Source: Nitriliruptoraceae bacterium (GTDB taxonomy: Bacteria > Actinomycetota > Nitriliruptoria > Nitriliruptorales > Nitriliruptoraceae). Taken from it: DNA of 36,418 bases. Under the pieces are notes generated by a model. The model had not been told where the DNA came from. It did not search any database and saw only the letters and a program-made list of their open reading frames with translations. The translations under genes were made by a program, and so were the position numbers. Positions 1-36,418 of this stretch are shown piece after piece (position 1 is the stretch's first letter; each line of letters begins with the position of its first letter). The stretch spans positions 1 through 36,418 of the forward strand of contig SLMP01000028.1 in the NCBI GenBank assembly GCA_007133465.1, written 5' to 3'.

Positions 1-14
1 CGCCGGTGGCAACG

Positions 15-20
15 TAGGGT
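15..20 (+). promoter_or_regulatory. -10 box TAGGGT upstream of uvrB
   Basis: TAGGGT matches the TANNNT -10 form that recurs before genes across this window. Transcription would start near 27. The matching -35 would fall before base 1, so it cannot be checked. No LexA-type GAAC...GTTC palindrome is visible between here and the uvrB start. Confidence 0.45.
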
Positions 21-137
21 CGACGGAGATCGGCTTCTCAGCGGTCGAGCGACGACGTGGAGCTGACCGTCGCGTCGCCCCGTACCGGCGGGCCTCACCC
101 GCGTTCGCCGTCACCACCCACCGATACCTTCGCCGCC

Positions 138-2243
138 ATGACGACCTCTGCCTCCGATGCCTTCGCGGCGCGCAACGACGCAGCGCGTGGCCGCCTGCAC
201 CGCTACCTCGGCGGCCAGACGCCCTTCCGCGTCGTCAGCGACTTCCAGCCGTCCGGCGACCAGCCGACGGCCATCGACACGATCGTGGAGGCGTTCCAGG
301 CGGGGGAACGGGCGGTCACCCTGCTCGGCGCCACCGGGACCGGCAAGACCTTCACCGCGGCCAAGGCGCTCGAACAGCTGCAGCGGCCGTGCCTCGTGAT
401 GGCGCCGAACAAGACCCTTGCGGCGCAGCTCGCCAACGAGTTCCGGGAGTTCTTGCCGGACAGCGCCGTCGAGTACTTCGTCTCCTACTACGACTACTAC
501 CAGCCCGAGGCCTACATCCCCTCGAGCGACACCTACATCGAGAAGGACTCGTCGATCAACGACGAGATCGACCGGCTCCGCCACCGCGCGACGATGGCGC
601 TGCTGTCCCGACGTGACGTCGTGGTAGTGGCGTCCGTCTCGTGCATCTACGGCCTCGGCTCGCCCTACGAGTACGAGGAAAAGGTGCTGTGGCTGCGCAC
701 CGGCGAGGAAGCCGGGCTCGATGCCTCGATGCGCAAGCTCGTCGACCTGCAGTACTCCCGCAACGACCTCACGCTCGTCCGCGGGACCTTCCGGGTGCGA
801 GGCGACACCCTCGAGGTGTTCCCGGCCGACGCCGAGATGGGCGTGCGGGTGGAGTTCTTCGGTGACGAGGTCGACCGTATCGTGCGGGTCGACCCCGTCA
901 CGGGCGAGGTCAGCAAGCCGATCCAGCAGACCGCGGTGTTCCCGGCGTCCCACTACGTCTCGTCGCGGGAGGCGCTCGAGCGGGCGGTCACCGGCATCGA
1001 GGCAGAGCTCGCGGAACGGCTCGCCGACCTCGAGAGCCGCAACCAGCTGCTCGAGGCGCAGCGCCTGCGGATGCGGACCAACTACGACCTGGAGATGATC
1101 CGCGAGGTCGGGTTCTGCAACGGCATCGAGAACTACTCGCGCCACTTCGACGGCCGGTCACCCGGGGAGCCGCCGTACACCCTGCTCGACTACTTCCCGT
1201 CGGACTTCCTCGTCTTCCTCGACGAGTCGCACGTCACCGTTCCGCAGATCGGTGGGATGTACGAGGGCGACCGGTCGCGCAAGGACACGCTGGTCGAACA
1301 CGGCTTCCGGTTGCCGTCCGCTCGCGACAACCGGCCGCTGACCTTCGACGAGTTCCTCCAGCGCATCGGCCAGCGCCTGTTCGTCTCCGCGACGCCCGGG
1401 CCCTACGAGCGGCGGGAGTCGGACACCATCGCGGAGCAGGTGATCCGGCCGACCGGGCTGGTCGACCCCGAGGTGATCGTGAAGCCGACGACGGGGCAGA
1501 TCGACGACCTGATGGAGTCGATCCGTCAGCGCACGGAACGCAAGCAACGGGTGCTCGTGACCACGCTGACCAAGAAGATGGCCGAGGACCTCACCGACTA
1601 TCTGCTCGAGAACGGCGTGCGGGTGCGCTACCTGCACTCCGATATCGACACGGTCGAGCGCGTGGCGATCCTGCGCTCCCTCCGGCTCGGCGAGTTCGAC
1701 GTCCTCGTCGGCATCAACCTGCTGCGGGAGGGCCTCGACCTGCCGGAGGTGTCGCTCGTCGCGATCCTCGACGCGGACAAGGAAGGCTTCCTGCGCTCCG
1801 CGACCTCCCTGATCCAGACGATCGGCCGCGCCGCCCGGAACGTCGACGGGCAGGTCGTGATGTACGCCGACCACGTCACCGCGGCCATGCGCGCCGCCCT
1901 CGAGGAGACCGAGCGCCGCCGCGAGAAGCAGCTGGCCCACAACCTCGAGCACGGCATCGACCCGCAGACGGTCCGGAAGCGCGTCGGCGACATCATCGCG
2001 GCGGTCCGCGCGGAGGAGCTCGGTGAGGACTACCGGCCCGACGAGTCACCCACCTCGCTCGCCGCGGTCACCGCCGACGCGGGCGAGCTTCCCGTCGAGG
2101 AGCTCGAGGCGCTGATCCGCCGCCTCGAGGAGGAGATGCACGAGGCGGCCGCGGAGCTGCGGTTCGAGTACGCGGCTCGCCTGCGCGACGAGGTGGCCGA
2201 GCTCAAGCGGGAGCGCAGCGCCATGCGCGCTGCGAACGTCTGA
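138..2243 (+). CDS. uvrB: Excinuclease ABC subunit B (UvrB)
   Basis: UvrB is the damage-verifying helicase-like subunit of nucleotide excision repair; UvrA loads it and it recruits UvrC for incision. With the ATG at 138 the protein has 701 residues, close to the family norm. The Walker A motif GATGTGKT lies at about 64-71, the tyrosine-rich beta-hairpin ([10 protein letters not shown]) at about 117-126, a DESH helicase box in the middle, helicase motif VI (QTIGRAARN) further on, and the C-terminal UVR motif that contacts UvrC in the last 45 residues. The start is uncertain: an in-frame GTG at 57 would add 27 residues that do not look like UvrB, but neither start has a strong ribosome-binding site. 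ATG 138 is preferred because family homology begins soon after it. uvrA and uvrC lie in the same window, so the whole incision system is present. Confidence 0.97.
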
Positions 2244-2296
2244 CCTGACGCGCCGTGCATGCTGACCCGACCGCTGCAACGCTCCGTGACCCGGTC

Positions 2297-2302
2297 TAGC
2301 CT
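2297..2302 (+). promoter_or_regulatory. -10 box TAGCCT, probable leaderless promoter for the ABC-2 operon
   Basis: TAGCCT is followed by exactly 8 nt and then ATG at 2311. Initiation about 7-8 nt after a -10 box would put the transcript 5' end at or next to the start codon. No clear -35 is visible. The same geometry recurs at 13046 and, on the minus strand, at 31899. Confidence 0.5.
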
Positions 2303-2310
2303 CGGGTCGG

Positions 2311-3351
2311 ATGTCGGCGCTCCCGCGCCGGCCGTTCGTGGGGCAGCCGGAGACGACGATGCAGGCCGACCGCAGCGCCGAGCGGATCGGTGATGGGCGG
2401 GGCTCAGACCCGTCTGCGGCGATCCTGATCTGTGATGGGCTGCGGCGCGCGTTCGGCGCGATCCAAGCCGTCGACGGGATCGGGTTCACCATCAGCCCCG
2501 GTGAGACCTACGGGCTGCTCGGACCGAACGGGGCGGGCAAGACCACGACGATCTCCATGATCGCAGGGCTCCTGCGCCCCGACGACGGGGAGATCACCGT
2601 CGTCGGCCGTCGCATGACCCCCAACTCGACGCGTGCCAAGGCGGAGGTCGGGTTGGTCCCGCAGGACCTCGCGATCTACCCCGACCTCTCGGCGCGAGAG
2701 AACCTCGTCTTCTTCGCGCGGCTCTACGGCCTGGATGCCGCGCGTCGGCGGGAACGCTGCGACGAGGTGCTGCGCGTCATCGGGCTCGCCGAGCGGGCCG
2801 ACGACCGGGCGGACACGTTCTCCGGCGGCATGAAGCGGCGGCTCAACATCGGCATCGGGCTGTTGCACGAACCGCGCCTGCTGATCCTCGACGAGCCGAC
2901 CGTCGGGGTCGACCCGCAGTCCCGCAACGCGATCCTGGAGTCGGTGGAACACCTCGCCACGGAGGGCATGGCGGTCCTCTACACCACCCACTACATGGAG
3001 GAGGCCGAGCGGCTCTGCGATCGCATCGCGATCGTGGACGAGGGGCGGATCGTCGCGGAGGGCACCCGGCCGGAACTCGTGGCCACGATCGGCAGCCTGG
3101 ATGTCGTCCGGCTCGAGGTGGCGGGGGACACCGTGCGGGCGAAGGCCGCACTCGAAGCTCACGACGAGGTCACCTCGGTGGACACCGACGGCACCGCGAT
3201 CGTCTGCCTGCTCCCCGGCGCGGCCCGAGCGCTGCCGCAGCTGCTCGCTGCGGTGGCTGCGACGGAGGCGACCGTGACCGCCGTCGAGGTCCGCGTGCCC
3301 GACCTCGAGGACGTCTTCCTGCACCACACCGGCAAAGCACTGAGGGACTGA
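2311..3351 (+). CDS. ABC-2 type transporter ATP-binding subunit
   Basis: This is the ATPase that would energise the two membrane proteins encoded next. The Walker A motif GPNGAGKT is at 71-78. Further on come the signature FSGGMKRRL, the Walker B LLILDEPTVGVD and the switch histidine in TTHYMEE, all intact. The DrrA/NatA-like fold has one nucleotide-binding domain and a C-terminal extension of about 90 residues. The ATG at 2311 gives 346 residues and sits 8 nt after a -10 box, favouring a leaderless message. An alternative ATG at 2359 is preceded by GGAG and would remove 16 non-conserved residues. It heads a three-gene operon, with a 1-nt gap to the next gene. The exported substrate (drug, lipid or polysaccharide) cannot be told from sequence. 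Confidence 0.9.
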   Translation: MSALPRRPFVGQPETTMQADRSAERIGDGRGSDPSAAILICDGLRRAFGAIQAVDGIGFTISPGETYGLLGPNGAGKTTTISMIAGLLRPDDGEITVVGRRMTPNSTRAKAEVGLVPQDLAIYPDLSARENLVFFARLYGLDAARRRERCDEVLRVIGLAERADDRADTFSGGMKRRLNIGIGLLHEPRLLILDEPTVGVDPQSRNAILESVEHLATEGMAVLYTTHYMEEAERLCDRIAIVDEGRIVAEGTRPELVATIGSLDVVRLEVAGDTVRAKAALEAHDEVTSVDTDGTAIVCLLPGAARALPQLLAAVAATEATVTAVEVRVPDLEDVFLHHTGKALRD

Positions 3352-3352
3352 C

Positions 3353-4519
3353 GTGCTGCGTGCCGCGTTGCTGATCCTCGGCAAGGACCTGCGTCTGCGG
3401 CTGCGCGACCGCAGCGTGCTGCTGTTCGGCGTGATCGTCCCCCTCGGCCTCACCGTCGTCTTCTCGTTGATCTTCCCGGAGATGGACGAGTTCGAGCTGC
3501 CTGCTGCCGTGGTGGACCTGGACGGGGGACCGATCGGCGCCGCCTTCGCGGACGAACTCCTCCCGGAGCTCGTGGCCGCGGAGGTGGTGGTCGAGGTGCC
3601 CGCCGCCGACGAGGCCGCGGCTCGGGCGCTGCTCGCCGACGGTGACATCTCGGCCGCCTGGATCCTGCCGGAGGGCATGAGCGACGCCGTCGCCGCCGGC
3701 CGCGGCGCACGGATCGAGGTGCTCGTCAATCCGGACCGTGCGTTGGCCGCCGAGGTCGCGCAGGGGGTCGCGCGAGGGTTCGCGACCCGGATCGACGAGG
3801 TGACCCTCGCGGTGGCCACGGCGGCCGTCTCGGGCGTACCGGCCGACCAGCTCGAGGCGGTGGGGCAGCGCGCGGCCACCAGCCCGCCGCTCGTCACCGT
3901 CGAGCCGCTGGTCGCGCAGGACGCGCAGCTCGACCCGATCAGCTACCTCGCCGCCGGCATGGCCGCCTTCTTCGTGTTCTTCACCGTGCAGTACGGGGTG
4001 ACGGGGCTGCTGGAGGAACGTCAGCAGGGCACGATGCCGCGGCTCCTCGCGGCGCCGATCCCGCCCGCGTCGATACAGATCGGCAAGGCGGCCGGCGCGT
4101 TCCTCCTCGGGGTCGTGTCGACGACCGTGCTCGCGGTCGGGTCGCGGCTGCTCCTCGGCGCGTCGTGGGGTCCCCCGGTCGGGACGGCGATCCTGATCGT
4201 CGCACTGGTGATCGCCGCCACCGGCCTGATGGCGTTCGTCGGCAGCTACGCCCGCACCGCCGAACAGGCCGGCAACCTGCAGTCGATCGTGGCGGTGAGC
4301 CTCGGCATGCTCGGCGGGGTCTTCTTCCCGATCGGGGCGGGGTGGCTGGCCACCGTGGCTGCCGTCTCCCCGCACGGCTGGTTCCTGCGGGGTCTCGGGG
4401 CCCAGGTCGCCGACGGCGACTGGCGTGCCGTGCTGCCGGCTGCCGGCGCGATGGTGCTCTTCGGCGTCGTCGCGGCGGTCCCGGCGGTCCTGCGGCTGCG
4501 GAAGGCGATCCGGTGGTGA
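3353..4519 (+). CDS. ABC-2 family transporter permease (first of pair)
   Basis: A 388-residue membrane subunit of an ABC-2 exporter. One hydrophobic helix (about 21-41) follows a basic N-terminus. Then comes a hydrophilic extracytoplasmic region to about 200, and then a cluster of roughly five to six helices to the C-terminus. This one-plus-five/six layout is typical of ABC2_membrane_3 proteins, where the large loop faces outside. The GTG start follows the ATPase stop after a single base and has GAGGG at 3342-3346. The gene overlaps the next permease by four bases (GTGA), so the three genes are surely co-translated. It is a paralogue of the next gene and the two probably form a heterodimeric channel. 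Confidence 0.85.
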   Translation: MLRAALLILGKDLRLRLRDRSVLLFGVIVPLGLTVVFSLIFPEMDEFELPAAVVDLDGGPIGAAFADELLPELVAAEVVVEVPAADEAAARALLADGDISAAWILPEGMSDAVAAGRGARIEVLVNPDRALAAEVAQGVARGFATRIDEVTLAVATAAVSGVPADQLEAVGQRAATSPPLVTVEPLVAQDAQLDPISYLAAGMAAFFVFFTVQYGVTGLLEERQQGTMPRLLAAPIPPASIQIGKAAGAFLLGVVSTTVLAVGSRLLLGASWGPPVGTAILIVALVIAATGLMAFVGSYARTAEQAGNLQSIVAVSLGMLGGVFFPIGAGWLATVAAVSPHGWFLRGLGAQVADGDWRAVLPAAGAMVLFGVVAAVPAVLRLRKAIRW

Positions 4520-5685
4520 GGCTCGCCGCGATCACCCGGGTGGAGCTCGTCCGGCTCCTGCGCGACCGGTCGAACCTGTTCTTCGTCCTGGTACTTCCGC
4601 TGCTGCTCGTGGTGCTGATCGGCGCGCAGTTCGGCGGCTCCTTCGACGCGCGCATCGGCGTGGTCGGCCCCGACGGGGATGCGGCCGTCGATGCGGTCGT
4701 GGCCGACCTCGATGCCCGTGACGGCATCGCGACCGTCGCCTACACCGACCGAGAGCTGCTGCTCGACGAGGTGGAGCGCAACCTGCTGAGCGCCGGGCTC
4801 GTGCTTCCCGACGACGTCTCGGACACGCTCGCCGCGTCCGAACCCGTCGAGGTCGCGTTCATCGCCCAACCGGACGCCGGGTCGCAGTCCCTGCGGTCGG
4901 TCGTGGAGGCGGCGCTGGCGGAGCACGCCGCGATCGCCGGCGCGGTGGCCGCGGCGGCCTCGGAGAGCCAGGTGCCGCCGGAGGAGCTGGGGGCGACCGC
5001 GGCGGACCTGCGCGAGGGACTCCCTCGGGTCGAGGTCGCGACGGTCGCCGTCGGCGGCGACGAGCTGGCGCAGGAGTTCGCGGGCCTCGGCCAGTTCGAC
5101 CTCGGGGCGTCGACCCAGCTCGTGCTGTTCACCTTCCTGACCGCCTTGACCGGGAGCGCGGCGCTGATCCAGACCCGCAAGCTGGGCGTGGCGACGAGGA
5201 TGGCGTCCACACCCACGTCGATCGCGTCGATCCTCGGCGGGCAGGCCGCCGGACGCATCGCGGTGGCGCTGTTCCAGGCCGGCTACATCGTCGTGACCAC
5301 CTTGCTGCTGTTCCAGGTCAACTGGGGTGCGCCGACGGCCACGGCGGCGGTCGTGCTGCTGTTCTCGATCGCCGCGGGGGCGGCCGGCATGCTGATCGGT
5401 TCGATCGCGAACAACGATGCCCAGGCGGGCGGGCTCGGCGTCGGGTTGGGGATCGGGTTGGCGGCCCTCGGCGGGAGCATGGTCCCGATCGAGTTCTATC
5501 CCGAGGGGATGCGAGTGATCGCCGCCGTCACCCCCCACTACTGGGCCAACCAGGCGATGGCCGAGATCATCCGGCGCGACGGGACGATCGTCGACGTCCT
5601 CCCGCAGCTCGGCATGCTCGCCCTGTTCTGCGTCGTGCTGCTGGCCCTGGCATCCTGGCGGCTGTACCGGGCCCTGATCCGCTGA
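4516..5685 (+). CDS. ABC-2 family transporter permease (second of pair)
   Basis: A 389-residue paralogue of the preceding permease with the same layout: one N-terminal helix after a basic stretch (RLLRDRSN), an outside region of about 170 residues rich in Asp, Ala and Val, then a helix bundle ending in a basic tail. The frame stays open upstream to 4165, but that part overlaps the first permease and is not homologous. The start is GTG 4516, which overlaps the preceding stop as GTGA, or GTG 4513. GGAAGG at 4500-4505 serves either, with slightly better spacing for 4513. It is the last gene of the operon; no strong terminator hairpin is seen before the next promoter at 5754. Confidence 0.85.
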   Translation: MRLAAITRVELVRLLRDRSNLFFVLVLPLLLVVLIGAQFGGSFDARIGVVGPDGDAAVDAVVADLDARDGIATVAYTDRELLLDEVERNLLSAGLVLPDDVSDTLAASEPVEVAFIAQPDAGSQSLRSVVEAALAEHAAIAGAVAAAASESQVPPEELGATAADLREGLPRVEVATVAVGGDELAQEFAGLGQFDLGASTQLVLFTFLTALTGSAALIQTRKLGVATRMASTPTSIASILGGQAAGRIAVALFQAGYIVVTTLLLFQVNWGAPTATAAVVLLFSIAAGAAGMLIGSIANNDAQAGGLGVGLGIGLAALGGSMVPIEFYPEGMRVIAAVTPHYWANQAMAEIIRRDGTIVDVLPQLGMLALFCVVLLALASWRLYRALIR

Positions 5686-5753
5686 GCGGCACGCACCGGC
5701 CCGGCCGTTGCCGCTGGACCGTGCCTGCGCGACGGCACGACGGGTGGGCAAGC

Positions 5754-5759
5754 TAGGCT
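5754..5759 (+). promoter_or_regulatory. -10 box TAGGCT before the small membrane-protein gene
   Basis: TAGGCT lies in the 116-base gap after the ABC-2 operon. Initiation near 5767 would give a short leader to the ATG at 5802, or a leaderless mRNA for the alternative GTG at 5769 (9 nt after the box). No convincing -35 is seen. Confidence 0.45.
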
Positions 5760-5801
5760 CGCAGGCCGGTGGTTGCTCCCGACGCCCGAAGGCCGTGCCC
5801 A

Positions 5802-6197
5802 ATGACCGACGTCCTCTACCAGGTCCACATGTGGCTCGCCTACGCCACGACGGTCGCCGTGCTGGTCGGCGCGCTGATGGGGTTCGGTCGGGCGAAGGAC
5901 GCCCGTGAGTTCTCGTCCGGTGCGTACGTACTCCCGATGGTGCTGCTCGACATCGTCGTGACGTTCGGTCTGGTGCTCTACGTCGTGTCGCAGGCGTGGC
6001 AGGGACGGCCGGAGATCGCCTACGTCCACCCCGTGCTCGCGGTCATCGCCCTCGGTCTGGGCCACGCGCTGCTCGGTCGGGCGAAGCAGCAGCGGATGGC
6101 CGTCGACGCGCACCGGACGGCAGCTCGGGGGCTGCTGTTGGCGCTGCTGTTCATCTTGGCTGCGATCGGCGTGGCGAGCGCCCCGCCGTTCCTCTAG
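5802..6197 (+). CDS. Small four-helix membrane protein, function unknown
   Basis: A 131-residue protein with four predicted membrane helices at about 9-27, 42-62, 75-92 and 108-126, short loops, and a basic segment (RAKQQR) between helices three and four that suggests a cytoplasmic loop. Histidines occur in or near three helices (QVHMW, YVHPV, LGHAL). Intramembrane histidines can bind haem, but nothing proves that here. I do not recognise the family; the topology is reminiscent of small DUF1516/YisL-like proteins. The ATG at 5802 has a weak GAAGG at 5788-5792; GTG 5769 would add 11 residues. It is probably co-transcribed with the DUF2007-like gene 10 bases downstream. Confidence 0.72.
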   Translation: MTDVLYQVHMWLAYATTVAVLVGALMGFGRAKDAREFSSGAYVLPMVLLDIVVTFGLVLYVVSQAWQGRPEIAYVHPVLAVIALGLGHALLGRAKQQRMAVDAHRTAARGLLLALLFILAAIGVASAPPFL

Positions 6198-6207
6198 GCC
6201 GCTACCC

Positions 6208-6477
6208 ATGGCGAGGATCGACCGGTTCACGACCCGCGTGCAGGCGGAGCTCGCTTGCGGGCTGCTCATCGCGAACGGCTTCGACGCGATCGTGCTGGCG
6301 GACGACGCGGGCGGCAACCGGCCGGAGATCAGCTTCGGGATCGGCGGGACGGTGGTCGTCGTGCCCGACCAGCAGCACGACGAGGCGTTGGCCCTGCTGG
6401 ACGCCGTCTTCGACGCCCCGATCGACTTCGAGGGTGCCGTGGAAGACGAGGGTGCCGTCGAGGACGAGCGGCCGTGA
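6208..6477 (+). CDS. DUF2007-like small protein
   Basis: An 89-residue soluble protein. The opening MARIDRFTTRVQAELACGLL, with a following glycine-rich beta segment, resembles the DUF2007 fold (a ferredoxin-like domain of proteins sometimes called putative signal transducers). In those proteins the N-terminal helix scans for a length register and the strands follow. The last 20 residues are acidic and hold a tandem GAVEDE repeat at about 75-86. It starts 10 bases after the preceding stop, without an obvious strong ribosome-binding site. The role is unknown; pairing with a small membrane protein suggests the two act together. Confidence 0.72.
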   Translation: MARIDRFTTRVQAELACGLLIANGFDAIVLADDAGGNRPEISFGIGGTVVVVPDQQHDEALALLDAVFDAPIDFEGAVEDEGAVEDERP

Positions 6478-6496
6478 GCCAGGCCCGATCCTGTCG

Positions 6497-6616
6497 CTAG
6501 CCGAACAGCGTCAGGATCATCGAGCGGGAGCTCACCAGGAACCAGGCGAGCACCACCATCAGGCACGCGCCGGCGACGGCGAGGCGCAGCTGTCGGAGGT
6601 ACTGGCGAAGGCCCAT
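6497..6616 (-). CDS. 39-residue single-pass membrane peptide
   Basis: A short minus-strand reading frame runs from ATG at 6616 to TAG at 6497. It has a basic amphipathic N-terminus (MGLRQYLRQLRLAVAG), one hydrophobic helix at about 12-28 (ending LAWFLVSS) and a short hydrophobic tail ending LTLFG. The positive-inside rule puts the N-terminus in the cytoplasm. A -10-like CATACT (6628 to 6623 on the minus strand) ends 6 nt before the ATG, which would give a leaderless mRNA. The frame is exactly contained in the gap between converging neighbours. No family is recognised. It is reported because its composition, promoter and position fit a real small gene, not because function is known. Confidence 0.5.
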   Translation of the reverse strand: MGLRQYLRQLRLAVAGACLMVVLAWFLVSSRSMILTLFG

Positions 6617-6622
6617 GCCGGG

Positions 6623-6628
6623 AGTATG
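6623..6628 (-). promoter_or_regulatory. -10-like CATACT for the 39-residue peptide gene
   Basis: On the minus strand CATACT is followed by CCCGGC and then ATG, so the transcript would begin at or very close to the start codon. It lies between the start of the small gene and the end of the coiled-coil gene. Confidence 0.35.
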
Positions 6629-6649
6629 CCAGCCCCGGCGAAGGCGGGC

Positions 6650-6850
6650 TCAGTACCCGGCGCCCCGCTCCTCGGCGAGCGCCTCGGCCAGGGCGTCCCG
6701 CTCCGCCTCGAGCTGCTCCACGAGCTCCGCGAGCTGATCGCGCTCGGCCGTCAGCTCGGCGACGAGCTGGACGAGCTGGTCCGGCGTCGCGGCGAGCAGC
6801 TCCTCTCGCGACGGTCGGCGTGCCCGGCCCTCTCGGAACGGGTCGGTCAT
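6650..6850 (-). CDS. 66-residue coiled-coil protein
   Basis: The ATG at 6850 is preceded on the minus strand by GGAGG with 7-nt spacing, an ideal ribosome-binding site, which supports this as a real gene. The protein has a basic N-terminal third (GRARRPSREELL). From about residue 25 to 62 a heptad-patterned helix carries Leu/Val at core positions (LVQLVAELTAERDQL and following), predicting a leucine-zipper-like dimer. It starts 22 bases after the hydrolase stop and is therefore the third gene of the D-lactate dehydrogenase operon. No DNA-binding or enzymatic motif is visible. Similar short coiled-coil proteins are common and mostly uncharacterised in actinobacteria. Confidence 0.75.
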   Translation of the reverse strand: MTDPFREGRARRPSREELLAATPDQLVQLVAELTAERDQLAELVEQLEAERDALAEALAEERGAGY

Positions 6851-6872
6851 CGCTCATCCTCCCTGGCGGCCG

Positions 6873-7553
6873 TCACCATCCGCGGGCGCGCCACGCCGCG
6901 AGGTGTGGGCGCTCGGCACCGATGGTGGTGTCGTCCCCGTGCCCCGGGTAGACCCACGTGTCGTCCGGCAGCCGATCGAATACCTCGCGTTCGAGGCCGT
7001 CCATGATCAGGCGGAAGCGTTCGGGGTCCCCCCAGGTGTTGCCGGGTCCGCCCGGGAAGAGGCTGTCGCCGCTGAACAGGTGCGGCCGCGCCTCCCCCTG
7101 GACCAGGTAGAGCAGCGATCCGTCGGTGTGCCCCGGGACGTGGATCACCTCGACGGTCAGGTCGCCGACCGTCAGCAGCTCGCCGGGCGCCAGCTCGCGG
7201 TCGAGCGCCGCCGGGAACAGCTCGGCGTCGCCCGGGTGGCCCCAGACCGCCAGCCCCGGGTCGCTGGCCAGGTCCGGCCAGGCCCGGACGTGGTCCCAGT
7301 GCCCGTGCGTCTGCACGGCGGCGACCGGAGCACGGTCGCCGAGCGCCTCGCGCAGCCGTTCCGGTCGCGCGGCCGCGTCGATCAGCAGGGCGGCACCGGT
7401 GCGCCGGCACCGCAGGACGTAGACGTTGTTGTCCATCTCCTCGACCGACAGCTTGCGGACCAGCAGCGGGCCGTCCTCGCGGTCCTGCCACGGCCCGTCC
7501 GGGTCGACGTGGCCGGTGTAGCGGTCGGCCGCCTCGTCGCCCGGGCCGTTCAT
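6873..7553 (-). CDS. Metallo-beta-lactamase-fold hydrolase, glyoxalase II-like
   Basis: A 226-residue member of the MBL-fold hydrolases, which use a binuclear metal site to cleave thioesters or related bonds. Metal ligands are in place: the HxHxDH motif (THGHWDH) at 83-88, His 142 in VPGHTDGS, Asp 163 in SGDSLFPGG and His 205 in VYPGHGDD. This set and the spacing match the glyoxalase II/GloB-like group. Its ATG overlaps the TGA of the D-lactate dehydrogenase gene as ATGA (7550-7553), so translation is coupled. Glyoxalase II releases D-lactate, the substrate of the neighbour, which suggests but does not prove a methylglyoxal detoxification route using a low-molecular-weight thiol such as mycothiol. 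Confidence 0.88.
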   Translation of the reverse strand: MNGPGDEAADRYTGHVDPDGPWQDREDGPLLVRKLSVEEMDNNVYVLRCRRTGAALLIDAAARPERLREALGDRAPVAAVQTHGHWDHVRAWPDLASDPGLAVWGHPGDAELFPAALDRELAPGELLTVGDLTVEVIHVPGHTDGSLLYLVQGEARPHLFSGDSLFPGGPGNTWGDPERFRLIMDGLEREVFDRLPDDTWVYPGHGDDTTIGAERPHLAAWRARGW

Positions 7554-8581
7554 GCCGGATCCGCGGCGCCGTCCGGTGCCCGGACCTCCTCGGGCGTGAG
7601 CTCGTTGCCCGATCGGCCGCCCCGCTCGAAGACCGTGGCGTTGCCGAGGGTCGTCTCCGCGATGTTCGCGAGCGCCTCCTGGGTGAAGAACGCCTGGTGG
7701 GCGGTGATCAGCACGTTCGGGAAGGTGAGCAGCCGGGCGAACACGTCGTCGGTGATGACCTGGTCGGAGAGGTCCTCGAAGAACAGGTCGGCCTCCTCCT
7801 CGTAGACGTCGATCGCGAGGTTGCCGATCTTCCCGGTCTTCAACGCGTCGATCGCCGCCTGGGTGTCGATCAGGGGGCCGCGGCTGGTGTTGACGATCAT
7901 GACCCCGTCCTTCATCTTCGCGAGCGACTCCGCGTTGATGATGTGGTGGGTCTCCGGCGTCAGCGGGCAGTGCAGGGTGATGACGTCGCACTCCGCGAAC
8001 AGCGTGTCGAGGTCCACGTACCGGACGCCGAGGTCGCGGACGTCGTCGTTCTGCCGGATGTCGTACGCGCGCATCGAGCAGCCGAACCCGCGCATGATGC
8101 GGGCCACGATCTGCCCGATCCTGCCGGTCCCGATGATGCCGACGCGCTTGTTGCGCAGGTCGAAGCCGAGCAGTCCGTCGAGGGAGAAGTTGCCGTCCCG
8201 GACGCGGTTGTAGGCGCGGTGGATCCGCCGTTCGACCGACAGCATCATCCCGACGGTGTGCTCGGCGACCGCATAGGGCGAGTAGGCGGGCACGCGGGCG
8301 ACGGTGAGGTGGTTGGCCACGGCGGCGTCGAGGTCGATGTGGTTGAACCCGGCCGAGCGCAGGGTGAGCAGCTTCACCCCGACCGCGGCCAGCTTCTCGA
8401 TGGTCGCGGCGTCCGCGATGTCGTTGACGAACGGGCAGACCGCGTCGAAGCCCTCGGCCAGCTTGGCGGTGTTCGGTGCGAGGCGAGCGTCGAGGAACTC
8501 GAGGTCGTGGCCGTGGCGCTCGTTCGCCTGGGTGAGGTAGGTGCGGTCGTAGCTGCGAGCGCTGTAGACGGCGATGCGCAT
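7550..8581 (-). CDS. ldhA: D-lactate dehydrogenase (2-hydroxyacid dehydrogenase family)
   Basis: It interconverts D-lactate and pyruvate with NAD. The protein has 343 residues from the ATG at 8581, which has GGAG six bases upstream; an open extension to 8677 is not conserved. Along its length it strongly resembles fermentative LdhA. Matching features are the N-terminal [10 protein letters not shown], the substrate-binding [27 protein letters not shown], the NAD-binding GTGRIG at 151-156, the active-site Arg 234 in NTSRG, the Glu near 261-263 in DVYEEE, and the catalytic His 295 in AHQAFFT. It is the first gene of a minus-strand operon with the MBL-fold hydrolase and the coiled-coil gene, divergent from uvrA. 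The physiological direction is not decided by sequence. Confidence 0.92.
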
Positions 8582-8616
8582 CCAGGTCTCCGGTCCAGGG
8601 CGGTACGGGAAGCGCG

Positions 8617-8622
8617 ACTCTA
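8617..8622 (-). promoter_or_regulatory. -10 box TAGAGT for the ldhA operon
   Basis: On the minus strand TAGAGT runs 8622 to 8617, predicting initiation near 8609 and a leader of about 28 nt to the ldhA ATG at 8581. The expected -35 position falls inside the inverted repeat at 8633-8659. Confidence 0.4.
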
Positions 8623-8632
8623 CGCGCTCGTC

Positions 8633-8659
8633 ACCGGGGACGGGCGGCCGGTCCCCGGT
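8633..8659. repeat. Perfect 9-bp inverted repeat in the ldhA-uvrA divergent region
   Basis: ACCGGGGAC (8633-8641) and GTCCCCGGT (8651-8659) are exact reverse complements with a 9-nt centre. The repeat covers the -35 zone of the ldhA promoter on the minus strand and lies upstream of uvrA on the plus strand, so it could be an operator. It does not match the Rex or LexA consensus. A leader hairpin for uvrA is an alternative only if that transcript starts further upstream. Confidence 0.45.
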
Positions 8660-8768
8660 CCCGCTCCGGTGTTCCACCAGCCGCGGCCGACGGGCGTGTC
8701 GGAGGCCGTCGGTACCCTGCGGTCGCTTCGCTCGCCTCCCTCACCGACCGGTCCCGTCGAGGTCGCCC

Positions 8769-11657
<2,889 letters not shown>

Positions 11658-11672
11658 GGAGCCGCGCGACGG

Positions 11673-12953
11673 TCAATCCGGGCGCGGCGCGGAGCCCCGC
11701 AGGCGCAGCTGCTCGGTCGCGTCGCGGCGAGGGGCCGCCTCGTCGGAGGCCGCGGCGGGCGCGCCGCCGAGGTCGAGCACCCGCGTCTGGTCGGCAGCGG
11801 GCCCCGTCGGCACGGGCGTTGGCGCTGCGGCGGGCACCGCCGAGGAGCCGGCCGTCCCCGACGTGTCCGGCTCGGCGTCCGAGTCGTCCGCACCGTCCTC
11901 GTCCGCCTGGAGCGGCAGCCGCTCCAGCGGGCCGCCGAGTTCGTCCCGTGCGACGCCCACGACGGGGTAGCCCATCCGCTGCCCCCCGAGCTCCACGAGC
12001 TGGCTCGGCATCCGCATGCCCGCCTCGTCGAGGGCGAGCTTCAGGCGCTCGCGCAGCTGGCGGGTCACGTCCCAGTTGCGCAGCGGCAGGGTCGGGATCA
12101 CGACCCGGATCGTCAACCCCTCCGGACCGAACGACTGCACGCCCCAGATCTCCGGCCGACCGATGATGTCCTGGCCCCAGAGCGGATCGACGGCCAGCCC
12201 CTGGGCGACCTCGTCGATCAGCCGCTTGGCGGCGGGGACGTCGGTGTCGAGTGCCACCGGGACGTCGAAGGTGGCTCGCGCCCACTCCTGCGAGAGGTTG
12301 CCGACCCGCTGGATGTAGCCGTTGAGGACGTGGTGCACGACGCCGTCGACGTCGCGGAAGGCGGTGGAGCGCAGACCAACCCGTTCGACCCGCCCGATCT
12401 TGCCATCGACCTCGATCCAGTCGCCCACCCCGTACTGGTCCTCGACCAGCATCGCGATGCCGGACAGCACGTCACGGACCAGTTGCTGCGCCCCGAACCC
12501 GATCACGATCCCGAGCAGCCCGGCACCGGCGAGGATCGGCTGCAACCGGACCCCGAGCTCGGCCAGCACGAGCAGGATCGCGGTGATCCAGATGGTCGCG
12601 TCGACGACGCCGCGCATCACCCCGGTGATCGCGTGCAGCCGCTGGAACCGCCGGCTGCGGAAGCGCTGGGTGTCGCTGATCGTCCCGCGTTCGTGGGCCT
12701 GCTCGAGCCGCGCCTCGATGCGGCGCTCCATGCGGGTGCCGAAGCGGGCGACCAGCCGCCGCACGACGCGCGTCGCGACGAACGCGAGCACGATGATCAG
12801 CAGGATCCGCCCGAGGGTCCCGGCGACGAACGCGAACCGGGCGAGCAACTCGCTGCCGGAGACGTCGAGCACCCAGGAGCACAGCCAGTTGGCGTCCTCC
12901 GGAGGCCCGCACACCGGGTCGGTCGCGGCCTGGGCGACCAGCGTGGGCACCAC
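11673..12953 (-). CDS. MscS-family mechanosensitive channel
   Basis: A small-conductance mechanosensitive channel of the inner membrane that opens on hypo-osmotic shock to release solutes. From GTG 12953 (AGGAG at 12961-12965 on the minus strand, 7-nt spacing) it has 426 residues; open frame to 13067 is upstream of the promoter. Predicted membrane helices lie at about 35-67, 111-139 and 142-170. The last is the Gly/Ala-rich pore helix (GAGLLGIVIGFGAQQLVRD) typical of MscS, followed by the beta domain (VEDQYGVGDWIEVDGKIG) and the alpha/beta vestibule. The C-terminal 110 residues or so are disordered, rich in Asp, Ala and Pro, and unusual in length; their role is unknown. It is divergent from uvrC. 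Confidence 0.9.
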   Translation of the reverse strand: MVPTLVAQAATDPVCGPPEDANWLCSWVLDVSGSELLARFAFVAGTLGRILLIIVLAFVATRVVRRLVARFGTRMERRIEARLEQAHERGTISDTQRFRSRRFQRLHAITGVMRGVVDATIWITAILLVLAELGVRLQPILAGAGLLGIVIGFGAQQLVRDVLSGIAMLVEDQYGVGDWIEVDGKIGRVERVGLRSTAFRDVDGVVHHVLNGYIQRVGNLSQEWARATFDVPVALDTDVPAAKRLIDEVAQGLAVDPLWGQDIIGRPEIWGVQSFGPEGLTIRVVIPTLPLRNWDVTRQLRERLKLALDEAGMRMPSQLVELGGQRMGYPVVGVARDELGGPLERLPLQADEDGADDSDAEPDTSGTAGSSAVPAAAPTPVPTGPAADQTRVLDLGGAPAAASDEAAPRRDATEQLRLRGSAPRPD

Positions 12954-13002
12954 GGGCCGGCTCCTGCTCGTCGGGATCCATCTCGTTCTGCTCGGCAGGT
13001 CC

Positions 13003-13008
13003 AGCCTA
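13003..13008 (-). promoter_or_regulatory. -10 box TAGGCT for the MscS-type gene
   Basis: On the minus strand TAGGCT runs 13008 to 13003, giving initiation near 12996 and a leader of roughly 43 nt that carries the AGGAG ribosome-binding site. It lies back-to-back with the uvrC -10 box at 13046. Confidence 0.5.
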
Positions 13009-13045
13009 GGACCCCCCGCCAGCAGGTCGCCACGGAGCCGGCCAG

Positions 13046-13051
13046 TACGCT
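13046..13051 (+). promoter_or_regulatory. -10 box TACGCT, probable leaderless promoter of uvrC operon
   Basis: TACGCT is followed by 8 nt and the ATG of uvrC at 13060. There is no room for a ribosome-binding site between the expected transcription start and the ATG, so a leaderless mRNA is likely. Confidence 0.5.
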
Positions 13052-13059
13052 CGGACACG

Positions 13060-15045
13060 ATGGACAACCCCGCCCTCGCGTTCCGCCCGGAGCCCGGCTC
13101 GATCCCCGACGTGCCGGGTTGCTACCTGTTCCGCGACGACCACGGCCGGGTGGTCTACGTCGGCAAGGCCAAGTCCCTGCGGTCACGGCTGAGCTCCTAC
13201 TTCCAGAGCTGGTCCGGCATCGCCACCCGCACGCGCGCGATGCTGGAAGCGGCGCGGTCGGTCGAGTGGATCGTCGTCGACCGCGAGGTGGAAGCGCTCC
13301 ACCTCGAGTACACGCTGATCCAGCGGCACCGTCCCCGGTACAACATCCGCTACCGCGACGACAAGTCCTATCCCTACCTCGCGCTGACCACGTCCCAGGA
13401 GGTGCCGAGGGCCCGCGTGCAGCGGGGCGCGGTCGCCCCCGGCGACCGGCGCTTCGGGCCCTACGCGCACGCGTACGCCATCCGCGAGACGCTGGACCTG
13501 CTGCTCCGCGTCTTCCCGGTCCGCACCTGCTCGCAGGGCGTGTACGACCGGGCGCGTCGCAGCGGCCGTCCCTGCCTGCTGCACCACATCGACCGGTGTG
13601 CGGCTCCGTGCACGGGGGAGATCGGCACGGACGAGCACCGGGACCTCGTCGAGGGGCTCGCGAGCTTCCTCGACGGCGAGACCGGTCCCGTCCTCGAACG
13701 GCTCGACGGGCAGATGCGCTCGGCGGCGGGCGACCTCAACTTCGAGGCGGCGGCGCGGCGACGCGACCAGCTCCAGGCGGCCCAGCGGGCGATGGAGAAG
13801 CAGCAGGTGGTGATCGACGGCGGCGAGGACCTCGATGCGGTCGCGGTGCACGAGGACGAGCTCGAAGCGGCCGTGCAGGCCTTCTTCGTGCGCCGCGGCC
13901 GGCTGGTCGGCCGCAAGGGCTGGACGGTCGACAAGGTCGAGCCCCTGACCACCCCGCAGCTGCTCACCTCGTTCCTGTTGCAGCTCTACGCGGAGCGGCC
14001 CGATGACATCCCCCCACAGGTGCTCGTCCCGGCCCTGCCGGAGGACGCGGAGGCGCTGTCGCAGCTGCTCGCGGAACAGCGCCGGACCTCACGCGTCGGG
14101 CAGCGCGGCCGGCCGATCCAGCGGGTGCGGTTCCACGTCCCGCAGCGGGGCGCGAAGCTCGCGTTCCTTCGCACGGTCGAGGACAACGCTCGGGAGGCCT
14201 TCGCCCGCACCCGTCTGAAGCGCGCGAGCGACTTCGACGCGCGGACCCGGGCGCTGAAGGACCTGCAGGAGGCGCTCGACCTCGACGAGGCGCCCCTGCG
14301 CATCGAGTGCTTCGACATCAGCCACCTCGGGGGGACCGAGGTGGTCGGCTCGATGGTGGTGTTCGAGGACGGCCTGCCGCGCAAGAGCGAGTACCGCCGC
14401 TTCAAGCTGTCGGTCGACACCAACGACGACTACGCCGCGATGCGCGAGGTGCTGCGGCGGCGTTTCGCCCGGCTGGTCGAGGAGCGGGCGCAGCCGCTCA
14501 CGGCGGAGGTCGCGGAGGGCGAGCGCCGTCCTGGTCGCTTCGCCTACCCGCCGAACCTCGTGGTCATCGACGGTGGCGTCGGCCAGCTGCGCGCCGCGCT
14601 CGAGGGCGTCGCCGACCTCCCGGTGGACGACGTCGCCTTCGTCGGGCTGGCCAAGCGCTTCGAGGAGCTGTGGCGACCCGACGAACGTCGGCCCGTCGTG
14701 CTGCCGCGCGGCAGCGAGGCCCTGTTCCTGGTCCAGCGCGTCCGCGATGAGGCGCACCGCTTCGCGATCACCTACCAACGCACGCGCCGGACCCGGACCG
14801 TGGCGAGCTCCGAGCTCGACACCGTGCCTGGCATCGGGCCGACCCGCCGGCAGGCGCTGCTGCAGCGCTTCGGGTCGGTCACGGCGATCCGCAAGGCGAG
14901 CATCGAGGAGCTGGCGGCCGTCCCGGGCCTGTCCCGTACGCTCGCGGCCATCGTCCACCAGCACCTCTCCGGCGACGGCCGCCGCGCGGCACCCGCCGGC
15001 GACGACGACGCCGACGCCGACCCCGTGCAGGAGGCCACCGCGTGA
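13060..15045 (+). CDS. uvrC: Excinuclease ABC subunit C (UvrC)
   Basis: UvrC makes both incisions around a lesion after UvrB binds. The protein has 661 residues. The N-terminal GIY-YIG nuclease (PGCYLF at 19-24, VYVGKAKSLR at 32-41, then the LHLEYTLIQ region) makes the 3' cut. A Cys-rich/central part and a UVR motif at about 205-245, which pairs with UvrB, follow. The RNase H-like nuclease for the 5' cut includes Asp 419 in ECFDISHLGG. Tandem helix-hairpin-helix motifs (VPGIGP and VPGLS) end the protein. ATG 13060 is chosen because homology begins at once and the -10 box sits 8 nt before it; the frame upstream is antisense to the channel gene. The gene overlaps rapZ by four bases. Confidence 0.97.
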   Translation: MDNPALAFRPEPGSIPDVPGCYLFRDDHGRVVYVGKAKSLRSRLSSYFQSWSGIATRTRAMLEAARSVEWIVVDREVEALHLEYTLIQRHRPRYNIRYRDDKSYPYLALTTSQEVPRARVQRGAVAPGDRRFGPYAHAYAIRETLDLLLRVFPVRTCSQGVYDRARRSGRPCLLHHIDRCAAPCTGEIGTDEHRDLVEGLASFLDGETGPVLERLDGQMRSAAGDLNFEAAARRRDQLQAAQRAMEKQQVVIDGGEDLDAVAVHEDELEAAVQAFFVRRGRLVGRKGWTVDKVEPLTTPQLLTSFLLQLYAERPDDIPPQVLVPALPEDAEALSQLLAEQRRTSRVGQRGRPIQRVRFHVPQRGAKLAFLRTVEDNAREAFARTRLKRASDFDARTRALKDLQEALDLDEAPLRIECFDISHLGGTEVVGSMVVFEDGLPRKSEYRRFKLSVDTNDDYAAMREVLRRRFARLVEERAQPLTAEVAEGERRPGRFAYPPNLVVIDGGVGQLRAALEGVADLPVDDVAFVGLAKRFEELWRPDERRPVVLPRGSEALFLVQRVRDEAHRFAITYQRTRRTRTVASSELDTVPGIGPTRRQALLQRFGSVTAIRKASIEELAAVPGLSRTLAAIVHQHLSGDGRRAAPAGDDDADADPVQEATA

Positions 15046-15956
15046 GCGCCCCGGATGGGCACGACTCCCCAGCCGACGACCTCGACCAGCCGAGCCGTCG
15101 GCCACAGATCCTGATCATCACCGGGATGTCCGGGGCGGGCCGCACCACCGCGGCGGACGTGATCGAGGATCTCGGCTGGTTCGTCATCGACAACCTGCCG
15201 CCGACGCTGATCGGGCGGGTCTCGGATCTGGCGTTCGCGCCGGGCTCCTCGGTCACCAAGCTCGGGGTCGTCGCCGACGTCCGCGGACGCGAGTTCTTCG
15301 CGCCGCTGGTCGACACGATCCGGGACCTGCGACGCAGCGAGTCGGACCTGCGGGTGGTGTTCCTGGAGGCGGACGACGGCACCCTCGTCCGACGCTTCGG
15401 CGAGACCCGACGGCGCCACCCGGCGGGCCACGACGCCGGCGTGCTGACCGGGATCCGTCGCGAGCGCCAGCAGCTCGTGGAGCTCCGGGGGCTCGCCGAC
15501 CTGATCATCGACACCACCGACCTCAACGTCCACGAGCTGCGGGCGCGCGTCTCACAGGTGCTGGAGGAGGAAGCGGCCCCGCTGCGGATCAACGTCATGT
15601 CCTTCGGGTTCAAGCGGGGCAGCCCGCGGGAGGCCGACCTGTTGCTCGACGTCCGGTTCCTGCCGAACCCGCACTGGGTCGAGGAGCTTCGGCCCCGCAC
15701 CGGTCGGGACGACGCGGTCCGGGACTACGTCTTCCGGCAGCCCGCGACCGGCCCGTTCGTCGGCGCCCTGGAGCACCTGCTCGACATCGTGGTGCCCGGG
15801 TACATGCAGGAGGGCAAGCGCTACCTGACGATCGCGATCGGCTGCACCGGCGGCAAGCACCGGTCGGTCGCCATCTCCGAATCGATCGGTGCGCACCTGC
15901 GCGACACCACCGACCTGCCCGTCACCGTCACCCACCGCGACCTGGGGGCCGAGTGA
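15042..15956 (+). CDS. rapZ: RapZ-type RNase adapter / P-loop nucleotide-binding protein
   Basis: RapZ-family proteins bind nucleotides. In E. coli RapZ senses glucosamine-6-phosphate and directs decay of the GlmZ sRNA; in Gram-positives the role is less clear and linked to envelope and competence. The protein has 304 residues. The N-terminal P-loop GMSGAGRT (28-35) carries Arg where most ATPases have Lys, as is usual in actinobacterial members. VIEDLGWFVIDNLPP follows, then the C-terminal domain with SFGFKRG and GCTGGKHRSV, the putative sugar-phosphate-binding pocket. It starts at GTG 15042, overlapping uvrC (GTGA), and overlaps yvcK the same way. The uvrC-rapZ-yvcK-whiA order is strongly conserved in actinobacteria, supporting the call. 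Confidence 0.95.
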   Translation: MSAPDGHDSPADDLDQPSRRPQILIITGMSGAGRTTAADVIEDLGWFVIDNLPPTLIGRVSDLAFAPGSSVTKLGVVADVRGREFFAPLVDTIRDLRRSESDLRVVFLEADDGTLVRRFGETRRRHPAGHDAGVLTGIRRERQQLVELRGLADLIIDTTDLNVHELRARVSQVLEEEAAPLRINVMSFGFKRGSPREADLLLDVRFLPNPHWVEELRPRTGRDDAVRDYVFRQPATGPFVGALEHLLDIVVPGYMQEGKRYLTIAIGCTGGKHRSVAISESIGAHLRDTTDLPVTVTHRDLGAE

Positions 15957-16912
15957 ACGGCCGGGAGCGTCGCACGCGACCAGCCGACGCGCTGTCGGGG
16001 CCGGGCGACGGGTCACGCGCGGTCGCGATCGGTGGGGGGCACGGCATCTCGCGCACGCTGCAGGCCCTGCCGCGCATCGTCGACCACGTGACGGCGGTCG
16101 TGACCGTCGCCGACGACGGCGGCTCGTCCGGTCGTCTGCGACGCGACCTCGACGTGCTCCCGCCGGGCGACCTGCGGATGGCCCTCACCTCGCTCGCGCG
16201 GGACCGGGACCTGGCCGACCTGATCGGCTACCGCTTCCAGCGTGGGGAGCTCGCCGGTCACGCGCTCGGCAACCTCGTGCTGGTGGCGCAGCAGGAGCTC
16301 AGCGGCGGCGACCTGGTCGCGGCGCTCGACCGGCTGTGTGCCGTGCTGCACGCGCCCGGGCGGGTGCTGCCCTGCGCCACCGTCCCGCTCACCCTCCTCG
16401 CGACGACGCCGGCCGGCCCGATCCGGGGCCAGACGGTGGTCGCCGCGACCGCACGGCTCGAGCGGGTGCGGCTCGACCCGGCCGACGCGCCGGCGACGCC
16501 GGAGGCCGTCCAGGCGATCGAGCGGGCCGACCTCGTCGTGCTCGGCCCCGGGTCGCTGTACACGAGCCTGCTCCCGAACCTGCTCGTCCCCGGGATCCGT
16601 GACGCGCTCGTGGCGCGAGCCGCCCCGCTCGTGTTCGTCGCGAACCTGCGGGAGCAGCCCGGCGAGACCGAGGGCCTCTCCCTCGCCGACCACCTGGCCG
16701 CGATCACCGCGCACGTCCCGGAGCTCCGGTTCGACGTGCTCGTGACCCACGACGGGCCCGCCCCGTCCGGACCGGGCCTGCCGTTGATCGTGGCACCGGG
16801 CGTGGCCGAGGCCCACGTCGGTCGGGTCGTCGCCGCCGACCTGCTCGACGGCGCGGACGGGCACGACCCGTCGGCGCTCGCTCGGGTGCTCGACCGCGTC
16901 CTGCGTGGCTGA
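15953..16912 (+). CDS. yvcK: YvcK/CofD-like gluconeogenesis factor
   Basis: YvcK proteins bind UDP-sugars and are needed for normal growth and cell shape on gluconeogenic carbon sources; the fold is that of CofD, a 2-phospho-L-lactate transferase. The protein has 319 residues from GTG 15953, which overlaps the rapZ stop. Diagnostic motifs are VAIGGGHGIS at about 24-33, VTVADDGGSSGRLR at about 50-63, LPPGDLR shortly after, then the GHALGNL region and VLGPGSLYTSLLPNLLV in the C-terminal half. The stop shares one base with the whiA ATG (TGATG at 16910-16914). An enzyme role for CofD itself is unlikely in this gene context. Confidence 0.95.
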   Translation: MNGRERRTRPADALSGPGDGSRAVAIGGGHGISRTLQALPRIVDHVTAVVTVADDGGSSGRLRRDLDVLPPGDLRMALTSLARDRDLADLIGYRFQRGELAGHALGNLVLVAQQELSGGDLVAALDRLCAVLHAPGRVLPCATVPLTLLATTPAGPIRGQTVVAATARLERVRLDPADAPATPEAVQAIERADLVVLGPGSLYTSLLPNLLVPGIRDALVARAAPLVFVANLREQPGETEGLSLADHLAAITAHVPELRFDVLVTHDGPAPSGPGLPLIVAPGVAEAHVGRVVAADLLDGADGHDPSALARVLDRVLRG

Positions 16913-17871
16913 TGGGTGCGAGCAGCTTCACCGAGGAGGTGCGCCAGCAGCTGGCCGGCCTCCCGCTCGCCGGTGACCGACAGGTCCACGCCGAGCTCTC
17001 GGCGCTCGTGCGCCTGGGCGGCAGCCTCACCGTCGCGGGGGAGGGGCGGCTCGGGCTGGAGATCAGCACCGGCTCGGGAGCGGTCGCCCGCCGGGCGTTC
17101 CAGCTGGTGCAGCACCGCTACGGCTCGCGACCGGAACTGCTCGTCCGTGCCCCGGGCGGCGTGCGCCGGCGCACGACCTACGGGGTCCGGCTGGGCGCCG
17201 GCGCCGAGCAGGTCGCCCGCGACCTCGGGATCCTCGACCCGGAGGGCCGCCTCGTCGACGGGGTGCCGCCGGACCTCACGGGCGCTCGCGGGGTCGCGTT
17301 CGTCCGGGGCGCGCTGCTGGCGGCCGGGTCGATCTCCGCGCCGGACCGGCCGCCGCACCTCGAGATCGGGTGCGGCTCCGAGAGGGTGGCGTGCGGCCTC
17401 GAGCGCCTGGTCGAGCGGGTCGTCGACGGGCACGTGACGGTGACCGCCGGGAGCCGGCCGCGGGTCGTGCTGAAGTCGGGGGAGCGGATCGGCCAGCTGC
17501 TCGTGGCGACCGGTGCGACGGGCGCGTTCCTGCGGTGGGACGAACGGCGGATGCGCCGGCAGGCGCGGGCTGACGCGGTCCGCCTCAGCAACGCCGACGA
17601 GGCCAACGTCCGGCGGGTCGTCGCGGCCGCGGCGCCGCAGGTCGCGGCGGCGGCCGCGCTGCTCGACTCGGAGCTCTGGGACACCCTCGACGACGACCTG
17701 CGTGACGTCGCCCGTGCCCGCCTGGCGAACCCCGAGGTGTCGCTGACCGAGCTCGGCATGCTCGTCACCCCACCCCTGACCCGCTCGGCGGTGTACCGCC
17801 GGCTACGGCGGCTGCAACAACTGGCGTCGGAGCTGCCACGACCTGGTGGAACCCGTCCGAGTGACCCCTGA
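16912..17871 (+). CDS. whiA: Sporulation/division regulator WhiA
   Basis: WhiA is a DNA-binding regulator found in nearly all Gram-positive bacteria; in Streptomyces it works with WhiB to trigger sporulation septation, and in others it affects division. The protein has 319 residues. The N-terminal half is a degenerate LAGLIDADG homing-endonuclease fold (FVRGALLAAGSISAP at about 130-144 marks one motif). The C-terminal helix-turn-helix spans about 272-306 (SLTELG... TRSAVYRRLRRL). The ATG shares a base with the yvcK stop, so translation is coupled. It ends the uvrC operon. The next promoter begins at the whiA 3' end: the -35 of gap overlaps the terminal codons and stop. Confidence 0.95.
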   Translation: MGASSFTEEVRQQLAGLPLAGDRQVHAELSALVRLGGSLTVAGEGRLGLEISTGSGAVARRAFQLVQHRYGSRPELLVRAPGGVRRRTTYGVRLGAGAEQVARDLGILDPEGRLVDGVPPDLTGARGVAFVRGALLAAGSISAPDRPPHLEIGCGSERVACGLERLVERVVDGHVTVTAGSRPRVVLKSGERIGQLLVATGATGAFLRWDERRMRRQARADAVRLSNADEANVRRVVAAAAPQVAAAAALLDSELWDTLDDDLRDVARARLANPEVSLTELGMLVTPPLTRSAVYRRLRRLQQLASELPRPGGTRPSDP

Positions 17872-17897
17872 CCCGGGGGCAGTGCCGGTGCTAGGGT
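17868..17897 (+). promoter_or_regulatory. Promoter of gap (CTGACC - 18 nt - TAGGGT)
   Basis: CTGACC (17868-17873) and TAGGGT (17892-17897) are separated by 18 nt, close to a housekeeping promoter. Initiation near 17904 gives a leader of about 108 nt. A small hairpin GGTCG-gcca-CGACC (17907-17920) lies at its 5' end and may protect the message. Confidence 0.6.
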
Positions 17898-18011
17898 CGC
17901 GACGTCGGTCGGCCACGACCTGGCGGCGACGCAGATCTCCTGCGCCGCGTCCCCGCTCCGTCCGATCCCCTGCCACCGCCGATCCCGCAAGCCACACGAG
18001 GAGCTGCCCAG

Positions 18012-19016
18012 ATGTCCGTCCGCGTCGCCATCAACGGCTTCGGCCGTATCGGCCGCAACCTGCTGCGTGCCGCCAAGAAGCTAGGGCTCGACCTCGAGGT
18101 CGTCGCCATCAACGACCTCACCGACGTCGAGACGCTCGCGCTGCTGCTGAAGTACGACAGCGTGCACGGCCGCTTCGACGGCACCGTGGAGACCGACGGC
18201 GAGAACCTCATCGTCGACGGCAAGGTGATCAAGGTGCTCTCGCAGCGCGACCCGGCCGAGCTGCCGTGGGGCGAGCACGAGATCGACATCGTGATCGAGT
18301 CGACCGGCTTCTTCACCAAGCGCGACGACGCCGCGAAGCACCTCACCGCCGGCGCCAAGAAGGTCCTGATCTCCGCGCCCGCCAAGGGCCCGGACGTCAC
18401 CTTCGTCCTCGGCGCCAACGAGGCCGACTACGACCCGGACAACCACGACGTCGTGTCGATGGCCTCCTGCACCACCAACTCGGTCGTGCCCGTCGCCAAG
18501 GTCCTGCACGAGACCTTCGGGATCTCCAAGGGCCTGATGACCACGATCCACGCCTACACCGGCGACCAGAACATCCACGACGCGCCGCACAAGGACCCGC
18601 GTCGCGCGCGTGCCGCCGCCGTATCGATCGTTCCGACCACGACCGGCGCCGCCCAGGCTGCCGCGCTCGCTCTGCCGGAGCTCGACGGCAGGCTCAGCGG
18701 GATGGCGCTGCGGGTCCCGATCCCGGACGGGTCGATCACCGACCTCACCCTGATCCTCGACCGTGACGTCACCAGGGAGGAGGTCAACGCCGCCATCAAG
18801 GAGGCGGCCGAGGGCGACCTCAAGGGCATCCTGCAGTACAGCGAGGAGCCACTGGTCTCGATCGACATCATCGGCAACCTGCACTCGTCGATCTTCGACG
18901 CGCCGTCGACCCTGGCGATGGGCAGCCTCGTCAAGGTCCTCGCGTGGTACGACAACGAGATGGGCTACTCGGCTCGCCTCGCCGAGGCGACCGTGTACAT
19001 GGGTGAGCGGCTGTAA
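18012..19016 (+). CDS. gap: Glyceraldehyde-3-phosphate dehydrogenase, type I
   Basis: The enzyme oxidises glyceraldehyde-3-phosphate to 1,3-bisphosphoglycerate with NAD in glycolysis. It has 334 residues. The Rossmann opening INGFGRIGRN is at 7-16, INDLTD at about 33-38 fits NAD rather than NADP preference, and the catalytic Cys 153 sits in SMASCTTN with His 180 in TTIHAYTGDQ. WYDNEMGYS near the C-terminus is typical. AGGAG at 17999-18003 gives 8-nt spacing to the ATG. It is followed by pgk after a strong hairpin. The glycolytic trio would normally run gap-pgk-tpiA; here pgk and tpiA are separated by an exporter pair. Confidence 0.98.
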   Translation: MSVRVAINGFGRIGRNLLRAAKKLGLDLEVVAINDLTDVETLALLLKYDSVHGRFDGTVETDGENLIVDGKVIKVLSQRDPAELPWGEHEIDIVIESTGFFTKRDDAAKHLTAGAKKVLISAPAKGPDVTFVLGANEADYDPDNHDVVSMASCTTNSVVPVAKVLHETFGISKGLMTTIHAYTGDQNIHDAPHKDPRRARAAAVSIVPTTTGAAQAAALALPELDGRLSGMALRVPIPDGSITDLTLILDRDVTREEVNAAIKEAAEGDLKGILQYSEEPLVSIDIIGNLHSSIFDAPSTLAMGSLVKVLAWYDNEMGYSARLAEATVYMGERL

Positions 19017-19040
19017 GGCCGTGCCCTGCTGACCACCCTT

Positions 19041-19071
19041 CCGGCCCTCCGTCAGCGCGACGGGGGGCCGG
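19041..19071 (+). terminator. Hairpin between gap and pgk
   Basis: CCGGCCCTCCGTC (19041-19053) pairs with GACGGGGGGCCGG (19059-19071) through 13 bp, one of them G-U, with a 5-nt loop. There is no T-run. It starts 24 bases after the gap stop and ends 20 bases before the pgk start. It is likely a partial terminator or 3' stabiliser that lets gap exceed pgk expression, because pgk has no promoter of its own that I can see. Confidence 0.6.
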
Positions 19072-19091
19072 GCCATGACGGAGACACGCTC

Positions 19092-20291
19092 GTGACCTCA
19101 CCACTGCTCGCGGGGGTTCCCACCCTCGCCGACCTCGATGCGTCGGGCCAGCGCGTGTTCGTCCGTGCCGACCTCAACGTCCCGCTGCGGGACGGTGAGG
19201 TGGCCGACGACCTGCGGGTCCGCTCGTCGGTCCCGACCCTGCGGCACCTCGTCGACCAGGGCGCCCGCGTCGTGGTCGCCTCCCATCTCGGCCGCCCGAA
19301 GGGCGCACCCGATCCCACCTCGTCGATGGCACCCGTCGGCGCGCTGCTCGGAGAGCTGCTCGGGTCCGAGGTCGTCATCGCGAGCGACGTGATCGGTGAC
19401 GACGCCCGGGCGAAGGCCACCGCGCTCGAGCCCGGTCAGGTGCTGCTGCTCGAGAACCTGCGCTGGGACGCCGGGGAGACCAAGAACGACGACGCGTTCG
19501 CCGACGCGCTCGCGAGCTTCGCCGACGTCTACGTCGACGACGCCTTCGGGGCGGCCCACCGCGCGCACGCGTCGATCAGCGGCATCCCGGCTCGCCTCCC
19601 CGGCTACGCCGGTCTCCTGCTCGAGCGGGAACTCGAGGTCCTCGGGGGCCTGCTCGCCGATCCGGCGCATCCGTACATCGCCGTCCTCGGCGGCGCCAAG
19701 GTCAGCGACAAGCTGACCGTGCTCGGCAACCTGCTCGAGCGCGTCGACGCGATCGCGGTCGGGGGTGCGATGGCCTTCACGTTCCTCGTCGGCGAGGGGG
19801 TCGACGTCGGCGCCTCGCGGGTGGAGACCGACCAGGTCGACACCGTGCGGCGGCTCGTCGCCGAGGCCCGCGACCGTGGGGTCGAGGTGCTGCTGCCGGA
19901 GGACGTCGTCGTCGCGGCCGAGTTCGCGGAGGAGGCGGAGCCGCAGATCGTGCGGACCGCAGAGATCCCCGGCGACATGATGGGACTCGACGTCGGCCCG
20001 GAGACCGCGGGCCACTACGCCGAGGCGATCAACCGGGCCGGCAGCGTGTTCTGGAACGGGCCGATGGGCGTGTTCGAGTGGGAGTCGTTCGCCAGCGGCA
20101 CCCGCACGGTCGCCCAGGCGATGGCCGCGACCTCCGGCTTCACGGTCGTCGGCGGCGGTGACTCCGCCGCCGCGATCCGGGAGTTCGGGCTCGACGACCA
20201 GGTCGACCACGTGTCGACCGGTGGTGGTGCCTCCCTCGAACTGCTCGAGGGCAAGGACCTGCCCGGCGTGGTCGCCCTGCGTCGCGCCTGA
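19092..20291 (+). CDS. pgk: Phosphoglycerate kinase
   Basis: It transfers phosphate from 1,3-bisphosphoglycerate to ADP in glycolysis. The protein has 399 residues, the usual length. The N-terminal substrate site includes VRADLNVPL at 24-32 and SHLGRPKG at 64-71. The ADP side includes VLGGAKVSDK, NGPMGVFE and GGGDSAAAI with STGGGASLE near the end. The GTG start at 19092 has a CGGAG 8 bases upstream. It is probably transcribed from the gap promoter through the hairpin at 19041. Its TGA stop overlaps the -35 region of the following exporter promoter. Confidence 0.97.
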   Translation: MTSPLLAGVPTLADLDASGQRVFVRADLNVPLRDGEVADDLRVRSSVPTLRHLVDQGARVVVASHLGRPKGAPDPTSSMAPVGALLGELLGSEVVIASDVIGDDARAKATALEPGQVLLLENLRWDAGETKNDDAFADALASFADVYVDDAFGAAHRAHASISGIPARLPGYAGLLLERELEVLGGLLADPAHPYIAVLGGAKVSDKLTVLGNLLERVDAIAVGGAMAFTFLVGEGVDVGASRVETDQVDTVRRLVAEARDRGVEVLLPEDVVVAAEFAEEAEPQIVRTAEIPGDMMGLDVGPETAGHYAEAINRAGSVFWNGPMGVFEWESFASGTRTVAQAMAATSGFTVVGGGDSAAAIREFGLDDQVDHVSTGGGASLELLEGKDLPGVVALRRA

Positions 20292-20317
20292 CGGACCCTG
20301 CCCCCTCGGGGTAAGGT
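20288..20317 (+). promoter_or_regulatory. Promoter of the ABC exporter pair (CTGACG - 18 nt - TAAGGT)
   Basis: CTGACG (20288-20293) overlaps the pgk stop codon and TAAGGT (20312-20317) is placed 18 nt later. This gives the exporter its own start near 20324 and a leader of about 95 nt. A short CCCC-TC-GGGG stem (20302-20311) lies inside the spacer. Confidence 0.55.
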
Positions 20318-20378
20318 GGTGGGCTGCCGTCCCGCACCGGCGGCAACCCGGCCCTCGTCGGCCCTCCACCTGGCGACG

Positions 20379-20403
20379 TCGCGCGCCGTCACGCCGCGCG
20401 CGA
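20379..20403 (+). promoter_or_regulatory. Leader hairpin abutting the exporter ribosome-binding site
   Basis: TCGCGCGC (20379-20386) pairs perfectly with GCGCGCGA (20396-20403) over a 9-nt loop. The 3' arm takes in the first two bases of GAGGGG (20402-20407), the likely ribosome-binding site for the ATG at 20420, so the stem could limit translation. Confidence 0.4.
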
Positions 20404-20419
20404 GGGGATCGTCCCGACC

Positions 20420-22303
20420 ATGTCCGTCTCGTCCGCCCCGCCCCCGCTGACCAGCGCCCTGGCCGTCGTACGCGCCGGCCTCGGCCTCGTCGTGCGGTTC
20501 GTCCGCGAGGCACCCTTGGCCTACGGGGTCGCGACGGTGGGGTCGGTGGCGTTCACCGCGGCCATCGTCGCCAGCGCCGTCGTGGTCGGATGGATCACCG
20601 ACGAGGTCGTCGTGCCGGTCCTGGCGGAGGGACAGCCCGTCGATGACCGCCTGCGGACCGCGGTGCTGCTGGTGCTCGGCGTCGCGGTGTGGAAGGCGGT
20701 CGGCATCACGATCCGGCGCACGGCCGCCGGCTGGCTGCAGTTCGGTGCCCAGACCCGGCTCCGCAAGCGGCTGATCGCCCACCAGCTCGGCCTGTCGCTG
20801 CGGTGGTACGGCCGCCGCGGCGTCGGCGACCTGCTGTCGGTGTCCGACGTCGACACCCGGCAGGCCACTTTCGTGCTCGCGCCGCTGCCGTTCGCGACAG
20901 GAGTGCTCGCCCTGTTGGTCGGCGCCTCGATCGTCATCGCGGTCACCGATCCGTGGCTCGGCCTGCTCGCGGTCCTGCTCCTCGTCGTGGTGGTCGGCAT
21001 CGACGTGCGGGGGTCCTGGTTGACCTTCGGGGCGATGGAGGAGGCGCAGCGTCGCCGCGGTCGCGTCGCCGAGGTGGCACACGAGTCCTTCGACGGCGCC
21101 CTCACCGTCAAGGCGCTCGGCCGTGAGGCGATGGAGACCCGGCGCTTCGCGGCCGCCGCCCTGCACCTGCGCGATCAGTTGGTCGCCGTCGGCAGGGTCT
21201 GGACCGGCTACAGCGCACTGACCGAGGGGCTGCCGGCGATCGGCACCGTCGTGGTGCTGGTCGTGGGCACCGCCCGCATCGCCGCGGGGGAGCTGACCCC
21301 CGGCGAGCTCGTCCGGGTCGCCTACCTGCTGTCCCTGCTCGCCGTACCGATCCGGCTGGTCGGGTACCTGATGTGGGACCTCGCGAACTCGACCGCCGGC
21401 TGGCGGCGGGTCGAGCAGGTGCTGGAGGTCACCGACCACGTCCGCCACGGCGAGCTCGCGCAGGTCGACGACGGGTCCGCCGCCGCCCTCGACCTCGCGC
21501 GGGTGGGCTTCGGCTACGAGCCGGACGCGCCGGTCCTGCGCGACCTCGACCTCGCACTGCCGCCGGGCCGGACGATCGCCGTCGTCGGCCCGACCGGCTC
21601 CGGCAAGTCGTCCTTGGCGTTGCTGCTCGCCCGCCTGTGGGACCCTGACACGGGCACGATCCACCTCGATGGTCGCGATCTGCGGGAGCTGTCCCCCGGG
21701 GTCCTCGCGTCCGAGGTCGCCTACGTCGCGCAGGACACGTTCCTGTTCGACGACACCGTCCGGGGCAACGTCGCGCTCCACCTCGACGTCCCCGACGCGG
21801 ACGTCTGGGCGGCGCTGCGCCTCGCCGACGCGGACGCGTTCGTCGCGGCCCTGCCGGGCGGCCTCGACACGCCGCTGGGGGAGCGGGGTGCGACGCTGTC
21901 GGGTGGGCAGCAGCAACGCATCGCCCTCGCCCGGGCGCTCGTCCGCCGCCCGCGCCTGCTGGTGCTCGACGACGCCACCTCGGCGGTCGACCCGAGCGTC
22001 GAGGCGACGATCCTGCGCGGCCTGCAGGCCGTCGCCCTGCCGTCCACGGTGGTGGTCGTCGCCTACCGCCGCGCCAGCATCGTGCTCGCCGACGAGGTCG
22101 TCTACGTCGATGACGGGCGGGTGATCGCCCAAGGGACCCACGAGCGTCTGCTCGCCGAGGTGCTCGGCTACGCGCGGTTGCTGCAGGCCTACGACCTCGA
22201 TGCGGCGGCACGTGCGGAGGAGGCGGCGGCCGGGGGGCACGTCCGCCGCATCGGCGACCGCGCCGGTCGCGGGCACCCGGACGGCTGGGAGGGCGCGCCG
22301 TGA
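20420..22303 (+). CDS. ABC exporter half-transporter A (degenerate-site subunit)
   Basis: A 627-residue half-transporter: six membrane helices in the first 330 residues or so, then a nucleotide-binding domain. Walker A GPTGSGKS is at 390-397 and the signature LSGGQ at 493-497 is canonical. The residue after Walker B, normally the catalytic Glu, is Asp 518 (LVLDDATSAVD), and the switch His is Tyr 549 (VVVAYRRAS). These changes are typical of one half of asymmetric heterodimers such as TM287/288 and BmrC/D. It overlaps the second half-transporter by four bases (GTGA). The substrate is unknown; a lipid or drug export role is common for the type. It lies between pgk and tpiA under its own promoter. 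Confidence 0.93.
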   Translation: MSVSSAPPPLTSALAVVRAGLGLVVRFVREAPLAYGVATVGSVAFTAAIVASAVVVGWITDEVVVPVLAEGQPVDDRLRTAVLLVLGVAVWKAVGITIRRTAAGWLQFGAQTRLRKRLIAHQLGLSLRWYGRRGVGDLLSVSDVDTRQATFVLAPLPFATGVLALLVGASIVIAVTDPWLGLLAVLLLVVVVGIDVRGSWLTFGAMEEAQRRRGRVAEVAHESFDGALTVKALGREAMETRRFAAAALHLRDQLVAVGRVWTGYSALTEGLPAIGTVVVLVVGTARIAAGELTPGELVRVAYLLSLLAVPIRLVGYLMWDLANSTAGWRRVEQVLEVTDHVRHGELAQVDDGSAAALDLARVGFGYEPDAPVLRDLDLALPPGRTIAVVGPTGSGKSSLALLLARLWDPDTGTIHLDGRDLRELSPGVLASEVAYVAQDTFLFDDTVRGNVALHLDVPDADVWAALRLADADAFVAALPGGLDTPLGERGATLSGGQQQRIALARALVRRPRLLVLDDATSAVDPSVEATILRGLQAVALPSTVVVVAYRRASIVLADEVVYVDDGRVIAQGTHERLLAEVLGYARLLQAYDLDAAARAEEAAAGGHVRRIGDRAGRGHPDGWEGAP

Positions 22304-24117
22304 GCGCCGACGCCACCTCGACGGCCCGACGGCGGTCGGCCGGGCCGCCACCTGCGGCGGAGCTGTCCGCCCCGCAGGCCGTGCTCGCCGCCAGTCGCGT
22401 CGCCCCGGCGATCCGGCGCGGGCTCGGCCTCACCCTGGTGCTCGCGGTGATCGGCACCGGCGGGCAGGTCGTCGTCCCGATCGCGGTGCAGCTGCTGCTG
22501 GACCGGGCCGTGCTGACCGGCAGCGCGATCGACGTCGCCGCGGTGGTGCGCGGCGGCGCCGTGGGGGTCATCGCGTTGCTGGTCGCGATGCTGGCCAACC
22601 GGACGTCGCAGTTCCGGCTCGTGAGGGCCGCGACCGCCGGCCTCGCGGAACTGCGCATCGCCGTCTTCCGCCACGTCCACGACCTGTCGGTGCTGCACGT
22701 GCAGGCGGAGCGGCGCGGGGCGCTGGTCGCCCGCGTCACCTCGGACATCGAGGCGATCACCCAGTTCCTCGAGTGGGGTGGGGTCGGCATGTTGGTCGGG
22801 GCGGCCCAGCTCCTGCTCGTCGTCACCGTGATGTTGGTCTACGACTGGCGGCTCGCCCTGCTGGTGGTCGTCACCGCCGTGCTCTACGCCCTGTTGCTGC
22901 TGCTCTTCCAGCGTTACCTGCGGCGTGCCTACGACGGGGTGCGGGTCAAGGTGGCGGCGTCCCTCGCGGCGATGAGCGAGGCGATCGCGGGGCTCCCGAC
23001 GATCCGGGCGTACGGCGCGGAGGAGCGCACACGCGAACGGGTCGACGGCGCGCTCGACGAGCAGTACCGCGCGGAGTTCCGCACCAGCGCGCTCGGCGCC
23101 GTGATGTTCTCGTCCGCGGAGGTGTTCGCCGCCTCGGTGACGGCGGGCGTGGTCGCCGCCGGGATCCTGCTCGGTGACACCGGCCTGACGGCCGGGCAGC
23201 TGGTGGCGTTCCTGTTCCTCGTCGCGCTGTTCATCGATCCGGTCCAGCTGCTCGTCGAGGTGCTCAACGAAGCGCAGACCGCGGCCTCCGGTTTGCGCCG
23301 GGTGCTGACCGTGCTGGAGACGCCCGCGGACGTGGCCGACCCGGTCGCCGGACGGCACCTGCCGCCCGGGCCCCTGTCCGCGACCTTCCGCGACGTGCGC
23401 TTCCACTACCCGACCGGCGAGGAGGTGCTCCACGGCCTGGACCTCCACCTCGATGCGGGGGCGCGGGTCGCGGTCGTGGGGGAGACCGGCTCGGGCAAGT
23501 CGACGTTCGTGAAGCTGCTGACGCGACTCATCGACCCGACGAGCGGGACGATCGAGCTGTCCGGCGTGCCGCTGCGGGAGGTCCGGTTCGCCTCGTTGCG
23601 TGACCGCGTCGTGTTCGTCCCCCAGGACGGGTTCCTGTTCGACGCGTCGTTGGCCGACAACGTCCGCTACGGCGCCCCCGAGGCGAGCGACGCCCAGGTG
23701 CTCGACGCCCTGGCGGCGCTCGGGCTGGCGTCGTGGGTGGCGAGTCTCCCCGCGGGGATACGGAGCCCCGTCGGGCCGCGCGGTTCGCGTCTGTCCGCCG
23801 GGGAGCGGCAGCTCGTGGCGGTGGCTCGCGCGTGGCTCGCCGGTCCCGACCTGCTCGTGCTCGACGAGGCCACCTCGGCGGTGGACCCGGCACTCGAGGT
23901 GCAGCTGCGGCGGGCGAGCGAGCGGTTGACGGCCGGCCGGACGAGCATCACCGTCGCGCACCGGCTGGCCACCGCGGAGGCCGCGGACGAGGTGCTGGTG
24001 CTGCATGACGGGCACCTCGTCGAGCGTGGCCCGCACGCCGCGCTGGTCGCGGCGGGCGGGGTGTACGCGGGCCTGCACGCCGACTGGGCACGCAGCAGCG
24101 GCGATCGCCGGAGCTGA
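22300..24117 (+). CDS. ABC exporter half-transporter B (consensus-site subunit)
   Basis: A 605-residue partner of the preceding gene, with six predicted membrane helices in the first 330 residues or so and a C-terminal nucleotide-binding domain. Walker A GETGSGKS has Lys 400, the Walker B is followed by the catalytic Glu 523 (LVLDEATSAVD) and the switch His 554 (VAHRLAT) is present. The signature is altered to LSAGE (498-502) instead of LSGGQ. Since each ATP site joins Walker A/B of one subunit to the signature of the other, this altered signature faces the partner's altered Asp 518/Tyr 549. One site is therefore degenerate and the other intact. The start is GTG 22300, overlapping the preceding TGA. 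Confidence 0.93.
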   Translation: MSADATSTARRRSAGPPPAAELSAPQAVLAASRVAPAIRRGLGLTLVLAVIGTGGQVVVPIAVQLLLDRAVLTGSAIDVAAVVRGGAVGVIALLVAMLANRTSQFRLVRAATAGLAELRIAVFRHVHDLSVLHVQAERRGALVARVTSDIEAITQFLEWGGVGMLVGAAQLLLVVTVMLVYDWRLALLVVVTAVLYALLLLLFQRYLRRAYDGVRVKVAASLAAMSEAIAGLPTIRAYGAEERTRERVDGALDEQYRAEFRTSALGAVMFSSAEVFAASVTAGVVAAGILLGDTGLTAGQLVAFLFLVALFIDPVQLLVEVLNEAQTAASGLRRVLTVLETPADVADPVAGRHLPPGPLSATFRDVRFHYPTGEEVLHGLDLHLDAGARVAVVGETGSGKSTFVKLLTRLIDPTSGTIELSGVPLREVRFASLRDRVVFVPQDGFLFDASLADNVRYGAPEASDAQVLDALAALGLASWVASLPAGIRSPVGPRGSRLSAGERQLVAVARAWLAGPDLLVLDEATSAVDPALEVQLRRASERLTAGRTSITVAHRLATAEAADEVLVLHDGHLVERGPHAALVAAGGVYAGLHADWARSSGDRRS

Positions 24118-24151
24118 CGGCCGGCCGGGACCGCCAGGTCGGGGGCAGGAC

Positions 24152-24157
24152 TAGGCT
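24152..24157 (+). promoter_or_regulatory. -10 box TAGGCT for tpiA
   Basis: TAGGCT lies in the gap between the exporter and tpiA, giving initiation near 24164 and a leader of about 35 nt with GAGGAG at 24187-24192 before GTG 24199. A -35 match is not evident. Confidence 0.5.
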
Positions 24158-24198
24158 CGGCCGCGACATCCCGACGACCCTCGTCCGAGGAGCCAGCC

Positions 24199-24972
24199 GT
24201 GAGCTCGCGCACCCCCGTCATCGCCGGCAACTGGAAGATGTACAAGGACCACCTGGAGGCGATCCAGCTGGTCCAGAAGCTGGCCTACCACCTCGAGGCG
24301 GAGGACTACGAGGACCAGGAGGTGGTGGTCTGCCCGCCGTTCGTGTCGCTGCGCTCGGTGCAGACGGTGATCCAGTCCGACGACCTGCCGATCGGCCTGG
24401 GCGCGCAGAACTGCCACCCGGAGGACGAGGGCGCGTTCACCGGCGAGGTGTCGGTCCCGATGCTGTCGCGCCTGGACGTCACCTACGTGATCGCCGGGCA
24501 CTCCGAGCGCCGCGCCCTGTTCGGCGAGAGCGACGCGGTCGTCAACGAGAAGGTGCGCGCGATCCAGCACCACGGGCTGCGACCGATCCTGTGCGTCGGC
24601 GAGAGCCTGGAGGAGCGCGAGGCCGGCCGCGCCGTCGAGGTCGTGGTCCAGCAGCTGCGCGGCAGCCTCGACGGGATCGCCATCGACGACCCCGAGGCGC
24701 TCGTGGTCGCCTACGAGCCGGTCTGGGCCATCGGCACCGGCCGGACCGCGACGCCGCAGGACGCCCAGGAGATGTGCGCCGCCGTGCGCGCGGAGGTCGC
24801 TTCCCTCTACGACCAGGCGACGGCCGACGGTGTGCGCGTGCAGTACGGCGGCAGCGTCAAGCCCGGCAACGTCAAGTCGCTGATGTCCCAGCCGGACATC
24901 GACGGCGCGTTGGTGGGTGGGGCGAGCCTGTCGAGCGAGGACTTCGCGCTGATCGTCCGCCACCGGCGCTGA
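24199..24972 (+). CDS. tpiA: Triosephosphate isomerase
   Basis: It interconverts dihydroxyacetone phosphate and glyceraldehyde-3-phosphate. The protein has 257 residues, typical length. Catalytic residues are all visible: Asn 11 and Lys 13 in AGNWKMYK, His 101 in AGHSERR and Glu 173 in AYEPVWAIGTG, with the phosphate loop in YGGSVKPGN and the closing GALVGGASL. The GTG start has GAGGAG at 24187-24192. It has its own -10 box and a terminator after it, so it is transcribed apart from gap and pgk. This differs from the compact gap-pgk-tpiA-secG order usual in actinobacteria. Confidence 0.98.
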   Translation: MSSRTPVIAGNWKMYKDHLEAIQLVQKLAYHLEAEDYEDQEVVVCPPFVSLRSVQTVIQSDDLPIGLGAQNCHPEDEGAFTGEVSVPMLSRLDVTYVIAGHSERRALFGESDAVVNEKVRAIQHHGLRPILCVGESLEEREAGRAVEVVVQQLRGSLDGIAIDDPEALVVAYEPVWAIGTGRTATPQDAQEMCAAVRAEVASLYDQATADGVRVQYGGSVKPGNVKSLMSQPDIDGALVGGASLSSEDFALIVRHRR

Positions 24973-24997
24973 CCGACGAGCGCGCGCTGGCAGCGCA

Positions 24998-25017
24998 CCC
25001 GTCGCGCCTGCGACGGG
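24998..25017 (+). terminator. Hairpin terminator after tpiA
   Basis: CCCGTCGC (24998-25005) pairs perfectly with GCGACGGG (25010-25017) over a 4-nt loop, 25 bases after the tpiA stop. It has no T-run, as is common for terminators in very GC-rich actinobacteria. Confidence 0.6.
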
Positions 25018-25033
25018 ACGCCGCAGGCGCGTG

Positions 25034-25060
25034 GTAGTCTCCTACTGCGGTTGTAGTAGG
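25034..25060 (+). promoter_or_regulatory. -10 box TAGTCT within nested inverted repeats before the peptide importer
   Basis: TAGTCT (25035-25040) is a probable -10 box with initiation near 25047. It overlaps GTAG-tctc-CTAC (25034-25045). A second, wider inverted repeat, CCTACT (25041-25046) and AGTAGG (25055-25060), covers the start site. Another TCCTACT copy lies at 25093-25099 in the leader. The arrangement looks like a repressor operator over a promoter; the regulator is not known. The leader to ATG 25198 is about 150 nt and contains short stems such as GCAC-gggg-GTGC near 25138. Confidence 0.5.
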
Positions 25061-25197
25061 TCCCACACCCGTACCTCGGCGCTGTGAGACGGTCCTACTC
25101 CACGGCTCGGGAGCACCTCCGAGGGGGGAGTCCTGGGCACGGGGGTGCGAACGCCACAGGTCCGAGGACCCCGCAGACCAGTTCAAGGAGTGAACAC

Positions 25198-26961
25198 ATG
25201 CGGTCACGCAAGCACCAGCACTGGCGCTGGTTGGTGATCCTCGCTGCCCTCTCGCTGGCGATCGCTGCCTGTGGTGGCAACGACGACCCGGCGGACGACG
25301 ACACCGAGGCACCGGAAACCACCGAGGAAGACACCGACGCCGACGCCGACGTCACCGACACCGAGGAGGACACGGCGACCGAGGAGGACCCGGACGAGAA
25401 CGGCGAGGCCACCGATGGCGGCACCGTGCTGTTCGGTGACGAGCAGGAGCCGACCATCCTCAACGGCTTCCTGATCGACGGCAACTCGCTGGTCACCTCG
25501 AAGGTCTTCAACAACGTCTTCGCCGGTGCCTACGTCATCCAGCCCGACTTCTCCTACGCCCCCTGGCTGATCGACGGCGAGGCCGAGTTCACCGAGGACC
25601 CCTTCGCGGTGACCTACACCATCCGTGACGACGCGGACTGGTCGGACGGCACGCCGATCTCCGTCGACGACATGATCTTCACCCTCGAGCTGTTCGACGA
25701 GGACGCCCCGCACGCCGACCAGGTCACGTCGCGGGCCGGCTACGAGCTGATCACCGACTTCGAGGTCGATGGCGACAAGACCATCACCTTCAACTTCGAG
25801 GAGCCCTACGCCGCGTGGCAGCTCCTGTTCTCCAACGTCCTGCCGGCGCACGTCCTCGAGGGTGAGGACTTCGAGACCGTCCTGAACGACGAGCTGCCCG
25901 ACGTGTCGAGCGGCCCGTACCTCTTCGAGTCGTGGGACCGCGGCACCCAGCTGCGCCTCGTCCGCAACGACGACTACTGGGACGGCGACGTCGGACTCGA
26001 CGAGATCGTGATGCGCTACGTGCCGGACACCACCACGCTGACCCAGCAGATGCGCGGTGGCGAGATCGACATGTACGACCCGCAGCCGCAGATCGAGCTG
26101 ATCGGTCAGCTCGACGAGGTCTCCGACCGCATCGAGTTCGAGGTCGGTCTGGGCCCGGTGTGGGAGCACATCGACTTCAACACCCTGGTGCCGGGTCTGG
26201 ACAAGGACTACGTGCGCCAGGCGATCGCGCTGGGCATCAACCGCCCGCAGATCGTCGAGACCCTGGTGCAGCCCGTCGACCCGGACGCCGAGGTCCTGCA
26301 GCAGCCGTTCTGGATGACCAACTCCGAGTTCTACGAGCCCACCTACGACCAGTGGGACCACGACCCGGACGCGGCCCGGCAGCTGCTCGAGGACAACGGT
26401 TGCACCGAGGGTGACGGCGGCATCTACGAGTGCGACGGCGACCGTCTCGCGTTCCGCTTCGGCACCACCGGCGGCAACGAGCGGCGTGAGCTGACCCAGC
26501 AGCTGGTCCAGGCGGACCTGGCGAACGTCGGCATCGAGATCACCATCGAGAACGACGAGGGCGCGACCTTCTTCGAGCGCCTCAACACCCCCGACAACTG
26601 CGACGGTGTCTGCGACTACGACCTCGCGCTGTTCGCGTGGGTGGGCTCGCCCGACCCGTCCGGCAACGCCAACATCTACGGTTGCGACGAGGACGACACC
26701 CCGCGGCCGCAGAACTGGACCGTGTACTGCGACGACGAGCTCACCTCCCTGATGGACGAGGCCAACTCGACGGTGGACCCCGACGACAACGCGGCGCTGT
26801 GGAACGAGGCCGCCGCGGTGATCGCCGAGGGCGTGCCGATCATCCCGCTGTTCCAGCAGCCGCAGCTGCTGGCGTGGGACAACACCATCAGTGGTCCGCA
26901 GCTCAACCCGACGAACCAGACCCAGTTCTGGAACTCGGCGGAGTGGGCCCGTACCCAGTGA
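25198..26961 (+). CDS. Peptide ABC transporter substrate-binding lipoprotein
   Basis: A 587-residue exported binding protein of the SBP_bac_5 (DppA/OppA) family that would deliver peptides or similar solutes to the permeases encoded next. AAGGAG at 25185-25190 with 7-nt spacing fixes ATG 25198. The N-terminus is basic, then hydrophobic, ending in a lipobox IAAC with the lipidated Cys 25. Residues about 26-75 form a tether very rich in Asp, Glu and Thr. The binding fold then begins with ILNGFLIDGNSLV. SDGTPISVDDMIFTLELF and the closing TQFWNSAEWARTQ are typical of the family. Several Cys pairs (NGCTEG/YECDG, NCDGVC, YGCDE/YCDDE) may form disulfides outside the cell. First gene of the five-gene importer. 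Confidence 0.93.
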   Translation: MRSRKHQHWRWLVILAALSLAIAACGGNDDPADDDTEAPETTEEDTDADADVTDTEEDTATEEDPDENGEATDGGTVLFGDEQEPTILNGFLIDGNSLVTSKVFNNVFAGAYVIQPDFSYAPWLIDGEAEFTEDPFAVTYTIRDDADWSDGTPISVDDMIFTLELFDEDAPHADQVTSRAGYELITDFEVDGDKTITFNFEEPYAAWQLLFSNVLPAHVLEGEDFETVLNDELPDVSSGPYLFESWDRGTQLRLVRNDDYWDGDVGLDEIVMRYVPDTTTLTQQMRGGEIDMYDPQPQIELIGQLDEVSDRIEFEVGLGPVWEHIDFNTLVPGLDKDYVRQAIALGINRPQIVETLVQPVDPDAEVLQQPFWMTNSEFYEPTYDQWDHDPDAARQLLEDNGCTEGDGGIYECDGDRLAFRFGTTGGNERRELTQQLVQADLANVGIEITIENDEGATFFERLNTPDNCDGVCDYDLALFAWVGSPDPSGNANIYGCDEDDTPRPQNWTVYCDDELTSLMDEANSTVDPDDNAALWNEAAAVIAEGVPIIPLFQQPQLLAWDNTISGPQLNPTNQTQFWNSAEWARTQ

Positions 26962-26998
26962 CACCCATCGCAGCACCATGCTGACGGTCGCGCCCGCG

Positions 26999-27016
26999 CC
27001 CCCGCTCACGCGGGGG
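26999..27016 (+). terminator. Hairpin after the peptide-binding lipoprotein gene
   Basis: CCCCCGC (26999-27005) pairs with GCGGGGG (27010-27016) over a TCAC loop. It lies 37 bases after the stop of the binding protein and is followed 21 bases later by a stronger hairpin. Confidence 0.6.
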
Positions 27017-27037
27017 GGTCGTGAGCCGCTAGCGTGA

Positions 27038-27069
27038 CCGGTGCCCGCCCTCTCGGGGGCGGGCACCGG
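27038..27069 (+). terminator. Perfect 13-bp hairpin between binding-protein and permease genes
   Basis: CCGGTGCCCGCCC (27038-27050) and GGGCGGGCACCGG (27057-27069) are exact reverse complements with a 6-nt loop, a very stable structure with no T-run. It ends 40 bases before the permease GTG at 27110. It probably attenuates read-through or protects the upstream message, giving more binding protein than permease. A TAGCGT at 27030-27035 could be a -10 box for an internal transcript that would start inside the stem. Confidence 0.65.
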
Positions 27070-27109
27070 CCCGTCCGAGAAGTTCCGGTCGTGGGGAGGG
27101 AACGACCCT

Positions 27110-28084
27110 GTGCTGACCTACGCGCTCCGGCGCTTCCTGATCTCGATCCCGATCATCATCCTCGCGACGTTCCTGATCTTCGGTGCCATCTCGCTGTCCG
27201 GGGACCCGCTGCAGGACCTGCGCCAGCAGCCGAACATCACCGCGGAGCAGATCGACCGGGTACGTGAACTGCGCGGGCTCGACGAGCCGTTCCCGGTGCA
27301 GTACTGGCGGTGGATCCAGCAGATCCCGACCAGCGGCTTCGGGGAGTACCTGCTCTCCCCGCGGCCGATCTGGCCCGATCTGCAGCGCGTGTTGCTCAAC
27401 ACCCTGCAGCTCGTGCTGCCGGCGGAGATCATCGCGTTCATCATCGCGGTCGCGCTCGGCGTCGTCTCTGCCAAACGCCAGTACAGCGTGTTCGACTACA
27501 CGACCACGACGCTGAGCTTCTTCGGCTACTCCATGCCCGCGTTCTGGTTCGCCCTGCTCTTGCAGGTCGCAGTGGTCCAGATCTTCTTCATCACCGGGGT
27601 GCGGATCTTCCCGATCGCGAACCTCTCGTCGGCCAACCCCGGGACCGGCCTCGCGTTCTTCCTCGACCGTGTCCACCACCTGATCCTGCCGATCGCGTCG
27701 CTCGCGATCTTCTCGGTCGCCAGCTACAGCCGGTACATGCGCGCCTCGATGCTCGAGGTGATCCACTCGGACTACGTGCGCACCGCCCGCGCCAAGGGCG
27801 TGTCCGAGCGCCGGATCACGATCAAGCACTCGATGCGCAACGCGTTGATCCCGACCATCACGGTCGCGGCGCTGTCCTTCGGCAACGTGGTGTCGGGCGC
27901 GATCGTGATCGAGACGGTCTTCGGTCTCGACGGCATGGGGCGGTACTTCATCGCCCAGCTCGGCCGCCGCGACCCGTACCCGATCATGGCATGGCTGTTC
28001 GTCATCGCGGTGGTGATCGTGGTCTTCAACCTCCTCGCCGACCTGATCTACGGCTACCTCGACCCGAGGATCCGCTATGACTGA
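27110..28084 (+). CDS. Peptide ABC transporter permease, DppB-like
   Basis: A 324-residue inner-membrane subunit of the peptide importer. The N-terminal LTYALRRFLISIPI is the usual first helix of DppB/OppB. Six helices follow, and the EAA loop that docks the ATPases is in SDYVRTARAKGVSERRITI with NALIP. The C-terminal FGLDGMGRYFIAQL and YLDPRIRYD are typical. GTG 27110 is chosen because GGGGAGGG at 27092-27100 precedes it by 9 nt and homology begins there; the frame is open to GTG 27041, inside the hairpin. It overlaps the next permease gene by 8 bases. Confidence 0.93.
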   Translation: MLTYALRRFLISIPIIILATFLIFGAISLSGDPLQDLRQQPNITAEQIDRVRELRGLDEPFPVQYWRWIQQIPTSGFGEYLLSPRPIWPDLQRVLLNTLQLVLPAEIIAFIIAVALGVVSAKRQYSVFDYTTTTLSFFGYSMPAFWFALLLQVAVVQIFFITGVRIFPIANLSSANPGTGLAFFLDRVHHLILPIASLAIFSVASYSRYMRASMLEVIHSDYVRTARAKGVSERRITIKHSMRNALIPTITVAALSFGNVVSGAIVIETVFGLDGMGRYFIAQLGRRDPYPIMAWLFVIAVVIVVFNLLADLIYGYLDPRIRYD

Positions 28085-29072
28085 CCAGGGCCGACCGACC
28101 CGTCGCGAACACGGCCTGCAGACTCCGGCCGACTTCCCGCCGACGCACGCGTCGGACGTGCACGACGAACGCGAGGTGCTGCTCGACGACGACTACAGCG
28201 ACGGGGCGCAGATCGAGGCGCGCAGCCAGTGGCAGTTGTTCCGGCGCAAGTTCCTCCGCCACAAGCTCGCGATGGGCAGCCTCGTCTTCCTCGTGATCAT
28301 CGGCATCGGGGCGTTCTTCGCCGAGCAACTCGCGCCCTACGGCTACGAGGAGATCGACGTCCTGCGGGCCAACACCGCGCCGACCTTCGAGGGTTTGCAC
28401 TTCTTCGGCACTGACCAGCTCGGGCGTGACTACTTCAGCCGGGTGCTGTACGGCACGCGTACGTCGTTGCAGGTGGCGGTCGTCGTCGCCTTGCTGTCGA
28501 CCGCGATCGGGACCGCGGTCGGCGCGGCCGCCGGCTTCTACCGCGGCTGGGTCGACTCGGTGCTGATGCGCCTCACCGACCTGGTGCTCATCCTGCCCGG
28601 GCTCGCGGTGCTGCTGGTGGCCGCCGCCCTGTTCGGGCAGGGCTCCCCACTGCGGATCGCCCTCATCCTCGCGCTGCTGTTCTGGGTCTCGCTCGCGCGC
28701 GTCGTGCGTGGGGTGTTCCTGTCGCTGCGGGAGATGGAGTACGTCCAGGCCGCCCGCGCGTCGGGTGCCAGCGATCTCCGGATCATGTTCCGGCACATGC
28801 TGCCGAACACGATCGGGCCGATCATCGTCAACCTGACGCTCGTGCTCGCCTCCGCCATCCTCGTCGAGGCGACGCTCGCCTTCCTCGGGTTCGGGGTCAA
28901 CCCGCCGATCCCCGCGCTCGGCAGGCTGATCAGCGACGGGCGCAGCTCGATGCAGTCGATGTGGTGGCTGATCATCATGCCGGGGGTGACCCTGGTGTCG
29001 ATCGCCTTGGCCATCAACTTCGTCGGCGACGGCTTGCGCGATGGTCTCGACCCGACCCAGCAGGAGACGTGA
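28077..29072 (+). CDS. Peptide ABC transporter permease, DppC-like
   Basis: A 331-residue second permease subunit. A polar, acidic N-terminal extension of about 50 residues precedes WQLFRRKFLRHKLAMGSLVF, the standard DppC/OppC first helix. The conserved FFGTDQLGRDYFSRVLYGTR follows the first periplasmic loop. The EAA docking loop is MEYVQAARASGASDLRI with HMLPN. It ends in NFVGDGLRDGLDPTQQ as expected for the family. The ATG overlaps the previous gene's end by 8 bases, so translation is coupled. A gap of 46 bases separates it from the ATPase gene. Confidence 0.94.
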   Translation: MTDQGRPTRREHGLQTPADFPPTHASDVHDEREVLLDDDYSDGAQIEARSQWQLFRRKFLRHKLAMGSLVFLVIIGIGAFFAEQLAPYGYEEIDVLRANTAPTFEGLHFFGTDQLGRDYFSRVLYGTRTSLQVAVVVALLSTAIGTAVGAAAGFYRGWVDSVLMRLTDLVLILPGLAVLLVAAALFGQGSPLRIALILALLFWVSLARVVRGVFLSLREMEYVQAARASGASDLRIMFRHMLPNTIGPIIVNLTLVLASAILVEATLAFLGFGVNPPIPALGRLISDGRSSMQSMWWLIIMPGVTLVSIALAINFVGDGLRDGLDPTQQET

Positions 29073-29118
29073 TGGGCCCCACCACCCCCGCTGTCCTCGC
29101 GCTGGGAGATCGCCGCCG

Positions 29119-30159
29119 ATGACCGAACCGCTGCTGTCGATCCGGGACCTCGTCACGGAGTTCGCGACCCCCGACGGGGTGGTCCACGCCGTCGACGGCG
29201 TGAGCTACGACGTCTACCCGGGGGAGACCCTCGGCGTGGTGGGGGAGTCCGGCTCGGGCAAGTCCGTCACGGTGATGAGCATCCTCGGGCTCATCCCGCA
29301 ACCACCCGGGCGCGTCGCCAACGGTGAGGTGCTGCTGGAAGGTCGCGACCTGCTGACGCTGTCCGAGCGCGAGATGCGCCTGGTCCGGGGCAAGGAGATC
29401 GCGATGATCTTCCAGGACCCGATGACCTCGCTCAACCCGGTCCTGACCGTCGGCGACCAACTCTCCGAGGCGATCGTCACCCACGACGCCGACATCGGTG
29501 AGGATGCCGCACGTGAGCGCGTGGTCGGGCTCCTCGAGCTCGTCGGGGTCCCGAACGCCGACGACCGCTTCGACCAGTACCCACACGAGTACTCCGGCGG
29601 GATGCGGCAGCGCGCGATGATCGCCATGGCGATCGCCAACCAACCGAAGGTCCTGATCGCGGACGAGCCCACCACCGCGCTCGACGTCACGATCCAGGCG
29701 CAGGTGCTCGAGGTCCTCCAGAAGGCCCAGGACGAGACCAACGCCGGCACCATCCTCATCACCCACGACCTCGGGGTCATCGCGGAGATGGCCGATCGGG
29801 TGGTCGTCATGTACGGCGGTCGGGTCGTGGAGAGCGGGACCGCGGAGGAGATCTTCCACTCCCCGAAGCACCCCTACACCCTCGGGCTGCTGTCGAGCCT
29901 GACCCGGCCCAACGTGGACCTCGAACGGCTCGAACCGATCCCGGGGCAGCCGCCGAGTCTCATCAACCTGCCGAGCGGTTGCTCCTTCCACCCTCGCTGC
30001 CACCTCGGCCAGGGCCGGGCGGTCTGTCGTTCGGAGGTGCCGCCCCTGCTCGAGCTGGGGGTCGGTCGGCGCTCCGCCTGCCACTTCCACGAGGAGATGT
30101 CGCAGGAGGTCGCACGGGTGGAGCAGGAGACCGGTGCGCACTTCGACGGAGAGCTCTGA
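29119..30159 (+). CDS. Peptide ABC transporter ATP-binding protein, DppD-like
   Basis: A 346-residue cytoplasmic ATPase. Walker A GESGSGKS has Lys 48, the Q-loop is [11 protein letters not shown], the signature is [12 protein letters not shown], Walker B is [11 protein letters not shown] and the switch His is in LITHDLG. The OppD/F C-terminal extension ends in a Cys cluster ([26 protein letters not shown]) that in related proteins can bind an iron-sulfur cluster. ATG 29119 with GGGAG at 29104-29108 is chosen; open frame to 29041 overlaps the permease and is not conserved. Its stop shares a base with the next ATG (TGATG). Confidence 0.94.
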
Positions 30160-31223
30160 TGTCCACCACCGCCACCGCCGCGTCGGAGCAGGACCTGCAC
30201 GCCCGGTCACCGCTCGGGACGGAGATCCTGCGGGTCGAGTCCCTGACGAAGCACTTCCCGATCCGTGGCGGGCTCTTCCGTCGCCAGGTCGGCGCCGTGC
30301 AGGCGGTCGACGACGTCAGCTTCGCCGTGCGTGCGGGCGAGACCGTCGGCCTGGTGGGGGAGTCGGGCTGCGGCAAGTCGACCACCGGCCGCTGCATCGT
30401 CCGCCTCCTGGACCCGACCGATGGTCAGATCTACTTCAAGGGCGTCGACCTCGCCGGGTTGACCTCGCGACGCATGCGCGAGCTGCGCCGCGAGATCCAG
30501 ATCATGTTCCAGGACCCGTACGCGAGCCTGAACCCCCGCATCTCGGTCAACGAGATCATCGGCGAGCCACTGCGGATCTTCGGCCGCTACCGCGGTGAGC
30601 ACAAGGGCAAGGAGCGCGTCGCGGAGCTGATGCGCCTCGTCGGTCTGAACCCGGAGCACGGCAACCGCTTCCCCCACGAGTTCAGCGGTGGGCAGCGCCA
30701 ACGCATCGGCGTCGCGCGTGCGCTCGCGCTCGACCCGCAGCTGATCATCCTCGACGAGCCGGTCTCCGCGCTCGACGTCTCGATCCAGGCGCAGGTCATC
30801 AACCTGCTCGACGAGCTCCAGGAGCGCCTCGGGCTCGCCTACCTGTTCATCGCGCACGACCTCTCGGTGGTCCGCCACCTGTGCGACCGGGTCGCCGTGA
30901 TGTACCTCGGCAAGATCGTGGAGTTCGGCACCAAGCACGAGATCTTCGACAACCCCACGCACCCCTACACGCAGGCCCTGCTGTCGGCGGTCCCGATCAC
31001 CGACCCACGGATGCGCGGCAAGCGTGAGCGCATCATGCTCGAGGGGGACGTGCCGAGCCCGTCCAACCCGCCCTCGGGCTGCCGCTTCCGGACCCGGTGC
31101 TGGAAGGCCGAGGAGATCTGCGCCACCGAGGTTCCGGAGCTCACCGACCGCTTCGGGCACGGTCATCCGAGCGCATGCCACTTCGCTGAGCCACGGGCCG
31201 TGCTGCGGGTGGATCCTTCGTGA
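30159..31223 (+). CDS. Peptide ABC transporter ATP-binding protein, DppF-like
   Basis: A 354-residue second ATPase of the importer. Walker A GESGCGKS has Lys 73, with Cys inside the loop as is usual for OppF/DppF. The Q-loop is [13 protein letters not shown], the signature [15 protein letters not shown], Walker [13 protein letters not shown] and the switch His is in FIAHDLSVV. The C-terminal Cys cluster ([26 protein letters not shown]) matches that of its partner. Both ATPase sites look intact. ATG 30159 overlaps the preceding stop by one base; the longer open frame from 29979 is antithetical to the partner's coding sequence. It closes the operon at a hairpin. Confidence 0.95.
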
Positions 31224-31231
31224 CCGAACGT

Positions 31232-31250
31232 CCGGCCCGCTCGGGGCCGG
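31232..31250. terminator. Hairpin between converging importer and PH-protein genes
   Basis: CCGGCCC (31232-31238) pairs with GGGCCGG (31244-31250) over a 5-nt loop, filling the 34-base gap between the stops of the DppF-like gene and the minus-strand PH gene. Being symmetrical, it may serve both directions. Confidence 0.5.
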
Positions 31251-31257
31251 CTCCTGG

Positions 31258-31890
31258 TCAGTGCCGGCGACGGCGGTAGAGGTCGGTGGGCGGCGCCTGC
31301 GCGTGGGGACGTTCCGCCCGGACCGGCACCGGCGGGTCGAGGTGGCGCGCGAGGGTGCTGAGCGCGTCGAACTGCGCCCGGCTCTCCACCTGGTCGGTGA
31401 GCAGCCAGCGGCGGCGCCCCGCACCGACGGCGACGAGTCCTCCCGACACGGGGAGCTCCTCGCCGGTCACGCCGTCGCGGCGCGGGGACGTCCCGCCGTC
31501 GCGAGCGCCCGCGCCACGCCCGCCCGGGAGTCCCGGGTCGCGTAGCGCGCGGGAGCGCGCCGCCTGGGTCCCCGGCCCCCGGGTGATGGCGCGCACCTCG
31601 GACCACGGTAGGTGGCGACGGCGCCCGAGCCGGGTCAGGGTGATCCCCTCTCCGTCGAGCCGGCTGTGGCGGGGGAAGCTCGCGAGCACGGCGACGGCGG
31701 AGGTGAGCGCGACCCCCAGCAGGACCAGCGGCAGGGGCCGCGGACCGCGTGCGGCGAGCATCAGCGCCGCGAACACGAGCAGCAGGACCGGTGAGACGAT
31801 GGCGGCGGCGAGCCCGGTCCACGAGCTGTGCAGCACCAACGTGGGCGGTTCCGTCGCCCGGTCCGGCGGACGGGGGGAGGAGCTGTCCAT
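31258..31890 (-). CDS. PH-domain-like membrane protein (bPH_6 type)
   Basis: A 210-residue minus-strand protein. After a short polar N-terminus (SSSPRPPDRATEPP) come two hydrophobic helices at about 27-47 and 54-70. A cytoplasmic domain opens with RLDGEGITLTRLGRRRHLPW SEV, the pattern of the bacterial PH (bPH_6) domain seen in many small actinobacterial membrane proteins. The middle holds an Arg/Gly-rich loop (about 105-140). VESRAQFDALSTLARHLD and a Pro/Arg-rich tail close the protein. The ATG at 31890 lies 8 nt after a TAGCCT box on the minus strand, predicting a leaderless mRNA. It is divergent from blaI. Family function is unknown. Confidence 0.75.
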   Translation of the reverse strand: MDSSSPRPPDRATEPPTLVLHSSWTGLAAAIVSPVLLLVFAALMLAARGPRPLPLVLLGVALTSAVAVLASFPRHSRLDGEGITLTRLGRRRHLPWSEVRAITRGPGTQAARSRALRDPGLPGGRGAGARDGGTSPRRDGVTGEELPVSGGLVAVGAGRRRWLLTDQVESRAQFDALSTLARHLDPPVPVRAERPHAQAPPTDLYRRRRH

Positions 31891-31898
31891 GGCGAGCG

Positions 31899-31904
31899 AG
31901 GCTA
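31899..31904 (-). promoter_or_regulatory. -10 box TAGCCT, probable leaderless promoter of the PH gene
   Basis: On the minus strand TAGCCT runs 31904 to 31899 and is followed by 8 nt and ATG at 31890. The expected -35 falls in the tandem repeat at 31920-31949. Confidence 0.5.
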
Positions 31905-31919
31905 GCCCTCCCACCGGCC

Positions 31920-31949
31920 CTCGAGGACCGTCGGCTCGAGGACCGTCGG
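31920..31949. repeat. Perfect tandem duplication of a 15-bp unit
   Basis: CTCGAGGACCGTCGG occurs twice head-to-tail (31920-31934 and 31935-31949) without mismatch. It lies in the noncoding 183-base divergent region between the PH gene and blaI, over the -35 zone of the PH promoter. Direct repeats at such a place suggest a regulator-binding site or a recent slippage duplication. Confidence 0.75.
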
Positions 31950-32022
31950 GGCGTCCCGGCCGCCCCAGGTCCACGCCGTGCACCAGCGCACGGTCATCCG
32001 TCGCGGGGCGGTCGCCAGGAGG

Positions 32023-32036
32023 TAGGCTGTCGACAG
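32023..32036 (+). promoter_or_regulatory. blaI promoter with overlapping palindrome CTGTCGACAG
   Basis: The -10 box TAGGCT (32023-32028) overlaps a perfect 10-bp palindrome CTGTCGACAG (32027-32036) that would cover the transcription start near 32035. This is where a repressor site is expected; autoregulation by BlaI is the natural guess, though the palindrome does not carry the TACA/TGTA core of staphylococcal BlaI/MecI operators. Confidence 0.5.
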
Positions 32037-32073
32037 ACGCGGACCTGGGCGTTCGCGGGAGGAGAGCCGGCAG

Positions 32074-32472
32074 ATGCGACGCAACGAGCCCCTCGAGGCA
32101 CTGCTGGGGCCGCTCGAACAGGACGTGATGGAGGTCGTGTGGCGGCTCGGGGAGTCGACCGTCCGTGACGTGCACGCGGAGCTCGCGGCCTCCCGGACGA
32201 TCGCGTACACGACCGTGATGACCACGATGAGCCGGTTGGCCACCAAGGGGCTGCTCGAGCGCGACACCGCCGGGTTGGCCCACCGGTACCTCCCGGCCGT
32301 CAGCCGCGAGCACTATGCCCGCTCGGCTGTCGGCGACGTCCTGTCGTGGCTGCTGGAGCGCTACCCGGAGCCCGCCGTCGCCTACCTCGTCGACGTGGTG
32401 GACGACGTGGACGATGTGACCCTCGACGAGCTGCGGGCTGCGGTCGCACGTCGCCGCCGCGACGAGCGCTGA
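32074..32472 (+). CDS. blaI: BlaI/MecI/CopY-family transcriptional repressor
   Basis: A 132-residue winged-helix repressor. The N-terminal domain begins LGPLEQDVMEVVWRLGESTV and continues to the recognition helix in AYTTVMTTMSRLATKGLL, both classic for the BlaI/MecI family. The C-terminal part after about 80 forms the dimer interface and contains a run of Asp/Val (VDVVDDVDDVTLDEL). GGGAGGAGAG at 32057-32066 precedes ATG 32074. The M56 protease gene follows 11 bases later, as is usual: protease activation cleaves or inactivates BlaI. The regulated targets could include its own operon, the divergent PH gene, or distant respiratory or beta-lactam genes; the sequence does not tell. Confidence 0.93.
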   Translation: MRRNEPLEALLGPLEQDVMEVVWRLGESTVRDVHAELAASRTIAYTTVMTTMSRLATKGLLERDTAGLAHRYLPAVSREHYARSAVGDVLSWLLERYPEPAVAYLVDVVDDVDDVTLDELRAAVARRRRDER

Positions 32473-32483
32473 GGCTCGCGCCC

Positions 32484-33842
32484 GTGGACCTCGGCGTCCT
32501 CCTCACGCTCCCGGTGGAGTCGATCGCGATCCGCGCGATCGTCGCTGCCGTGCTCAGCGTGCTCGCGGTCCGGCTGCTGTTGCGCACCGGGCTGCGCGCA
32601 CCCGGCGTGCGGGTCGCGACCGCGCTGGTCCCCGCGATGGCGCTGGTGGGGGTGTTCGTGCTGACCGGGACGAGTCTGCGACTGCCGACCCTGATGCTGC
32701 CCGCCCAGTCCCCGGACGCGTTGCCGATCCCGACCCAGGGTGGCTACCTGCACTTCGCTCCGGTGGCCGTCCCCCTGCTGGTCGGCACCTGGGCGCTGAT
32801 TGCCGGGTCGCGGCTCGTGCGACGCGGTCTGCAGGCGGTGCGGATCCGCGTCGGGGCCGCCCAGGCGCTGCGCGAGGCGGAACGCGACGTCCGGTTGGAG
32901 GCGAAGACGCGGCGGTTGGCGACCGCACTCGGCATCGCGGTGCCGCGACTCGCGGTCGTGGCGAGCTGTCCGGGTGGGGCGTACGTCGCCGGCGCGCGGC
33001 GTCCCGTGGTCGTCCTCGGTCGGGACCTGCTGGACCAGCTCGACGACGCGGAGCTCGAGGGGGTGCTCGCCCACGAGCTCGCGCACGTCAAGCGGCGCGA
33101 CAACCTCGTCGCGATCGGGCTCGGCGCCCTGCGCGACCTCGTGTTCTTCGTCCCCGGCGGCGGTTGGGCCGTGCGGCAGCTGCACCGGGAACGGGAGCTG
33201 GCCGCCGACCAGGTCGCGGTCGGGGTCACGGACCGCCCGGGCGCGCTGGCCAGCGGCCTGCTGAAGGTGATCGAGTCCGGCCGAGCGCCGTCCCACGCCT
33301 GTGCCGCGCTCGCGCCGCCCGGCGACCTGGTCGACCGGGTGCGGGTGCTGGTCGACGACCCGGCACCGGTGTCCCGTGCCCGCCGCGGGTCGGAGACGGC
33401 GGCCGTCGCCGTCGTGGTGGTCACGGCGACCGCGGCCGCCCTGGTCGGGCCGAACCTGGTGGCGGGTGCCGACGGGCAGCGGGACGCGGTCGCGGTGCTG
33501 TGGACCAACGCCTCGCCCGCCGCGGCGGAGACGCCGGTGTTCACGACGGAGGCACGGGCCTTCGACGTCTACCGCAGGTCGAGCCTCGCCATCGGCGAGC
33601 CGTCCGTAGTGGTCTTCGCGGGCCAGGACGAGCACGGCGTGGAGAACCGCCGGTCGACGCTGCGGGCGTGCTCGGACGGCGGGGCCAGCTGTCCCGCGCC
33701 GGCGTCGCGCGTCGGGCTCGGGATGCGCCCGCAGGAGACGATCACGGTCGACACCACGTTGACCGATCGGTGGCGGGCCACACCGGTCGCCGGCGAGGCG
33801 TCGGACGGCATCGGGCTGTACTGGTTGGCGCGCGTGCAGTGA
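32484..33842 (+). CDS. M56-family membrane metalloprotease, BlaR1-like without sensor domain
   Basis: A 452-residue integral membrane zinc protease paired with BlaI. Two to three helices in the first 115 residues precede a cytoplasmic M56 protease region containing VLAHELAHVKRRDNL with the HExxH zinc motif at 197-201 and a downstream ERELAADQVA third-ligand segment. Another helix at about 305-325 (AAVAVVVVTATAAALVG) is followed by an outside domain of roughly 130 residues. That domain is not a penicillin-binding module: no SxxK/SxN/KTG set is visible. It has a Cys pair (LRACSDGGASCPAP). GTG 32484 is chosen, with GAGG at 32471-32474; the longer open frame overlaps blaI. The signal sensed is unknown. 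Confidence 0.9.
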   Translation: MDLGVLLTLPVESIAIRAIVAAVLSVLAVRLLLRTGLRAPGVRVATALVPAMALVGVFVLTGTSLRLPTLMLPAQSPDALPIPTQGGYLHFAPVAVPLLVGTWALIAGSRLVRRGLQAVRIRVGAAQALREAERDVRLEAKTRRLATALGIAVPRLAVVASCPGGAYVAGARRPVVVLGRDLLDQLDDAELEGVLAHELAHVKRRDNLVAIGLGALRDLVFFVPGGGWAVRQLHRERELAADQVAVGVTDRPGALASGLLKVIESGRAPSHACAALAPPGDLVDRVRVLVDDPAPVSRARRGSETAAVAVVVVTATAAALVGPNLVAGADGQRDAVAVLWTNASPAAAETPVFTTEARAFDVYRRSSLAIGEPSVVVFAGQDEHGVENRRSTLRACSDGGASCPAPASRVGLGMRPQETITVDTTLTDRWRATPVAGEASDGIGLYWLARVQ

Positions 33843-33850
33843 GCCCGCGG

Positions 33851-33866
33851 CGTGCGGCACCGCACG
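33851..33866 (+). terminator. Short hairpin after the M56 gene
   Basis: CGTGCG (33851-33856) pairs with CGCACG (33861-33866) over a GCAC loop, starting 9 bases after the M56 stop. It precedes the secG -10 box. Confidence 0.45.
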
Positions 33867-33878
33867 GTGGTCGGCTGG

Positions 33879-33884
33879 TAGCCT
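33879..33884 (+). promoter_or_regulatory. -10 box TAGCCT for secG
   Basis: TAGCCT gives initiation near 33891 and a leader of about 39 nt with GAGG at 33919-33922 before GTG 33930. The -35 is not clear. Confidence 0.5.
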
Positions 33885-33929
33885 GACGCTTCCGCTTCCC
33901 GTCGCCCCTCCGTGCTGTGAGGTCCACCC

Positions 33930-34163
33930 GTGTCCGTGTTCGTCGGCATCCTGATCGGGGTGCACCTGCTGCTGTGCGGCGTCCTCATCATGTTCGTCCT
34001 GATGCACCGTGGCCAGGGTGGCGGGCTGTCGGACATGTTCGGCGGCGGTGTCGGTGGGGGGCTGCAGGGTTCGGCCGTGGTCGAGCGCAACCTGGACCGG
34101 CTGACCGTGGTCACCGCGATCTTCTTCGCGATCACCAACGTGCTGCTCGTCCGGCTGCTCTGA
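33930..34163 (+). CDS. secG: Protein translocase subunit SecG
   Basis: A 77-residue small subunit of the SecYEG translocon that assists protein export across the inner membrane. It has two membrane helices (about 3-25 and 56-77) joined by the diagnostic loop FVLMHRGQGGGLSDMFGGG. The GTG start has GAGG 7 bases upstream. SecG normally closes the gap-pgk-tpiA cluster in actinobacteria; here it lies about 9 kb beyond tpiA, after a peptide importer and the blaI locus. The next gene begins 4 bases after its stop. Confidence 0.96.
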   Translation: MSVFVGILIGVHLLLCGVLIMFVLMHRGQGGGLSDMFGGGVGGGLQGSAVVERNLDRLTVVTAIFFAITNVLLVRLL

Positions 34164-34167
34164 GCTG

Positions 34168-36171
34168 ATGCACACCCTGCGGTCCGTCCTCGGGGGCGTG
34201 ATCGCCGGGGTGCTGCTCCTGACGGCGTGCAGCCCGCCCCCGGAACCGCCCTCGGCCCCGGAGCCCTCGCCCGGGCAGGCGACCCTTCCCACGCCCGGAC
34301 CCGTCGACGAGCGGCGAGGCGGGACGCTGCGGGTCGGACTCTCCCTCGACCCCTACACGCTCGATCCGCGCTTCCTCGCCGACGAGCAGGGGCAGGTGAT
34401 CGCCGACGCGCTGTTCGACCCCTTGGTCCGGCTCGACGAGCACTTCGAGGTGGCACCCGGCGCCGCCGAGCGGTGGGAGGTGTCCGAGGACGGCACGGAG
34501 CTGACCTTCCACCTGCGGGAGGCGACCTTCCACGACGGTACGCCCGTGACCGCCGACGACTTCGTCCGCACGTTCGTCCGGATCGCCGATGGAGCGGCCG
34601 ACCCGTCGTCGTTCCTCGCCTACCTCCTGGCGCCGGTGGCGGGTTTCGACGCGGCGCAGGCCGGACGGGCGTCCCTCGTCGGTGTGGAGGCGCTCGACGA
34701 GCGCACGTTGCGCATCAGCTTGGCGGTCCCGGACCGCTCGTTCCTGACCACGCTCGCCGACCCCAGTCTGGTCCCGGTGCCCGTGACGGCGGACGACGAC
34801 CCGGAGGCGTTCGCCGAGCAGCCGGTCGGCAACGGCCCCTTTCAGATGACCGAACCGCGCGAGCGCGACGCCTTCCTGCGACTACGTCGGAACGCCGAGC
34901 ACCATGAGCCCCCCCTGCTCGACGAGGTCCTGCTGCAGATCTACCAGGAGGACCTGACCCGCGACCGGCAGTGGGACGACCTGCTCGACGGGCAGCTGCA
35001 GGTCGCGGAGATCCCGCCGGAGCGGCGTGACGAGGCGATCGATCGCTTCGGTCGGGCCGACGACGGGGCCAGCGGGCCGGGTTTCGTCGAGGGGCTGACC
35101 TCCGCGGTCTACCTCTACGGCTTCGACGTCACGCAGCCGCCCTTCGACCTGCCGGAACTGCGGCGGGCCATCTCCCTCGCGATCGATCGTGAGGGGCTGG
35201 CCGAGGAGGTCATGCTCGGGTCCCGGGTGCCGGCGACGGCGGTGATCCCCCCGTCGCTGCCGGGCGCGCAGGCGGGCGCCTGCGGCTACTGCCGGCACGA
35301 CCCGGAGGCGGCGCGGGTTCAGTTCGAACTGGCGAGGCAGCGGGTGGCTGCCGAGGCGCAGGGCGACCCGGATCCCGTGGACCCGGACGCCGGGGGGACG
35401 ACGGCCGACGGTGGCGAGGACGCGGACGCCGCCGCTGACGTGGGAGGCGCCGACGAGGCGACGGAGACCGAGGCAGACCCGGGTGGCGCGTCCGGGAGCG
35501 ACGCGCAGGACGACCCCGCCGACCGCGTCGACGAGGAGGGCACGCAGGCGGGGACCGAGGAAGAGGTCGGCCCCGAGGACGGGGGGACGGAGGAGGGCGA
35601 TGGCGACGACAGCGGCGACGGTGTTCCCGAGCAGGGCACGGAGGAGGCGGACCTGCCACCGGTCCTGGAGCGGCTGACCCTGACCCACAACCGCGGCCGG
35701 ACCCACGCCGCGATCGCACAGCGGATGGCAGCAGATATCGAGGACGCCCTCGGGGTCGAGGTGGACCTCGACGCCCGTGAGCTCGAACCGTTCCTCCAGG
35801 CGGTGTCGGCCGGGCAGGTGCCGGTGTTCCGGCTCGGGTGGGATCCCGCCGAGCCGCAGCCCGGGTCGTACCTGCGGCCGCTGTTCCACTCGTCGCAGAT
35901 CGGCGTCGACAACCTGATGCGCTACGCGTCCGGGGACGTGGACCGCTACCTCGACGAAGCCCGGACGGCCGACTACCCGACGGTGGCCGTGGCCTGGTAC
36001 CGGCAGGCCGAGCGGCGGGTGCTCGAGGACCTGCCCGCCATGCCCCTGCTGTGGTACCGCCACCAGCGGGTCATCGCACCGGAGGTCCGTGACCTGCGGA
36101 TCTCACCGTTCGGGCGCATGTCGTTCGCCGAGGCGTGGCTCGACAGGGGGCAGGACGCCGGCGCGGGATAG
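34168..36171 (+). CDS. Orphan peptide-binding lipoprotein with acidic insert
   Basis: A 667-residue SBP_bac_5-family binding protein. Its N-terminal hydrophobic stretch ends in the lipobox LTAC with the lipidated Cys 21, then a Pro/Glu-rich tether. Binding-fold landmarks are GGTLRVGLSLDPYTLDPRFL at about 51-70 and FHDGTPVTADDFVRTFVRI at about 121-139. The family's FxxP helix region follows at about 315-345, and a typical C-terminus has PAMPLLWYRHQRVI. Between about 398 and 498 lies a low-complexity block rich in Asp, Glu, Gly and Thr that splits the C-terminal lobe. It is not accompanied by permease or ATPase genes and may borrow those at 27110-31223. It begins 4 bases after secG. Confidence 0.9.
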   Translation: MHTLRSVLGGVIAGVLLLTACSPPPEPPSAPEPSPGQATLPTPGPVDERRGGTLRVGLSLDPYTLDPRFLADEQGQVIADALFDPLVRLDEHFEVAPGAAERWEVSEDGTELTFHLREATFHDGTPVTADDFVRTFVRIADGAADPSSFLAYLLAPVAGFDAAQAGRASLVGVEALDERTLRISLAVPDRSFLTTLADPSLVPVPVTADDDPEAFAEQPVGNGPFQMTEPRERDAFLRLRRNAEHHEPPLLDEVLLQIYQEDLTRDRQWDDLLDGQLQVAEIPPERRDEAIDRFGRADDGASGPGFVEGLTSAVYLYGFDVTQPPFDLPELRRAISLAIDREGLAEEVMLGSRVPATAVIPPSLPGAQAGACGYCRHDPEAARVQFELARQRVAAEAQGDPDPVDPDAGGTTADGGEDADAAADVGGADEATETEADPGGASGSDAQDDPADRVDEEGTQAGTEEEVGPEDGGTEEGDGDDSGDGVPEQGTEEADLPPVLERLTLTHNRGRTHAAIAQRMAADIEDALGVEVDLDARELEPFLQAVSAGQVPVFRLGWDPAEPQPGSYLRPLFHSSQIGVDNLMRYASGDVDRYLDEARTADYPTVAVAWYRQAERRVLEDLPAMPLLWYRHQRVIAPEVRDLRISPFGRMSFAEAWLDRGQDAGAG

Positions 36172-36264
36172 ACCGCGGGGTGGGACCATGGCATGGCGTC
36201 CGAGAGGGTGCTGCGCCGGCGTCCCGCAGCCGCTGGCGGCGGACGGGCTGGGGATGGGTGCGCG

Positions 36265-36294
36265 TTGGCAGGGCGAGGCCCCGGGGGCTACGCT
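36265..36294 (+). promoter_or_regulatory. Promoter of tRNA-Leu (TTGGCA - 18 nt - TACGCT)
   Basis: TTGGCA (36265-36270) and TACGCT (36289-36294) with an 18-nt spacer form the best -35/-10 pair in the window. Initiation near 36301 precedes the tRNA 5' end by about 29 bases. Confidence 0.65.
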
Positions 36295-36329
36295 TGCCTG
36301 CTCGTGGGATGCCTCCGGGTGTCCCGCTC

Positions 36330-36416
36330 GCGCGAGTGGCGGAATTGGCAGACGCGCACGGTTGAGGGCCGTGTGACCGTAAGGTCATGGGGGTTCAAGT
36401 CCCCCCTCGCGCACCA
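36330..36416 (+). tRNA. tRNA-Leu, anticodon GAG, CCA encoded
   Basis: The acceptor arms GCGCGAG (36330-36336) and CTCGCGC (36406-36412) pair through 7 bp, followed by discriminator A and an encoded CCA (36414-36416). The anticodon arm is CACGG-TTGAGGG-CCGTG with anticodon GAG, reading CUC and CUU. A long variable arm (GACC-gtaa-GGTC) confirms the class II type. The T arm is GGGGG-TTCAAGT-CCCCC. It has its own promoter at 36265. Confidence 0.95.
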
Positions 36417-36418
36417 CC

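Follow-up and report, generated by a model that had tools for sequence, protein, structure and literature searches.

Two adjacent genes of a Nitriliruptoraceae bacterium, here called half-transporters A and B, very probably encode a heterodimeric ABC exporter of the kind represented by TmrAB, TM287/288, BmrCD and MsRv1273c/72c, with one site predicted to hydrolyse ATP and one degenerate site predicted to bind it. The pair lies in a stretch of 36,418 nucleotides, referred to as the window (G+C content of 72 percent), which belongs to a draft genome of 2.77 Mb in 174 contigs. Because the same kind of site is already in print, the pair is regarded as an ordinary asymmetric heterodimeric ABC exporter.

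According to the ORF reading, A (627 aa) starts with ATG and B (605 aa) with GTG; the two genes overlap in the sequence GTGA, which holds the start codon of B and the stop codon of A. Together they amount to 1232 aa in two frames. The Pfam domains ABC_membrane and ABC_tran were found in A and also in B. The EfrCD paper gives two hallmarks for heterodimers, adjacent, sometimes overlapping genes and, in most cases, one degenerate and one consensus site, and speaks of His or Gln as switch and Asp or Glu as catalytic residue (PMC4997860). A and B are likewise encoded by adjacent, overlapping genes, each for a half-transporter of the TMD-NBD type, and their motifs, conserved in relatives, mark one ATP site as degenerate and the other as consensus. 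All residues named in the first-pass annotation were found letter by letter, i.e. Asp518, Tyr549 and LSGGQ in A, and LSAGE, Glu523 and His554 in B (Table 1). In A, Gln438 is present, Asp518 lies within LVLDD and Tyr549 within VAYR; in B, the Walker A motif is GETGSGKS (394-401), His554 lies within VAHR, and LSAGE differs from LSGGQ by two letters. Among the best 25 of 180 (A) and 178 (B) NCBIfam matches, none of the equivalogs (MsbA, HepA, CydCD, SmdAB and others) was above its cut-off, the best scores among the matches listed being 296 bits against a cut-off of 725 for A and 343 against 602 for B.

Table 1. Coordinates of the half-transporter genes and of their ATP-site motifs in the window
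Feature	Coordinates	Strand	Basis
Half-transporter A, TMD-NBD, degenerate subunit	20420..22303	+	ORF, motifs, Pfam; best solved-fold matches MsRv1273c, TmrB, TM287
A Walker A GPTGSGKS (390-397), intact	21587..21610	+	Motif reading; 30-sequence alignment
A signature LSGGQ (493-497), faces consensus site of B	21896..21910	+	Motif; 84/84 rows
A Asp518 in place of catalytic Glu	21971..21973	+	Motif; 84/84 rows
A Tyr549 in place of switch His	22064..22066	+	Tyr 80/84 rows, Ser 3, Ala 1
Half-transporter B, TMD-NBD, consensus subunit	22300..24117	+	ORF, motifs, Pfam; best solved-fold matches TmrA, TM288, MsRv1272c
B signature LSAGE (498-502), faces degenerate site of A	23791..23805	+	LSAGE/MSAGE/LSSGE in 80/80 uncut rows
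B catalytic Glu523	23866..23868	+	79/79 readable rows
B switch His554	23959..23961	+	79/79 readable rows

The single chains of A and B were modelled with AlphaFold2 at a mean pLDDT of 81.8 and 81.5, respectively; the domain arrangement is loosely fixed, as the pTM is 0.61 for A and 0.53 for B, and residues 519-522 of A, adjoining Asp518, have a pLDDT under 50. Both models match solved exporters over nearly their full length and thus show the type I exporter fold. Chains of MsRv1273c, TmrB and TM287 occupy fold ranks 1-5 for A, and chains of TmrA, TM288 and MsRv1272c ranks 1-10 for B, with modest margins, since the partner chains follow at rank 15 for A (8wcx_B) and at rank 11 for B (4q4j_A). 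The name given to the other chain, together with the chain lengths, suggests that chain A of 8wcx is MsRv1273c and chain A of 3qf4 TM287. Of the actinobacterial heterodimer MsRv1273c/72c of Mycobacterium smegmatis (PDB 8wcx, 8wcw, 9iqg; PMC12038006), chain A is the best fold match of A and chain B that of B, the identity being 26-30 percent for the chains listed. TmrAB of Thermus thermophilus (PDB 5mkk, 6raf) has about 30 percent identity, with TmrA as the best fold match of B and TmrB at rank 2 for A. For TM287/288 of Thermotoga maritima (PDB 3qf4, 4q4a), at about 25 percent identity, TM288 takes fold ranks 3 and 4 for B. No BmrCD chain was present among the 50 listed for A, and one was at rank 47 for B. 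Profile searches gave TM287 chains as the first half-transporters for A, and for B TmrA first, followed by MsRv1272c and TM288. With single sequences, the homodimers Sav1866 and MsbA were matched by A ahead of TmrB, and TmrA was matched first by B. A search with the membrane part of A placed YheI, presumably BmrC, after TmrB and above TM287. The subunit correspondence rests on these ranks, the residue alignments having covered P-glycoprotein types and plant relatives.

Both subunits contribute to each ATP site in the mycobacterial structure, one supplying Walker A, Walker B and switch and its partner the signature (PMC12038006, Fig. 3), an architecture also stated in general in a 2020 review (PMC7756269). 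Given that A is the counterpart of the degenerate subunit of three solved heterodimers and B that of the consensus subunit, and that the sites are built in trans, Asp518, Tyr549 and LSAGE should share one site. Their placement in a single site had been proposed in the first-pass annotation and is supported here by homology (fold ranks and, largely, profiles) as well as by the rule found in relatives. The A-B pair on its own is weak evidence, because three independent changes would share a site with a chance of 1 in 4, and the weight therefore lies in the relatives.

One scan of genome contigs yielded 239 relatives of A, of which the best 80, all actinobacterial by title, were kept; two of these loci, L040 and L041, appear to be identical. 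Of the relatives with a name, the closest are seven Nitriliruptoraceae bins with 65-71 percent identity and two bins titled Actinomycetota with 64-65 percent. Gene B comes after A in 79 of the 80 loci; L064, the remaining one, ends before B. The 84 rows of A comprise the 80 loci, the window twice and a second copy from the same genome twice; Asp and LSGGQ are present in every one of them, and the switch position is never His (Table 1). The 82 rows of B are made up of 78 loci out of the 80, three rows of the window (one of them cut) and one row of the second copy; both Glu and His are kept in all readable rows, and the signature is LSAGE in 73, MSAGE in five and LSSGE in two, and cut off in two. 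A and B were read as pairs in 79 cases, namely 78 loci out of the 80 plus the record of the window itself; in each of the 76 complete pairs, A had Asp, a non-His switch and LSGGQ, and B had Glu, His and an altered signature. The triple change is thus a family trait, kept across the rows of relatives. The second pair of the source genome (contig C67, L179) also has Asp, Tyr and LSGGQ followed by Glu, His and LSAGE, and a further copy on contig C81, found without a partner, has canonical motifs. Recent decay in one genome was ruled out as an origin of the changes, since the pattern extends across the phylum sample and is found in the genome's own C67 pair.

By NCBIfam names, the A-B pair is preceded by gap and pgk and followed by tpi. 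The pgk and tpi products match two parts of a bifunctional NCBIfam model below its cut-off, and those of tpi and gap each also match an NCBIfam model above cut-off. A pgk neighbour was found in 11 further distinct loci (L001-L008, L010, L184 and L189); in L184, pgk is separated from the frame of A by about 1.1 kb. Ten of the 11 also have a tpi neighbour, L003 ending first. L183, L185 and L186 were left out of this count, as, judging by length, they seem to be the same contigs as L002, L004 and L005. Neither neighbour was found in any of the 71 loci L009 and L011-L080; the same applies to stretch L187, whose genome belongs to the same family as that of the window, and to L188 and L190-L193. This arrangement, observed only close to the lineage of the window, suggests that the pair was inserted into a run of glycolytic genes within a limited lineage, a minor point that is fresh locally; a literature search on the pgk/tpi context found nothing among the matches listed (titles and abstract openings).

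For a wider survey, 60 genomes of the phylum (32 of which matched at 1e-60) and 21 relatives gave 60 stretches, which together with the earlier loci made up 193 loci with 292 half-transporters in which all motifs were readable. They contained 105 unique adjacent pairs, related to each other and sampled by likeness to A (68 from genome contigs and 37 from genomes; 29 outside the A/B family by score); the window pair is absent from these, as its records L081 and L086 are cut. The site composed of the second gene's Walker B and switch with the first gene's signature was called site 2, and a signature with SGG at letters 2-4 was counted as unchanged, which includes LSGGE in two partners. At site 2, Glu, His and SGG are kept in all 105 pairs (LSGGQ in 100, VSGGQ in four and LSGGE in one). 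Site 1 carries at least one change in 104 of the 105 pairs and all three in 88; in the remainder, Glu and the signature are changed with His kept (13 pairs), the signature only (2), Glu and His with SGG kept (1), or nothing (1). Every change therefore sits where the trans rule predicts. Twenty-two halves had no partner: a fusion (L153), the duplicate L041, 12 B-family rows and eight halves outside the family, counted as unpaired, which have Glu, His and LSGGQ (7) or LSGGE (1). For the 12 B-family rows, the A partner is taken to have been missed because its profile match was split; two of them (L147 and L149), as well as L179, showed the usual pattern when read by motif. The fusion, from a genome of the phylum, is an open frame of 1265 aa with an A-like half (Asp, His, LSGGQ) followed by a B-like half (Glu, His, LSAGQ).

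A tree of the 105 pairs thinned to 71 rows, made by a quick method with SH-aLRT support only, required a minimum of nine changes for the switch letter, five for His/not-His, three for Glu/not-Glu and two for SGG/other. The Asp-Tyr rows fall in one part of the tree, alongside five Ser, one Ala and one His, and Gln, Arg and one Tyr with Asn fall elsewhere. The Tyr is thus retained across a deep actinobacterial clade, again a minor and locally fresh point. The switch His is missing only where Glu is missing too (89 of 89 His-less pairs), and of the 102 pairs lacking Glu, 101 also have an altered signature. These counts fit, without proving, a graded loss in which the signature may have changed first, then Glu and then His.

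The same kind of site is known from published systems. The first-pass annotation had noted agreement with asymmetric heterodimers such as TM287/288 and BmrC/D, and the Asp/Glu asymmetry of both is in print. Like A, TM287/288 has Asp for Glu in one half, and its signature at the Asp site also departs from LSGGQ (PMC5216877); in BmrCD of Bacillus subtilis, Asp500 of BmrC stands against Glu592 of BmrD (PMC10632425). TmrAB has one degenerate site (PMC5192220), a canonical Walker B in TmrA and a C-terminal zipper (PMC7756269). MsRv1273c/72c, described as exporting isoniazid, has Asp497 and Gln528 in the degenerate half and Glu553 and His584 in the consensus half, its switch residue thus being Gln in contrast to Tyr549 of A (PMC12038006). 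According to the 2020 review, every human degenerate site has a changed signature, replacement of Glu by Asp ranks second in frequency among degenerate-site changes, and Walker B changes are often accompanied by H-loop changes, as in human TAP1/TAP2, where both deviate, along with the signature, at the degenerate site; the degenerate site of yeast Pdr5 shares an H-loop Tyr with A, but Pdr5 has another domain order and has lost the Walker A Lys, whereas A keeps Lys396 (PMC7756269). A pair with Asp, Tyr and LSAGE was not found among the papers listed, searched by titles and abstract openings, motif letters often being given only in figures, and no paper naming LSAGE in an ABC transporter came up in that search.

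Hydrolysis at the A site via Asp518, despite Tyr549, at a rate that would matter physiologically appears very unlikely. The authors of the mycobacterial study think that the Asp may still hydrolyse slowly, and they attributed to Asp497 the residual activity of the E553Q mutant, in which much of the ATPase was lost; the D497N mutation, however, was without significant effect (PMC12038006), and the corresponding Asp of TM287/288 contributed nothing measurable (PMC5216877). A specialised ATP-holding site is also strongly preferred to a decaying remnant without a role, which we consider quite improbable. The replacement of Tyr by Ser or Ala in four of the 84 rows is what a looser constraint would permit, but Lys396, Gln438, Asp517 and Asp518 of A are invariant among 30 aligned sequences, as are Gly390, Thr392 and Gly395 (and nearly so Ser397), Ser499, Ala500, Gly501 and Glu502 of B are invariant among 24, and the Tyr is kept over a deep part of the tree. 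That A and B instead form two homodimers side by side, with Asp and Tyr in the A sites and LSAGE in the B sites, is hardly credible: homodimeric half-transporters do exist, and Sav1866 and MsbA were the first half-transporters matched by A as a single sequence, but the two genes are strictly paired and overlap, the changes in the surveyed pairs are always in site 1, one relative is fused, all eight halves counted as unpaired show canonical motifs, and a homodimer of A would be without both catalytic Glu and switch His.

As a heterodimer, A and B would thus form a consensus, hydrolysing site in which B supplies the Walker motifs and the switch and A supplies LSGGQ, and a degenerate site in which A supplies the Walker motifs, with Asp518 and Tyr549, and B supplies LSAGE. 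By analogy with the solved systems, ATP would be kept at the A site and hydrolysed at the B site. The degenerate site may bind ATP with little or no turnover, as in TAP, where ATP remained at the degenerate site after turnover (PMC12422388), and may hold the NBDs partly engaged as the consensus site drives the cycle, transport presumably proceeding in the direction of export. With the A/B pairs, the known asymmetric exporters gain an actinobacterial family that is well conserved.

The exporter pair A/B is flanked by pgk on one side and tpi on the other, within a gap-pgk-tpi run. Among the loci examined, this pgk/tpi setting recurs in 11 further loci, which are close to the lineage of the window, and it was not found in the remaining loci examined outside those 11 and the window.

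Ahead of the gap-pgk run, at 57-17871, lie uvrB, a DrrA-like ATPase (whose score fell just under the cut-off), uvrA, rapZ and whiA. After tpi, at 25084-36171, comes a gene cluster for an ABC importer of the peptide type, as named by NCBIfam with most matches below the cut-off. The ORF at 25084 looks by eye like a binding protein, and no NCBIfam model matched it at 1e-40.

Features of the window and of two related loci
Feature	Position	Basis or strand
gap-pgk-tpi run with exporter pair A/B inside	18012-24972	NCBIfam names
Opp-like permease	27041	NCBIfam, most cluster matches below cut-off
Opp-like permease	28077	NCBIfam, most cluster matches below cut-off
Opp/Dpp-like ATPase	29041	NCBIfam, most cluster matches below cut-off
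Opp/Dpp-like ATPase	29979	NCBIfam, most cluster matches below cut-off
Opp-like binding protein	34168	NCBIfam, most cluster matches below cut-off
Second A/B-type pair	L179, contig C67 of the window's genome, about 26530-30239	
Single 1265-aa open frame	L153, 1759-5553	minus strand

The open frame of the relative L153 joins an A-like half (Asp, His, LSGGQ) to a B-like half (Glu, His, LSAGQ). According to the motif reading, the second pair in the window's own genome (L179) repeats the Asp-Tyr and LSAGE pattern of the A/B pair.
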